A DNA stretch of 64,000 bases from Chloroflexota bacterium. Lineage in GTDB: Bacteria; Chloroflexota; Limnocylindria; Limnocylindrales; CSP1-4. The first letter of the stretch is position 1. Every line of letters begins with the position of its first letter. The DNA lies in the NCBI GenBank assembly GCA_919901745.1, contig CAKKPP010000008.1, positions 27,643 to 91,642 of the forward strand. Reading direction: 5' to 3'. Under the pieces are notes generated by a model. That model made no database searches and was not told where the DNA came from. It saw only the letters and a list, made by a program, of their open reading frames with translations. The translations under genes and the position numbers were made by a program. This document shows positions 1 through 64,000 of this stretch, in pieces.

Positions 1-1
1 C

Positions 2-1219
2 GACGATGTCAGGGGGCCCCTCGTCCTCGCCCTCGAGCCGGTCCCCGGACCGGTCGGCGAGGGCTGGGTGGCGGCCGACTCCCACGTCCACTTCATCTCA
101 CCGACGTCGGCACTCCTGCAGGCTCGAGCCGAGGGCGTCGAGGTCGTCAACCTCCTGGCAACCCAGTGGGGCGACCACCACACGAGCGTCGCCGACCTGC
201 CGATCGCCGTCATGCACGATCCGTCCGACCGGCATCTCGTCGTCATGGGCAGCGAGAACCGCCAGAACATGCTCGGTCACATCGGCCTGCTCGGCGCATC
301 CGAGGCCGTCCTGCCGATGGCCAGCGGCGGCTCGCCGGAGGGTCGTCTCGGCGATCCACTCGGCTGGCTCATCGCCGACTGGGCGGATGCGGTCCACGCC
401 CAGCGCGGGCTGGCGCTGGCCGTCCACTTCCCGCTGCCGTATGCCGAAGTCGCAGCCGACATCGTCGCCGGCAAGATCGAGGCGGTCGAGATGCAGGCAC
501 TGACACGCGGCGTCGACGGCCCCTCGATCCGCGAGTGGTATCGCTTCCTCAACTGCGGCTTCCGGCTGCCGATCGTCGGCGGTACGGACAAGATGTCGGC
601 CGAGATCCCGCTCGGCGCGATCCGCACGTATGCCCGGCTTGTCGACGGGCAGCCGCTCTCGTTCGAGGCCTGGGCCGACGCGGTGCGGGCTGGCCGGACG
701 TTCGTCTCTTCGGGCCCGTTCGTCTCCCTGACGGTCGAAGGCCGCGAACCCGGCGACGTCATCCAGCTCGGCAGGAACGGCGGCACCGTCGAAGTCAGGG
801 CGGCCGCATCCGCGGCGTTGGCGGTCATGGGCGGGCTCGACCTCATTCACGATGGAGCGGTCGTCGCCTCGACGAGTGCGCGAGACGGCACGGATCGGCT
901 GGACCTCACCGAGCGGATCTTCGTCGCCCACGGAGGCTGGCTGGCCGCGCGGGTCACCAGCGACAACGTGATCCACTCGGCCTTCGCCACGGCCATGGGT
1001 GCGCACACCTCACCGGTCTACCTCGAGGTGCCCGGCCGGCCGGCCTTCAACGCGGACGACGCCGCGGTCATCGGAACGATCATCGACGGGTCGCGGACGT
1101 GGGTCGAATCGATCGCCACGGTCGCGTCCGCCGCGGAGCGGCGGCGGATGGTTGCTTACTTCGAGGCCAGCCGGGCCCGCCTCGATGAGCTGATCCGCGA
1201 GCGCACGCGAGGCGTTTGA
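2..1219 (+). CDS. CehA/McbA-like metallohydrolase (PHP-like), 5' end truncated by window
   Basis: Open frame runs to the window edge (DDVRGPLVLALEPVPGPVGEGWVAADSHVHF...); ADSHVHF metal motif; single long ORF. Confidence 0.6.
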   Translation, partial: DDVRGPLVLALEPVPGPVGEGWVAADSHVHFISPTSALLQARAEGVEVVNLLATQWGDHHTSVADLPIAVMHDPSDRHLVVMGSENRQNMLGHIGLLGASEAVLPMASGGSPEGRLGDPLGWLIADWADAVHAQRGLALAVHFPLPYAEVAADIVAGKIEAVEMQALTRGVDGPSIREWYRFLNCGFRLPIVGGTDKMSAEIPLGAIRTYARLVDGQPLSFEAWADAVRAGRTFVSSGPFVSLTVEGREPGDVIQLGRNGGTVEVRAAASAALAVMGGLDLIHDGAVVASTSARDGTDRLDLTERIFVAHGGWLAARVTSDNVIHSAFATAMGAHTSPVYLEVPGRPAFNADDAAVIGTIIDGSRTWVESIATVASAAERRRMVAYFEASRARLDELIRERTRGV

Positions 1220-1232
1220 GGACGGCCCCGGG

Positions 1233-2201
1233 TCAGTCGGCCGCGAGCGTCTGCGCGATGCCGGCGAGAGCCTCGAGGGTCTGCGGGTCGAACGGCGCCA
1301 TCCAGTCGAAGACCGCGAGTGAGGCGCCCGCCTCGGCCATGGCCTCCAGCCGGTCGCTGATGGCGGAGACGGGCCCGGCGTAGTGGTTCGCCGCGGCGGT
1401 GTCGCGGGCCACGTCCGCGGGCATCCCGTGGCGCATGAGGATGGCCGCAAGGTCGCGTTGTGCCTGGCGGGTCGTCGGGCGCACGAGCGGCGGCGGTTGG
1501 CCGATCGTCCTGCGGATCGATGTCGGGTCCCGACCGATCGCCGCGCAATGCTCGTCGAGGACCCCGTTCAGGCGGGCGAACTCGGCCGGATCGTTGCCAT
1601 CGGCGTTCCACCAGTCCGCGTGACGGGCGACGATCCGCAGCGTCCGCTTCTCGCCCGAGCCACCGATGACCAGCGGCAGCCTCGACTGGAGAGGCGGTGG
1701 GTCGTTGACCGCGTCGTCGGCCGAGTACCAGGTGCCGGCCATGCTCACGCGCTCACCGTCGAGCAGCCCTCGGCAGATCGCGGCCGCCTCGGCCAGGCGG
1801 TCCAGGCGCTCTCCAACGCCCGGAAAGGCGATGCCATACATGCGGTGATCGCGCTCGTGCCAGCCGGCCCCGATCCCGAGAACGGCCCGGCCCCCCGATG
1901 CATGGTCGAGAGCCGTCGCCATCCGGACGAGAAGACCAGGGTTCCGGTAGGCCGCCCCGGAGACGAGGCATCCGAGCCGGACCCGCGAGGTGACCGCCGC
2001 CCAGCCACCCAGGACCGACCAGCCCTCGAAGATCGGCCCGTCGACCGGGCCGCCCACCGACTCCGGGCCCAGAGCGGGAAAGAAGTGGTCGTTCGACCAC
2101 AGCGATTCGAAGCCCAGTCCGTCGATCGATCGGCCGGCATCCATGAGGTCGGCCCAGGCAACGTGACTCGCCCAGACCTGGAGGCCGATCGCAATGCTCA
2201 T
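1233..2201 (-). CDS. LLM-class F420/flavin-dependent oxidoreductase
   Basis: MSIAIGLQVWASHVAWADLMDAGRSIDGLGFESLWSNDHFFP...; luciferase-like TIM barrel motifs, VLGIGAGWHERDH. Confidence 0.85.
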   Translation of the reverse strand: MSIAIGLQVWASHVAWADLMDAGRSIDGLGFESLWSNDHFFPALGPESVGGPVDGPIFEGWSVLGGWAAVTSRVRLGCLVSGAAYRNPGLLVRMATALDHASGGRAVLGIGAGWHERDHRMYGIAFPGVGERLDRLAEAAAICRGLLDGERVSMAGTWYSADDAVNDPPPLQSRLPLVIGGSGEKRTLRIVARHADWWNADGNDPAEFARLNGVLDEHCAAIGRDPTSIRRTIGQPPPLVRPTTRQAQRDLAAILMRHGMPADVARDTAAANHYAGPVSAISDRLEAMAEAGASLAVFDWMAPFDPQTLEALAGIAQTLAAD

Positions 2202-2309
2202 GACCCGGCGATCGTAGCGCGCTCAGCCGACCGCCGAACGATGTGACCGCGTTGTACGAGCGCCGTGGGTCACGCTAGAATCGACAAGCGCCGCGCATCG
2301 GCGCGCCGA

Positions 2310-2385
2310 GCGGGAGTAGCTCAGTCGGCAGAGCGTCTGCTTCCCAAGCAGAAGGTCGCGAGTTCGAACCTCGTCTCCCGCTCCA
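2310..2385 (+). tRNA. tRNA-Gly (anticodon CCC)
   Basis: Acceptor GCGGGAG/CTCCCGC, D-arm TAGCTCAGTCGGCAGAGC, anticodon stem-loop TCTGC-TTCCCAA-GCAGA, T-loop TTCGAAC, encoded CCA. Confidence 0.95.
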
Positions 2386-2429
2386 CATTCCGTGGCCGCA
2401 CGACCAACACGTTCTGCTACCGTTCGCCG

Positions 2430-3470
2430 ATGCCGCGTGCGCTCCCTCGTCGCCTCGCCGTCCTGGCGACGGTTCTGGCGCTCATCCTCTCGGCATGCGG
2501 CACCGCGCCATCAGATCGTCCATCGCAAACCACGCCGCCCCCCAGGACCTTGCTCGTCGACACCGACGTGGCGCCCGATGACCTCGTCGCCCTGGCCTTC
2601 CTGCTCAGCGCGCCCGGGGTCGATGTCGCGGCGATCACCGTCTCGGGGACTGGTGAGGCGCACTGCGCTGCGGGCGTTGGGATCGTCCTCGGTCTCCTCG
2701 AGCGGCTGGACGCACCGGAGATTCCCGTCGCGTGCGGCCGCGAGTCACCCCTGGCCGGAAACCACGCCTTTCCGGAGGCATGGCGGGCCGGCGCCGACGG
2801 AGGCTCCGGACTTGATTTGCCGGACACCGAGCGGGTCCCGTTCGATGGAAACGCGATCGGTCTGATCGCCGAGGTGGCTGCCAAGACCGATGGACTATCG
2901 ATCCTGACCCTAGGTCCGCTCACCAACCTGGCCGAAGCGCTCCTCGCGGATCCCAGCCTGGTCGAGCGTATCGGCCTGCTCTACGTCATGGGCGGAGCGC
3001 TGCATGTCGCGGGCAACATCCAGGGCCCGGGGGCGCCGACCGGAAACGCAGTCGCCGAATGGAACATCTACGTCGATCCACGCGCCGCTGCGATCGTCGT
3101 TGAACTGGGCGTCGAGCCGCGATTTGTCAGCCTCGATGGCACAAACCAGGTCCCCGTGACGAAGGCGTTCGCCCAGCGGGTGGCGAGCGAAGCAACGGGG
3201 CCCGCGGCGCAGATCCTGGCCGACCTGTTCGCCGCCAACCCGTTCATGACCGATGGCTCCTACTACCTGTGGGATCCGCTGGCGGCCGAGCTGGCGGCAG
3301 GCTACGAGGTCGGGACGTTCAGCCCCGCGACCGTGAGTGTCGAGGAGGCCGAGGGTCCGGAATCGGGGTTCACCCGCCCGACCGACGGTTCACCAAACGT
3401 CCAGTACCTCTCCGATGCCGACCAAGCCTCGGCTGAGCACACCCTCCTCAGGATCTTGAACGGACCGTGA
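2430..3470 (+). CDS. Lipoprotein inosine/uridine-preferring nucleoside hydrolase family protein
   Basis: Lipobox LILSACG; LLVDTDVAPDDLVALAFLL (IUNH DxD motif), LGPLTNLAEAL; the ORF call at 2265 runs through the tRNA, so start moved to ATG 2430. Confidence 0.85.
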   Translation: MPRALPRRLAVLATVLALILSACGTAPSDRPSQTTPPPRTLLVDTDVAPDDLVALAFLLSAPGVDVAAITVSGTGEAHCAAGVGIVLGLLERLDAPEIPVACGRESPLAGNHAFPEAWRAGADGGSGLDLPDTERVPFDGNAIGLIAEVAAKTDGLSILTLGPLTNLAEALLADPSLVERIGLLYVMGGALHVAGNIQGPGAPTGNAVAEWNIYVDPRAAAIVVELGVEPRFVSLDGTNQVPVTKAFAQRVASEATGPAAQILADLFAANPFMTDGSYYLWDPLAAELAAGYEVGTFSPATVSVEEAEGPESGFTRPTDGSPNVQYLSDADQASAEHTLLRILNGP

Positions 3471-3733
3471 GTCGGGCATGCGCGGAATCGAGATCGACGC
3501 AGCGAGCGGCACAGCCTGGGTCGAGTCCGGGGCGTGCTGTGGCCGCCGCCTCGGACCGCCAGAGCCGTCCCGCTGGCGAGCGAGAGCGCCAGAGTCGCCA
3601 CGACATCCTGCACGTCGCGGGCCCTCACGATGGCCGCCGGATGGCGGTCGATCGCGGCATTGTCGACCTGGCGCGCGGCCTCATAGCGCGCGTCACCGGG
3701 CAGCACGACGCGCCGCTTCAGGCGCCCCGGCAC
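3466..3733. pseudogene. Remnant of FAD-binding (PCMH/BBE-type) oxidase, two pieces in opposite orientation
   Basis: Minus strand: LPGDARYEAARQVDNAAIDRHPAAIVRARDVQDVVATLALSLASGTALAVRGGGHSTP; plus strand from about 3466: SGMRGIEIDAASGTAWVESGA, which follows GGGHS in intact FAD oxidases. Confidence 0.6.
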
Positions 3734-3907
3734 GGCGAAGTCGGCGAGGGAATGGGCGGCGTGCCGAGGGCGGGATCGTGCGGCACCGAGAGCCGGAGTC
3801 TGGACGAGGCGGACCCGGCGGGAATGGCGGTTGTGGACCGCCGCGAAGTCAAGCGGGGTGGTTGACGGCGCCCAAGGCTCGAGAGGACGGCGATCGCGGG
3901 CGCGTGA

Positions 3908-5173
3908 TCATTGCCCGGCGGCCCCGAATACGAGCGCTGCATTGAGCCCGCCGAACCCGAACGACGTGGACAAGACGTGCCGGTACCTGCCGTCGCGGCC
4001 GTCGCGCAACAGGCCGGGCAGGAGCGCGAGCGCGTCCGGATCGGGATCGACCAGATTGACCGAGGCTGGCGCCCAACCATCGCGGATGGCCAGCGCACAG
4101 ATCGCGGCTTCGATGGCGCTCGAGGCGCCGAGCGGGTGCCCGTACAGCGCCTTGGTACCGCTCACCGGGACCGTCCCCGCCCGGGCCCCAAGTGCCAGCG
4201 CGATCGCGCGCGCCTCGGCGACATCGCCGATCGCCGTCGAGGAGGCGTGAGCGTTGACGTAATCGATCTCGGACGGATCGACGGCAGCGTCGGCCAGGGC
4301 GATTGACACGGCGCGCGCCGCCTCGACGCCATCGGCGCGAGGCTGGACCATGTGGTGCGCGTCGGAGGTCGCCCCGTACCCGAGAAGCTCGGCATACGGG
4401 ACGGCTCCGCGGTGCTCCGCAACATCGGCCGCCTCCAGGACGAGGAGCGCCGCGCCCTCGCCCATGACGAACCCGTCGCGCCCCACATCAAAGGGCCGTG
4501 CGGCGTGGCCGGGGTCGTCGTTGTGGCCGCTGGACAGGGCTCGAATGATGTCGAACGCTCCGAACGCCAGCGGGCTCAGCGGGATCTCGCAGCCTCCCGC
4601 GATCGCAGCATCGACCCGACCCTCGCGCAGATCACCGAGTGCCTCGCCCAGCGCCACCGCTCCCGATGCGCACGAGTTGGCCGTCGACAGGATCGGGCCG
4701 CGGACACCCAGGGCAATCCCCAGGTTGGCCGGCGCGGCTCCGCCGAACACCGCCAGCGCGAGATTTGGAGCGACCGCGCGAATGCCGCGCGCCAGGTAAC
4801 GCTCGTGCTGGCCCTCGGCATATGCGATGCCACCCAGCGCGGACCCGAGATAGATGCCGATCCGCTCCGGCGCGGCGGCCCCCCTGGCGCCCGGATCCAG
4901 GCCGGCATCTTCGAGCGCCAGCCGGCCCGAGGCGAGGCCGAACTGGCTGAACCGGTCGAGCTGACGGGCGGTTTTCGCGGGCATCCAATCGAGCGGCTCG
5001 AAGTCGTCGACCTGGGCGGCGATCTGCGAACGGAACGGGCTCGGGTCGAAGCGGTCGATTCGTCGAACCGACGAGCGCCCGGCCCGCAGGCCGGAGCGGA
5101 ACGGGTCGCGTCCGGTCCCGATCGCGCTGACGACCCCGATGCCGGTGATCCAGACCCGTCGACGCTCGCTCAT
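3908..5173 (-). CDS. Beta-ketoacyl-ACP synthase II-like (KAS)
   Basis: VWITGIGVVSAIG N-term; Cys in NSCASGA, His in VNAHASST, His in SGTKALYGHPLGASS. Confidence 0.9.
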   Translation of the reverse strand: MSERRRVWITGIGVVSAIGTGRDPFRSGLRAGRSSVRRIDRFDPSPFRSQIAAQVDDFEPLDWMPAKTARQLDRFSQFGLASGRLALEDAGLDPGARGAAAPERIGIYLGSALGGIAYAEGQHERYLARGIRAVAPNLALAVFGGAAPANLGIALGVRGPILSTANSCASGAVALGEALGDLREGRVDAAIAGGCEIPLSPLAFGAFDIIRALSSGHNDDPGHAARPFDVGRDGFVMGEGAALLVLEAADVAEHRGAVPYAELLGYGATSDAHHMVQPRADGVEAARAVSIALADAAVDPSEIDYVNAHASSTAIGDVAEARAIALALGARAGTVPVSGTKALYGHPLGASSAIEAAICALAIRDGWAPASVNLVDPDPDALALLPGLLRDGRDGRYRHVLSTSFGFGGLNAALVFGAAGQ

Positions 5174-5703
5174 GTCGGTGGATTCGTCGGATCGGGCGCT
5201 TCGGACTGCGCCACCGTGGAGGGTGCCGCGAGCGGCGCCTCGGTCAGCGCCTCGGTCAGGGCCTCGGCGAGCGCCTTGAACGTGGCCAGCGTTCGGCCCG
5301 CGATCGGCCGCGTGAAGGCACGATCGACGAAGGCCGCGAATTGGGGCAGGCGCGGCCGGAAGTCGTGGTCGATGGAGATTCGAGTGCCGGCCGCGAAGGG
5401 CTCAAGCCGCCAGGTCACGTCCATTCCCTTCGTCGGCCCGGCCACATGGACAAAGCGGAGGCGCCACGCCTCCGGCTCGGCCCACGTCCGGGCCCGCCAC
5501 GCGACGAGCAGGCTCAGCCCCAGCAGGGGGACGATTGGCCGGCGGGCGACGAAGTCGGCGATGAGCGAGCCATCGGCCGCGCGCCCCACCGCACGGGAGC
5601 GAGCGTAATGCGGGAGGAGTCGCTCCCAGCGCTCCACGTCTCGGGCGAGCCGGAACACGAGCTCGAGCGGGGCCGCCACGTCGATGGCGATCGTGCTCCG
5701 CAT
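5170..5703 (-). CDS. SRPBCC (polyketide cyclase/START-like) protein
   Basis: MRSTIAIDVAAPLELVFRLARDVERWERLLPHY... Confidence 0.85.
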   Translation of the reverse strand: MRSTIAIDVAAPLELVFRLARDVERWERLLPHYARSRAVGRAADGSLIADFVARRPIVPLLGLSLLVAWRARTWAEPEAWRLRFVHVAGPTKGMDVTWRLEPFAAGTRISIDHDFRPRLPQFAAFVDRAFTRPIAGRTLATFKALAEALTEALTEAPLAAPSTVAQSEAPDPTNPPT

Positions 5704-5729
5704 CGCTCAGCCGAGGTGCCGGGCCGTGG

Positions 5730-6938
5730 TCACGGCGCGAGCAGTGCGGCGAGATAACGCGGATTGAGCACGCGACCGGCCCCGACGAGATCGCCCATGA
5801 CGAGGCCCATCGTCGCACGGACCGCCGGGCGACTGGCGAGGCGTCGGGCGGCATACTCGAACAGCGCCGGCCGAGCGAGGAATGCTTGCACGAGCCACGA
5901 CACGGCGTCCTTGGTCAGGAAGCGCCGCTGCATCGCCCGCTCGTAGGCGGCGAACGCGCCCCGTCCCCCGCGCGCTCGCGCCCGGATCGCTGCGGCCGCA
6001 AGTTCGGTGGAGGCAAGCGCGCGGTGGAGCCCTTCCCCGGTGAACGGGTCGAGGAACCCGGCCGCATCGCCGACCAGCAGCCAGCCGGGGCCCGCACGCC
6101 GGGTCACCCGGTGCCCGAGGGGCCAGGCGCCGACGACGCCGTCGGTGGGGCTGCCGTTGCGCCAGGCCCCCGCGTCATCAGAAGTGGCCGGGATCGCTGC
6201 GACGATCGAATCGGCGACCGCCCGTCCGCCTTGCCTGGCAAGCGCGTCCTGCCACGTTCGCCCGAGCACGATCCCCACGTTCACCAGCCCACCGGCGACC
6301 GGAGCGATCCCGACGTAGCCGTCACGCAGCAGACGCATCCGGGCATCGCGTGTGGTTGTGGGGTCCGGATCGCGGAGGTGGTAGGTCAACCCGATGCGCG
6401 GCCCGATGCGCGGCGGTCGGTCGACGCCGGCGGCCCGGGCCACGATGGATCGCAGTCCGTCGGCACCCACCACGACCCTCGCCCGGAGCCTCGCGAACTG
6501 GCCATCTGGCCCGCGCACCTGGAGCCGGCCGGCCACGGGGTCGAGCTCGGTCACGGTCCAGCCGAGCCTGAGGTCCGCCCCAGCGCGTCTCGCGAACTCG
6601 AGCAGTGCCGGATCCAGGCGTGACCGATCGAATCCGACCGCCGGCTCGCCGCCCGCGTCGGCGCCATACGTCAGCCGAAACGAGGTCCCGCCTGCCGTCT
6701 CGACCCGCATCGCCGGGATCGGTCGGGCAACGGCCAGCAGGGTCGCCGAGTTGATCCCGGCACGACGCAGCGCGGCCACCGCCGCCGGCGAGCTGAAGAC
6801 GCCCCCGGCGCGCCAGCGCCATGTCGCGGCGCGCTCCAGGACCACGACCTCGTGGCGGGCGTCCGCCAGCCGGGCGGCCAGCACGGCCCCGGCCGGGCCG
6901 CCGCCGACCACGACGATCTCGACATGCTCCGCCCTCAT
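5730..6938 (-). CDS. NAD(P)/FAD-dependent oxidoreductase (geranylgeranyl-reductase-like)
   Basis: VEIVVVGGGPAGAVLAARLADARHEVVVLERA; LLVGDAAGFLDPFTGEGLHRAL. Confidence 0.85.
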   Translation of the reverse strand: MRAEHVEIVVVGGGPAGAVLAARLADARHEVVVLERAATWRWRAGGVFSSPAAVAALRRAGINSATLLAVARPIPAMRVETAGGTSFRLTYGADAGGEPAVGFDRSRLDPALLEFARRAGADLRLGWTVTELDPVAGRLQVRGPDGQFARLRARVVVGADGLRSIVARAAGVDRPPRIGPRIGLTYHLRDPDPTTTRDARMRLLRDGYVGIAPVAGGLVNVGIVLGRTWQDALARQGGRAVADSIVAAIPATSDDAGAWRNGSPTDGVVGAWPLGHRVTRRAGPGWLLVGDAAGFLDPFTGEGLHRALASTELAAAAIRARARGGRGAFAAYERAMQRRFLTKDAVSWLVQAFLARPALFEYAARRLASRPAVRATMGLVMGDLVGAGRVLNPRYLAALLAP

Positions 6939-7690
6939 CGCGTGGCACTCCCCGGGTCCGGCGACCCGGACGCGCCACCGCCATCCGGGATGGGCACCGC
7001 CGCAATCGCATAACGCTGGCCGAACGCCCCGCGGATCGTGCGAACCGGCCCCAGGCCGGCGGCTCGCAGCAAGTCGGTCATCTCGCTCGCCCGGTACGCG
7101 CGTCGGACGGACAGCGGGGCGTCATGACGCGTGTACCGGTTACCCGTCAGCAGGTGGCCGAGCAGCCAGGCTCCGACCCAGGCAAGCCGGCCGCGATCGA
7201 GATCATTGACGATGACGCCGAGACGGGCGACGCGAGCCAGCTCACGGAACAGCTCCACGGCTGCCTCCGGTTCCAGGTGGTGGACCACGAGCGAGACGTG
7301 GGCAACGTCGAACGAGCGATCGGGATAGGACAGCGAGCGCCCGTCGCCGACGTGGAGTTTCAGGCGGTCCGTGCTTGCGCTGGCCGGGTTCGCCCGGACG
7401 GCCGCCGCCAGGACTTCCGCACGGCTGTCGATCCCCACCACGGTCAGGCGTCGACCGCGGCGGTCCGCCCACTTCAGCAGCCCCAGCGGGATGTCGGCGC
7501 CGCCGGTCCCGACGTCCAGCAGCGTGAGCTCGGCGCGGTGGGCGGCCAGGGCTTCGATGGCGGTGGCGCTCAGCGCGACGCCACCCAGCCAGCGATTGAT
7601 CCGGCGCAGGTCTCGCAGGTTGCCAGCCAGGGCGACCGGGTCGTCGAGTGGGCCGTCGAGCAGCTCGACGGCGTTCGTGAGGCGCTCCAT
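6935..7690 (-). CDS. Class I SAM-dependent methyltransferase
   Basis: LTLLDVGTGGADIPLGLL...; SFDVAHVSLVVHHL; start chosen at ATG 7690 (ORF open to 7798). Confidence 0.8.
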   Translation of the reverse strand: MERLTNAVELLDGPLDDPVALAGNLRDLRRINRWLGGVALSATAIEALAAHRAELTLLDVGTGGADIPLGLLKWADRRGRRLTVVGIDSRAEVLAAAVRANPASASTDRLKLHVGDGRSLSYPDRSFDVAHVSLVVHHLEPEAAVELFRELARVARLGVIVNDLDRGRLAWVGAWLLGHLLTGNRYTRHDAPLSVRRAYRASEMTDLLRAAGLGPVRTIRGAFGQRYAIAAVPIPDGGGASGSPDPGSATR

Positions 7691-7849
7691 CCGAATCGGG
7701 TCCTCGGGGGTTGCCGAGGGCCTAGCGTACGACACCGGCGGACTGCGCCAGGCCTCCCGACAGGCGATCGGCGGCTCGACATGGTCGCCTACGACCACAG
7801 ACCAGGGCCGTCGTCGGGGTGCCTTGCGTGACCGTCGAGAACATGGGTC

Positions 7850-7880
7850 TTGACATTGGAGTGACTCCAGGGTCTAAGGT
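7850..7880 (+). promoter_or_regulatory. MerR-family-type promoter: -35 TTGACA (7850-7855), 19-bp spacer with TGGAGT-g-ACTCCA dyad (7857-7869), -10 TAAGGT (7875-7880)
   Basis: Direct reading: ttgacattggagtgactccagggtctaaggt; 19-bp spacing with a central dyad is diagnostic of MerR-family promoters. Confidence 0.8.
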
Positions 7881-7886
7881 CCGGAC

Positions 7887-8951
7887 ATGGCAGCGACACC
7901 CGAGACCGGCTACCTCGTCCTGGCCGACCTCACCGGATACACGGCGTATCTCTCGCGAAGTGAGCTCGAGCACGCTCCGACGATCGCCGGGGACCTGCTC
8001 GAGACGATCGTCGGGCGGCTGGAGCCACCGTTTCGGCTGGCGAAGTTCGAGGGCGATGCCGCGTTCCTGTTCGTGGAGGACGGACGAGCGGATCCGTCCC
8101 TGATGCTCGATGCCGTCGAGGCCACCTATCTGGCCTTCCGGCGCCGGCTGCGAAGCATCGACCAGGCAACGAGCTGCGACTGCAACGCCTGCCGGCTGGC
8201 ACCCAGACTCGACCTCAAGGTCTTCGTCCATCACGGCTCCTACGTTCGCGGCAGGATCTCGGGTCGTGACGAGCTGGCCGGACGCGACGTGATCCTCATC
8301 CACCGACTGCTCCAGGGCTCCAGGGCGTCGCGGGCCGACAAACGCGGATTCGCCCTGCTCACCGACGCGGCAGCGGACGCACTCGCACTGGACCCGCTGG
8401 CGCTCCGCCTGGAGGAGGGCACTGAAACGATCGAGCACCTCGGCGAGGTCCGCACGTTTGTCCTGGACCTTGAATCGCGTTGGGAGGACGACGCTGCCCG
8501 CCGACTCCTGACCGTGGTCCCCGGCAGCGAGCTGCTCGACATCGAGCTGTCCGTGGCAGCCGATCCCAGCGTCGTCTGGGCATATCTCACATCGCCGGCC
8601 CTGCGGTCGCTGTGGGAGAGCGCGATCACGATCGAGGAGGATGTCCAGGGCGGCCGTCGGGGCGTCGGTACAACGACTCGATGCGTCACCGGACAGCTTG
8701 CCACGCTCGAGGAGATCGTCGATTGGCAGCCCTACGAGCACGTTGGCTGGAGGCTGACCGTCCCATCCGTGGGCCCGATCGCCGCGACTGCCGACCTGCA
8801 GGTCGCCGGGGAAGGCACGCACCTGCGCGTCCGCTGGGGCTATCTCGGAACCACCCCGCTGGACCCTGCTGCCGTCGAGCGAATCCGCACCGAGCGGACG
8901 GCGGCTCTGGGGCGCCTGGGTCACATCTTCGACCGCCTCTCGGTGTCCTGA
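7887..8951 (+). CDS. DUF2652 domain protein with C-terminal SRPBCC domain
   Basis: GYLVLADLTGYTAYLSRSELEHA... (cyclase-like DUF2652), then DIELSVAADPSVVWAYLTSPALRSLWESA (SRPBCC). Confidence 0.8.
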   Translation: MAATPETGYLVLADLTGYTAYLSRSELEHAPTIAGDLLETIVGRLEPPFRLAKFEGDAAFLFVEDGRADPSLMLDAVEATYLAFRRRLRSIDQATSCDCNACRLAPRLDLKVFVHHGSYVRGRISGRDELAGRDVILIHRLLQGSRASRADKRGFALLTDAAADALALDPLALRLEEGTETIEHLGEVRTFVLDLESRWEDDAARRLLTVVPGSELLDIELSVAADPSVVWAYLTSPALRSLWESAITIEEDVQGGRRGVGTTTRCVTGQLATLEEIVDWQPYEHVGWRLTVPSVGPIAATADLQVAGEGTHLRVRWGYLGTTPLDPAAVERIRTERTAALGRLGHIFDRLSVS

Positions 8952-8979
8952 GCACCGCGTCCCGCGAGGGCTCGGAACT

Positions 8980-9145
8980 CCGCGGTGCCGGCGTCGGCGC
9001 GCATTGGTCTCGCCGCCGGCACGGCTCTGACGGCGGTGCTGACTCGTATACTGGCTCCCGCCTGGGGCATCGATGGAGCCGCCGTCGCCGGGACGGCGGG
9101 TACGGTGCTCCGGAACGTGCTGCTGCGGTGGTTCGTCCGCCGGCG
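8980..9145 (+). pseudogene. C-terminal remnant of a Wzx/MATE-like polysaccharide flippase
   Basis: Frame reads IGLAAGTALTAVLTRILAPAWGIDGAAVAGTAGTVLRNVLLRWFVRRRL; no full-length gene. Confidence 0.4.
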
Positions 9146-9237
9146 GCTGTCGTTCTTGCCCTTACGCGGTGTCTTCATCCCACGCGTGGGTGGATCTCGC
9201 GAGGCCTGAACGGGCAGACGTCACAGGGAGTCAGCTC

Positions 9238-9726
9238 ATGGTGGACCCGCGAGGGCAGTTCAACGTCATCGCCCCCGATGTGCTCATCGGCGAGGGGACG
9301 CGCGTGGGGAACTTCGTCTTCATCCGCGCCAACACGAACATCGGGGCCGGTTGCACCATCGGCTCGTACGTCGACATCGAGGGCGACGTTTCGATCGGCG
9401 ACCGCGTTTCCCTCCAGAGCGGCTGCTACATCACCCGCGGCGTCGTGATCGAGGACGACGTCTTCTGCGGGCCGCGGGTCATCACCATGAACGACAAGCG
9501 CATCGTCCACCGCCGGTCCAGCCTCACCTTCGTGCGCGAAGGGCCCCGGATCGGGCGCGGGGCGCGGGTCGGCGGCGGGAGCGTGCTCCTGCCGGGGGTG
9601 ACGATCGGGGCGAACGCCTTCGTAGGCGCCGGATCGGTGGTGACCAGGGACGTCCCGGAGGGTTCGATCGTCGTGGGCAACCCGGCGCGCGTCGTGGGGT
9701 CGGTGCGCCCGGAGGAGCTCCTGTGA
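9238..9726 (+). CDS. Left-handed beta-helix acyltransferase (sugar N-/O-acetyltransferase, WbpD/WlbB-like)
   Basis: Hexapeptide repeats IGEGTRVGNFVFIRANTNIGAGCTIGSYVDIEGDVSIGDRVSLQSGCYI. Confidence 0.88.
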   Translation: MVDPRGQFNVIAPDVLIGEGTRVGNFVFIRANTNIGAGCTIGSYVDIEGDVSIGDRVSLQSGCYITRGVVIEDDVFCGPRVITMNDKRIVHRRSSLTFVREGPRIGRGARVGGGSVLLPGVTIGANAFVGAGSVVTRDVPEGSIVVGNPARVVGSVRPEELL

Positions 9727-10553
9727 GCGAGTCGGACAAGCTGATCATCAATGCCGCGGTCACCGGCACCGTCCTCTCCACGTCCGACACGCCGTTCCTC
9801 CCGACGACCATCGAGGAGATCGTGGCGTGCGCCGTCCAGGTCCGGGAGGCCGGAGCTTCCATCATCCACCTGCATGCCCGGAACCCCGACCAGAGTCCAT
9901 GCTACGACCCCGCCGTCTACTCCGAGCTCGTCGTCCGGGTGCGCGAGGCGACGGACCTCGTCATCAACGTCTCGCTGTCGGGTCGATACGTGGCAGACGT
10001 CGGGACGCGCGCCGCGCCGCTGGCCGCGCGGCCTGAGCTGGCGAGCCTCACGGTCGGCTCCATGAACTTCATGTCGGGGCCGAGCGTCAACGCACCCGAC
10101 ACGATCCGCGAGCTCGCGCGGCGGATCCACGCGGCCGACGCTGTTCCTGAGCTCGAGATCTTTGAAGCGGGGTTTGCCACCTTCGCGACCTACCTGGCCC
10201 GGAAGGGCATCCTCCGGCCGCCGCATTACGCCAACATCATCGTCGGGTCGCTCGGGGCCGCGCCGCTCGACCTTGTCGGCCTCGGGCACATCATCAGCCT
10301 GCTGCCGGCCGGGACCATCTGGTCGGTTGGGGGTCTGGGCCAGTTCCAGCTCGACGCGAACGTCATGAGCATCGCGGCCGGCGGGCACGTCCGTGTCGGC
10401 CTCGAGGACAACATCCATTACGACCGGGCCAGGCGCGACCTCGCCGACAATGCCCGGCTGGTCGCGCGGATCGCCCGGATCGGACGGGAGATGGGTCGAG
10501 AGCCAGCCACGCCGGCCGAGGCCCGCTCGCTGATCGGCCTGGCACCGAGGTAG
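9723..10553 (+). CDS. BKACE / 3-keto-5-aminohexanoate cleavage family protein (DUF849)
   Basis: LIINAAVTGT...PTTIEEIVACAVQVREAGASIIHLHARNPD...; GTG start overlaps upstream stop. Confidence 0.88.
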   Translation: MSESDKLIINAAVTGTVLSTSDTPFLPTTIEEIVACAVQVREAGASIIHLHARNPDQSPCYDPAVYSELVVRVREATDLVINVSLSGRYVADVGTRAAPLAARPELASLTVGSMNFMSGPSVNAPDTIRELARRIHAADAVPELEIFEAGFATFATYLARKGILRPPHYANIIVGSLGAAPLDLVGLGHIISLLPAGTIWSVGGLGQFQLDANVMSIAAGGHVRVGLEDNIHYDRARRDLADNARLVARIARIGREMGREPATPAEARSLIGLAPR

Positions 10554-10576
10554 GCGGGCCCACGGCCCGACACGGG

Positions 10577-11707
10577 GTGACCATGGGCCTTCGCGTCCTC
10601 ATCACGAACATCGAGCTCTGGCCGCCGTCCGGCACGGTGCTCTATGTGCGCGATCTCGCGCTTGAGCTCCAACGTCAGGGGCACCGCCCGGCGATCTTCA
10701 GCGCCGCTGGAGGCGGGATCGCCGAGGAACTCGGCGCTGCCGGCATCCCGGTGACGGATCGGCCGGATCGGCTGCCCTGGACTCCGGACATCGTCCACGC
10801 CCACCACCACGCACCGGCGCTGCTGGCGCTCCGCACGTGGCCGGCAACACCGGCGATCTTCATCTGCCACGACCACTCGTCGGAGGACGATCGGGCACCG
10901 CTCGAGCCGCAGGTCCGTCGCTACTTCGGCGTGAGCCAGGTGTGCGTGGATCGGCTCCTGCGGGACGGAGCTCCGAGCGAACGAACAGGGCTGCTCCTCA
11001 ACTTCGTCGACACGGCTCGCTTCCGGCCGCGCGGACCGTTGCCGCTGCGTCCCCGCCGGGCCCTCGTGTTCAGCAACTACGCGCACGTGGGCAGCCATTT
11101 GCCGGCCGTGACCGAGGCGTGCCGCCAGGCCGGCCTGGAGCTCGACGTCGTCGGCCTCAGCGCGGGCACCCTGGCGCTCCGGCCGGAGGAGGTGCTCGGG
11201 CAGTACGACATCGTCTTCGCGAAGGCGCGGGCTGCGATCGAAGCGATGGCCGTCGGGGCCGCCGTCGTCCTGTGCGACTTCGCCGGGGCCGGCCCGCTGG
11301 TCACCTCGGGCGAGTTCGACGATCTCCGGCCGCAGAACTTCGGTTTCGCTGCCCTCCGCCAACCGCTGCAACCGGAGTTCCTGGTCCGTGAGATTGCCCG
11401 GTACGACCCGGTCGATGCGGAACGGATCAGGGACCGAGTACGGGCCGAGGCGAGCGTGGCCGCAACCGTCGCGCGGCTGGTGGAGATCTACAACCTCGTG
11501 GTCGCGGAGCACCAGGGCGAAGAGTGGCGGACCGGGACGCCCGGCCCGCGGCCAGGCCGCCCGTTCCCGATCCGAGAGTTGTCGTACCTGCGTCTCGCGT
11601 GGGCCTGGAGGGCCGTTCCGCGCGAGCATCGGAACCGCCTCAAGCGCCTGCCCGGGGCAGAGCAGATCCGGCGAGGCGTCCGTCGCCTGCTCGGCGAATC
11701 CGGCTGA
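10577..11707 (+). CDS. Glycosyltransferase family 4/1-like
   Basis: LRVLITNIELWPPSGTVLYVRDLALELQRQGHRPAIFS..., GVSQVCVDRLL. Confidence 0.7.
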   Translation: MTMGLRVLITNIELWPPSGTVLYVRDLALELQRQGHRPAIFSAAGGGIAEELGAAGIPVTDRPDRLPWTPDIVHAHHHAPALLALRTWPATPAIFICHDHSSEDDRAPLEPQVRRYFGVSQVCVDRLLRDGAPSERTGLLLNFVDTARFRPRGPLPLRPRRALVFSNYAHVGSHLPAVTEACRQAGLELDVVGLSAGTLALRPEEVLGQYDIVFAKARAAIEAMAVGAAVVLCDFAGAGPLVTSGEFDDLRPQNFGFAALRQPLQPEFLVREIARYDPVDAERIRDRVRAEASVAATVARLVEIYNLVVAEHQGEEWRTGTPGPRPGRPFPIRELSYLRLAWAWRAVPREHRNRLKRLPGAEQIRRGVRRLLGESG

Positions 11708-11782
11708 GCCGGACCGGCTCGGGCTCCTCGCGGTGACCGAACATCTGGCGATCCTCGTGGGCGATGCGTCCGGGAATCGCGC

Positions 11783-13938
<2,156 letters not shown>

Positions 13939-13942
<4 letters not shown>

Positions 13943-14610
13943 GGGTCCCCCTCCGACGCCGTCCCGGTGGGCCGGCGGCTCAAGGCCTGTCGACCCTCGA
14001 GCCATTTGTCGATCCAGTCGAGAAGCTCCCCCTGTCCCGTCTCCACCCCCGACAGGCGCTCGAGGATGATGCCTTCGTTGAAGGTCATCACGAGCGAGAC
14101 CAGGGCGTCGAGCGGCATCTCGATCCCGAACTCCTCGCGCGCCGCCGCGAACGCCTCGGTGAGCACGGCGCGCCACTTCTCGTCGACGGCCGCGACTCGC
14201 TGGCGAAGGTGGGGATGATTCCACGAGAGGGCCTGGAGTTCGAGCCAGACCTTCTGGTACGGGCGGTCGACGTCCAGGTACCGCATCGCCTGCCGCCATT
14301 TCTGGAGAGACGGGATATCCGCGGCGTACATCTCACGATGGCGCACGATCAGTCGCTCGGTGAACCGTTCCAGGACCCTGACGAACAGGTTGTCCATCGA
14401 GCCGAAGTAGTAGTGCACCAGCCCGGGGTTCGTTCCGGCTTCCTCGGCCAGGAGCCGGGTCGTGATGCCGGCATGACCGGCGCTGATGAGCAGGCGCTCG
14501 GCAGCATCGAGGAACGCATCCTCGGTCGACGCCCGAGAGCCCTCCGGTCGATGCGACCCGGTCGACCCCGGCATGCGCGGCGCCCGGGTCGACGAACGCT
14601 CGCTCGTCAA
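13939..14610 (-). CDS. TetR/AcrR family transcriptional regulator
   Basis: FLDAAERLLISAGHAGITTRLLAEEAGTNPGLVHYYFGSMDNLF HTH. Confidence 0.9.
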
Positions 14611-15173
14611 TCCAGGACCACGAGGTCGGTCGTCACCGGGACGGGATTGGCTAGGATGTCGCGAACCGGCGACGTGTCCTGGACGTGTTGGCAGAGTTCC
14701 TCGAGCTGCTGCTGGGTCGCATTCGGCGAGCGGACCCAGCTCTTCGCCCGGATCTCTGAAAAACCGGCGCGCGGGCCCCCGAGGCCGAGGAAGCGGTGGA
14801 GGTCGAGATCACCCTCGACCTCGTAACGGAGCTCGCTGATCTCGATCCCTCGGGCAGCTGCGTTGTAGACATAGCCGACGCCGTAGCAGAACGCGAGGGC
14901 CTGCAGGACGAGCTCGACCGCGTTGGGCCCGGCGTTCGTGCCGAGGAGCACCGGCGGCTCGTCGCCAACGAGGCGAAAGGGCTCGGCCCGGTCGGCGGTC
15001 GGTGTGCCGGCATGCTCAAACGCGCCGATCTCACCGTGGTTCCGTCCGCCGGTCTCCCAGCTGCTCGTGGCCCGGAACGTGAAGCTCGCGACATTCGCGT
15101 CGGACTGTACCGCTCCGATCGTGGCGATCAACCGGTCGACGTCGACCCCGTTGCGGGACGTGATCGTGGCCAT
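14607..15173 (-). CDS. OsmC family protein
   Basis: GTNAGPNAVELVLQALAFCYGVGYVYNAAARGIEISELRYEVEGDLDLHRFLGL. Confidence 0.85.
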   Translation of the reverse strand: MATITSRNGVDVDRLIATIGAVQSDANVASFTFRATSSWETGGRNHGEIGAFEHAGTPTADRAEPFRLVGDEPPVLLGTNAGPNAVELVLQALAFCYGVGYVYNAAARGIEISELRYEVEGDLDLHRFLGLGGPRAGFSEIRAKSWVRSPNATQQQLEELCQHVQDTSPVRDILANPVPVTTDLVVLD

Positions 15174-15199
15174 CTGCTGTCCTCCTTCTGCTCGCTGAC

Positions 15200-15215
15200 T
15201 TAGGCGATTGCCTAA
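15200..15215. promoter_or_regulatory. Candidate TetR-type operator TTAGGC-gatt-GCCTAA upstream of osmC
   Basis: Perfect 6-bp inverted repeat with 4-nt spacer, immediately upstream of the osmC-tetR operon RBS. Confidence 0.6.
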
Positions 15216-15300
15216 TACGATCGACTAATCAGGCGACGCTGTCAAGGGGCAAGAAGGCGGGCCGTCAAGATGTCGGCCTCGTACTAGACTCGGCCCCACG

Positions 15301-15810
15301 ATGACGCAAGGATCGACCGTCGAGACGCTGGTGTCGGGCAGCTTCGCGGCACTCCGAACGACCTTCGACGGGCGGTTCTGGCTGGTCGCCGTGCTCGCCA
15401 CCCTTGGATCGCTTCTGCTGCTCGGGGTCCCGACCGCGGTCATCCCGAATCCGTTCTTCATCCGGATGACGCCGACCGAGACGTTCAACGTGATCGTCTG
15501 GCTCGCGTCGGCGCCGCTCGTCGGGCTCCTGGCCGCGACCTACGTTCGGCCGCCCGGCCATGGCCTCGGGCACCCACGTGATGAGGCCGGTGCGGGACGG
15601 GCGACAGTGGGCGGGGTCGCCGCGTACCTCGCGATCGGTTGCCCGATCTGCAACAAAGTGGTCGTCGCGGCGTTGGGCGTCAGTGGGGCGCTCTCGGTCT
15701 TCGCGCCGATCCAGCCACTCATCGGTGCCGCATCCGTGGCTCTCCTTGGGACAACCCTGGCCTGGCGCCTTCGCGCTCGCGCGCGACGCTGCGAGCGCTG
15801 CGCGGTCTGA
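15301..15810 (+). CDS. Membrane protein, MerT-like topology with CPICN motif
   Basis: AIGCPICNKVVVAALGVSGALSVFAPIQPLIGAASVALLGTTLAWRLR resembles MerT CC..P..V.LG.SGA...YRP.FI. Confidence 0.5.
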   Translation: MTQGSTVETLVSGSFAALRTTFDGRFWLVAVLATLGSLLLLGVPTAVIPNPFFIRMTPTETFNVIVWLASAPLVGLLAATYVRPPGHGLGHPRDEAGAGRATVGGVAAYLAIGCPICNKVVVAALGVSGALSVFAPIQPLIGAASVALLGTTLAWRLRARARRCERCAV

Positions 15811-15847
15811 CCGGCGCGACGACGCCGGCGCGGGATCGGGCTGGTGC

Positions 15848-15865
15848 TATACTCCATGGGAGTAT
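15848..15865. promoter_or_regulatory. Candidate metal-sensor operator ATACTCC-atg-GGAGTAT over -10 TATACT
   Basis: Perfect 7-bp inverted repeat with 3-nt centre (15849-15865); TATACT at 15848-15853; YHS gene starts at 15895. Confidence 0.55.
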
Positions 15866-15894
15866 CGGCCCCTCAGCATCAGGAAGGCAACATC

Positions 15895-16386
15895 ATGGAA
15901 CTGACACTGCTTGAAAGCGGACCCGAGGCCCTTCGCGCGGGCTACACCTGTCCCTGCGGCTGCACCCCGTCGGTCGAGTTCGCCCGCGGGGCCGAGCTCG
16001 CGGAGGAGGGCTGCTGCTGCGGCAACCACTTCGCCGTCGGGCCGCGGGCTGCGGCCAGCCTGACACCGACACCCGGCTTCGAGCCGGAGCTCAAGACGTT
16101 CGATGCCCCCTGGGGTGAGCACCTCGAGGCGGCCTGGCTCGTCGGACCCAGCGTGCACGGCCCGGAGTCCGGGGCCGATCATCACGCCGATCATCACGCC
16201 GATCACGCGCACGTCGCGATCGATCCCGTCTGTGGCATGACCGTGGAGCCCGAGGCGGCGCGAGCCAGGGGCCTGTTCGTCGCCCGGGGCGGAACGGACT
16301 ATTTCTTCTGTGGCAAGGGCTGCAAGCTCGAGTTCGGCGACGACCCCGAGCGGTTCCTCGACCCCGCCTACGTCCCCTCGATGTAG
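15895..16386 (+). CDS. YHS-domain protein with Cys-rich N-terminus and DHHADHHADHAH linker
   Basis: IDPVCGMTVEPEAA...YFFCGKGCKLEF; CPCGC and GCCCG clusters; RBS AGGAAGG before ATG 15895. Confidence 0.85.
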   Translation: MELTLLESGPEALRAGYTCPCGCTPSVEFARGAELAEEGCCCGNHFAVGPRAAASLTPTPGFEPELKTFDAPWGEHLEAAWLVGPSVHGPESGADHHADHHADHAHVAIDPVCGMTVEPEAARARGLFVARGGTDYFFCGKGCKLEFGDDPERFLDPAYVPSM

Positions 16387-16396
16387 ATCGGCCGCC

Positions 16397-16810
16397 ATGA
16401 GGCTCTGCCTCGGACTGATCTCGGTCGCCGTGGCCGTCGTGGGGCTCGCCGCCTGTGGCGGCGGGACGCGGAGTCCGATCTGCACCGCGAACGACTCGCT
16501 CCGGGCGGCGCTCCGGGCCGTCGATGCGGCGCGAAGCGCGGACAGCTCGGGCGACAGCGCAGCCGTGGATCGGGAGATGAACGAAGTCGAGCGTCTTCTC
16601 GGCGTCGCGCGGGGGAACCTCGCAGGCGCCACAGCGGACCCCGACACCGCAGCGGCGGCCCGCGCGATGCTCGAGGCGGCCAACTACCTCCAGTTCATGG
16701 TGGACGACTCACGGGCCTCGGGCACGGTTGACTTCCCGATCGCCCAGTTCGCGGCTCGAGAGGTGAATCGGGCGGGATCCGGAGCGGGCGGCGCCCCGCT
16801 GAACTGCTGA
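16397..16810 (+). CDS. Small lipoprotein, unknown function
   Basis: Signal with lipobox GLAACGG. Confidence 0.6.
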   Translation: MRLCLGLISVAVAVVGLAACGGGTRSPICTANDSLRAALRAVDAARSADSSGDSAAVDREMNEVERLLGVARGNLAGATADPDTAAAARAMLEAANYLQFMVDDSRASGTVDFPIAQFAAREVNRAGSGAGGAPLNC

Positions 16811-16820
16811 CAGGAGCACC

Positions 16821-17735
16821 GTGACAAGGAAACGGAAGAGCCAGACATCGCACACCAGCGCACGGATCGACCGTCGCCCGTCGGCACCCGTGCGAGAGCG
16901 GCGGCCCCTCGTCCTCGCCGGCGTGGTGCTCGTCGCGGTGGTCGCCGTCGTCACCTTCGCCCTCACTCGACCGGGCGGTTCGTCCATCGAGGCGTGGAGC
17001 CGCCTCGGGACCGAGGACGTCCACTCGCTGGCGTTCGTCGATGGCGACCCGCAGCGACTTCTGTTCGGCCACCACGGCGGGATCCTCGCGACCGACGACG
17101 GCGGGAAGACGTGGGAGCCGCTGGCCACGCGGTCCGATGCGATGAGCCTGGGCGTGGCCGGCGGCGGCTCGATCGTGATCGCCGGTCACGAGGTCTTCGC
17201 CGAGAGCCGGGATGGTGGCCAGACCTGGGCCGACATCCCCGCCGACCTTCCCAGCCTCGACATCCACGGCTTCGCGCGGGATCCGGGCGACCCGGCCCGG
17301 ATGTGGGTCTACCTGGCGATCGGTGGGTTCTGGGAGAGCCTGGACGCGGGCCGCACCTGGGAGCAGCTCCACGAGCAGAACATTCTCTTCCCCGTCGCGA
17401 TCGAGGGCTCGTCTGGGACACTCCTCGTCGGCGTCAGTGCCACGGGCATCGCACGTTCGGATGATGGAGGACGCACCTGGCAACCCGTTGCGGACCCGGA
17501 GCTCTATCCCGTCACCGGCCTGGCGGCCACGACCGACGGATCCGTCCTGGTCGCGAGCGGACCTGACGCGGTGGCCCGATCGGTGGACGGCGGGGCGAGC
17601 TGGTCGCGGCTTCCGTTCGAGGGCCAGCCGGCGGTCGTCGCGGTCGCGGACGGAGGCCGCTCGATCGCGCTCGTCACCCGCTCGACCGAGTTCTTCCGCT
17701 CCGACGACGGCGGACAGACCTGGCCGAGCCCCTGA
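16821..17735 (+). CDS. BNR/sialidase-like repeat protein (F510_1955-type)
   Basis: TDDGGKTWEP, SRDGGQTWAD, SLDAGRTWEQ, SDDGGRTWQP, SVDGGASWSR, SDDGGQTWPSP (Asp-boxes). Confidence 0.8.
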   Translation: MTRKRKSQTSHTSARIDRRPSAPVRERRPLVLAGVVLVAVVAVVTFALTRPGGSSIEAWSRLGTEDVHSLAFVDGDPQRLLFGHHGGILATDDGGKTWEPLATRSDAMSLGVAGGGSIVIAGHEVFAESRDGGQTWADIPADLPSLDIHGFARDPGDPARMWVYLAIGGFWESLDAGRTWEQLHEQNILFPVAIEGSSGTLLVGVSATGIARSDDGGRTWQPVADPELYPVTGLAATTDGSVLVASGPDAVARSVDGGASWSRLPFEGQPAVVAVADGGRSIALVTRSTEFFRSDDGGQTWPSP

Positions 17736-17784
17736 CGACGGGCGTCGCAGTGGTAGGCTGCCGTCCCCTGCGGAGATCGATGTT

Positions 17785-18177
17785 GTGACGCGGAGCCCAC
17801 GCTTCGAAGACGTGCTTGGGCCCCTCGCGTCCGCGATCGTGCGCGAGGTCGCGGAGCTTGCTGAGGCGAGCGTGGGTGACGTCGTCGAAGCCCTCCACCG
17901 AAGCCAGCCGCACGAGCACGCCTACACCACGATCATGACCGTGATGAGCCGCCTTCACGAGAAGGGTGTGCTGACCCGCGAGCGCCGCGGGCGTCTGTAC
18001 ATCTACCGGCCCGCTGCGTCGGAGGCGGAGCTGGTCGATCGGCTGAGCGGGCTTGCGGTGGACCGCCTCGTGGACCGCTACGGCAGCGCGGCGCTTCGAC
18101 ACTTTGCCATCCGACTCTCGGACCTCGATCCGGCGACGCGTGAGCGGCTCACGGCCTTGGCGGACCAGGAGGAATGA
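17785..18177 (+). CDS. BlaI/MecI/CopY family repressor
   Basis: VGDVVEALHRSQPHEHAYTTIMTVMSRLHEKGVLTRERRGRLYIYRP. Confidence 0.88.
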   Translation: MTRSPRFEDVLGPLASAIVREVAELAEASVGDVVEALHRSQPHEHAYTTIMTVMSRLHEKGVLTRERRGRLYIYRPAASEAELVDRLSGLAVDRLVDRYGSAALRHFAIRLSDLDPATRERLTALADQEE

Positions 18178-18896
18178 CGCTCGGGCGCGCAGGCAGCCTC
18201 CTCGCCGTCGTCATCGGTCCACTGGCGTGGTGCATCGCCCTCGGCCTGCTCGTCGGTGGCGATCCCATGCTTGCCATCGAGGTCGGGGGCGGCGTGCTCG
18301 TCCTCGCCTGGGCCGCGCTCGTGGTCCGCGAGATCGTAGCGTCGCACAGGGTGGCACGCGCCCTTGCGGTCGATGCCGACGCGATCGACCTGTTCGGGGT
18401 GCCCTGTCTTGTGACGCCGAGGTTGGGCGCGGACGCGCTGGTCGTTGGGGCGTTCCGACCTCGGATCTTCGTGGGATCGTCGCTGATCGGCGCTCTCTCG
18501 GACGAGGAGCTCGAGGCGGTCGTCTATCACGAGGATCACCACCGTCGTGCTCGAGCCCCCCTCCGGGCCGCCGCCCTGGGCGGATGGCTCCGTCTCCTGG
18601 GACGGTCCGAGGGCGTCCGGACCGCCGTCGGCGACCGTCTTGCAGACCTCGAAACCCTGGCGGATACGGATGCCATCCGCCGAGGATCGAGTCCGCGCTC
18701 CCTCGCGCGGGCGCTCCTGAAAGGCGACCTGAGTCACGAGCCGGTCGCCTTCTCGTACGCCGCCGATCGGCGGATCGCGCGCCTGCTGGATCATGGCCCC
18801 GAGACGCCGGCCGCTGCCTCCGCGCAGCTGCCGTACGAGTGGCTCCCGATCACCGCCCTTGCCGCGGTGCTGATCGCCTGTCACATCGCGTTGTAG
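18174..18896 (+). CDS. M56-family (BlaR1-like) membrane metallopeptidase
   Basis: Overlaps the BlaI gene; VVYHEDHHRRARAPLRA contains HExxH. Confidence 0.8.
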   Translation: MTLGRAGSLLAVVIGPLAWCIALGLLVGGDPMLAIEVGGGVLVLAWAALVVREIVASHRVARALAVDADAIDLFGVPCLVTPRLGADALVVGAFRPRIFVGSSLIGALSDEELEAVVYHEDHHRRARAPLRAAALGGWLRLLGRSEGVRTAVGDRLADLETLADTDAIRRGSSPRSLARALLKGDLSHEPVAFSYAADRRIARLLDHGPETPAAASAQLPYEWLPITALAAVLIACHIAL

Positions 18897-19088
18897 GAGC
18901 CGCTCGGTCGGCGCGTCGCCGCCGAGAGAGAGGACGATGATCCGGTCGCGTTGCCAGAACCCGGCCCGGGGAACACGTCTTCCGCCGCGGCCGGGCACGC
19001 GATCCAGATTCTCATCCGGTCCTAAGGTTCAATTCAGCTTTCGGCGTCAGCCTCGTCCGGTCAACCAACTCGACCACGAGGACCCACG

Positions 19089-20240
19089 ATGCGAATTTCT
19101 CGCCGGCTTCCGCTGCCCGCCGCGTTTACCGGCGGCATCGTGTTGGGGCTCGTCGCCGCGCTCGCATGGACCTCACTGGCGTCCGGGAAGGCGGCGGACC
19201 CCGGCTCGGCGACGGACCGCGGCGCACTCGAGGCGTTGCTCGCGGAGCGGACCGTGATCCCGACGGGGCAGACGCGTGAATTCGAGCTGACCGTGCAGGA
19301 GGCGGAGTGGGAGCTCCTGCCGGGCGTCGTCACGACGGCCATGACCTTCAACGGGACGGTACCCGGCCCGACGATCCGGGTGACCGAGGGCGACACGGTC
19401 GAGGTTGCGGTGACCAACGCGCTGGACGAGCCAACGTCCATCCATTGGCATGGACTTCACGTTCCGAACGACCAGGACGGCGTGGGAGGGATCACGCAAC
19501 CGATGATCGAGAGCGGGGAGACGTTCGACTACACGTTCGTCGCGCCGCATGCCGGGACGTTCATGTACCACGCCCATGGCGACCGGAGCCGCGACCAGAT
19601 CGACCGAGGCCTGTACGCGCCATTCATCATCGACCCTGCCGGCGGGGACACCATCAAGGCCGACAAGGACATCACCCTCATGCTCGGCAACTGGATGATC
19701 GGCGACGGGACGGGCAGCATGCCCGGGATGGACATGGGCAACGACAACGCCGCCATGAGCATGGAGTACGACTACTTCACGATCAATGGCAAGTCCTTCC
19801 CGGCCACCGAGGCGATCGAGGTCGACGAGGGCCAGCTCGTCCGGCTCCGGTTCCTCAATCCGAGCCAGACGATCCATCCGATGCACCTGCATGGGATGGA
19901 CATGGCCGTCTTCGCCAAGGACGGCGAACCGCTCGCCGAGCCTCAGCGGCTCAACACGCTCGGTGTCCTGCAGGGAGAGACGTACGACGTCGTCTTCCGC
20001 GCAGACAACCCGGGCACGTGGCTCCTCCACTGCCATGACCTCCACCACGCTTCGAACGCCGGCCAGGAACCGGGCGGGCTCATCCTCGCCATCACGGTCA
20101 ATCCGAGGGACGGAGCCGGATCGCCGTCGCAGGGTGCGGCACCTACCTCCGCGTCTCCGAGCGAGGAACCGTCACACACGATGGCGCCGGGCATGACCCA
20201 GATGCCCGGGATGGGCGACATGCCCGGAATGACCCACTGA
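19089..20240 (+). CDS. Two-domain-sized multicopper oxidase with Met-rich C-terminus
   Basis: HWHGLH, YHAHG, HPMHLHG, HCHDLHH copper motifs; tail [15 protein letters not shown]. Confidence 0.92.
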
Positions 20241-20256
20241 CGGATACTGCATCGAC

Positions 20257-20937
20257 ATGAGCGAGCCGACGCGCATCCTCGTCGTCGACGACGATCCGAA
20301 GATCCGGACGGTCGTCCGGCGTGGGCTTGCCTACGAGGGCTACAGGGTGGTCGAGGCCGCCAGCGGCGAGGAGGGGCTCGAGAAGGCCCGCGAGCACCTG
20401 CCGGACCTCGTCGTCCTCGATATCATGCTGCCCGGGATCGACGGCCTCGAGGTGACCCGCCGCCTGCGCTCGTCGGGTGACGAGATCGCGATCCTCATGC
20501 TCACTGCTCGAGACGACGTCAGGGATCGGGTCGAGGGTCTGGAGACCGGCGCGGATGACTACCTCGTCAAGCCGTTCAGCTTCGAGGAGCTCCTCGCGCG
20601 GGTCCATGCGCTGCTGCGTCGTCGCCAGGCTCCGACCGGCGAGGTCCTGCGCTTCGCCGACCTCGAGCTCGACGTCGATGCCCGCGAGGCCCGTCGAGGC
20701 GAGCGGACGATCGGGCTGACGACGACGGAGTACAACCTCCTCCTGCTGTTCATGCGCCACCCACGCAAGGTCCTGACCCGCGAGGTCATCATGGAGCACG
20801 TCTGGTCGTACGATTTCGAGGGCGAATCGAACGTCCTCGAGGTGTACGTCCGCTATCTGCGGAGCAAGCTGGAGGCGAGCGGCGAGCGGCGGCTCATCCA
20901 CACCGTCCGCGGGGCCGGCTACGTCCTGAAAGAGTGA
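20257..20937 (+). CDS. OmpR-family response regulator
   Basis: [18 protein letters not shown]..., [15 protein letters not shown], winged-helix C-term. Confidence 0.93.
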
Positions 20938-22346
20938 CCGCGATCCGGCGACCCCCGTCGATCCGGACCCGGTTGGCGCTCATCTATACCGGGCTTCTCG
21001 CCGCGGCCCTGCTCGCCTTCGGGACGGGCGTGTACCTGGTCCTTCGCGGGGAACTTCTGAGTACAATCGACGCCAGGCTCGCCGCCGGCGCGGAGCACGC
21101 GGCGGGGGCGTTCGCCCAGGACGTCGACGCGACCGGCCGGTTGCTACCCTCCGGCCGGCTCGTCGATCAGCTGGCATCGACCGGCGGTCGAGTGCTCGTC
21201 CTCGACCCGGATCGGATCGTGCTTGCGGACTCTGCCGCTCCCGGGGTCCCACCGCCGCCGTTGAGCGATGTCGACTTTGCCAACGCCGACGCCGGTGCAC
21301 GCGTGGTGCGTGGATTCACGACGGCCGACGACGAGCCTCGCCGCCTCAATGTCCAGGCGATCGCGCTGGGGACGGGTCAGCGCGTCGGGTACGTGGTCTG
21401 GGCAGACTCGACGCGGCCGCTGGACGACCTTCTTCGTACCGCCGCGACGGTACTCGCCCTCGGCGGGCTGCTGATCGCGGGCCTGGCACTGGTTGGCGGA
21501 CTCGTCCTCGCGCGGCGCGCGCTGTCTCCCGTCGCGGAGGTGACGGAGACCGCTCGGGCGATCTCTCTATCCAGGGACTTCGCCGCGCGGGTGGAGGGCG
21601 CGCAGCGAGGCGACGAGGTCGGTGAGCTGGCCGTGGCCTTCAATGAGATGCTCGAGGCACTCGAGGCGAACCATCTGGCACTGCAGCGGTTCCTGGGTGA
21701 CGCGTCGCATCAGCTACGAACGCCCTTGACCACGATCCGGGCGAACCTCGATCTCGCCCAGCGCCCGGACCTGCCGAGGTCGGAGCGTCCGGCGATCCTC
21801 GCGGACGCTCGCGATGAGGCGGAACGGATGGGCCGCCTGATCGGCGATCTGCTGTCACTCGCCCGGGCGGAATCCGGGGCGCGTCTCGAATTCGAGCCTG
21901 TCGAGCTCGATTCCCTGCTGGTCGAATCCGTTCGGATCCAACGCCAGTCCGCGACGCATGTCCGGATGAACGTGGCGTCCGCGCAGCCGGCGGTGGTCGA
22001 CGGTGACCGCGACCGGCTGCGCGAACTGCTCGGGATCCTCCTCGACAACGCGGCCCGCTACACGCCGGCGGGCGGCAGCGTCGTCGTCGCGCTCGACGTG
22101 GAGGCAGATCGGGCTGTGATCCGCGTCGAGGACACGGGCGTCGGGATCGACGAGGCGGACCGGGAGCGGGTCTTCGAACGCCTGTATCGTGGGACGCGAG
22201 CACGCGCGATGCGGCCGTCCGGTACCGGGTTGGGACTGGCGATCGCTCGCTGGATCGTCGAATCTCACGCGGGGACGATCGATCTGACCAATCGGGAAGG
22301 GGGCGGAACGGTGGCAACGGTAGCGCTCCCGTTGCGGGCGTCATGA
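20934..22346 (+). CDS. Sensor histidine kinase (HAMP, HisKA, HATPase)
   Basis: [43 protein letters not shown]. Confidence 0.93.
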
Positions 22347-23047
22347 GCGCGACCCGAGTCCTCGTTGTCGACGACGAGGCACCGATCGTCGAGCTCGTTC
22401 GCGGCTACCTCGTGTCCGAGGGGATGGATGTCGCCGTCGCGCACGATGGCCCCTCCGCGGTCCAGGCGGTCCGAGAGCGGCGTCCGGACTTGATCATCCT
22501 GGACGTGATGCTGCCCGGGATCGACGGATTCGAGGTCCTGAGGCAGATCCGGAGGTTCTCCGACGCCTACGTGATCATGCTGACGGCCCGGGCCGAAGAG
22601 ATCGACCGGATCATCGGCCTGTCGGTCGGGGCGGACGATTACCTCGTCAAGCCCTTCTCGCCTCGAGAACTCGTGGCACGGGTCAAGGCCCTGCTGCGGC
22701 GGCCGCGCACCGGACGAGATGGGAGCGAGGGCGAGCTTCTCGCTTCCGGCGAGCTCGTGATCGACCGGCCGAGGCGGACCGTGACGCTTCGCAGGGAACC
22801 GATCACGCTCACCACGATGGAGTTCGACCTGCTCTCGACCCTCGCCGAGGACGCCGGCGTCGTCTTCAGCCGCCAGCGGCTGCTCGACCGCGTCTGGGGC
22901 ATGGACTACGTCGGCGACGAGCACGTCGTGGATGTCCACATCGGCAACCTCCGGCGAAAGCTCGGCGACGACGCGGCTCGACCCGAATTCGTCGAGACCG
23001 TCCGCGGCGCCGGGTACCGGTTTGTCGCGGGGGACCGCGGACGATGA
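22343..23047 (+). CDS. OmpR-family response regulator
   Basis: VLVVDDEAPIVELVRGYL..., LIILDVMLPGIDGFEVLRQIR. Confidence 0.93.
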   Translation: MSATRVLVVDDEAPIVELVRGYLVSEGMDVAVAHDGPSAVQAVRERRPDLIILDVMLPGIDGFEVLRQIRRFSDAYVIMLTARAEEIDRIIGLSVGADDYLVKPFSPRELVARVKALLRRPRTGRDGSEGELLASGELVIDRPRRTVTLRREPITLTTMEFDLLSTLAEDAGVVFSRQRLLDRVWGMDYVGDEHVVDVHIGNLRRKLGDDAARPEFVETVRGAGYRFVAGDRGR

Positions 23048-24150
23048 GTCCGCGACGACGACTGCGGACCCGGCTGCTCGCATCCCACCTCGCCGTCGTG
23101 GTCGTGGGCAGCGCGACGCTGAGTATTGCTGTCGGGCTCGTGGCGCCCGGGGCCTTCGAAGCGGCGATGGGGCATGCCGCGGATGGCATGGGCGAGATGA
23201 TGACCACCCTTGTCAGGGATGCCTTCCAGGAAGCGACGAGGACGGCACTCGTCATCGCGGTCGGCGCAGCCGCGGTGGCAGCCATCGCCGTCGCCATCGC
23301 GCTGTCGGCGCGCCTCTCCCGGCCGATCGGGCGGCTCGCACGGGCCAGCCGGCGAATCGCTTCAGGCCGCTACGCCGAGCGGGTGCCGGTCACCTCGGAC
23401 GATGAGATCGGTGACCTTGCGGCGTCGTTCAACACGATGGCCGCGTCCCTGGAGGCGACGGAGCGGCGACGGCTCCAGCTCGTGGGCGACGTCGCCCACG
23501 AACTTCGAACGCCGCTGGCGACGCTCGACGGCTACCTCGAGGGGCTCGAGGACGGCGTGATCGCGCCAACCGAGGCGACGTGGACCTTGCTGCGCGGCGA
23601 GACCTCGCGGCTGGCCAGGCTCGTCAACGACCTCCAGGAGCTCTGGCGGGCCGAGGCCAGGCAACTGCCGATGTCGCTCACGCCGGTCGACATCGCAGGC
23701 CAGGTGCGGGCCGTCGGCGAGCGTTTCGCGGCCCAGGCGCACGAGCGCGAAATCATGATCCAGTCCGAACTCGGGCCGGAGCCCCTGATGGCCACGGCCG
23801 ATGCCGAGCGGCTCGGACAGATCCTCGACAACTTTGTGAGCAACGCCGTCCGCTACTCGTTGCCGGGGAACAGGGTCACGCTGTCGGCTCGAGCGGAGCG
23901 AAAGACGATCACGATCGGCGTCGCAGATGAGGGTCCGGGGCACACGCCGGAGCAGCTCGAACGGGTCTTCGAGCGCTTCTATCGCGTCGACCCGTCGCGC
24001 TCTCGGGCGCTTGGAGGGTCAGGGATCGGTCTCGCCATCGCGAGAGCCCTTGCGGAGGCGATGGGCGGCCACGTCGCCGCGGAGAGCGAGGGTCCCGACC
24101 AGGGCGCAACGTTCCGCGTCTTCCTGCCGATGGTCGGCAGCGAGGACTGA
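23044..24150 (+). CDS. Sensor histidine kinase
   Basis: LVGDVAHELRTPLATLDGYLEGLEDG; VADEGPGHTPEQLERVFERFYRVD. Confidence 0.93.
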   Translation: MSPRRRLRTRLLASHLAVVVVGSATLSIAVGLVAPGAFEAAMGHAADGMGEMMTTLVRDAFQEATRTALVIAVGAAAVAAIAVAIALSARLSRPIGRLARASRRIASGRYAERVPVTSDDEIGDLAASFNTMAASLEATERRRLQLVGDVAHELRTPLATLDGYLEGLEDGVIAPTEATWTLLRGETSRLARLVNDLQELWRAEARQLPMSLTPVDIAGQVRAVGERFAAQAHEREIMIQSELGPEPLMATADAERLGQILDNFVSNAVRYSLPGNRVTLSARAERKTITIGVADEGPGHTPEQLERVFERFYRVDPSRSRALGGSGIGLAIARALAEAMGGHVAAESEGPDQGATFRVFLPMVGSED

Positions 24151-24159
24151 ACCGGGACG

Positions 24160-24336
24160 TCAGCCGTCGTCGACTGCCTCGGCGGGGATCCAGCGTTCGG
24201 GTTCATCGCGGAAGGTCTCGGCGCAGGCCGATTCGCAGAAGTAGTAGGACCTACCGGCAACCTCGACCACTTCGACGACGGCGGCGGGATCGGTTTCCAT
24301 CCCACAGACGGGATCGATGGCAGTCAACGACGGCAT
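24160..24336 (-). CDS. Small YHS-domain protein
   Basis: MPSLTAIDPVCGMETDPAAVVEVVEVAGRSYYFCESACAETFRDEPERW. Confidence 0.85.
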   Translation of the reverse strand: MPSLTAIDPVCGMETDPAAVVEVVEVAGRSYYFCESACAETFRDEPERWIPAEAVDDG

Positions 24337-24566
24337 TGGTGGACTCCTCGTTCGAGCGGCTTCAACGTCGACCGAGCGTGACCCACGCCCATGAGACGCA
24401 GCTGAGCCGGTGCTGTGCCCGAGATGAATCTGACACTCCGGCCTCGACGGCCGCGCGCTTCTTGACCCGAACTTGATGTCGTCGAACATCACCGCTTGAG
24501 TCCCGCAGCTCATCGTTCGTCGTGTCGGAGCCAAACGGGATCCGACATCACGGAGGCAACGACGAA

Positions 24567-24788
24567 ATGATGACCGGCTTTGAATGGGGGATGGGGCTGG
24601 GCGGCTGGCTCTGGATGATCCTCGGGGTCGTCCTGGTGGTCGCTCTTGTATGGGCTGTCGTGGCGGCGATCCCCCGTCGGGATCGGCCGACGGGCGAAGA
24701 CCCGGCTCAGATCCTCAAGGCCCGCTTCGCGCGGGGCGACATCAGCCAGGAAGAGTACGAGCAGGCACGGCGCCTGCTCGGGATCTAG
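24567..24788 (+). CDS. SHOCT-domain small membrane protein
   Basis: One TM, then DPAQILKARFARGDISQEEYEQARRLLGI. Confidence 0.88.
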   Translation: MMTGFEWGMGLGGWLWMILGVVLVVALVWAVVAAIPRRDRPTGEDPAQILKARFARGDISQEEYEQARRLLGI

Positions 24789-24804
24789 ACGAAGGAGTAG
24801 ATCG

Positions 24805-25089
24805 ATGACAACGAAGCGACAGGGCTTCATCGCAGGCGGCATCCTTGCCGGCGCGCTCCTGTTGGGAACAGCGGGATTGGCAGCGGCTCAGGATCCGACC
24901 AGCTCTCCTGCCCCGAATCCCATGTGGACGGGGCCGGGCTCGGGCATGACGGGCGCCGGCATGAGCGGCCAGATGGGCGCCGGCATGAGCGGCCAGATGC
25001 AGGCACAGCACGACCAGATGGTCGCGAGCGGGGCCTGCGACGATGCCCAGATGGGCGCGATGCACGCCCAGCATCATCCGACCAACTAG
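24805..25089 (+). CDS. Secreted Met/His-rich small protein
   Basis: Signal peptide; GAGMSGQMGAGMSGQMQAQHDQM...MGAMHAQHH. Confidence 0.7.
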   Translation: MTTKRQGFIAGGILAGALLLGTAGLAAAQDPTSSPAPNPMWTGPGSGMTGAGMSGQMGAGMSGQMQAQHDQMVASGACDDAQMGAMHAQHHPTN

Positions 25090-25157
25090 ACACCTCTGAC
25101 GACGAAGCGCCGATCATGTCGGCGCTTCGTTCCGATTTCCGTCCAAGGAGAAGCACC

Positions 25158-25562
25158 ATGGCATCCGGCTACACGTACGCCACAACCGTCGCGGGCTCGA
25201 TCGAAGAGATCCGGGCTCGGGTCGAAGCCGCGCTCAAGGATGAGGGCTTCGGGATCCTCACCGAGATCGACGTGGCAGCAACACTCAAGGCGAAGCTCGG
25301 CCTCGACCGACCGCCGTACCTGATCCTGGGGGCCTGCAATGCGGGGCTCGCCAGCCGCGCCCTGGAGATCGACCCCTCGATCGGGGCGCTCTTGCCCTGT
25401 AACGTCGTCCTCCGCCGATCCGACGATCTGGCGGAGACGATCGTCGAGATCATGGATCCGATCGCGGCCCTGGGAATCGCCGGCGCCGCCGGCGTCGAGC
25501 CGATCGCTGCCGAGGCTGCCGAACGGCTGCGCCGAGTCCTCGATGCACTCGGCGCTGGCTGA
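25158..25562 (+). CDS. DUF302 domain protein
   Basis: VEAALKDEGFGILTEIDVAATLKAKLGLDRPPYLILGACNAGLASRALEIDPSIGALLPCNVVLR. Confidence 0.9.
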   Translation: MASGYTYATTVAGSIEEIRARVEAALKDEGFGILTEIDVAATLKAKLGLDRPPYLILGACNAGLASRALEIDPSIGALLPCNVVLRRSDDLAETIVEIMDPIAALGIAGAAGVEPIAAEAAERLRRVLDALGAG

Positions 25563-25635
25563 TCTCGAATCGCGCGACGGACCCTCAGCCCTCTCTCACT
25601 TCGTTCTCAGCTGGAAACGACAGCGTGACGCATCG

Positions 25636-26103
25636 ATGAATGCACGGAGCGCGCGGGCGGCCCTGGTCGTGCTGATCGGCCTCCTGATCGGCGCGTGCTC
25701 GACATCGGACCTGGCCGAACCCTCGCCATCGATCACCCAGATCCCGAGCCCGCCCGCGGAACGACCGGCCGAGTTGACCCAGACGAGTGACGGGGGCGAG
25801 GTCACGGTCGTGGTGACGTGGGCCGGTCCTGCGGCCGGTCTCGTATTCGATGTCGTGCTCGACACCCATTCGGTCGACCTCGACGCCGTCGATCTCGCCG
25901 ATGCGGTCGTATGGAACGATCGCGGCGAAACCCTGGGCGCGCGGCCGTGGGCCGCTCCGGCCGGCGGGCACCATCGCCAGGGGACCCTGGTGTTCGAGGG
26001 CGACGTGCCCGCGTTCCTTGGCGAGGCGCGATGGGTGGAGCTCCAGATCAAGGGTGTCGGCGACCTCCCCGAGCGAACGCTCCGCTGGGACGTCGATACG
26101 TGA
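25636..26103 (+). CDS. Lipoprotein, unknown function
   Basis: LIGACSTS lipobox; single ORF. Confidence 0.65.
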   Translation: MNARSARAALVVLIGLLIGACSTSDLAEPSPSITQIPSPPAERPAELTQTSDGGEVTVVVTWAGPAAGLVFDVVLDTHSVDLDAVDLADAVVWNDRGETLGARPWAAPAGGHHRQGTLVFEGDVPAFLGEARWVELQIKGVGDLPERTLRWDVDT

Positions 26104-26600
26104 CCGCCGTCGCCGGCTTCCTCCGACCCGGCCTCCCGATCGGCGCTCGGTCGCTCGTCGTGGGGTTCGTCGGGGCAGGCGTCCTGCTGGGGCTCTATCT
26201 CGGGATCATCAGCGTGGCCCAGGGCGTCGAGCACGCCTTCGATCAACTTGCCGGCGACGTAGGGTTCGTTGGCCTCATTGCCGCGGGCTTTGGGACGCAG
26301 GTCGCCATGTTCGCGGAGCTTCGGAGCCTGGGCCGCCGCCACCGTGCGAGTGCCGCGGTCACGGCGGTGGGCACGGGGACGAGTGCGGCCGCGATGCTCG
26401 CCTGTTGCGCGCACCACCTCGTCGAACTGCTGCCGATCATCGGCCTTTCGGCCGGCGCCGTCTTCCTCAACGCATACAGGACACCGCTGTTCATCGTGGG
26501 CATCGGCATGAGCCTCGTCGGCATCATCGTGATCGGCCGACAGCTTCAGCAAGCGCGCCGAGCGTGCGCGGTCGTCGAGGCCGCACATGCTGCCGCGTGA
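26100..26600 (+). CDS. Four-TM membrane protein with CCAHH motif, MerT-like
   Basis: MLACCAHHLVELLPIIGLSAGAVFLNAYRTPLFIVGIGMSLVGI. Confidence 0.6.
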   Translation: MTAVAGFLRPGLPIGARSLVVGFVGAGVLLGLYLGIISVAQGVEHAFDQLAGDVGFVGLIAAGFGTQVAMFAELRSLGRRHRASAAVTAVGTGTSAAAMLACCAHHLVELLPIIGLSAGAVFLNAYRTPLFIVGIGMSLVGIIVIGRQLQQARRACAVVEAAHAAA

Positions 26601-26738
26601 CCCACGCGAACGTCTCGATGGCCTGTGCGACGGCCAGAGGTCCCCCGGTCTTCGGGCCAGTTGGACCTGCCTCCAGCACGCCCGACGCCACAACCTGAAC
26701 CCATCCAGACCACAACGACGCCACAGGAGATCGTCCGC

Positions 26739-27269
26739 ATGCTTCGAATCGCACCCCGCCTGGCCCCGATCCTGGGCCTGCTCTTCCTCGCCGCCTGCTC
26801 GGCCGGCGCCGCGCCGTCCGCCAGTGACCCGGGCCAGCCCTCCCCCACTGACGAGATGCCGATGGCCAGCGACGACCACGCGGCCGGCTTCTCCGGGGGC
26901 GAGCCGGCTGACGCCAGCGCAGCGGATCGCGTGGTCGAGATCCGCATGCTCGATGCTCTTCGGTTCGAGCCCGCGTCGGTCGACGTCAAGGTCGGCGAGA
27001 CCATCACGTTCAGGGTGATCAACGACGGGCAGATCACACACGACTTCACCCTCGGGGACGCCGAGACCCAGGACAAGCACGACGCCGAGATGGCTGCGGG
27101 AATGTCGGGCATGGGCCACGACAAGCCGAACGTCCTGACAGTCGATCCCGGCGCGGAGGGTGAGCTGACCTGGCGCTTCACGGCTCCGGCGACGCTCCTC
27201 TACGGCTGCCACGTACCGGGCCACTACGGCGCCGGCATGGTCGGCACCTTGACCATCGCGGGGTCCTGA
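26739..27269 (+). CDS. Lipoprotein cupredoxin (type-1 Cu ligands present)
   Basis: ITHDFTLGD ... YGCHVPGHYGAGMVG (H, C, H, M). Confidence 0.85.
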   Translation: MLRIAPRLAPILGLLFLAACSAGAAPSASDPGQPSPTDEMPMASDDHAAGFSGGEPADASAADRVVEIRMLDALRFEPASVDVKVGETITFRVINDGQITHDFTLGDAETQDKHDAEMAAGMSGMGHDKPNVLTVDPGAEGELTWRFTAPATLLYGCHVPGHYGAGMVGTLTIAGS

Positions 27270-27377
27270 TGCGGATGCACCGGGAGCGGCCGGACTGCGT
27301 GGCCATGGAGTCGGAGGTCGACCATCGCACGCGTCGATGACCCACGCGTGATGACCGTTGCCGCGCGCGCGATCAAT

Positions 27378-27397
27378 CCGGGTTTCAGCCCGGTTTT
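27378..27397 (+). terminator. Candidate rho-independent terminator
   Basis: CCGGG-tttcag-CCCGG followed by TTTT; downstream of 26739..27269. Confidence 0.4.
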
Positions 27398-27753
27398 CAG
27401 CCGGTCGTGAAGAGTCGGTACACGACCGCGCCGAGGACGACGAATGCTGCGAGGAGCGACCCCGAGGTCGCGCGCACGGGCGCGTGGCCGACAAATGAGC
27501 GAGCGAGCGGGACGAGGGCGATCGCAACGATCGAGTACAACAGGTGCAATCCCGCGGCAGGGCGTGCGCCGGTGGTGAGCAGGATCAGCCCGCTCGCCGA
27601 GCCGACGACGATGAGGCTGACCACCGCGGCCTGAAACCGCTCGAAGGCGGGCCCACCTGCCCGCCTGGCGATGACCAGGAAGACCGACCAGCCGATGCCG
27701 ACGACGGTGGTCGCCACGACCGCATACGCGAGAAGTCGATGGATCCCTTCCAA
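27397..27753 (-). CDS. Small membrane protein, unknown function
   Basis: Four predicted hydrophobic segments. Confidence 0.6.
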   Translation of the reverse strand: MEGIHRLLAYAVVATTVVGIGWSVFLVIARRAGGPAFERFQAAVVSLIVVGSASGLILLTTGARPAAGLHLLYSIVAIALVPLARSFVGHAPVRATSGSLLAAFVVLGAVVYRLFTTG

Positions 27754-27941
27754 TGCTGATTCCCCAGGCTGCTGCCGGCCATGGTGCCATGGTCCGCGAG
27801 GTGCGACGGAGCTGGTCGATGCCGTTTTCAGCAGACACCCATGCTCGTCTCATCTGGCTCTCAAGTCGTTGGCGTCGACTGGCATCGATGACCAACGCAG
27901 TTGCGGTCCTCCCCAGTACCGCATGAGCGAAGGAGGCCCAG

Positions 27942-29033
27942 ATGACAGCTGGCGCGAAGGCGATCGAGGGAGGGCGCCGGCACAGGGCGTGGGTGGCGAT
28001 CGATGAACGCCTCGGGCTGAGCGCGCTGGCCTATCCCGTCCCCGTCCACGCCAACGGGATCGGCTACATCCTGGGCGGTATCACCTTCTTCGGGTTCCTC
28101 ATCCTCGTCGTGACAGGAATCTGGCTGGCGCAGTTCTACCATCCGACGCCGACCACGGCGCGCGAGAGCATCGTCTACATCATGAACGTGGCGCCGCTCG
28201 GCGACCTCGTCCGCGGCATCCATTTCTGGGTCGCGAATATCGTCATGGCGACCGTACTCCTGCACATGAGCCGGGTGTTTCTTACCGGCTCATACAAGCG
28301 CCCGCGCGAGGCCAACTGGCTGATCGGCCTTGGGCTCCTTGGCGTCACCCTCGGCTCGATCTTCACCGGCACCGTCCTGAAGTGGGATCAGGAGGGCTTC
28401 GAAGCCCTGGGGCACAATCTCGAGATCGGGGATCTCCTGGGTGTCGTCGGCCTCTGGTTCTCGGAGGACTTCGCCGCAGCCAGCGGGCCGATCATCGGCA
28501 GGCTGGCGAACGCTCACATCTCCATCCTCCCCACGATCGGCACGCTGCTTCTCATCGCCCACTTCCTCCTCGTCAAACGCCACGGGATCTCATCGCTGCC
28601 CGCGCAGTCGGACGCTGCCGCGGAGGGTGGCCCGGTCCCGGCCCGTGGCGGCTCCACGTTCACTGCCCATCTCGTGCGGATGGCGGGGTTCGGGCTACTG
28701 ATGCTGGCGCTCGCGACGGTACTCACCCTGATCTGGCCCGCCGAACTCGGTCCACGGCCGATCCCGGGGGAGGAGATCACGAAGCCGCCCTGGATGTTCC
28801 TGGTGTTCTACCCCCTGGAGGACTGGTTCGGGCTCAGCGCGCTTCTCTGGGCACCGGCGATTCTGTTCGGCGCCCTTGCCCTCGTGCCGTTCGTCGACCG
28901 AACCAAGTACCGCTCGCCGACCCGGCGACGGTTGGTCATCGCGATCGGCGCGATCGTGGCCGTCTTCGCCGTCGCCCTCGTGCTCTATGCGCTCATCACG
29001 GTTCCCCAGGCGCACATCCAGGAGGCGATGTGA
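27942..29033 (+). CDS. Cytochrome b/b6 family protein (N- and C-terminal regions)
   Basis: GILLxx-type core: RGIHFWVANIVMATVLLHMSRVFLTGSYKRPREANWLIGLGLL; KPPWMFLVFYPLED. Confidence 0.88.
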   Translation: MTAGAKAIEGGRRHRAWVAIDERLGLSALAYPVPVHANGIGYILGGITFFGFLILVVTGIWLAQFYHPTPTTARESIVYIMNVAPLGDLVRGIHFWVANIVMATVLLHMSRVFLTGSYKRPREANWLIGLGLLGVTLGSIFTGTVLKWDQEGFEALGHNLEIGDLLGVVGLWFSEDFAAASGPIIGRLANAHISILPTIGTLLLIAHFLLVKRHGISSLPAQSDAAAEGGPVPARGGSTFTAHLVRMAGFGLLMLALATVLTLIWPAELGPRPIPGEEITKPPWMFLVFYPLEDWFGLSALLWAPAILFGALALVPFVDRTKYRSPTRRRLVIAIGAIVAVFAVALVLYALITVPQAHIQEAM

Positions 29034-29239
29034 TGGCCACGGTCCTTCTTCGTCTCATCCTCCTCGCTGTCGGGATGGGCGCCGTCGAGATCGGACTCGG
29101 CAGCGCCCTGGTCGACGGATCACCTGCCGGCTGGGCGCTCGTGCTCATCGTCGGCCTTCCGATGATCGTCGCCGGCTCGGCCGGCTTCATGGTCTCGCTG
29201 CTGGGCGGGGCGACGCGGAAAGGTTCCACCGATGCGTAG
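29033..29239 (+). CDS. Small membrane protein
   Basis: Overlaps upstream stop (TGATG); two TM segments. Confidence 0.55.
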   Translation: MATVLLRLILLAVGMGAVEIGLGSALVDGSPAGWALVLIVGLPMIVAGSAGFMVSLLGGATRKGSTDA

Positions 29240-29849
29240 GGCTCTATCGTTCGCGGTCGTTCTCGGACTCACCCTCTCGTTCGGTGGCGCCGTCACGATG
29301 CTGGCCCACGAGGGCGACGGGGATGCGAAGATCGAGATCGAGCCTTCGACGGTCTCGGCCGGCGAATCGGTGATCGTTGTCGGAAGCGGGCTGGAACCCG
29401 ACAGCGACCGCGTCCTTCTGCTCGCTGGGGAAAGCCTCATCGTGCAGTTCGGCACCGTGAAGACGAACGCTGACGGACGGTTCCAGCGGGAGCTGACCAT
29501 CCCGGGCCACATGCCGGCCGGCACGTACGAGCTCCAGGCGATCGGCGACGAGACGCTCACCGTAGCACTCGGCATCCTGGCGGCCGAGGCGGCGACCTCA
29601 CCGGCCCCGGCCGCATCCCCGGCGGTGGGTGCGACCGACGCGCCTGGCGCCACCGCCGCCCCCGGTGGGATCGTCGGTCCGGGTGCCACCGCCGCCCCGG
29701 TCGATCCGACGAAGTCCATCGTGCCCCGTGAGCGAACGCCGCTCGACCTCGCGCTGATCGTGGGTTTCATGGCGCTGGCCGCGACCGTTGGCGGACTCCT
29801 CGCCTGGCGGGCCGAGCACTTCCGAGGCGTGGCCGAAGCCGAGTCGTGA
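29232..29849 (+). CDS. Secreted, membrane-anchored Pro/Ala-linker protein
   Basis: Signal peptide, Ig-like segment VSAGESVIVVGSGLEP, C-terminal TM. Confidence 0.6.
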   Translation: MRRALSFAVVLGLTLSFGGAVTMLAHEGDGDAKIEIEPSTVSAGESVIVVGSGLEPDSDRVLLLAGESLIVQFGTVKTNADGRFQRELTIPGHMPAGTYELQAIGDETLTVALGILAAEAATSPAPAASPAVGATDAPGATAAPGGIVGPGATAAPVDPTKSIVPRERTPLDLALIVGFMALAATVGGLLAWRAEHFRGVAEAES

Positions 29850-29870
29850 CCGATGGGCCGTGATCAGCCC

Positions 29871-31118
29871 TCACGGCCCTTGAGCCACTGACAGGACGAT
29901 CACGGCGAACGTCACGACGCCTGACGCCACGCCTGTCATCGGCACGGTCCGGGCGTCCCGCCGTTGCTCGACCCGGAGGCGGAGAAGGACCTGCCGGACG
30001 ATCGCATAGACAGAGAACGCGGTCACGAAGATGACGCCCGACAGCGGTGACATCCCGCCCAGGACGAGCACAAGGGCCACGAGACCGATGACCAGGCCGG
30101 CGCCCGACTCGAACAGCTGCGTTGGAAGGCGGCGCGCGCCAACCCGACGATCCGAGGACCACATGCCCCAGCGCGAGGCGGTGCAGCGCCCCGCGCAGCA
30201 ACCCGTGAAGAAGCAGCCGACCCGCCCGATCGCGACGGCGAAGAACACGCCGGGCGTGCTGGCGTCGAGCACGACCCCGATGGGCAACTCGAACAGGAGC
30301 AGCGCCACGGCCGCGACGACCGGGAAGACGATGAGGAACCCGTCGACTGCCCAGCCACCCCGGATGATCGACTCTCCCGGGTGCAACGTCGCGTACCAGA
30401 CCTTGGCCCCGAAGAGCCCGAACAGGATCGCGATCCCCGACGCCCCCAACGTGGGCCCGAACGGCACGTCGCCGCGGCCGAGGATGGCGGCCTGGACCAC
30501 GAGGGCGAAGACGATGGCGAAGATCCCCAGCGCCGTATAGATGCCGGGCATGACGGCGGGCTGCATGGCGAGGGGTGCCAGCAGGGCCCAGCGCGTCGGG
30601 ATCGGCTGCTCCGGCCGGGTGGAGATCGCCCACCTCCGCCACGACCAGGCGGCCGGCCGGACCTGTCGTCCGCTGGAGCCTCGAGCGCGCGGGGCCAGCG
30701 CGAAGGGGCCGGCAGTGCGCGAATCCGCCACGAGCTCGGCGTCGACGGTCCAGTCTCCGGCCAACACGCCCGACACCGTGGTCGTGATCGACACGGGACC
30801 CGTCCCGGGCACGATCCCTTCGATCACCTCGTCCTTGATGAACGATTCGCCCGGCCGGGGGTTGCCACGAGTCCCGGTGCGGCGACCGGTGAAGCGGACG
30901 GTCACCCCATATGGATCGCCGCCCGCGACGCCCTCGCCGGAATCGAACCAGTGGGTCGCCACCAACGCCTGCGGTTCGGCGGGGTGGGTCGCCGCTGGCT
31001 CAACGGGTGTGGACGGCTCGTCGCCAGCGGGCAGCAGGGGCCTGGATTGCCGGAGCGTCGCGGCCGGCTTCCTTGTCCGCGACTTCGCGCTCCGTGTCGT
31101 CGCCCGACGTCGTGCCAC
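29871..31118 (-). CDS. Atypical prolipoprotein diacylglyceryl transferase (Lgt)-like protein
   Basis: C-terminal Lgt-like TM region AIGRVGCFFTGCCAGRCTASRWG...PTQLFE; start GTG 31118 preceded by AAGGAAAGG. Confidence 0.7.
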   Translation of the reverse strand: MARRRATTRSAKSRTRKPAATLRQSRPLLPAGDEPSTPVEPAATHPAEPQALVATHWFDSGEGVAGGDPYGVTVRFTGRRTGTRGNPRPGESFIKDEVIEGIVPGTGPVSITTTVSGVLAGDWTVDAELVADSRTAGPFALAPRARGSSGRQVRPAAWSWRRWAISTRPEQPIPTRWALLAPLAMQPAVMPGIYTALGIFAIVFALVVQAAILGRGDVPFGPTLGASGIAILFGLFGAKVWYATLHPGESIIRGGWAVDGFLIVFPVVAAVALLLFELPIGVVLDASTPGVFFAVAIGRVGCFFTGCCAGRCTASRWGMWSSDRRVGARRLPTQLFESGAGLVIGLVALVLVLGGMSPLSGVIFVTAFSVYAIVRQVLLRLRVEQRRDARTVPMTGVASGVVTFAVIVLSVAQGP

Positions 31119-31197
31119 GGGTCGCCCACCTTTCCTTCGCAGATCCGCACGCCCGCGCGCGGCCGGGTCGGCTCGGCGACGCACGTGGTCGCTTATC

Positions 31198-31215
31198 TAC
31201 TACATGGCCATAGTA
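31198..31215. promoter_or_regulatory. Near-palindrome TACTACATGGCCATAGTA between divergent genes; BlaI/CopY-like half-site
   Basis: TACTACA half-site plus offset TAGTA; located between 29871(-) and 31332(+). Confidence 0.3.
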
Positions 31216-31331
31216 CACACCTCCGGGTCATCCCTGGGAGAGACCGTTCTAAGCGCAGGCTCAGGCGCGCCTCACGCCTGGCTCAGCGAAATCGCCCAGT
31301 CTGGCATCAAGTAGCGCTGGAGGACCTCGCA

Positions 31332-31721
31332 ATGAAGCTCCTCTCCGCACTGATGGCCGTGGGGATCGTGGCGATCGTCGTCGTGGCCCTCGGAGTCGCC
31401 GCCCGGAAATCCGAGGGCGACCAGACCCCGCGTTCGGCGGAGATCGTCATGGAAGAGTCGCGCTTTTCACCGAATCAGTTCAACGCGAAGGTCGGCGTGC
31501 CGATCATCGTGAGAATCACGAACCGGGGCAGCGAGCGCCACGACCTCCTGTTCCCGTCGCTGCACATGCCCGGCCTGCAGGGTGTCGAGGCGATCCTCGA
31601 TCCGGGAGAGTCGCGGACGGTCACGCTCCGGTTCGAGGAGGCCGGCACCCACACGTTCATCTGCAGCATCCCGGGTCATGCCGCTGCCGGCATGACTGGT
31701 GCGGTCTTCGTCCGGCCATGA
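31332..31721 (+). CDS. Membrane-anchored cupredoxin (type-1 Cu ligands)
   Basis: SERHDLLFPSLH ... FICSIPGHAAAGMTG. Confidence 0.85.
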   Translation: MKLLSALMAVGIVAIVVVALGVAARKSEGDQTPRSAEIVMEESRFSPNQFNAKVGVPIIVRITNRGSERHDLLFPSLHMPGLQGVEAILDPGESRTVTLRFEEAGTHTFICSIPGHAAAGMTGAVFVRP

Positions 31722-32077
31722 GCCCGACGGTTGTCGCGGACGATCGGGCCCGGGCCGTGCGTCACGCTCAGCGTGCGAGCGGACAGGTCGGGGCCCTCGC
31801 CGGGATGGTCGCCGCCGGCGATCCGTTCCCTGCGATCGCCCAGCAGATCCAGGCGGCCAGGGGCTCGCTCGAATCGCTGCTCGTCCGCCTGGTCGAACTC
31901 GAGTTGGACGGATGCCTCCCGACGCGAGAGGTGCGAGAAGAGGTCGACGGCCTGCTCCGCACAGCGTTCGGACACACACCCGCCCGCCGCTCGCCATCCC
32001 GCCCCGCGGCGATCCGATCCCAAGGCAGCCTTGCTGCGTCAAGGCAGGCTCGATCTCATGAGGAAGGGACAGACTGA
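31718..32077 (+). CDS. CsoR/RcnR-family regulator, divergent metal site
   Basis: HAQRASGQVGALAGMVAAGDPFPAIAQQIQAARGSLESLLVRLVELELDGCL. Confidence 0.75.
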   Translation: MSPTVVADDRARAVRHAQRASGQVGALAGMVAAGDPFPAIAQQIQAARGSLESLLVRLVELELDGCLPTREVREEVDGLLRTAFGHTPARRSPSRPAAIRSQGSLAASRQARSHEEGTD

Positions 32078-32586
32078 TGACACGCCGATCCCATGCCGGC
32101 TCCGATGGACGGCCGCTACCGACTCGCCAGGGGCCTGCCTCGCTCGGCACTGATCGCGATCGCGCGGTCCCAGGGCCTCGGCCTGTCCGGATCGCGGTCT
32201 TCGCGCTCATCGCGCTCCTCGTGACGGGTGCTGCCGCCGGCCTCGTGATGAGCCGCCTCCAGGGTGCCGGGGGGGCCGACGTGACGGCGATCCAGGTGCA
32301 CGCCAGCATGGGTGGCTTCGATCCGCCGGCCCTGACCGTCAAGGCCGGCGAGACCATCCGCGTCGAGTTCTCGAGCATGGACACCCCGTTCCACAGCGAC
32401 GGCGGCGGCTGGCACCAGTTCGCGATCGATGCGCTGGGCATCGACTGGAATGTCGGGCCGCAGAGCAGCGAGGTCTTCGAGATGACGGCACCCGACGTCG
32501 CTGGGTCCTACACCTTCTATTGCGATGTCTGCTGCGGTGGCAAGGAGAACCCGTCGATGCAGGGCACGCTCACCGTGACCGCGTGA
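32077..32586 (+). CDS. Membrane-anchored cupredoxin with CuA-like CxxCC motif
   Basis: FDPPALTVKAGETIRVEFSSMDTPFHSDGGGWHQFAID...YTFYCDVCCGGKENPSMQGTLTV. Confidence 0.8.
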   Translation: MTRRSHAGSDGRPLPTRQGPASLGTDRDRAVPGPRPVRIAVFALIALLVTGAAAGLVMSRLQGAGGADVTAIQVHASMGGFDPPALTVKAGETIRVEFSSMDTPFHSDGGGWHQFAIDALGIDWNVGPQSSEVFEMTAPDVAGSYTFYCDVCCGGKENPSMQGTLTVTA

Positions 32587-33446
32587 TGCGGGGGCCGATG
32601 GCCGCGTCCATGACCCGGCCGCGGCTCCTGTTCGTGGTCGTCGGGTCGGTGATCGCCGCCTCGGCCGCGGCGATGCTCGCGTTCGCGCCTCGTGCCGACG
32701 AGCACCAGGCGCTCGCCGACCTGAGTCTTCCGGTGATCCTCACGGCCGGCTTCCTCGACGGGTTCAATCCGTGTGCCTTCGGGGTGCTCATCCTGTTCGC
32801 GACGTTCGCGCTCGGGCTCGCGGCGCGCCAGTCCCTGGGGTCGGCCGGACCGGGCGGGACGCCCGACGTGGGCGGGGCAAGCCGGACCGTCCTGGGCCTC
32901 GGCGCCTTCTTCGTGCTCGGCGTCCTCGTCACCTACTTCATGCTCGGGCTCGGTCTCCTCACGGCGCTCGCCTCGCTCACCGACTTCGGTGGCAATCACC
33001 TGCCGAGTCGGGTCGCCGCCCTGATCGCGATCGGGCTCGGGCTGTGGATGGTCCGCGACGTCCTCCTGCCGGACGCACGCTGGAAGCTCGAGGCACCGCA
33101 CTCCCTCCACGGCCGGATGCGCGACTGGGCTCGGTCGAGCTCGCCCGTCGCACTCTTCGGGGGCGGCGTCCTCATCGGGCTGTGCACGGTGCCGTGCAGC
33201 GGGGCCGTCTACCTCGGCGTCGTCGCGCTGCTCGGCGCCAGCGGCACGGTCGGGGCCGGGCTCGGTGGGCTCGCCCTCTACAACCTGGCGTACATCACCC
33301 CGGTCGTCGGCCTGCTCATCCTCGCCAGCCGGCCCGGCCTCATCCGGGTGGTCAATCGCTGGCACCTCGAGCATGCCACGGGCACGAGGGCCGTCCTTGC
33401 GATCGTCGTCCTGGCCCTCGGCTTTGCGATCCTGCTGACCGTGTAG
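32586..33446 (+). CDS. CcdA/DsbD-type cytochrome c biogenesis transmembrane protein
   Basis: FLDGFNPCAFGVLILF; GLCTVPCSGAVYLGVVALL. Confidence 0.88.
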   Translation: MRGPMAASMTRPRLLFVVVGSVIAASAAAMLAFAPRADEHQALADLSLPVILTAGFLDGFNPCAFGVLILFATFALGLAARQSLGSAGPGGTPDVGGASRTVLGLGAFFVLGVLVTYFMLGLGLLTALASLTDFGGNHLPSRVAALIAIGLGLWMVRDVLLPDARWKLEAPHSLHGRMRDWARSSSPVALFGGGVLIGLCTVPCSGAVYLGVVALLGASGTVGAGLGGLALYNLAYITPVVGLLILASRPGLIRVVNRWHLEHATGTRAVLAIVVLALGFAILLTV

Positions 33447-33478
33447 CCCGGCCCGCTCGGCGACCCAGGCGCCTGAGT

Positions 33479-33529
33479 GCCCCACGCGGTGTGATGCCCC
33501 ACGCGCCGTGATGCCCCACGCGCCGTTAT
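33479..33529. repeat. Three tandem 17-bp repeats (gccccacgcgccgtgat consensus)
   Basis: gccccacgcggtgtgat / gccccacgcgccgtgat / gccccacgcgccgttat. Confidence 0.9.
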
Positions 33530-33999
33530 TACCCGGGGTCATCAAATTCGGGCTGAGCGAGCGTGACACTCCACCCGGAACGTCGGAATCGGTGACCCGT
33601 CACGCCTGCGGACGCCAGATCTCATTACCGAGCGGAATATCGGACGGGAGGACGGGCGGACACGGATCCCGGCCTCGCGACGATCCGACCGGCCGCGATG
33701 GCCGCCCGGATCAGCCACGAGCGTCTCCGTCGGGTCCAAGGCTCCCACGCGGCTCGAGGCTATCAGGCGGCGATCTGCCAGAGCATGTCGGCGCAGGCGC
33801 CGCGTCAGGCATCCCGGCGTCGGGCTCGCGACAAAGGCCACTCGTGCGAGCCCACGGCGCGCCGGGTGAACGGATCGCGTCCGGCACCGTCACCGGCCGG
33901 AATGCATCGGGCGCGATGACAGGGCGTACGACCACGGTTCTCACCCCAGCGTCAGGTCCGCCTCATCCCGGCTTCAGGTCGGTGGACTCAACTTGGGCG

Positions 34000-34191
34000 A
34001 TGCCGGACCTGCTGTTGATCCTGCTCCTGGTGGCCGCGATCCTCCTGGTCGCCGACATGCTGCTTGCGGGCGGGGCGATGACGATGACAGGGATGTCGGC
34101 GATGGCCGGCGCGTTCGCCCATCCGCTCACCGCCGGGGCGGCGGTCGCGTTGATCATCGCCCTCGTGCTGGTCCTCGGCGGTCAGACCTGA
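34000..34191 (+). CDS. Small two-TM membrane protein
   Basis: MPDLLLILLLVAAILLVADMLLAGGAMTMTGMSAMAGAFAHPLTAGAAVALIIALVLVLGGQT. Confidence 0.55.
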   Translation: MPDLLLILLLVAAILLVADMLLAGGAMTMTGMSAMAGAFAHPLTAGAAVALIIALVLVLGGQT

Positions 34192-34193
34192 CG

Positions 34194-34721
34194 ATGCTCG
34201 AGCAGCCCGTTCACGCCCGCATTGATCCCGACGGCCGCCAGGTGATCGACATCGTCATCGATGGTGGCTACCACCCGGGCGCGATCGTCGCTCGGGCTGG
34301 GCTGTCCCTCCGCCTCGTCTTCACCCGCGACGACGACGACGACTGCTCCGAACGGGTCGTGTTCTCCGACCCGCGGCTCGACCGCCGCATCGCGCCGACC
34401 GGCCGGACATCCATCGATCTCCCCGCGCGGCCGCCCGGAGAGGTTCGGTTCACCTGCGGCATGGGCCGCTACCGCGGCCGCATCGAGCTCGTCGACGAGG
34501 GGACACGGTCACGAGCCACTCGGCTTCGCGATCGCCTGGGCCGCCTCGCGACACCGCTGGGGACCGCGCTCCTCCTGTGGATCAGTACGCTGCCCCTGGT
34601 CGTCCTGGTCGGTCTCATCGCCTCCGACGTGACCATCACGATCGTGGCCGCAGTGTCCGTGCTGGTCGCGTGGGTGGCCGGCTGCCTGTGTGCCGTCGGA
34701 CGCTCGGCCGGGCCGACGTAG
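34194..34721 (+). CDS. Cupredoxin_1-like domain + C-terminal TMs
   Basis: GGYHPGAIVARAGLSLRLVFTRDDDDDCSERVVF...VRFTCGMGRYRGRIEL. Confidence 0.75.
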   Translation: MLEQPVHARIDPDGRQVIDIVIDGGYHPGAIVARAGLSLRLVFTRDDDDDCSERVVFSDPRLDRRIAPTGRTSIDLPARPPGEVRFTCGMGRYRGRIELVDEGTRSRATRLRDRLGRLATPLGTALLLWISTLPLVVLVGLIASDVTITIVAAVSVLVAWVAGCLCAVGRSAGPT

Positions 34722-34735
34722 CCGGGGACGCGCAC

Positions 34736-35551
34736 GTGCCGTTCGTCATCGACATCGACCCCGTCGCCTTCAGCGTCCTCGGGATTCCGGTGCGCTGGTA
34801 CGGGCTGATCCTCGTCGGCGCCGCCGCCCTCGCGATCTGGCTGGCGCAGCGCGAGGGACGACGCCGCGGCATCGAACCGCCGATCATCTCGGACGCGGTC
34901 GTCTGGGTGGGAGCCGCCGCGCTCGTCGGCGGGCGCCTGCTCTACGTCGTCCAGAACGAGCTCGGCAGCGTGGGCCAGCATCCGTTCCACATCCTGATGA
35001 TCTGGATGGGTGGCCTCTCGTTCTATGGCGGGCTGGTCGGCGCCCTCCTGGCCCTGGCGGTCTTCGCACGCCGCCGTGGACTCCCGCTCCTTGCCGTGTT
35101 CGACGTGGCGGCACCCGCCGCCGCGATCGGTCAGGCGATCGGACACATCGGCTGCCTCATCGGTGGGGACTCGTATGGCAACCCGACCGACGTGCCCTGG
35201 GCCGTCGTCTATCGGAACCCCGGTGCGATGGCACCGCAGGGGATCCCGCTCCACCCGACGCAGGCGTATGAGGCGATCCTCCTCGGGATCCTGTTCGTCG
35301 CACTGTGGGTCGGCCGGGAGCGCCTCGGGCGGCTCGGCAAGGGCGCCGTCGCCGGCACCTACCTCCTGGGTCTGTCCGCGATCCGGTTCGGGCTCTTCCT
35401 CCTCCGGGATGAACCGGCCGTGCTGTTCGGCTTGAAGACCGCGCAGTTGATCGGGCTTGGGATCGCGGCCCTGGCCATCGTCATTCTCGTTGCCGGGCGC
35501 CAGGCGCGCCGCTCCTTCGCCACACCCAAGCTGGAGGCCACCGGACCATGA
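34736..35551 (+). CDS. Atypical prolipoprotein diacylglyceryl transferase-like protein
   Basis: VRWYGLILVGAA..., GQAIGHIGCLIGGDSYGNPTDVPWAVVY, HPTQAYEA. Confidence 0.85.
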   Translation: MPFVIDIDPVAFSVLGIPVRWYGLILVGAAALAIWLAQREGRRRGIEPPIISDAVVWVGAAALVGGRLLYVVQNELGSVGQHPFHILMIWMGGLSFYGGLVGALLALAVFARRRGLPLLAVFDVAAPAAAIGQAIGHIGCLIGGDSYGNPTDVPWAVVYRNPGAMAPQGIPLHPTQAYEAILLGILFVALWVGRERLGRLGKGAVAGTYLLGLSAIRFGLFLLRDEPAVLFGLKTAQLIGLGIAALAIVILVAGRQARRSFATPKLEATGP

Positions 35552-35982
35552 CGACTCACGACCACCATCGTACGGCCGACATCGGCCCCGACCGCGGACC
35601 TTCCACGGCCCCGGCGTCCGCTCGACGACCGCGATGGCTCCTCCCGGCCCTGCTCGTCGCGATCACCGCCATGGCGCTCGTCGCTGCCGGAATCGTGCCC
35701 CTTTCCAGCGCCCTCTACGCCGGCCTCTTCGGGGGCATGCTCCTCATGCACGCGGGCGGGCACGGCGGGCACGGCGCGCACGGCGGGCACGGCGGGCACG
35801 GCGGGCACGGCGCGGCCGATGCCCCGTCCCCCCCGCCGGCGCGAGATCTCAGCCTCGCCTCACCTGGCTCTCAGACCGCTCGATCACGCTCCAACCGTGG
35901 GCTCGATGAGGGAGCTCCAACCGACGAACACGGAGTCGAGCGAACCGACCATGACAACGAGGGTATCCATGGGTGCCACTGA
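35548..35982 (+). CDS. Gly/His-rich membrane-anchored metal-binding protein
   Basis: MTTHDHH...[25 protein letters not shown]...[19 protein letters not shown]. Confidence 0.7.
35752..35815 (+). repeat. 9-bp tandem repeat (ggcgggcac) encoding (GGH)n
   Basis: gcgggcgggcacggcgggcacggcgcgcacggcgggcacggcgggcacggcgggcac. Confidence 0.9.
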
Positions 35983-38080
35983 CTTCGCGGGAGCGCCGCC
36001 ACGTGGTGCGACGGGATCCTCGTCCCCCGCGACCCTTGCCCAACCGACGAACTCGGCGGCGACCGATCGCCAGGCCGAGTACCGCTCGCTCATGCGCAAG
36101 TGGTGGTTCGGGGCGGCGGTGGGCGCACCGACGATGGTCCTGTCCTACCCGTGGCTGATCCCCGGGCTGCGCGACGTGTTTCCGCGCGGCAGCGAGCAGC
36201 TGTGGTGGCTGTGGGTCGCGATGGGCATCGCATCGCTGGCCGTGATCGCCTATTCGGGCAACCAGTTCTTCACGGGGGCCTGGGAGGCGCTCCGGCACCG
36301 CTCGGCGAACATGCACACGCTCATCGCGATCGGGACCGGCACGGCCTGGGTCTACTCGACCGTCGCCCTCCTCGTTCCGCAGCTCTTCCCGTCGGCCGAG
36401 ATGGCCGACGTGTACTACGACGTCACGGTGGTCGTGACCGCCCTCGTCGTCCTGGGCATGGCGATGGAGGTCAAGGCTCGGGGCCGGACATCCGAGGCGA
36501 TCGAGAAGCTCATTGGGCTTCAGCCCAGGACCGCCCGCGTCGTTCGCGACGGAGCGGAAACCGAGATTCCCATCGAGGGGGTGGTGGTCGGCGACATCGT
36601 CGTCGTGCGGCCCGGTGCGAAGATCCCGGTCGACGGCATGGTGGTCCTGGGTGCCTCGGCCGTCGACGAATCGATGATCACCGGCGAGTCGATGCCGGTC
36701 GCGAAGGGTCCCGACGACGAGGTCATCGGAGCGACAATGAACACGACCGGAAGTCTCCGCTTCCGGGCAACGAAGGTCGGCGCCGACACCGCCCTGGCGA
36801 CGATCGTCCGGATGGTCGGCGACGCCCAGGCGTCCCGGGTGCCGATCCAGCGGATCGTCGACGTGGTGTCCAGCTACTTCACGCCGGCCGTCGTCATCCT
36901 CTCGATCCTGGGCTTCGTCATCTGGTATGACGTCGGCCCGGCACCCGCCTTCACCTACGCGACGATCGTCGCGGTGACCACGCTGATCATCGCCTGCCCG
37001 TGCGCGCTCGGGATGGCGACACCGATGTCGCTCACGACCGGCGTCGGCCTCGCGGCCGGCCACGGCATCCTCATCCGCTCCGGCGACGCCCTCCAGGCGG
37101 CCAAGAAGATTGACACGGTCGTCCTCGACAAGACGGGCACGATCACGGTCGGAAAGCCCGCCGTCACCGACGTCGTTGCGGCCGACGGGTTCGAGGTCGA
37201 CGCGATCCTGGCCCTTGCGGCGGCGGCCGAGCGCGACTCGGAGCATCCGCTTGCCGCCGCGATCGTCGACGGGGCCGCCGAGCGCGGACTCAGCCCACCC
37301 GAAGCATCCCGGTTCGAGGCCGTCCCGGGCCATGGCATCCGAGCGTGGCTCGGCGAGCGAAGGGTCCTCGTCGGCAAGCGCGCCTTCCTCGAGGCGGGCG
37401 GCGTCAAGGCCGCTGTCCTTGAGGCCGAGGCCGCGCGCCTGGCCGACGAGGGCAAGACCCCGGTCTACGTCGCCCTCGACGACCGGGTCGCCGGTCTCGT
37501 GGCGATCGCGGATCCGGTCAAGGACGACTCGGCGGCAGCGATCGCGGCACTGCGCAGGCTCGGCCTGCAGGTCGTCATGATCACCGGCGACAACCGCCGA
37601 ACCGCCGATGCGATCGCCCGCCGGGTCGGGGTGGATCGCGTGCTGGCCGAGGTCCTGCCGCAGGACAAGGCCCACGAGGTTCGCACGCTCCAGCTCGAAG
37701 GCCGAACCGTGGCCATGGTCGGCGACGGCATCAACGACGCGCCCGCCCTTGCCCAGGCCGACGTGGGCTTCGCGATCGGAACCGGAACGGACGTCGCGAT
37801 CGAGGCCTCGGACGTGACGCTGATCTCGGGAAGCCTGCGTGGGGTCGTCTCGGCGATCGCGATCAGCCGGGCGACGATGCGCAACGTCCACGAGAACCTG
37901 TTCGGCGCGTTCGTCTACAACGGCCTCGGGCTGCCGGTGGCGCTCGGCGTCCTGTATCCCTTCGTCGGCCTGTTGCTCAGTCCGATCCTGGCCGCGCTGG
38001 CGATGTCGTTCAGCTCGGTCACCGTCATCAGCAATGCCAACCGCCTCAAGCGGTTCCGGCTCAAGGAGGTGGCCTCGTGA
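35951..38080 (+). CDS. copB: P1B-type copper-translocating ATPase (no N-terminal HMA domain)
   Basis: [27 protein letters not shown]-binding [16 protein letters not shown]; starts within the upstream ORF. Confidence 0.88.
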
Positions 38081-38460
38081 CTCCCGATCAGATCCTCGTC
38101 ACGGTGGGCGGCCTCGCGGCCGCCGCCGGCGTCGCCTGGTTCTTCTGGTTCAAGCGGAGTCCCGGCGTCCGCGCGTCCACGGTCTCCGACGGCTACCAGG
38201 AGGTGATGATCCTGGTCAAGGGCGGCTACACGCCGGACACCATCCGGGTTGCCGCCGGGCGCCCGGTCCGTCTCCTGTTCCGGCGCGAGGAGACGGCGGC
38301 CTGCTCGGAGCAGGTCGTCCTGCCCGATTTCGGCAAGTCCGCGCCGTTACCGACCGGAACCGTCGTTCCGATCGAGTTCATGCCCGGGGAGCCCGGTGAG
38401 CACGAGTTCACGTGCCAGATGGGGATGCTCCGCGGACGGATCCTGGTGGAGGCTGTGTGA
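38077..38460 (+). CDS. Membrane-anchored Cupredoxin_1-like protein
   Basis: [40 protein letters not shown]...[17 protein letters not shown]. Confidence 0.85.
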
Positions 38461-38717
38461 TGACGTTCGTGAATGATCTTGTCGTCCTCGATCCCCGCGC
38501 TGGCGGAGCGGCGAGTTGCATCGTGTGCGGCAACGACATCGCCCCCGGCGAGGGCGTCACGGCCCGCTACGAGGACCGCACCCTGCGGTTCAAGTGCCCG
38601 GGCTGCCTGGCCCGCTTCGAGGCGGACCCCGAGCGGTTCCTCACGGGCGCCGAGGCCGGATGCTGCGGGAACGGGCACGACCATTCGCCGGACAGCGAGT
38701 GGGCCTGCGACCGGTGA
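38460..38717 (+). CDS. TRASH/YHS-like Cys-rich protein
   Basis: ASCIVCGNDIAPGEGVTARYEDRTLRFKCPGCLARFEADPERFLTGAEAGCCGNGHDH. Confidence 0.75.
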   Translation: MTFVNDLVVLDPRAGGAASCIVCGNDIAPGEGVTARYEDRTLRFKCPGCLARFEADPERFLTGAEAGCCGNGHDHSPDSEWACDR

Positions 38718-38792
38718 ACCGCGCGCGCCAGCTCGAGCACGGGCTGTAACTCGACCCGGGCCGGGCCCGTGGTGCGCCGGCCAGCGCCTGGG

Positions 38793-41159
38793 TCAGTGCG
38801 CCAGGTAGCCGGCGAGCGCAGCCTCGACGCTGCCCGAGACCACCGACAGGCCGCCCAGGATGACGATCCGTCCCGGCGCGAGCCGAGCCAGTTCAGCCGC
38901 GACGGCGGGCGGAATCGAGCCGCCCGGAATGAGCAGCATCGGGCCAGGGCCCATGGCCGCGACGACGGCGCCGGCGAGCGCATCGGGGAACTTCATCCCG
39001 GTCGCGACGTAGACGACGGGAATCCCCTGGGCAAACGACGCCGCGCTGATCGCGGCCGACGTGTCGTAGCGGTTGGCGCCCGCAAGCCGGGTCACGCCGC
39101 CGCCGGTGTAGCCGGCGAGCGCCCCCTCCACCTCGCTCGAAATCACCGAGGGACCGCCGAGGAGGACGATCCGTCCCGGCGCGAGGCGCGTGAGTTCTGC
39201 GGCGACGGCCGGCGGAATGGAGGCGCCGGGGACAAGGAGCATCGGGCCCGGTGTGATCGCCGCGACAACCGCGCCGGCGAGCGCGTCGGGGAACTTGAGT
39301 CCCGTCGCGATGTACGCGACCGGAACGCCCGGAGCGAAGGTTGCAGCGCTGACTGCCGCGGCCGTCTGGTAGCGGTCGGCGCCCGAGATCCGGGTCACGC
39401 CGCCGCCGGTGTAGCCGGCCAGCGCCGCGGCCACGCCGTCCGAGACGACCGACGGTCCGCCGAGCACGACGATCCGTCCCGGCGCGAGGCGCGTGAGCTC
39501 TGCGGCCACGACGGGTGGGATCGAGCCGCTCGGGACCAGCAGCATCGGCCCGGTGCCGATCGCCGCGACGACCGCGCCGGCGAGCGCGTCGGGGAAGTTG
39601 GTACCGGTCGCGACGTACGCCACCGGCACGCCCGGGGCGAAGCTTGCGGCACTGATCGCGGCCGCGGTGTGGTACCGGTCGGCGCCCGAGATCCGGGTCA
39701 CGGTGCCGATGAGACCCGGGACCCACGTGACGGCGGACGAGACGGTGGGCGCGGCCGGTCCGCCGAGTCCGGCGAGGTCGGCGACACCACCGGCGGCGAG
39801 CGTCAGCTCGACCGTCCCCGCGGTTGGGGCATCGGCGGTCAGGTTCACCCGGTAGATCGACGCCGATCCAGTGATGCTCGCGACGCTCCATCCTGTCGAG
39901 GTCCCGGTGATCGCGATCGCCTCCGCGGCGAGGCCGGTTACCGGCTCACTGAAGACGACACCGAACGAGACCGACGTACCCATCGTCGGCGACACCGTGA
40001 TCGGGGCCATCGAGGCGACGGCCGGAGCGGTGGCATCGACGCCGGGACCGGTGTTCGTGGCGATCCGAGCCGCCACGGCCGAACGCAATGCCGGGAGGGT
40101 CGCGTAGAAGACCCCTCCGGGACAGGCCGTCGGGGTCAGGTCGCGATGCCCGACGATGTTCGGGAACGTTCGTTGGGCGCCGGTGGTCGGATGGACGTAG
40201 GTGGAGGCGCCCAGGGGGTCGATGCCGTAGCGTTCGGTGGCCCAGGCCACCAGCTTCTCGAGCGAGGCGCGCGCCGCGGGCGTGATGTCGCTGTTGCTGT
40301 ACGTGCCCATCATCACGATGCCCAGGACGCCCGAGTTGTAGGCAAGCACATGGGCGCCGGTGACGAGCCGGCCGGTCAGGTCTTCACCGGTGGGCGTCTC
40401 ACCCGGCGCGTATTCGCGCGAGTAGCGTCCCTCGTAGATTTGCCCGGCGTTATCGATCAGGTAGTTGTAGCCCATGTCGCTCCACTCTTTGGTGATCGCG
40501 TCGTAGTGCATGATCGAGCGGACGGTGGCGGCCGGATTCGGGTCGTAGTTGGGTCCCGCCGTGTGGTGGATGACGACTTTCTGGACGTTCTGGAAGACGC
40601 GCGGCCAGAGTTCCAGGCCCTGGCTGTCATAGCGATAGGACTCGTTGGCGCCCCAGGCGGCGCGCGAGATCACCGCGGGCTGTCCGGTCGATGACTTGGC
40701 GATCGAGCCCGTGGAGACGACGGCCGGCTCGTCGACCTGGCTGTCGAGGGTGACGACTGTGACGTCGGCCAGCGCTCGATCGGAGGTCACGCGGACGAAT
40801 CGGGCACCATCGGCCACGAGGACGTTGCCGTACGTTTCGGTGCTCCCGGCACGATCCCCTACTTCGTCGTGGTCCACCTCGGTGGCCGCCCCGAAGCTTT
40901 GCGCGTCCTGGCTGAACGCCACGGTGACGAGCGCATCCGGTACGCCCGGCCAGTGCAGGGCAACGTGCGACGCGGCGAAGGGCAGGGCGACAATCTCCTC
41001 GCCATCCACCGAGATGCGGACGTCGCCGGCCGTGACCGGGATCGGCCCTCCTGTCTCGACAGGGGCGAACGGCGCCGCCACCAGCGCCAGGACTGCGATG
41101 TGGATGGCAACGAGAAGCGACACGCCGGCGCGGCGGGTCGGAGAAGTGAGGTTCTGCAC
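38793..41159 (-). CDS. PGRP/N-acetylmuramoyl-L-alanine amidase with three CWB2 cell-wall-binding repeats
   Basis: VVIHHTAGPNYDPNPAATVRSIMHYD...GHRDLTPTACPGG; repeats VTRISGADRYxTAAA...LGGPSVVS; GTG start 41159. Confidence 0.9.
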   Translation of the reverse strand: MQNLTSPTRRAGVSLLVAIHIAVLALVAAPFAPVETGGPIPVTAGDVRISVDGEEIVALPFAASHVALHWPGVPDALVTVAFSQDAQSFGAATEVDHDEVGDRAGSTETYGNVLVADGARFVRVTSDRALADVTVVTLDSQVDEPAVVSTGSIAKSSTGQPAVISRAAWGANESYRYDSQGLELWPRVFQNVQKVVIHHTAGPNYDPNPAATVRSIMHYDAITKEWSDMGYNYLIDNAGQIYEGRYSREYAPGETPTGEDLTGRLVTGAHVLAYNSGVLGIVMMGTYSNSDITPAARASLEKLVAWATERYGIDPLGASTYVHPTTGAQRTFPNIVGHRDLTPTACPGGVFYATLPALRSAVAARIATNTGPGVDATAPAVASMAPITVSPTMGTSVSFGVVFSEPVTGLAAEAIAITGTSTGWSVASITGSASIYRVNLTADAPTAGTVELTLAAGGVADLAGLGGPAAPTVSSAVTWVPGLIGTVTRISGADRYHTAAAISAASFAPGVPVAYVATGTNFPDALAGAVVAAIGTGPMLLVPSGSIPPVVAAELTRLAPGRIVVLGGPSVVSDGVAAALAGYTGGGVTRISGADRYQTAAAVSAATFAPGVPVAYIATGLKFPDALAGAVVAAITPGPMLLVPGASIPPAVAAELTRLAPGRIVLLGGPSVISSEVEGALAGYTGGGVTRLAGANRYDTSAAISAASFAQGIPVVYVATGMKFPDALAGAVVAAMGPGPMLLIPGGSIPPAVAAELARLAPGRIVILGGLSVVSGSVEAALAGYLAH
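38805..39700 (-). repeat. Three intragenic ~300-bp repeats (CWB2 units)
   Basis: gtcacgccgccgccggtgtagccggc recurs with ~300-bp period (39092, 39392). Confidence 0.85.
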
Positions 41160-41321
41160 GGTGTGATGGTGCCACGCGAGTTGCGCGCGACGCGATGGCC
41201 CAATCGTCGGTGCGGCGGCGACAGAGGGGCTATGCGTGCCTCGTCCCCTGCCGCATCCCGTGCCCCGGTCACGGACCCCGACGTAAGCCGGCCCCGCCCC
41301 CCGGCCCCGGTCCATCGGTTC

Positions 41322-41479
41322 TTCTCATACGGTCGTCCGGGGAACGTTATCCACGATCTGGGCCTTCCGACCGTGCCTCGCGTGCCGTTCGACGACCGTT
41401 CCACGCACGAATCGGGGCTGCGATGGCCCTGATTGGCGCCTCGGGCATGGATAACGTTCCCCCCATGGTCGTATGAGAA
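41322..41479. repeat. 158-bp element bounded by 32-bp imperfect terminal inverted repeats (MITE-like candidate)
   Basis: Left ttctcatacggtcgtccggggaacgttatcca (41322-41353); right arm reverse complement ttctcatacgaccatggggggaacgttatcca (41448-41479). Confidence 0.7.
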
Positions 41480-41522
41480 ACGCTGGGCGGCGATCGCACT
41501 TCTTCATGGCCGACCACGAGGT

Positions 41523-42965
41523 CTAGGCGACGCGCCACACCCTCCACAGGGCCGTCGGGTCGCTGAGCGGGTCGCCGTGGACGAGGAAGAAGTCCGCCCG
41601 TCCGCCCTCCCGGATCACGCCGGCATCCGGCTCTCCGAGCAGCTCTCCGCCGCGCCAGGTCGCCGCCGCGAGCGCCTCCCACGGCTCGAGGCCGGCCGCG
41701 ACGAGCGACTCGACCTCCCAGGCCAGCTGGTTCGCCCGGGACGAGCCGCCACCGAAGTCGGTCCCGGCCACGATCTTCACCCCGGCGTCGTGGGCGATGC
41801 GGACGCTCGCCTCGGCGTCGCGCAGCAGGCCCTCCGCGGAGCGTCGACCGGCCGCCGACGAAAACGGCGTCCGAAGGGCCGCCCGACCGATCGCCACGAA
41901 CGACCGAGGGACGGTGAGGGTGGACACGAGGAACGTCCCCTGGCTCGCCATCTGGCGTGCGATCGCCGCGTCCAGGCGGAACCCATGCTCGAGTGCATCC
42001 ACGCCGCCCGCGACCGCCGCCCGGGCCGGACCGATGCGCTGGACGTGGGCCGTCACGGTCGCGCCGCGCGCATGGACGGCATCGACGACCCGCCTGATCT
42101 CGGCCGCGCTCCAGGGTGAGACGTCCCGGTCGGGCGACTGGACGTAGAGCTTGATGAGGTCGGCCCCCTGGTCGAGCTGCCCGTTGGCCGCCGCCAGGAG
42201 CGCGTCGGCGTTGCGGACCTCGATCGCGTTGCCGCGCCGGAGGACCCCCGGTCGCGCCAGCCACGTCCCGGCGGCGCGGACATACGGACGATCGCGACGA
42301 CCGGCCCAGCGATCCCGGATCCCGAGCGCGAGCGCCCGGGTTCGACCGTCCACGGGATCCTCGACCGTGGCACTGCCGACGTCGCGGAACCAGCGGATTC
42401 CGGCCCGGAGGGCAAGCTCGCCGTTCTGCTCGGCCACCTCCAGCTGCCGCCGGGGAGCGGCAGCGATGTGGTCGAGCCAGTTCGCCCCGCCGGGAAGCGT
42501 GATGTGGCTGTGACCGTCGACCATGCCCGGGACGATCGTCGCGCCGCTTGCATCGACGATCTCGAGGCCATCCCGCGGCCCTGGGTCCTCCTCGCCGTCG
42601 GCAGGACGGATCCAGGCGATCCGATCATCGTCCACGAGGATGCTGACGCCGTAACGGAGCTTCGCCGAACGGCCGTCGGCGAGGGCGGCGTCGCGGTAGA
42701 GGGCGCGTCCGGTCCGGGTCGTCGGCAGCGAGGGGGTGGGTGTGGCCGAGGGCGTGGGCGCGGGTGGCGCAGTCGTGGGCACCATGGTCGGGCTCGCCGT
42801 CGCGGCGCTGCTGCTCGCACTCGCGGTGGGGGCGCCGGTGGAAATCGCCGGCGCCGGCGAGCCGTCGTCGACGCCGCAGGCGATGAGCACGCTGCCCGCG
42901 GTCCCAAGCGCCGCGACCTCGAGGAAGCGCCGGCGGCTGATGGGGGACGGAGGATCGGTCGGCAT
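41523..42965 (-). CDS. TAT/lipoprotein amidohydrolase family protein
   Basis: ISRRRFLEVAALGTAGSVLIACG; GMVDGHSHITLPGG; ALEHGF; GTDFGGGS. Confidence 0.85.
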   Translation of the reverse strand: MPTDPPSPISRRRFLEVAALGTAGSVLIACGVDDGSPAPAISTGAPTASASSSAATASPTMVPTTAPPAPTPSATPTPSLPTTRTGRALYRDAALADGRSAKLRYGVSILVDDDRIAWIRPADGEEDPGPRDGLEIVDASGATIVPGMVDGHSHITLPGGANWLDHIAAAPRRQLEVAEQNGELALRAGIRWFRDVGSATVEDPVDGRTRALALGIRDRWAGRRDRPYVRAAGTWLARPGVLRRGNAIEVRNADALLAAANGQLDQGADLIKLYVQSPDRDVSPWSAAEIRRVVDAVHARGATVTAHVQRIGPARAAVAGGVDALEHGFRLDAAIARQMASQGTFLVSTLTVPRSFVAIGRAALRTPFSSAAGRRSAEGLLRDAEASVRIAHDAGVKIVAGTDFGGGSSRANQLAWEVESLVAAGLEPWEALAAATWRGGELLGEPDAGVIREGGRADFFLVHGDPLSDPTALWRVWRVA

Positions 42966-43166
42966 GCGTCGCTCGTGGTTGATCGCGATCGCGTCGATGC
43001 TACCAGCCACGCCCGGCGGTGCCTCCGGTCAAATCAATGGCGCGACGGTACCGTGGCGAGCTCGATCGTTCGCCGGATCGAGCCCAGCTCCGGACGGCCC
43101 ACAAGGTCGTGGCCCAGTACCGGGATCTCCGCACGGGTGGGTGTGCCAGCTTGACCTTGCCGTGTG

Positions 43167-43190
43167 ATACTTGAGGCATGGCTCAAGTAT
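43167..43190. promoter_or_regulatory. Candidate ArsR/SmtB operator ATACTTGAG-gcatgg-CTCAAGTAT overlapping the arsR start codon
   Basis: Perfect 9-bp inverted repeat; start ATG at 43178-43180 lies in its spacer; GATACT -10 at 43166-43171. Confidence 0.75.
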
Positions 43191-43567
43191 TCGCCTCGGC
43201 CATCGATGTCGACCGGTGTGAGACCGAATGCCTCCATCCCGAGGCGGTCCGTCCCCTACTCGAAAGGTCGCTGGGGGTCGACGGTGCCGCGTCCGTCGGT
43301 TCGCTGTTCGCGACCCTCGCCGATCCGTCGCGCGCGAGGATCCTGCACCTGCTCGCGATCAGCGAGCGCGAATTGTGCGTTTGCGACATCGCCCTCGTGC
43401 TCGGCATGAGCGTCTCCGCCCTCTCGCACCAGCTCCGCCATCTCCGTGAGCGCGGGGCGGTGAGCCGGCGCAAGGCCGGCCGGATCGCGTACTACCGGCT
43501 CATCGACGACCACGTGCGCCGGCTCGTGCTCGACGCGGTGGCCCATGTCGCGGAGGGTCTGGCCTGA
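43178..43567 (+). CDS. ArsR/SmtB/CadC-family metal sensor
   Basis: CETEC N-term, ELCVCD (alpha3), DDHVRRLVLDAVAHVAE (alpha5). Confidence 0.9.
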   Translation: MAQVFASAIDVDRCETECLHPEAVRPLLERSLGVDGAASVGSLFATLADPSRARILHLLAISERELCVCDIALVLGMSVSALSHQLRHLRERGAVSRRKAGRIAYYRLIDDHVRRLVLDAVAHVAEGLA

Positions 43568-44475
43568 TGCCGCACGCCCACGGGGGCGCGGCCGGCGGAA
43601 GCGCCGCTGCCGCCAGTCGCGGCCGACTCGTGACCGTCTTCGTCGTCACGCTGGGCGTGTTCGTCGTCGAACTCGTCGGCGGCATCGCCTCGAACAGCCT
43701 GGCGCTGATCGCCGACGCCGGGCACATGCTCACCGACGTCGCGGGGATCGGCCTTGCGCTCCTCGCGATCTGGTTCGGATCGCGACCGGCGAACGACGGT
43801 CGGACCTTCGGGTTTCTCCGGCTCGAGATCCTGGCCGCGGTCGTCAACGCGGTGCTGCTGTTCGGAGTCGCGGCGTTCGTGTTGATCGAGGCCTGGCGGC
43901 GGCTGTCCGCACCACCCGAGATCGCGTCGGGGCTGATGCTGGCGGTGGCCCTCCTGGGCCTGGCCGCGAACGGCGTCTCGCTCTATCTCCTGCGTGACGC
44001 CCAACGGCACAGTCTGAACATGCGCGGCGCGTATCTCGAGGTGCTGGGCGACTTCGCCGGGTCGGTTGCGGTGATTGTCGCCGCGATTGTCATCGGTGCG
44101 ACCGGCTGGACGGCGGCCGATGCGATCGCGTCGGCGCTGATCGGCCTGCTCATCATCCCGCGGACGTGGGGGCTTCTGCGCGAAGCAGTCGACGTTCTCC
44201 TCGAGGCCACCCCGAGGGGGATCGACCTCGACGACGTGCGCTCGCACATCCTCGGCGCGCCGGGGGTCGCGGACGTCCACGACCTGCACGCCTGGACGAT
44301 CACGTCCGGGATGAACGTCGTGTCGGCGCACGTGGTGCTCGCCGAGGGTGCAGAACCGCCGGCTGTGCTGGATGAGCTGTGCCGCTGCCTGACGGGTGAC
44401 TTCGACATCGAGCACTCGACGTTCCAGCTGGAGGCCCCCGACCGCCGCCGGCTCGAGCAGGCCCCGCATCCATGA
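43567..44475 (+). CDS. Cation diffusion facilitator (CzcD-like)
   Basis: ALIADAGHMLTDVAGIGLALLA; LNMRGAYLEVLGDFAGS. Confidence 0.9.
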   Translation: MPHAHGGAAGGSAAAASRGRLVTVFVVTLGVFVVELVGGIASNSLALIADAGHMLTDVAGIGLALLAIWFGSRPANDGRTFGFLRLEILAAVVNAVLLFGVAAFVLIEAWRRLSAPPEIASGLMLAVALLGLAANGVSLYLLRDAQRHSLNMRGAYLEVLGDFAGSVAVIVAAIVIGATGWTAADAIASALIGLLIIPRTWGLLREAVDVLLEATPRGIDLDDVRSHILGAPGVADVHDLHAWTITSGMNVVSAHVVLAEGAEPPAVLDELCRCLTGDFDIEHSTFQLEAPDRRRLEQAPHP

Positions 44476-45107
44476 GCACCACCGTGGTCCCAACCCTCGA
44501 TCGCGGGCGTCTGCTTCGCCGCGGCCTCCGCCTCGAGTATTTCACCGTCGGTTGGAATGTCGTCGAGGGGCTCGTCGCCGTCGCCGCCGCGCTCGCCGCG
44601 GGCTCGGTCGCGCTGCTCGGCTTCGGAATCGATTCGTTTGTAGAGTCCGCCTCGGGCCTGATCATCATCTGGCGCCTCCAGGCCGAGCACCGCGCGGTCG
44701 ACCACGAGCGGATCGAGGCCGTCGAGCGGCGAGCACAGCGCTTCGTGGCGGCCTCGCTCGTCGCAGTCGCCGCGTACATCGCGTTCGACGCGGTCACCAC
44801 GCTCCTCGCGGGGGATCGACCCGAAGCGAGCCCGGTCGGGGTCGGATTAGCCTCCCTCTCGCTCGGGGTCATGTGGTGGCTGGCCCGGGCCAAGCGGCGA
44901 ACGGCAATTGCCCTTGGCTCCCGGGCGATGCGAGCCGACGCGTTCCAGACGACGGCCTGCTGGTGGCTGTCGCTCGCGGTTCTGGTCGGGGTTGGCCTGA
45001 ACATGCTGTTTGGCCTGTGGTGGGCGGATCCGCTCGCGGCCCTCGTGATCCCGATCTTCCTCCTCCGCGAGGCCCGCGAGGCCTGGGCGGGGGAGGACTG
45101 CGACTGA
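44472..45107 (+). CDS. CDF-superfamily cation transporter, divergent
   Basis: SVALLGFGIDSFVESASGLIIIWRL; MRADAFQTTACWWLSLAVL. Confidence 0.8.
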   Translation: MSTTVVPTLDRGRLLRRGLRLEYFTVGWNVVEGLVAVAAALAAGSVALLGFGIDSFVESASGLIIIWRLQAEHRAVDHERIEAVERRAQRFVAASLVAVAAYIAFDAVTTLLAGDRPEASPVGVGLASLSLGVMWWLARAKRRTAIALGSRAMRADAFQTTACWWLSLAVLVGVGLNMLFGLWWADPLAALVIPIFLLREAREAWAGEDCD

Positions 45108-45122
45108 CGGCGAAGGATAGCG

Positions 45123-46268
45123 ATGCCCGGACGACGACGCCAACGCCAGAAAGGTCAGCCAGAGGGCGCGGGCGGGCATGAGCACAAGGGCCACGACCAC
45201 GGGGCCCACGAGGCCCGCCTCGTCGACGACGGCCACGACGACTACGACCACCGGCGCAGCCTGCTCGGGATGATCCGGTCGATCGTCGGGCCGCACAGCC
45301 ATGACCCGGGGGATTCGGTCGACAGCGCCCTCGAGGCGAGCGCCAGGGGCGTTCGCGCGGTCAAGCTCTCGCTCGTCGCCCTCCTGGCCACGAGCGCCTT
45401 CCAGGTCGCGATCGTGGTCGTCACGGGCTCGGTCGCCCTGCTGGCCGACACGGTCCACAACTTCTCCGATGCCCTGACGGCGGTGCCGCTGTGGATCGCC
45501 TTCGTAGTCGGTCGACGGGTGGCCACGAGGCGCTACACCTACGGCTACCGGCGAGCCGAGGACCTCGCGGGCATCTTCATCGTGGCGATGATCCTGTTCT
45601 CGGCCGGACTGGCCGCCTGGGAGTCGATCAATCGATTGATCCATCCGCAGCCGCTCTCCAACCTGGGTCTGCTGGCGATCGCCGGATTCATTGGGTTCCT
45701 CGGCAACGAGCTCGTCGCGCTGTACCGGATCCGGATTGGAACGGAGATCGGTTCTGCCGCGCTGGTCGCCGACGGCCACCACGCGCGCACCGACGGGCTC
45801 ACGTCACTCGCCGTGGTAGCGGGCGCGGCCGGCGTCTGGTTGGGATTCCCGCTCGCCGACCCGCTCATCGGCCTGCTCATCACGGTGGTCATCCTGTGGG
45901 TCCTGAAGGGCGCTGCGAGCCAGGTCTTCGCCCGGCTCATGGATGCGGTGGATCCGGCCGTCACCGACGCCGTCGAGCTGGCCGCGGCTCAACCCGGCGT
46001 CGAGGACGTTGCGAGCGTCCGCATCCGCTGGCTCGGCCATCAGCTGGAGGCTGAGGCGCACATCGTCGTCGATAGCGACCTGTCAACGGCGCGCAGCCAC
46101 GCGATCGCCGAGGGCGTGCGCCACGCGATCTTCCATGCGGTGCCGCGGATCTCCGACGTGACGGTTCACGTCGATCCGTGTACGCACTCGCTCGCCGATC
46201 CGCACGAGACCACGGCCGACCACCTGCCGCAGACGCCGCGACGGGATCGAGCGACGCCGGCGAGTTGA
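45123..46268 (+). CDS. Cation diffusion facilitator with His-rich N-terminus
   Basis: GGHEHKGHDHGAHEA; LLADTVHNFSDALTAVPLWIA; ALVADGHHARTDGLTSL. Confidence 0.9.
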   Translation: MPGRRRQRQKGQPEGAGGHEHKGHDHGAHEARLVDDGHDDYDHRRSLLGMIRSIVGPHSHDPGDSVDSALEASARGVRAVKLSLVALLATSAFQVAIVVVTGSVALLADTVHNFSDALTAVPLWIAFVVGRRVATRRYTYGYRRAEDLAGIFIVAMILFSAGLAAWESINRLIHPQPLSNLGLLAIAGFIGFLGNELVALYRIRIGTEIGSAALVADGHHARTDGLTSLAVVAGAAGVWLGFPLADPLIGLLITVVILWVLKGAASQVFARLMDAVDPAVTDAVELAAAQPGVEDVASVRIRWLGHQLEAEAHIVVDSDLSTARSHAIAEGVRHAIFHAVPRISDVTVHVDPCTHSLADPHETTADHLPQTPRRDRATPAS

Positions 46269-46488
46269 GCCACGGCCGGGCCGCGGACGGTCCGCCGGGT
46301 CGCGTCATCGAGCGCCTGTCGACGCCTGTCGAGCGCAATCGTGCATGAGCGTCGCGCGGCGGTGGATTGCCGGGATGACGCGGATTCTGTCGCGTTGGCT
46401 ACACGTCGGCTGTCGCCCAAACGCTCGACGAGCGCGATGTCAGTTCGCCAACGCCACCCGGCAAACCAGGATGTTGGGGGTGAAGTCG

Positions 46489-47094
46489 TCAGATGCGGAT
46501 CGGCACGGGGCGAAGCAGGCCCGCTGCGAGGTCTCTATCGGTGACGACCCGCATCCAGTCGACCTGCTCGCGGTTCACGATGATCGTTCCGCTCGAGCGG
46601 CCCGTGCGCTCACCACCCGACCAGTACTCGATCCACGCGTCGGTCAGCGGAACCATCAGCGGACGGTTGCCCACGCTCGCGATCGGGTCGCTGCCCGGAG
46701 GGGCGTGGACGTAGCCGCCGATCAGGTACTTGCCCGATTGCATCGCGACCGGGTGGGTCTCGGTCGGCCGCCGGCTCGCCTCGTCCCCGCGCGGCTCGCT
46801 CGCGTGAACGGCGATCAAGTCGCTGCGCCGGATCAGGATTTCGTCGACCGATTCAGTCGCCCCGTCGTCGAGTCCCTCGATCTCAACGTCGGAGAGTGCG
46901 AGTTCCTCGTGCGCATTCAGCAGGTCGGTGAGCCGATCGGCCTGCAGTCGGACCCAGCCGAACACCCGATGTTGGCCCCTGTAGGCGACGAACCGGACGA
47001 GCGGCACGTCCGTCGCGTACTCAGGCTCGAAGATATCCTCGGCCGTGTGCTGGAGGACAAAGTGGAGGCGACGCTGAGGCGCCTGAGGCAACAT
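46489..47094 (-). CDS. Conserved-looking hypothetical protein
   Basis: Single 201-aa ORF with ordinary composition; start uncertain. Confidence 0.5.
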   Translation of the reverse strand: MLPQAPQRRLHFVLQHTAEDIFEPEYATDVPLVRFVAYRGQHRVFGWVRLQADRLTDLLNAHEELALSDVEIEGLDDGATESVDEILIRRSDLIAVHASEPRGDEASRRPTETHPVAMQSGKYLIGGYVHAPPGSDPIASVGNRPLMVPLTDAWIEYWSGGERTGRSSGTIIVNREQVDWMRVVTDRDLAAGLLRPVPIRI

Positions 47095-47227
47095 CAGTTC
47101 GGCACGTTGCAGTCAAGCCCCACCGCCCGTAATCACCCGAAGGTACGTGGACCCGGTGTTACCTCGACCTGGCGCGAGTCGGAAAGGGCCAGGCTGCGGG
47201 TCCAAGATGGTGCGCTGAGGCCGCGGA

Positions 47228-47902
47228 TCACTCGACGACGATGACGTCCAGGCGGCGCGGGCCGTGGACGCCCTCGACCCGCTGCAGTTCGATGTCGCTC
47301 GTGGCCGACGGCCCGCTGATCCAGGTCTGGGGTCGGGTCGAGTCCAGGCGCGCCAGCGCTTCCGGCACGGTTCCCACGATCTGCGAGCTCATGACGATGC
47401 ACACGTGCAGATCGGGCAGCAGGCTGAGGGCCCGCCGGCCCTGATCGGGTCCGCCGTCGAGGACGATCGTTCCCGTCTCCGCGATCGCCACCGCACAACC
47501 GGTGATCACGCCGTCGAGCCGGTCGAGCGCGGGGAACGACAGCGGCGGATCGTCCCCCACGCGCTCGACCTCGATCCCCGCGAGCCACGTGTCCGGGACC
47601 CCGGCCGGAGCGGCCAGGCGGGTCACTCTCTGCGCGGCCAGCGCCGCCGCGATGGTCGCGGTCAGGCCCGCGGTCGTGGTCCGGTGGACGGTCGCGCGGT
47701 AGTCGCCGACGCGTTCGACGAAGAGCCCGGCGATGTCCGTCCCCGGCGGGAGGGCGTGCTCGTAGTCACGCGGGATGGGCACACGCGGTGGCGCGTCCGC
47801 GAGGGCGTCGTGGATCCGCCCGAGCACCGTCTCGCGGGCGTCGCCGGCGGACGTGGCACGCCGGCCGGACGATCCGGCCGGCTCGACTTCTGGGCTCGAC
47901 AT
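47228..47902 (-). CDS. lutC: LUD-domain protein, lactate utilization C
   Basis: VITGCAVAIAETGTIVLDGGPDQGRRALSLLPDLHVCIV. Confidence 0.88.
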   Translation of the reverse strand: MSSPEVEPAGSSGRRATSAGDARETVLGRIHDALADAPPRVPIPRDYEHALPPGTDIAGLFVERVGDYRATVHRTTTAGLTATIAAALAAQRVTRLAAPAGVPDTWLAGIEVERVGDDPPLSFPALDRLDGVITGCAVAIAETGTIVLDGGPDQGRRALSLLPDLHVCIVMSSQIVGTVPEALARLDSTRPQTWISGPSATSDIELQRVEGVHGPRRLDVIVVE

Positions 47903-49461
47903 CAGTCCCCGCCCCGCCCGCCATCGGTGCGACGCCACCAGGCCCGGAACGATTCGCGTGCCGGGGCCCTGAGATCGCGCGCCCGGAACCAGCCGGCGAT
48001 GGGACCCGGCCCGGGCATCCGACGCAGGGTCCCGCGCCGCCCGAAGAGGCGACCGCCGAGCCCGGCCGCGCGCTCCGCCAGGCCGAGCCGTCGGGGGGTC
48101 TGAAGGGTCCACGCGGCCACGCGCATCGACGCCGCCTCGGCGGTGGGCAGCCGATGGCTCGCCTCCGACTGGCGCACCACCTGTCCCCGGAGGTGGACCA
48201 GGACCTCGGGGATATCGATCCGGACCGGGCACACGTCGAAGCAGGCGCCGCACAGCGACGAGGCGAACGGCAGCGAGGCGGTCTGCTTGTCGACCGGGTG
48301 GCGCGCGATGCCGCGGAGCTGTGGCGTCAGGATCGCGCCGATGGGACCCGGGTAGACCGATCCGTAGGCCTGCCCGCCGGTTCGCTCGTAGACCGGACAG
48401 ACGTTGAGGCATGCCGAGCAGCGGATGCAGCGCAGCGCCTGGCGGCCCACCGTGTCGGACAGCGTGTCCGTCCGGCCGTTGTCGAGCAGGACCAGGTGGA
48501 ACGCCTGCGGCCCGTCCCCCGCTGTCACGCCCGTCCACATCGAGGTGTACGGGTTCATCCGCTCCGCCGTTGCCGAACGGGGCAGCAGCTGCATGAAGAC
48601 CTCGAGATCCCGCCAGGTCGGGACCAGCTTCTCGATCCCCATGACCGTGATGAGGACCTCGGGAAGTGTCAGGCACATCCGCCCGTTGCCCTCGGATTCG
48701 ACGACGACGACGGTTCCCGTCTCCGCGACCGCAAAGTTCGCCCCGGAAACGGCCACCCGCGCCCGGAGGAACTTCTCGCGCAGGTGCAGCCGCGCCGCCT
48801 CGGCCAGCTCGGCGGGTTCGTTCGTGAGCCCCTCGGGTGCCGGCCGGCCGACCCGGCCCATCTCGTCGATGAAGATGTCGCGGATCTCGGACCGGTTGCG
48901 ATGGATCGCGGGGACCAGGATGTGCGAGGGAAGGTCGTGGCCCAGCTGGACGATCATCTCGGCGAGATCGGTCTCCCAGACGTCGATTCCCTCCTGGCGC
49001 AGCGCCTCGTTGAGTTCGATCTCCTGGGTCGCCATCGACTTGACCTTGACGACCTCGGTCGCGCCGTTCGCCCGGGCGATCGAGGCCACGATCCCGTTCG
49101 CCTCGGCCGCGTCGCGCGCCCAGTGGACGGTGCCGCCGGCGGTGCCGACGGCACGTTCCAGCTGTTCGAGGAGCGCGGGCAGGTCGCGGAGGACCTCGTC
49201 CTTGATGGCCGCACCGGCCAGGCGCAGGGCCTCCCAGTCGGCGCGTTCGGCGACGACCGCGGCGCGTTTCGTCCGGATCGTCGCGGTGGCGCGACCCAGG
49301 TTGGCCCGGAGCTGCTCGTTGGCCAGGGCAGTGCGGGCCGCCTCGGGGAAGGGTGGGGTTCCGGCGAAGGACGGCTCGGGACGGTCAGGACGCGAGGGGC
49401 GAAGGCGTTCGGTGGCGTGCCGCGTCCCGGCAGCGTGCGGCGCGTCCGCGGGCAGCGTCAT
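47902..49461 (-). CDS. lutB: Iron-sulfur lactate utilization protein B
   Basis: CIRCSACLNVCPVY and CGACFDVCPV; NFAVAETGTVVVVESEGNGRM. Confidence 0.92.
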   Translation of the reverse strand: MTLPADAPHAAGTRHATERLRPSRPDRPEPSFAGTPPFPEAARTALANEQLRANLGRATATIRTKRAAVVAERADWEALRLAGAAIKDEVLRDLPALLEQLERAVGTAGGTVHWARDAAEANGIVASIARANGATEVVKVKSMATQEIELNEALRQEGIDVWETDLAEMIVQLGHDLPSHILVPAIHRNRSEIRDIFIDEMGRVGRPAPEGLTNEPAELAEAARLHLREKFLRARVAVSGANFAVAETGTVVVVESEGNGRMCLTLPEVLITVMGIEKLVPTWRDLEVFMQLLPRSATAERMNPYTSMWTGVTAGDGPQAFHLVLLDNGRTDTLSDTVGRQALRCIRCSACLNVCPVYERTGGQAYGSVYPGPIGAILTPQLRGIARHPVDKQTASLPFASSLCGACFDVCPVRIDIPEVLVHLRGQVVRQSEASHRLPTAEAASMRVAAWTLQTPRRLGLAERAAGLGGRLFGRRGTLRRMPGPGPIAGWFRARDLRAPARESFRAWWRRTDGGRGGD

Positions 49462-50207
49462 CAGTCCGCTCCGGTGGAGGCGAGGATCTCGGCGAAGTGC
49501 ATGACCCGGACCGAAGAACGCTGCCGCGAGAGCAGACCGCCGATGTGCATCAGGCACGACGTGTCGCCGGCGGTGAGGACCTCGGCGCCGGACCCGACCA
49601 CGTCGTCGACCTTGTCGTTGCCCATCGCGACGGACGTGTCGGCATTCTTGACCGCGAATGTTCCGCCGAATCCGCAACAGGCCTCGGATCGCGGCAGGTC
49701 CACCAGGGTCAGCCCGTCCACCGCCGCGAGCAGCCGGGTGGGCCGATCCCCCACCCCGAGGAGGCGCGTCGAGTGGCAGGTGGGGTGGAACGCGACCGTG
49801 TGCGGGAACCGCGCCCCAACGTCGGTGACCCCGAGCACGTCGACGAGGAACTCGCTCAGCTCGAGGACTCGGGGAGAGACCGCGGCTACCCGCTTGGCCA
49901 ACCCGGTTTCGGAACCACCCTTCGCCGCCAGCTCCGCGACCAGCGGGTGGTAACGACGGACCATCGAGGCGCATGAGCCCGACGGCGTGACCACGACGTC
50001 GTAGCCCGCGAACGCGTCCACGAACCGTTCGACCAGCGGGATGCACGCGTCCTGGTAACCCGAGTTGAAGTGCATCTGGCCGCAGCAGGTCTGCTCGGCG
50101 GGAAATTCCACGTCGTGGCCGAGTCGCCGCAGGAGGCGCACGATCGCGTGCCCCACCTCCGGGAAGAGCGCGTCGTTGTAACAGGTGATGAACAGCGCGA
50201 CGCGCAT
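49461..50207 (-). CDS. lutA: (Fe-S) lactate utilization protein A
   Basis: FITCYNDALFPEVG...EQTCCGQMHFNSGY; CCGFGGTFAVKN. Confidence 0.92.
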   Translation of the reverse strand: MRVALFITCYNDALFPEVGHAIVRLLRRLGHDVEFPAEQTCCGQMHFNSGYQDACIPLVERFVDAFAGYDVVVTPSGSCASMVRRYHPLVAELAAKGGSETGLAKRVAAVSPRVLELSEFLVDVLGVTDVGARFPHTVAFHPTCHSTRLLGVGDRPTRLLAAVDGLTLVDLPRSEACCGFGGTFAVKNADTSVAMGNDKVDDVVGSGAEVLTAGDTSCLMHIGGLLSRQRSSVRVMHFAEILASTGAD

Positions 50208-50212
50208 CCCGC

Positions 50213-51658
50213 TCAGGCCCCGCGCCGGGCGAGCGACGGCCGCGGTTCGTAGCGGCGGATGTCCTGGGTGGCACGCACCAGCGCGCGGAGCGTCTCGAGG
50301 TCGCCCGAGATCAGCCCGCGGGCCCGGGCCTGGATCAGCACGTTGCCCAGGGCCGTCGCCTCCACCGGCCCGGCGATGACCGGGACCTCGCAGGCATCGG
50401 CCGTGAGCTGGCACAGGAGCGAGTTGCGCGCCCCGCCGCCCACCAGGTGGACGACGTCCACGGGCCGCCCCGACAGGCGGGCCGCGTCGCGCACCGCGCT
50501 GCTGAAGGCCGCGGCGAGACTATCGATGATGCAGCGGACGAGTCCGGCTCGCGTGCTCGGCACGGGCTGGTCCAACCGCCGACAGGCCGCCTCGATCCGG
50601 GCCGGCATGTCGCCGGGCGGCAGGAACGAGGGATCGCCCGGGTCGATCATCGGTCCGCCGCTCGGAAGCTCCCCGGCGGCGATGAGCAGCGCCGGCAGCT
50701 GTTCCGGCGTGCCCTCGAGGTCCCAGGTCCTGAGCGACTCCTGGAGCAGCCAGAGGCCCATGACATTGCGCAGGTAGCGGATCCGATCGTCGACGCCGCC
50801 CTCGTTCGTGAAATTGGCCGCACGGCTCTCCTCGGTCAGGATCGCGTGGTCGAGTTCGACGCCGACGAGGCCCCAGGTGCCGCACGCGATGTACGCGAAG
50901 GACGCGTCGGTCGCCGGGATGCCGACGACGGCCGACGCCGTGTCGTGCGACCCAACGAGCGTCAGGAGCGTCTCGGCCGAGGCCCCGGTCTCCGCGCGGA
51001 CGTCCTCGCGGAGGGGTCCGATGACATCGCCCGGAGCACCGGTCGACGCGAAGAACGAGGGCGGGAATTCGAGCCTCGCGATCAGATCGGTGTCCCACGT
51101 CCGCCGATGGACATCGAGCAGCCCCGTGGTCGACGCGTTGGTGACCTCCGCCACCCGGACTCCCGAGAGCCAGTAGCCGAGGAGGTCCGGGATCATCAGC
51201 ATGGTTCGAGCCAGCTCGAAGATGGAGGTGCTGCGAGCCGCTGCAAGCTGATAGAGCGTGTTGAACGGCAGGACCTGGAGGCCGTTTCTCGCGTAGAGCT
51301 CCTGTGGCGCGATGACCCGGTGCACGGCGTCGACCGCGGGTCCGGTCCGCTCGTCGCGGTAGTGATAGGGATCCCCGAGGAGGATCCCCGCCTCGTCGAG
51401 GAACCCGTGATCCACGCCCCACGAATCGACCGCGATGCTGACGAGGCCGTCGGCCGCGCGAGCCGCCGCGCGGAGTCCGGTCAGGACCTCGTGATACAGA
51501 CGCAGGATGTCCCAGTGGAGCCCGTCGGGGAGACGGACCGGTTCGTTCGGGAAGCGGTGGACCTCGGTCAGCTCCAGCTCTCGCGGCGCGACCCGCCCGA
51601 CCATGACACGGCCGCTCGACGCGCCGAGGTCGACGGCCGCGACGAGCCGCCCGGTCAC
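50213..51658 (-). CDS. rhaB: Rhamnulokinase-family carbohydrate kinase
   Basis: VAAVDLGASSGRVMVGRV; VDSWGVDHGFLDEAG; VHLVGGGARNSLLCQLTAD. Confidence 0.85.
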   Translation of the reverse strand: MTGRLVAAVDLGASSGRVMVGRVAPRELELTEVHRFPNEPVRLPDGLHWDILRLYHEVLTGLRAAARAADGLVSIAVDSWGVDHGFLDEAGILLGDPYHYRDERTGPAVDAVHRVIAPQELYARNGLQVLPFNTLYQLAAARSTSIFELARTMLMIPDLLGYWLSGVRVAEVTNASTTGLLDVHRRTWDTDLIARLEFPPSFFASTGAPGDVIGPLREDVRAETGASAETLLTLVGSHDTASAVVGIPATDASFAYIACGTWGLVGVELDHAILTEESRAANFTNEGGVDDRIRYLRNVMGLWLLQESLRTWDLEGTPEQLPALLIAAGELPSGGPMIDPGDPSFLPPGDMPARIEAACRRLDQPVPSTRAGLVRCIIDSLAAAFSSAVRDAARLSGRPVDVVHLVGGGARNSLLCQLTADACEVPVIAGPVEATALGNVLIQARARGLISGDLETLRALVRATQDIRRYEPRPSLARRGA

Positions 51659-53700
51659 CGGAGGAAGGCCGCCGCGACACCCGCGTCGACGGGGATGTGG
51701 AGGCCGGTCGACAGGCTGAGGTCGCCGCCGGTCAACGCGAACACGGCCGCGGCCACGTGCTCCGGCAGCACCTCCTGCTTGAGCAACGTCCGCTGGGCGT
51801 AGAACTCGCCCAGCTTGTCCTCGGGGATCCCGTAGGTTCGGGCGCGGTCCGCGCCCCAGCCCTTGGCGAAGATCCCGGAACCGCGCACGACGCCGTCCGG
51901 GTTGATGCCGTTCACCCGGATCGAGTACTGGCCGAGTTCGGCGGCGAGCAAGCGCACCTGGTGGGCCTGGTCCGCCTTCGATGAGCCGTAGCCCACGTTG
52001 TTGGGGCCCGCGAAGAGCGCGTTCTTGCTGACGATGTAGATGAGATCGCCACCCATCGCCTGGTCGATCATGACCCGCGCCGCCTCGCGCGACACGAGGA
52101 AGGAGCCCCGGGCCATCACGTCGTGCTGGAGGTCCCAGTCCGCAACGGTGGTCTCGAGCAGCGATTTCGAGATCGACAGGCCGGCGTTGTTGACGACGAG
52201 GTCGACGCCACCAAAGGCGAGCACGGCCCGGCGCAGCGCAGCGACGACCTGGGCCTCGTCGGTCACGTCGGCGACCAGGCTGATCGCCGTGTCCGTCCCG
52301 CCGAGTTCGCGCGCCACGGCTTCCGCGCTGACGGGATCGATGTCGGCGACCACGACGCAGGCGCCCTCCGCGGCCAGCCGTTGGGCGATGGCCTTGCCGA
52401 TCCCCGATCCGGCGCCGGTCACGAACGCGACACGGGCGGCCAGCGGCCTGGGCGCCGGCATCCGCTGGAGCTTGGCCTCCTCGAGTGCCCAGTACTCGAT
52501 CCGGAACTTCTCCGCTTCGTCGATGGGCGCGTAGGTGGACAGGGCCTCGGCGCCGCGCATCACGTTGATCGCGTTGACGTAGAACTCGGCGGCGACGCGG
52601 GCGGTCTGCTTGTTCGCACCAAAGCTGAACATCCCCACGCCCGGCAGCAGGACGATCGCCGGATCGGCCCCGCGCATCGCCGGGCTCTCGGACGTCGCGT
52701 GCCGCTCGTAGTAGGCGCGGTAGTCGGCACGGTAGGCGTCGTGCAGCTCGCGCAGGCGCGCGACCACGTCGGCCAGATCGGCCGTGGGCGGAAGATCCAG
52801 CACCATCGGGCGGACCTTGGTGCGCAGGAAGTGGTCGGGACAGGACGTGCCCAGGGCCGCGAGGCGCGGGTGCTCCGTGCGGGCGAGGAAGTCAAGGACG
52901 ACCTTGCTGTCCGTGTAGTGGCCCACGACCGGTCGATCCGTGGATGCGAGGCCGCGGACCAGCGGCAGCAGCGCGGCCGCGCGGGCATGGCGCTCCGATT
53001 CCGGGAGCGCCTCGAGGCCGGCGATCGGCGGCCCGAATGGATCGGCTCGGCCGTTGTCCTCGATGAACCGCTCCGCGCGTTGGATGATCTCGAGCGAGCG
53101 CGCCTCGCACGCCTCGGAAGTGTCGCCCCAGGCGGTGATCCCGTGCCCGCCGAGGATCGCGCCGATGGCGTCGGGATGGTCGCGCTGCACGGCGGCCATG
53201 TCGAGCCCCAGCTGGAACCCGGGACGGCGCCACTCGACCCAGGCGACGCGATCGCCGAAGCATCGCTTCGTCAGGGCCTCGCCGTCGGCCGCGGTCGCGA
53301 GGGCGATGCCCGAATCCGGGTGGAGATGGTCGACGTGATCGGCCTCGATCAGGGCGTGCATCGCCGTATCGATCGACGGCGCGGCGCCGCCACGGCCGTG
53401 CAGGCAGAAGTCGAACGCGGCGACCATCTCGTCCTCACGCTCGATGCCGGGGTAGACATCGACGAGTGCGCGCAGCCGATCGCGCCGCAGGACCGCGAGC
53501 CCGGCTTCCTGGAGGGTCCCCAGGTCACCACCGGAGCCCTTGACCCAGAGCAGCTCGACCGGCGCTCCGGTGGCGGGATCCGTGTCGGTTCCCTTGGCCG
53601 ACGTATTGCCCCCGGCGTAGTTGGTGTTCCGTGGGTCGGCACCCAGCCGGTTCGAGCGCCCGAGGAGCGCGGCAATGGTCTGCTTCGCGTCTGAGGTCAT
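51655..53700 (-). CDS. rhaEW: Bifunctional rhamnulose-1-P aldolase / short-chain dehydrogenase
   Basis: N-term class II aldolase YAGGNTSAKG, HPDSGIAL; C-term SDR VAFVTGAGSGIGKAIAQRL, NNAG. Confidence 0.9.
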   Translation of the reverse strand: MTSDAKQTIAALLGRSNRLGADPRNTNYAGGNTSAKGTDTDPATGAPVELLWVKGSGGDLGTLQEAGLAVLRRDRLRALVDVYPGIEREDEMVAAFDFCLHGRGGAAPSIDTAMHALIEADHVDHLHPDSGIALATAADGEALTKRCFGDRVAWVEWRRPGFQLGLDMAAVQRDHPDAIGAILGGHGITAWGDTSEACEARSLEIIQRAERFIEDNGRADPFGPPIAGLEALPESERHARAAALLPLVRGLASTDRPVVGHYTDSKVVLDFLARTEHPRLAALGTSCPDHFLRTKVRPMVLDLPPTADLADVVARLRELHDAYRADYRAYYERHATSESPAMRGADPAIVLLPGVGMFSFGANKQTARVAAEFYVNAINVMRGAEALSTYAPIDEAEKFRIEYWALEEAKLQRMPAPRPLAARVAFVTGAGSGIGKAIAQRLAAEGACVVVADIDPVSAEAVARELGGTDTAISLVADVTDEAQVVAALRRAVLAFGGVDLVVNNAGLSISKSLLETTVADWDLQHDVMARGSFLVSREAARVMIDQAMGGDLIYIVSKNALFAGPNNVGYGSSKADQAHQVRLLAAELGQYSIRVNGINPDGVVRGSGIFAKGWGADRARTYGIPEDKLGEFYAQRTLLKQEVLPEHVAAAVFALTGGDLSLSTGLHIPVDAGVAAAFLR

Positions 53701-53725
53701 CGGGTCCCTTCGCTGTTTCGTGTCG

Positions 53726-55264
53726 TCATGGCACCAGCTTCCCGCTTCCGGATGCGGCTGGTACAGAATCATCCTGCAGGCGGGCGATGGAATGAGCCTG
53801 CTCGCTCGTGGCCGGGTAGAGCGATCGGTAGATCGCGTAGAGCACCTGGTAGCGGCGGCCCGTCCGGGCGTCGGGGACGACGGTCTCCGCGGGCGCGTTC
53901 CAGCGGGCATCGGCCGACATCAGTCCGACCGCTTCGGCGGCGAGCATCGCATCGCCGAAGCTGGCACCGATCGTGACCGCCGGGATCACCTGGCGCAGTC
54001 CCGTCACGTTCGAGACGATCTGGGTCCACAGGCCGCTCTTCGTCCCGCCGCCGACGGCGGTCAGCTGCGCGGGTGCGGCGCCCGCGGCCTCCATCACCTC
54101 CAGGTTGTGGCGAACCTCGTAGGCAGAGCCTTCGAGCATGGCCCGGAACAGGTGGCCGCGCCCGTGGCTCAGGGTCAGGCCGAAGATCGCCCCGCGGGCC
54201 TCGGGATCGAAGATCGGCGAGCGGGCCACCCCGAAATAGGGCAGGACGACGAGGCCGTCGGCGCCGGGGCGCGTCCGGGCCGCCTCGGCGATGAGCGCCG
54301 TCAGATCGCGCCCGACGATGTCGCTGAGCCAGGTGGTCAGGCCGCCCGACGTGGACAGGCCGGCGGCATAGGTGGTCGTGCCGGGGAAGACGCCCTGCGT
54401 GGTCCACAGACGGGCGTCGGGGCGGTAGGCCCGGGCGATCTCGACGATGAACATCGTCGTGCCGTACATCAGCATCGTGTCGCCGGGGTCGCGCACGCCG
54501 GCACTCAGCGCCTCGGCCCAGGCATCGATCGTGCCGGTCACGACCGGCGTGCCCTCCGGGATGCCCGTCGCGGCGGCGCCCTCCGCGTGGACCCTGCCGG
54601 CGACCTCGTTGGACCAGGCGAGACGGGGAAGATCCAGGCCTGGAACAACGTCGGCCGCCCAGTCGGTCGCCCACGCGGCCGTCGTCATGTCGTACAGCGG
54701 ATCGCACTGGCTGGCCGAGTGATGGTCCAGGACGTACTCGCCGGTGATCCGCTCGATCACCAGGGAGTGCGCCATGTGAACGCGTCGCGTCGCGGCCCAC
54801 ACGTCCGGCTCGTGGCGGCGGATCCAGGCCAGCTTGGGTCCGGCGGCCTGCGAGGTCAGGAGCGACCCGCCGCGGGCAAGGATGGTGTCGGCGCCGAAGC
54901 GCTCGGTCAGCTCGACGACCTCGGCCATCGCCCGCGTGTCGATGCCGTAGAGGATCGCCGGACGAAGCGCCCTGCCGGCCGCATCGACAGGCAGGACGGC
55001 GGGCCCGATCCCACTGACGCACACGGCCGCGATCCGACCCCCGTCGTCGGCGCCGTGGGCGTGGGCCGACAGCTCGCGGGCGATTGCCACGAAGTCTGCC
55101 CACCAGATCGCCTCGCCGTCGTGCTCCGCCCAGCCCGGGCGCGGCAGCGACAGCTGATGTGGACGCTGGGCCGTCGCCACGATCGTGCCGTCCGGTTGGA
55201 CCAGCACGCCCTTCGTGCTCGACGTGCCGATGTCCACGCCTAGGAGGAGGTCGTTCGTTGTCAT
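53726..55264 (-). CDS. FGGY-family carbohydrate kinase
   Basis: LLGVDIGTSSTKGVLVQPDG; TAVGGGTKSGLWTQIVSN. Confidence 0.9.
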   Translation of the reverse strand: MTTNDLLLGVDIGTSSTKGVLVQPDGTIVATAQRPHQLSLPRPGWAEHDGEAIWWADFVAIARELSAHAHGADDGGRIAAVCVSGIGPAVLPVDAAGRALRPAILYGIDTRAMAEVVELTERFGADTILARGGSLLTSQAAGPKLAWIRRHEPDVWAATRRVHMAHSLVIERITGEYVLDHHSASQCDPLYDMTTAAWATDWAADVVPGLDLPRLAWSNEVAGRVHAEGAAATGIPEGTPVVTGTIDAWAEALSAGVRDPGDTMLMYGTTMFIVEIARAYRPDARLWTTQGVFPGTTTYAAGLSTSGGLTTWLSDIVGRDLTALIAEAARTRPGADGLVVLPYFGVARSPIFDPEARGAIFGLTLSHGRGHLFRAMLEGSAYEVRHNLEVMEAAGAAPAQLTAVGGGTKSGLWTQIVSNVTGLRQVIPAVTIGASFGDAMLAAEAVGLMSADARWNAPAETVVPDARTGRRYQVLYAIYRSLYPATSEQAHSIARLQDDSVPAASGSGKLVP

Positions 55265-55317
55265 CGCTCGAACCGTCTACGATAGGGCGCCCCGGCACCG
55301 ATCATGAGGTCGTACCC

Positions 55318-56565
55318 ATGGGCGCCCGCCCCACTCGCGTCGGCGCGAGTCCGCTGATCGTGGAGATGATCGAGCTCTCGCGCCGCGTCGGCGCCGATCC
55401 CGAATTCGTCCGCGCCGGCGGTGGCAACAGTTCCGCCAAGGCCGACGGGGTGATGCACATCAAGCCCAGCGGCGTCTCGCTCGCCGCGCTCACCGCGGAG
55501 TCCCTCATCGCGCTTGCCCTCGCGCCGCTCCGTGAGGTGCTCGAAGGCGGCGGCACCTCCGCCGCGACCGCCGCGTCCGGCGCCGCGACCGGCGGGCCCG
55601 GGCCCGAGGCGGGCTCCGACGACGTCCTTCGCGTCGCCGAGGCCGCCCGCCTGCCGCCCATCGACGAGCACCGCCCATCGGTCGAGCTGCTCTTCCACGC
55701 CCTGCTTCCCGAACCGATCGTCCTGCACACCCATCCCACCACGGTCAACACCCTGACCTGCGCCGTAGGCGGACGCGAGCTGGCCGGCGAGATCTTCGGC
55801 GAGGGCGTCCTGTGGATCCCGTACACCGATCCCGGCCTGCCCCTCGCTCGGGCCATCCGGGATGAACGCATTGCCTGCACGGAGCGGACCGGCCTCCCCC
55901 CGCCGCGCGCGATCCTGCTCCAGAACCACGGTCTGATCGTGAGTGGGCCGACCGCCTCCGAGATCGAGGCTCGCTCGCGCGAGATCGTCGCGTCGATCGC
56001 CGGGTTCGCAGCCGGCCGGCCGCCCATCGAGTGGGGAGCCGTCGCGTCGATCGCGGAGCCCGACGCCCGGGACATGGTCGCGGCCCTTCTGCCGCGAATC
56101 GCCACGCTGTTGCCGATCGACGGCCGGCCGAGCACGGTGGTCCACGACGACTCCCCGCTCGCCCTCGACGTGGCCGGCTCCGAACTGGGCCATCGATTCG
56201 CTCGCGGCGGCCCGCTCACGCCGGACCAGATCGTCTACGCGGGCTCCTGGCCGCTGCTCATCGACACGCCACCGTCCGACGGCGCGGCCGCCGTGACGGG
56301 GCTCGAGGCACGCCTCGCCGAGCGTTCCCGGCAGCAGCTTCCGGCCCCGATCATCGTGCTCGTCGCCGGCCTCGGCCTGGTTGCCGTCGGAGCGACCCAC
56401 GGGCAGGCCGACGTGGCGCGCACGCTCTTCCTGGACGCGATGCGGATTGCCGCGGGCGCCCATCGCCTGGGGGGCGTCCGGCCCCTGGAGCCGGCGGCGC
56501 GGCGATTCATCGAGGACTGGGAGGCTGAGGCCTACCGCATCCGGGTCGCGCGAACGGCCTGGTAG
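55318..56565 (+). CDS. Class II aldolase/adducin-family protein
   Basis: RAGGGNSSAK; VLHTHPTTVNTLTC; LLQNHGLIVSG. Confidence 0.85.
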   Translation: MGARPTRVGASPLIVEMIELSRRVGADPEFVRAGGGNSSAKADGVMHIKPSGVSLAALTAESLIALALAPLREVLEGGGTSAATAASGAATGGPGPEAGSDDVLRVAEAARLPPIDEHRPSVELLFHALLPEPIVLHTHPTTVNTLTCAVGGRELAGEIFGEGVLWIPYTDPGLPLARAIRDERIACTERTGLPPPRAILLQNHGLIVSGPTASEIEARSREIVASIAGFAAGRPPIEWGAVASIAEPDARDMVAALLPRIATLLPIDGRPSTVVHDDSPLALDVAGSELGHRFARGGPLTPDQIVYAGSWPLLIDTPPSDGAAAVTGLEARLAERSRQQLPAPIIVLVAGLGLVAVGATHGQADVARTLFLDAMRIAAGAHRLGGVRPLEPAARRFIEDWEAEAYRIRVARTAW

Positions 56566-56603
56566 CCGGGCCCGTCGGAAGTCCCGCCGCCGGCCCGACT
56601 CGC

Positions 56604-58406
56604 TCACGAGCGCCCGTAGAGCGGCCCGAACGCGCTGCAGGCGCGGAAATCTGCACCCTCGAGGTCGGCCGTGCCGAGGTTCGCCCACGCACTCGGCCGG
56701 AAGATGTCCTCCTCCGGCACGTTGTGCATGTGGACCGGGACACGCAGGATCGAGGCGAGGGTGATCAGGTCGGCGCCGATGTGGCCGTAGCTGATCGCCC
56801 CGTGGTTTGCGGCCCAGTTGGCCATGACCGAATAGACATCGCGGAACGGGCCGCTGCCGTTGACACGCGGCACGAACCAGTGGGTCGGCCAGGTGGGGTC
56901 GGTACGCTGGTCGAGGGTGTCGTGGACCGCCTCTGGCAGGTCGATCGTCCAGCCCTCCGCGAGCTGGAGCACCGGGCCGACGCCGGAGACCAGGTTGAGG
57001 CGAGCCATCGTGACCGGCATCCCGCCCCGGCTGACGAACTGGCTCGAGTAGCCACCGCCGCGGAAATAGCCGCGGTTGGCGGGGTACCAGGTGGTCGCGG
57101 CCAGGGCGGCCTTCACGTCGACCTCCGTGATCTCCCAGTACGGCTTCATGGCCGGCTCCCCGTCCGCGAGCATCGCCCCCGTCGCGTCGAGGGTGGCCGC
57201 GCCAGAGTTGATCAGGTGGATGAAGCCGCCGGCGGCCTGATCGACAACGTCATGGCCCGTGACCCGCTTCACCGCCTCGGGGCTCCAGTAGGTGCGGACG
57301 TCGGCGAAGATCTGGGCCCGATTCGTCAGCAGGTAGCTGAGCAGCATCGTGGCGCCGTTGAGGCTGTCGTTCTCGGTCGCGAAGATGTGCGGTGCGCGGA
57401 TCCCGTTCCAGTCGAACGACGAATTGAGGATCGCCTCCATGAAGTCGCCGTTCGGTGCGTGGTCGGTCCACTGTCGCTGGCCCTGGAAGCCGCCCAGGAT
57501 GGCGTTCCGGCCCATCGCCTCCTCGCCGAAACCCAGCTCGGCCAGGCGCGGATTGCCGACGAGGAGGTCGCGGGCGATCAGCGTCATCTTGACCACGACC
57601 TCCCAGTCGCGATCCTTTTCCTCGCGGCCCTTGGCACGGTCGGCCGGATTGCGGTCCTCGCCTTCGCGGCAGTTCGCCTTCGTCCATGCGAGCGCCTGCT
57701 CGAACTCGAGCGGGTCGTAGATCCCCTCCTCCATCCGGCGGGTCAGCTCGGACATGTCGACGGCCTCGACGCGCATCCCGAGGTACTTCTCGAAGAAGGG
57801 CTGATCGACGATGGACCCGGCAATGCCCATCGAGACGCCGCCGAGCGAGAGGTACGACTTGCCGCGCAGGATCGCGGCGGCCAGCCCGGCGCGCGCGAAG
57901 CGGAGGATCTTCGCCTGGACGTCGGTCGGGATCGTCCCGTCGCCCGCATCCTGGACGTCCCGCCCATAGATGCCGAATGCCGGCAGGCCCTTCTGGGTGT
58001 GCGACGCGAGGACCGCGGCGAGATAGACCGCGCCGGGGCGTTCGGTGCCGTTGAAGCCCCAGACCGCCTTCGGGGTCAGCGGATCCATGTCCATCGTCTC
58101 GGAGCCATAGCACCAGCACGGGGTGATGGTGAGCGAGACCCCGACGCCCTCCTTGCGGAAGAGCTCCGCGACCTTGGCCGCCTCGTAGACCCCGCCGATG
58201 TTGTGGTCGGGAACGACGACCTCGACGGGGCTGCCGTCCGGGTAGCGCAGGTTCTCGCGGATGAGTTCGGCGGTCCGGCGCGCCATCCGCTGGGTCTGCT
58301 CCTCGAGCGATTCGCGCACGCCGTGCAGGCGGCCGTCGACGGCGGGGCGGATCCCGATCCGGGGCCAGTCGCCCACGAAGCGGCCGGAGGTGTTGATCGA
58401 CATCAT
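56604..58406 (-). CDS. fucI: L-fucose isomerase
   Basis: [12 protein letters not shown]...; [17 protein letters not shown]; full-length FucI-like. Confidence 0.9.
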
Positions 58407-58858
58407 CGGCGTTCCTCTCTCGTGGATTGGTGCGCATCTTCCGCGGGCATCACCACGCCGATCGTCAGCAGCAGGTTCGCGTAGATCCGCTGCTCGCCCG
58501 TGGAGATGGCCAGCGCGAGGTCGGGCCCGCGCGCCGCGTCGTAGAACGCGAAGCGCCCGAGCGACTGGAGCGCGGTGCCGGGGAGCAATTCGCGGAACTC
58601 GGCGAAGATGGCCGGCTCGTCGCCACTGTCGGGAACCATGACGTGCGCCGCCTCGATCGGGATGGCGTCGACCAGCACGCCCAGGACGTCGGTGACGGTC
58701 AGCAGGCCCGGCGCGAGATTCAGGTAGACACGATGGGCCGTACCGTTGGACCGCGTCAGCAACGGGTAGTTGCCGTCGGCGATGAGCACCTGCGCGCCGT
58801 GGCCGGCCTCGCCGAGCGCCTGGAGGATCTCGGGATGAAGCAGCCGGGTCTTCAGCAT
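58403..58858 (-). CDS. fucU: RbsD/FucU family L-fucose mutarotase
   Basis: [33 protein letters not shown]. Confidence 0.9.
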
Positions 58859-58876
58859 TGGACGGTTCCCGTGGTC

Positions 58877-58957
58877 CGCGGCGGCTCAGGCATGGCCCGC
58901 GGCGGCTCAGGCATCGTCCGTGGCTCAGGCATGACCCGCGGCGGCTCAGGCACGCGC
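58877..58957. repeat. Four degenerate tandem units (21/21/18/21 bp), cgcggcggctcaggcatg-type
   Basis: Units at 58877, 58898, 58919, 58937; last contains the lacI-family gene stop codon. Confidence 0.85.
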
Positions 58958-59989
58958 CGCCTCCGTAACCCGCGGAGCCGAACTCGAGTTCCGGATGATC
59001 AATTCGAACGGGAACACCACGGCATTGCCGATCGCGTCCGGGTCGCCCGCGATGCGGTCCAGCAGCAGCTCGGCGGCACGGTGCCCGATCTCGTAGGCGG
59101 GCTGGGCAGCCACGGTCAGGAACGGATCCATCGCCCAGTCGGCCGGGAGGTCGTCGAACGCGACCACCGACATGTCGCCGGGTACCGCCAGACCGGCCTC
59201 GTGGAGAGCGCGGACCACGCCGAACGCGATGAAGTTGTTCGCCGCGAAGATGGCCGTCGGCCATGGAGAGGCCGAGGCCAGCACGGATCTGGCCATCTCG
59301 TATCCATCGGTCTGGTTGAGCGAGCCGAAGTTGTAGCCGCCGAACCGGACCAGCTCGCCGGGCAGCACCAGTCCGCTGTCCTGGAGCGCGCGGCGGCAGC
59401 CCGCCACCCGGTCTACCGAGGTGGAGATCGTGCGCCGGCCCGTGAGCACCGCGATGCGGCGGTGGCCGAGCGAGATGAGATGACGTGTCAGCGCGTAGGC
59501 GCCCGCCTCCGAGTCACAGCGCACGCTGTCGACGAAGGGATCGTTCACACGGCGATCCAGGACCACGACCGGCACGCGGTGCGCACGCAGGGTCCGGAAG
59601 GACGCGCCGCCACGTCTCGTCGGGACGAGCAGGACGCCGTCCACCTGGCGCTCGATGAGCACCTGGAGGTACTGCGCCTCCTCGGCCGCGGACTCGTCCG
59701 TGTTGCAGAACATGACGGAGAAGCCGTGTCGGGCGGCCACGTCCTCGACGCCGCGCGCGATCGTGGTGAAGAACGGATTCGTGATGTCGGAGACGATCAG
59801 GGCAAGGATCTTCGTGCGCTTTGAGCGCAGCTGGCGAGCCAGCGCGTTGGGCACATAGCCCAGCTCCTCGATCGCGCGCTCCACCCGGTCGCGCGTCGGC
59901 GCGCTGACGTAGCCCGAATTGTTGATCACGCGCGAAACCGTCATCGCGGACACGGCGGCTCGTTCCGCGACATCGCTGATCGTGCTCAC
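58946..59989 (-). CDS. LacI-family transcriptional regulator
   Basis: [55 protein letters not shown]. Confidence 0.95.
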
Positions 59990-60108
59990 TGGAGTCGCGT
60001 GTGGCAGCGCAAAGCGAGCATCCTCTTGAAGCGACCATCCTTTGACGACCGGAGGCTGCCCGCGGTGCGGACAGCCTCCGGGAACGGTGCGAGTCGACGT
60101 TCGACGGG

Positions 60109-61080
60109 TTACTGGTACAGGACCGCCTGGATCTCGGGGTTATCGATGTTGGTCTTGTCGTAGTAGAAGTAGCCGGTGTCGATGTTCTTCTCGAGCGTCT
60201 TGCCCGCGATGGCATCGAGCGCGGCCTCGACGCACTTGGCACCGATCCCGACCGGGTTCTGGGTGATGGCCCCGGCCATCACGCCGCTCCTGATCGCGTC
60301 GATCTGCTGCTGGCCCGAGTCGTAGCCGATAGCCACGATCGCGCCTTCCTTGCCGGCTTCCTTGAGCGCGTTGAGGACACCCTTTGCGGAGCCCTCGTTG
60401 CCACCGAAGAAGCCCTTGAGGTCGGGGTTGGCGGTCATGATCGCCTTGGCCAGGTCCGCCGACTTGACCGGGTCGCCCGCACCGTATTCGACGGCGACGA
60501 CCTCGATGTTCGGGTACGCCTCGGCCATCCGGTTGACGAAGCCGTCGCGCCGGGTCGTGCCGGTCTGGCTGGTCTGGTCGTGGACGATGACCGCGACCTT
60601 TCCGGCCTCGCCGATCAGCTCGGCCATCTTGTCGGCAGCCTCACCGGCGGCCGCGATGTTGTCCGTGGACACGGTGGTCACCGGGATGTCGCTGTCGACG
60701 CCGGAGTCGAACCCGACGACCGGGATGCCGGCCGCCTTGGCCTTCTCGAGCAATGGGGTTGCTGCCTTGCTGTCCAGGGCCGCGAAGCAGATCGCCGCCG
60801 GCTTCTTGTCGAGGGCGGTCTGCAGCATCGTGAGCTGCTTGTCCACCTCGGACTCCGAGGCGGGGCCCTCGTAGGTGATCGTGGCGCCCTTGGCGGCAGC
60901 TTCGTCGGTGGCGCCCTTCTGGACGGCCTGCCAGAACTGGTGCTGCGAGCCCTTGGACACGATCGCGATGTAGGGGTTGTCGCCGCCCGGGGCAGGGGTT
61001 GCCCCGCCCGAGCACGCAGCGACGACCAGGGCCAGTGACATGGCTCCGGCGACGACGCCGAAGATCCGTGAGTTCCGCAT
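60109..61080 (-). CDS. Sugar ABC transporter substrate-binding lipoprotein (RbsB-like)
   Basis: LVVAACSGG lipobox; AIVSKGSQHQFWQAVQKGATDEA. Confidence 0.93.
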   Translation of the reverse strand: MRNSRIFGVVAGAMSLALVVAACSGGATPAPGGDNPYIAIVSKGSQHQFWQAVQKGATDEAAAKGATITYEGPASESEVDKQLTMLQTALDKKPAAICFAALDSKAATPLLEKAKAAGIPVVGFDSGVDSDIPVTTVSTDNIAAAGEAADKMAELIGEAGKVAVIVHDQTSQTGTTRRDGFVNRMAEAYPNIEVVAVEYGAGDPVKSADLAKAIMTANPDLKGFFGGNEGSAKGVLNALKEAGKEGAIVAIGYDSGQQQIDAIRSGVMAGAITQNPVGIGAKCVEAALDAIAGKTLEKNIDTGYFYYDKTNIDNPEIQAVLYQ

Positions 61081-61170
61081 GTTCTCCTCCGTGCATTGTT
61101 GACTGACCGCGATGCCGGCTCCGACCGTTCGGTGCCGGCGGTTGGTCCGGTTGGGGTGGGGAAGCGCTCG

Positions 61171-62157
61171 CTAGGCGCGACGACGGCGACGCAGGATGTC
61201 GAGCCAGACGGCGGCGATGACCACCAGTCCGGTGATCACCAGCTTCCACTGGTCGGGGACGCCGGTGATGGACAGGCCGATCGTGAGGGTGCTGATGATG
61301 AACGCCCCGATGACCGTGCCGACGATGCTGCCCTCGCCGCCGCTGAGGGAGGTGCCGCCGATGACCGCCGCCGCGATGGCGTCCAGCTCGTAGCCGAGAC
61401 CGACCGACGGCTGGGCCGAGGTCATGCGCGACGCGATGAGGATGCCGGCGAGGCCGGCGAACAGCCCGGAGACGCCGTAGACGGCGATCTTCCAGGCGTC
61501 GACGTTGACGCCGGAGAGGCGCGTCGCCTCTTCGTTGGAACCGAGCGCGAAGGTGTAGCGACCCAGGACCGTCTTCGTCAGGACCAGGGACGCCAGAACC
61601 GCGGCCCCGAACATGATGAAGACGACGTTCGGGATGCCGAACAGGGTCTTGCCCATGAAGGAGCTGTAGAACTCGGGGTTGCCCTCGAAGTAGATCGGCC
61701 TGACGTCGGACAGGATCTGCGCGAGCCCGCGGGCCACGTTGAGCATGCCGAGCGTGGCGATGAATGGCGGCAGCTTGGCCTTCGCGATCAGCACGCCGTT
61801 CAGCATGCCGATGAGGGCGCCGGCCGCCAGGGCCGCCGGGAGACCCAGCCACAGCGGGAGGCCCATCTTGGTGACCACCAGGCCCAGGACGACCGAGCAG
61901 AGGGTCATCGTGGTGCCGACCGACAGGTCGATCCCGCCGGTGATGATCACGAATGTCACGCCCATGGCGAGGACGCCGTTGACGGCTGTGGCCACCAGGA
62001 TCGAGGTGAAGTTCTCGTAGGTCCGGAACGGCTCCGAGATCGACGAGAAGAACATGAACAGGATCACGAGAGCGCCGAGCGCCAGGAGGCGCTGGAGTGC
62101 GTCGCCGGTCAGCATCTTCGACATCCGGGACTGGCTGGTCGCGGTCGGCGTCTCCAT
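61171..62157 (-). CDS. Sugar ABC transporter permease (RbsC-like)
   Basis: VNGVLAMGVTFVIITGGIDLSVGTTM. Confidence 0.93.
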   Translation of the reverse strand: METPTATSQSRMSKMLTGDALQRLLALGALVILFMFFSSISEPFRTYENFTSILVATAVNGVLAMGVTFVIITGGIDLSVGTTMTLCSVVLGLVVTKMGLPLWLGLPAALAAGALIGMLNGVLIAKAKLPPFIATLGMLNVARGLAQILSDVRPIYFEGNPEFYSSFMGKTLFGIPNVVFIMFGAAVLASLVLTKTVLGRYTFALGSNEEATRLSGVNVDAWKIAVYGVSGLFAGLAGILIASRMTSAQPSVGLGYELDAIAAAVIGGTSLSGGEGSIVGTVIGAFIISTLTIGLSITGVPDQWKLVITGLVVIAAVWLDILRRRRRA

Positions 62158-62220
62158 CGGATTGCTGCCTCGTGCGGTGTCTATATCGGTCTGGGGAGGT
62201 GCCTGTCGGGCGGCCGCGAC

Positions 62221-63750
62221 TCAGGCCGCCGCGACTGACGCGGCCGCGACGGCTTCGCGTTGGGTGGCGAACGCCATGATCCCCTCCTGTGTCGCCTCCG
62301 TCGCGCTCAGCTCGCCCGTGATGCGCCCTTCACACATCACGAGAATGCGGTGGCTCATGCGCAGGATCTCGGGGAGCTCGGACGAGATCATGATGATCGC
62401 CTTGCCCTCCCTGGCGAGACCGTTGAGGAGCCGGTAGATCTCGCTCTTGGCGCCGACGTCGATGCCGCGCGTCGGCTCGTCGAAGATCAGCACCTCGGTG
62501 TCGGCGGTGAGCCACTTGCCGATGACCACCTTCTGCTGGTTGCCACCGGAGAGGTTCCGAACGCGCTGGGCGAGGCCCGGCGTCTTGATCGCGAGGTTCT
62601 TGACATGCTCCAGCGCGGTGCGCCTGGTGCGGACGACGTCGATCGTCCCGAGCCGATCGGCGAACGAGCTCAGCGCCGCGAGCACCGTGTTCGTCTCGAC
62701 GTCCATCGTCAGCGCGAGCCCGTACCGCTTGCGGTCCTCGGACAGGTAGCCGATGCCGTGACCGACCGCGTCCTGCGGTGTCCGCATCTCGACCGGTTCG
62801 CCGTGTACGAGGATCTCGCCCGAGTCGTGCGGGTCCGCCCCGAACACCGCCCGCATCACCTCGGTGCGCCCGGCGCCGACGAGGCCGGAGAAGCCGAGGA
62901 TCTCGCCGCGGTGCAGCTCGAAGCTGACGTCGCGGATCACCCGACCGCGATTCAGGTGGCGGACCTCCAGGACGACCTCGGGGTCGGGTTTCTCCGGCAG
63001 TTCCGGAGTCGCTTCGAAGATGGTGCGGCCGACCATCATGCTGATGATCGACTGGATGCTCGCCTCGGCGGTCGTGACGGTGTCGACGTACTGACCGTCG
63101 CGCATCACGGTGACCCGGTCCGAGATCTGCTTCAGCTCCTCGAGGCGGTGGGAGATGTGCACGATCCCCGCCCCGCGCTCGCGCAGGTGGCGGATGATCC
63201 GGAACAGCTCGTCGATCTCGGTATCGGTGAGCGCGGCGGTCGGCTCGTCCATGATCAGGACCTCCGACTCGAACGAGAGCGCCTTCGCGATCTCGACCAT
63301 CTGCTGCTGGGCGACCGCAAGGTGGGAGACGCGGGCCCGCGGGTCGAGCCTGATGTGCAGCTCGGCGAAGAGCTCCCTGGCCTTCTCGTTGAGGGTCTTC
63401 TCATCGAGCATGAACGGCAGCCTGCCCCGCGGCTCGCGCCCGATGAAGATGTTCTGGGCCACCGTCAGGTGGCCCATCAGGTTGAGTTCCTGGTGGATGA
63501 TGCTGATCCCGAGATCCTGGGCGGCCCGGGGCGAGGAGATGTGCACGTCTCGACCCTTGACCCGGATCGATCCGGCATCGGGCCGGTAGATGCCCGCGAG
63601 GATCTTCATCAAGGTGGACTTGCCGGCCCCGTTCTCCCCGACCAGGGCATGGACTTCCCCGGGAAGGAGCGTGAACCTGGCCCCGTCAAGGGCGTGTACG
63701 CCCGGGAAGCTCTTGCTGATGTCGGTCATCTCGACGAGCGGTTCGGCCAT
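62221..63750 (-). CDS. Sugar ABC transporter ATP-binding protein (RbsA-like, duplicated)
   Basis: [31 protein letters not shown]; second ABC domain. Confidence 0.94.
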
Positions 63751-63889
63751 CGCGGGCTCTCCTAATGCCACCCGGTGATGCCACTGGCGCAAGACGATGG
63801 CGCGAGTCTACCGGTCCGCGCCGCGGGGAGCGCGGGCGGTGCGCCGCGGGACGTGCGGGCGGCGCTCGATGCGACGACTGCGACCATCA

Positions 63890-63926
63890 GTTACCCGTAA
63901 CATAAGGAAGATAGCGCACGTGTCAA
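63890..63926 (-). promoter_or_regulatory. Promoter of the ABC operon: -35 TTGACA (63921-63926), 16-bp spacer, -10 TATGTT (63899-63904), with GTTACGGGTAAC dyad (63890-63901)
   Basis: Reverse-complement reading ttgacacgtgcgctatcttccttatgttacgggtaac. Confidence 0.75.
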
Positions 63927-63945
63927 CAGGTCCCGGGACGCGGCA

Positions 63946-64000
63946 CCGAGCGGCGGCGGGCCGAGCGGCGGCGGGCCGAGCGGCGGCGGGCCGAGCGGCG
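63946..64000. repeat. 15-bp tandem repeat ccgagcggcggcggg, at least 3.7 copies, cut by window end
   Basis: Perfect copies at 63946, 63961, 63976, partial at 63991. Confidence 0.95.

Follow-up and report, generated by a model that had tools for sequence, protein, structure and literature searches.

An Lgt-family protein with a remodelled catalytic signature is a conserved part of a copper module in one Chloroflexota family

A gene for a membrane protein of the Lgt family, here called Lgt*, is a conserved part of a copper module in one family of uncultured Chloroflexota. Judged from its sequence, a routine lipoprotein-making enzyme appears to have been recruited for dealing with copper, since the catalytic arginine that is otherwise invariant among Lgts is now a histidine and the gene always sits in a copper cluster. 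The explanation that we favour, and to which we give about even chances, is a chromosomal module for Cu(I) detoxification and homeostasis in which a neofunctionalised Lgt* acts at the periplasmic face, where copper leaves. Copper loci with an additional Lgt gene are already known, and what is new here is a copper-locus Lgt with a remodelled catalytic signature. Such additional Lgt genes recur in the copper islands of unrelated bacteria, and the Lgt* clade offers a sharp handle on why, as it shares the genomic association but has its catalytic Arg replaced and a new set of residues fixed. If copper tolerance required Lgt* even though it lacked normal Lgt activity, what these Lgts do for copper would be separable from lipoprotein maturation. 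The annotation 'lgt' can be a poor marker of lipoprotein biogenesis, which is an antibiotic target.

The copper module and its proteins

The window, meaning the whole 64,000-nucleotide stretch of DNA that was analysed, was examined through its open reading frames and profile searches, and all the genes listed in the original prediction were present on a single strand in the layout described there, including the overlaps and a gap of about 550 bp (Table 1). Run 1 (31332-33446) consists of a cupredoxin, a CsoR-family gene, the cupredoxin cupB and a CcdA-like gene, with an overlap of 4 bases between the first two and of 1 base between the CsoR-family gene and cupB. After a gap of 553 bases, run 2 (34000-38717) comprises smTM, cupC, Lgt*, GH, the Cu-ATPase, cupD and the gene of the TRASH protein, and here both the Lgt* and GH genes and the ATPase and cupD genes share 4 bases. 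A scan of 31180-34200 for promoters and terminators found none. The identification as a copper-handling module was upheld by the CupA-like cupC and cupD and by the TIGR01511 ATPase, which, as predicted, lacks an HMA domain (its translation contains ACPCALG, and Pfam detected only E1-E2 and HAD domains); the proposed TRASH-like protein matched PF24273.

Table 1. Features of the copper module and its upstream neighbours, in window coordinates
Feature	Coordinates	Strand	Evidence
Cytochrome b-like protein and two small partners	27942..29849	+	PF13631 98 bits
LgtB, second Lgt-family protein	29871..about 31184	-	PF01790 63 bits
cupA-type cupredoxin, N-terminal anchor	31332..31721	+	PF13473 49.7 bits, PF00127 30.3 bits; homologue alignment
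CsoR/RcnR-family protein	31718..32077	+	PF02583 36.8 bits; 16 homologues aligned
cupB, membrane-anchored cupredoxin	32077..32586	+	PF13473 44 bits; 21 homologues
CcdA/DsbD-TM-like multi-spanning membrane protein	32598..33446	+	NPCA and CTVPC motifs; alignment with homologue L047:11175-12047
smTM, 63-aa Met-rich membrane peptide (AMTMTGMSAM)	34000..34191	+	10 homologues directly before cupC
cupC, CupA-like Cu(I) cupredoxin	34194..34721	+	profile vs CupA 2mry/4f2e E=4.7e-16; alignment
Lgt*, Lgt-family membrane protein	34736..35551	+	PF01790 192 bits; 5azb phmmer 4.7e-25
GH, His/Gly-rich membrane protein, C-terminal HGCH	35548..35982	+	20 homologues
Cu(I) P1B-1 ATPase, CPC motif, without N-terminal HMA	about 35951..38080	+	TIGR01511 576.5 bits vs 397
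cupD, membrane-anchored CupA homologue	38077..38460	+	profile vs CupA 2mry/4f2e E=6e-22
TRASH/YHS-type metal-binding protein	38460..38717	+	PF24273 TRASH_HVO_1752_C 38.4 bits vs cut-off 27

Nearly all the proteins around Lgt* are rich in copper ligands. The cupA-type cupredoxin carries the blue-copper ligands H...C..H..M in the homologue alignment, and a lipobox is found in 2 of its 14 homologues and is absent from the window copy. The protein encoded by cupB had been described as CuA-like, which was not confirmed: its 21 homologues conserve CxxCCGG[KR]xxPxM and lack the His of the CuA motif CxxxCxxxHxxM. For the presumed CsoR-like regulator, family membership stood (PF02583) but the copper site did not, as the 16 aligned homologues lack equivalents of C36 and H61 and vary at the third Cys. 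These are positions that we take to form the Cys-His-Cys copper triad of CsoR, whose first Cys and His are therefore missing, and copper regulation by this protein is accordingly only putative. The window copy of the CcdA-like protein had no match to Pfam DsbD_TM, even at E<=10 in a genome search, and its homologue at L047:11175-12047 scored 27.0 bits against a cut-off of 27.1; the structural model, built on four sequences only, had a pLDDT of 44.

In cupC, the cupredoxin is followed by two helices predicted by eye to lie in the membrane, giving a C-terminal anchor; C51, C88 and M90 are present, the site-1 cysteines are invariant, and the second site-2 Met (M115 position) is Arg. The cupD product has an N-terminal hydrophobic stretch, and all four of its Cu(I) ligands are invariant (C76, C113, M115, M117). 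Streptococcus pneumoniae CupA, whose role and Cu(I) ligands (C74, C111, M113, M115) have been described, belongs to a family that delivers Cu(I) to the ATPase from the cell interior (PMC5646241). In its CupA-CopA export system, as with cupD here, an anchored cupredoxin and a CopA-type ATPase are neighbours and the Cu(I) ligands correspond, but the module differs in that no N-terminal metal-binding domain was detected in its ATPase and in having two CupA-like proteins, one of which (cupC) is without a site-2 Met. The periplasmic copper relay that had been proposed for the locus thus applies only to part of it, because CupC and CupD, the cupredoxins adjacent to Lgt* and the ATPase, are of this CupA-like kind, a family acting from inside. 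The GH protein resembles DUF2933 proteins in anatomy only (hhalign probability 58% over 16 His-rich columns), and its assignment to DUF2933 was rejected in the absence of a PF11666 match above the cut-off.

Distribution and ancestry of Lgt*

Of the 107 genomes examined from the window's own family, 25 carry Lgt*, with thirty copies among them and 11 genera represented. An Lgt with GHxGC occurred in none of 367 genomes from other Chloroflexota. A contig scan with two peptide patterns gave identities of at least 54% only in Chloroflexi MAGs among the matches listed, and a plasmid tblastn search with Lgt* gave one distant match. The original prediction depended on co-occurrence of the Lgt-like gene with copper genes in other genomes, and all 30 copies indeed have module genes within 10 kb. 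Directly upstream of Lgt* lies cupC in 24/30, and directly downstream lies GH in 18/30; in a divergent subgroup cupB-ccdA takes the place of cupC, and both the gene order and the surrounding genes vary among loci. An arrangement seen again at 30 Lgt copies from 25 genomes is not a product of chance.

These data bear on the idea that the Lgt gene is a mere bystander, brought near copper genes by chance or shared mobility and functionally unlinked to them. The patchy, island-like presence in the family (25/107 genomes) would fit such an origin, but module genes accompany every one of the 30 copies, across 11 genera and despite varying surroundings and order, and the gene overlaps GH in the window. 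Furthermore, dN/dS values of 0.17-0.25 indicate that Lgt* is not decaying but under purifying selection, and we regard the bystander explanation as very improbable.

In phylogenetic trees, Lgt* formed a single clade apart from the family's housekeeping Lgt, with a support of 99 and, in a second tree, of 100/100. The separation in both trees led us to reject a recent duplication of the housekeeping gene as the origin of Lgt*, and descent from Bacillota lgt2 was unsupported, as Lgt* did not group with the Bacillota Lgt2 proteins. The general lipoprotein-maturation Lgt of the genome is encoded elsewhere (C31), and a normal LspA is also present (C16).

A remodelled active site

Lgt* has the fold of its family, with an AF2 model of pLDDT 95 that matched 5azb in Foldseek (TM 0.76, E 8.7e-15) and a PF01790 score of 192 bits versus 24.9. 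Its active site carries R143->H, N146->C, E151->D, Y235->L and E243->F, together with private K234 and D225. At the R143 position the alignment showed H137 in 29/29 Lgt* sequences versus R in 75/75 other Lgts, and at the E243 position F221 in 29/29 versus E in 73/75; the Tyr at 235 (213) is lost and replaced by L, V or N, and K234, S146, Q73, D225 and Y159 are fixed in Lgt* and rare or absent in other Lgts. The N146 position is C140 in all 29 sequences, which alone is unremarkable because Cys is also found there in 41 of the 75 other Lgts, lspA-linked ones included. Asn146->Cys was accordingly rejected as a mark of lost function, some of these other Lgts lying beside ileS/lspA-like genes (L056-L058). 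A core of Y26, G104, D129, G154, R239 and R246 is invariant in 29/29.

E. coli Lgt loses its function with any of the changes R143A/E/K, Y235L and E243A/Q/R (PMC4728403). PMC13251419 likewise describes R143 and N146 as essential, and reports E243A as tolerated in another E. coli test. A His in place of Arg143 could partly substitute, as the Arg143 mutants tested were A, E and K only. The fixed substitutions support, at the level of sequence, the altered function that had been suggested for the Lgt homologue.

It is possible, although we doubt it, that Lgt* is no longer an enzyme and that His143 and Cys146 (HxxC, TM4) form a putative membrane Cu(I) site in the former catalytic cavity. An equally tentative extension has Lgt* taking copper from the ATPase and handing it to periplasmic cupredoxins, with the CcdA-like protein keeping the thiol reduced. 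H137 and C140 are both invariant, are typical Cu(I) ligands and lie three residues, or roughly one turn, apart on one helix (118-143 in the AF2 model); the wealth of copper ligands in the neighbouring proteins, and the position of cupB-ccdA immediately before Lgt* in the divergent subgroup, are also consistent with such a site. However, the invariant core residues would be needless for a pure metal site, the Cys is common in ordinary Lgts, and beyond H137/C140 the 29 aligned sequences contain no fully invariant Met, His or Cys (M165 26/29, H173 21/29, H85 27/29). If Lgt* were a Cu(I)-binding component, this would to our knowledge be the first non-transferase role known for the Lgt fold.

Extra Lgt genes in metal loci and the proposed role of Lgt*

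The original prediction held that Lgt normally stays outside metal operons, which was contradicted both by the literature and by plasmids. In Listeria and Enterococcus, copper-resistance genes and the copper-induced lit2 share a transcript with a second lgt (Armbruster et al. 2019, as relayed in PMC8275575 and PMC8689077), and a second lgt has been noted in copper loci of Enterococcus (PMC4511184) and Pseudarthrobacter (PMC6256500). Most of the plasmids that we sampled, from several phyla, have an Lgt gene in or near metal-related genes. Like our module, the lgt2/lit2 element and the lgt-DUF2933 plasmids of Lactococcus and Enterococcus (L199, L200) have an extra Lgt in a copper locus, the plasmids also have a small His-rich membrane protein after lgt, and L199 has CupA-like cupredoxins and a Cu-ATPase nearby. 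In contrast to Lgt*, which has GHIGC and Phe at 243, the Bacillota copper-locus Lgts keep GRxGN and Glu243 and fall in a different clade (100/100), and the DUF2933 of the Lactococcus and Enterococcus plasmids is a true family match, whereas GH shares only the position and the His-rich anatomy.

These precedents raise the alternative that Lgt* is a functional second Lgt, copper-tolerant and made when copper disturbs lipobox thiols, as in the Bacillota islands. Its TIGR00544 score of 136.5, above the cut-off of 118.9, would fit, as do the co-transcribed lgt2 and the spread of Lgt genes in plasmid metal loci. We nevertheless consider this alternative unlikely: R143 and N146 are retained by every plasmid Lgt that we inspected, as is an acidic residue at 243 wherever that region was read, whereas Lgt* is fixed for H at 143 and F at 243; Lgt* lies outside the Bacillota Lgt2 group; and homologue alignments revealed no conserved lipobox protein among the module genes, for which reason a lipoprotein substrate inside the module was also rejected.

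Two further comparisons place Lgt* among known systems. Clusters of merR-copA-cupredoxin-DUF2933-isoprenylcysteine methyltransferase in Alteromonas and other marine gammaproteobacteria (PMC8478169) likewise combine an ATPase, a cupredoxin, a small membrane protein and a membrane enzyme of a cysteine-acting family, but that enzyme is an isoprenylcysteine methyltransferase and not an Lgt, and homology is not claimed. Non-canonical Lgt homologues with altered signature motifs, as in Lgt*, are described in the accessible part of PMC13251419 (N146C forms, MSMEG_5408 and a subgroup lacking R143 and R239), which mentions no copper link for them; unlike that subgroup, Lgt* has lost R143 but kept R239 and has a fixed set of His, Phe and Lys.

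Under the neofunctionalisation that we favour, copper would flow from the cytoplasm outward. The anchored CupC and CupD would collect Cu(I) inside the cell, possibly assisted by the His-rich GH and Met-rich smTM membrane proteins, and load the export ATPase, which appears to have no metal-binding domain of its own. Outside, the anchored cupredoxins cupA and cupB would receive the copper, and the CcdA-like protein may provide reducing power. Lgt* would share the membrane with these proteins, its cavity presumably facing the periplasm. We infer that it descended from a lipoprotein diacylglyceryl transferase whose donor-lipid and catalytic pocket was rebuilt (Arg143->His, Glu243->Phe, loss of Tyr235, gain of a Lys and an Asp), and that, where copper leaves, it may still act on a membrane lipid and/or a thiol, using a changed donor or acceptor. 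General lipoprotein maturation would then be left to the C31 Lgt.

The genome carries five Lgt-family genes in total, a count that, like the second of them (LgtB), had been missed in the original prediction. LgtB lies just upstream of the module in divergent orientation, forms its own clade (support 100) and is more divergent than Lgt*, with an unknown N-terminal domain and the motif GR[VIL]GCF.TGCC; its start is uncertain, and a later one near 30962 is possible. It was found within 10 kb of 11 of the 30 Lgt* copies, and the three-gene cytochrome b-like unit within 10 kb of 10 of the 30.

Organisation of the copper module

The original prediction described two same-strand gene runs and a Cu-type ATPase lacking an HMA domain; both runs are present exactly as described, separated by a gap of 553 bases, and profile searches found no HMA domain in the ATPase. 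Gene junctions are tight, with overlaps of 4 bases at 31718, 35548, and 38077 and of 1 base at 32077 and 38460. A scan of 31180-34200, which spans the gap, found no sigma-70-type promoter or terminator patterns, a result that is weakly informative at 70% GC.

Features of the copper module and its surroundings in the window
Feature	Position	Strand	Assignment
RR/HK pairs, SHOCT, DUF302, and plastocyanin-family proteins	20257-27269	+	
Cytochrome b-like gene and two partners	27942-29849	+	
LgtB (second, divergent Lgt)	29871 to about 31184	-	Lgt family
Four cupredoxins (cupA-cupD)	within 31332-38717		Cupredoxin_1 family, profile search
PF02583 protein	within 31332-38717		profile search
Lgt* (Lgt of the module)	34736-35551, within 31332-38717	+	PF01790, 192 bits
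GH (Gly/His-rich membrane protein)	35548-35982	+	
Copper P-type ATPase	within 31332-38717		TIGR01511, 576 bits
TRASH-type protein	within 31332-38717		profile search
ArsR-family regulator and following proteins	43178-46268	+	

The cytochrome b-like gene accompanies the module in 10/30 loci, together with conserved genes for two small partners of 68 and 205 aa. Further upstream, the response-regulator/histidine-kinase pairs, SHOCT protein, DUF302 protein, and lipobox-bearing plastocyanin-family protein probably belong to a more extensive metal island, and downstream the ArsR-family regulator is followed by proteins resembling cation-diffusion facilitators.

The profiles of cupD and cupC, the cupredoxins of the second run, matched the pneumococcal copper chaperone CupA (6e-22 and 4.7e-16, respectively) and also, at about 3e-9, the pneumococcal ATPase in its N-terminal domain. 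In CupA, Cu(I) is held by C74/C111 and by C74/M113/M115 before being handed to CopA (PMC5646241). All four ligands are retained in cupD, and both cysteines and one methionine in cupC; such CupA-like proteins explain how the ATPase can receive copper despite having no HMA domain. Provided that they act as CupA does, cupC and cupD would lie on the cytoplasmic side; cupA and cupB, from the first run, are of a different type, probably extracytoplasmic. GH ends in a C-terminal Cys-His in 19/20 homologues, mostly as HGCH.

Distribution and active site of Lgt*

By protein search, the Lgts of 60 relatives fell into two classes, at 55-71% versus about 27-42% identity, and we defined Lgt* as the close class; each of the seven genomes with an intact Lgt* in this search carried at least one additional, more distant Lgt. 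A profile search of the 107 genomes of the family recovered 30 copies in 25 genomes and 11/27 genera. As a DNA pattern, the motif GHxGCLxxGD matched 11 of 400 Chloroflexota genomes, every one in the family (11/33 sampled), and none of the 367 outside it. The predicted co-occurrence was borne out, with module genes within 10 kb of all 30 copies: cupC was immediately 5' in 24, GH immediately 3' in 18, and a Cu-ATPase within 10 kb in 19, with contig ends interrupting several loci. The association of Lgt* with the copper module is real and old.

In a divergent subgroup (loci L046, L047, L185, L189, and L190), the cupB-ccdA pair, ccdA being the CcdA-like gene, lies immediately 5' of Lgt*, and in L047 the ATPase after Lgt* carries a GMTCASC metal-binding motif. 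At L048:1364-1732 (genome G032), a truncated Lgt* of 122 aa adjoins an intact ATPase and cupD; thus Lgt* can disappear while the ATPase-cupD pair stays. Downstream of Lgt* at L053:6362-8305 is a predicted protein of 647 residues, in which a CupA-like cupredoxin domain is apparently fused to a larger part.

Alignment to E. coli Lgt (5AZB, whose chain numbering is that of E. coli plus 1) placed H137 and C140 of Lgt*, counted from the start at 34736, opposite Arg143 and Asn146. Comparison of 29 Lgt* with 75 other Lgts revealed His at position 143 in 29/29 versus Arg in 75/75, Phe (F221) at position 243 in 29/29 versus Glu in 73/75, and L, V, or N at position 235, which is mostly Y in the others. 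K234, S146, Q73, and D225 were invariant in Lgt* and rare or absent in the other 75, and Y26, G104, D129, G142, G145, G154, E202, R239, and R246 were retained. In E. coli, the mutants R143A/E/K, Y235L, and E243A/Q/R are inactive (PMC4728403). A later study (PMC13251419) gives Y26, H103, R143, N146, G154, and R239 as absolutely required, E243A as tolerated in one background, and Tyr at 103 as normal in Firmicutes Lgt. Cys at 146 was rejected as a mark of lost function because it is common to many other Lgts.

Since dN/dS between Lgt* pairs was 0.17-0.25 and the predicted structure was a confident Lgt fold (pLDDT 95; sole significant PDB match 5azb), Lgt* is a maintained protein rather than a decaying one. 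It formed a single clade in two trees (support 99; 100/100), apart from the housekeeping Lgt of the family.

The reading we favour is that Lgt* would be a neofunctionalised Lgt at the periplasmic face, acting on a lipid or a thiol with a changed donor or acceptor. The grounds are that Lgt* keeps the core of the lipid pocket but has a rewritten catalytic arginine network, and that homologue alignments of the module proteins revealed no conserved lipobox protein. The main novel alternative is that H137 and C140 form a putative membrane Cu(I) site, for which the C-terminal Cys-His of GH is an attractive candidate partner, though that tail may be cytoplasmic.

Lgt genes in other copper loci and elsewhere in the genome

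The premise that Lgt normally lies outside metal operons is contradicted by published copper loci and by plasmid neighbourhoods. According to two reports, lgt2 shares a transcript with lit2 and copper-resistance genes (PMC8275575; PMC8689077), and lgt is listed in copper loci of Enterococcus (PMC4511184) and Pseudarthrobacter (PMC6256500). PLSDB holds Lgt on 408 plasmids. Among the 11 neighbourhoods read, copper- or other metal-related genes lay within about 5-6 kb in Lactococcus, E. faecium, Indioceanicola, Salipiger, Sphingomonas, Arthrobacter, Streptomyces, and Iamia; a cytochrome b gene was nearby in Rhodococcus, and those of Cytobacillus and Latilactobacillus had apparently no relation to metal. 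All 11 plasmid Lgts retained Arg143 and Asn146. The Lactococcus plasmid has nearly the parts list of the Lgt* module, since it combines lgt paired with DUF2933, a Cu-ATPase, and two cupredoxins of the CupA-like kind. In marine gammaproteobacteria, the gene after ATPase-cupredoxin-DUF2933 encodes an isoprenylcysteine methyltransferase (PMC8478169). Based on these lgt copper loci, the Lactococcus plasmid, and the methyltransferase clusters, we concluded that the Lgt* module is a variant of a recurrent arrangement in which Cu export is accompanied by a membrane enzyme of a cysteine-modifying family. The rebuilt active site of its Lgt is what sets this variant apart.

The window's genome encodes five Lgt-family genes. 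One on contig C31, with the canonical motif GRLGNFFNQELYG and cysK/metB-like neighbours, is likely the housekeeping Lgt; C16 carries a normal LspA. LgtB adjoins the module on its upstream side in divergent orientation, branches as a separate clade, and lies within 10 kb of 11/30 Lgt* copies; it has an N-terminal domain of about 190 residues without assignment and conserved GCFxTGCC and SSDRRxGARR motifs. Two more non-canonical genes (C24:19752-20471 and C31:16616-17365; motifs GRVGCFLSELPLG and GGRVAQVLSGDGQG) had no copper genes obviously nearby in the stretches read. In another family of the same class, an Lgt paralogue of 42% identity (L192:8950-10000, minus strand) retains Arg143 (GRFACLFTGDAVG) and lies near a homologue of cytochrome b and a protein resembling multicopper oxidases. 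In two further genomes of that class, divergent Lgt genes occur in tandem pairs immediately 3' of a secA-like gene (L194:8843-10443 and L195:8283-9919).
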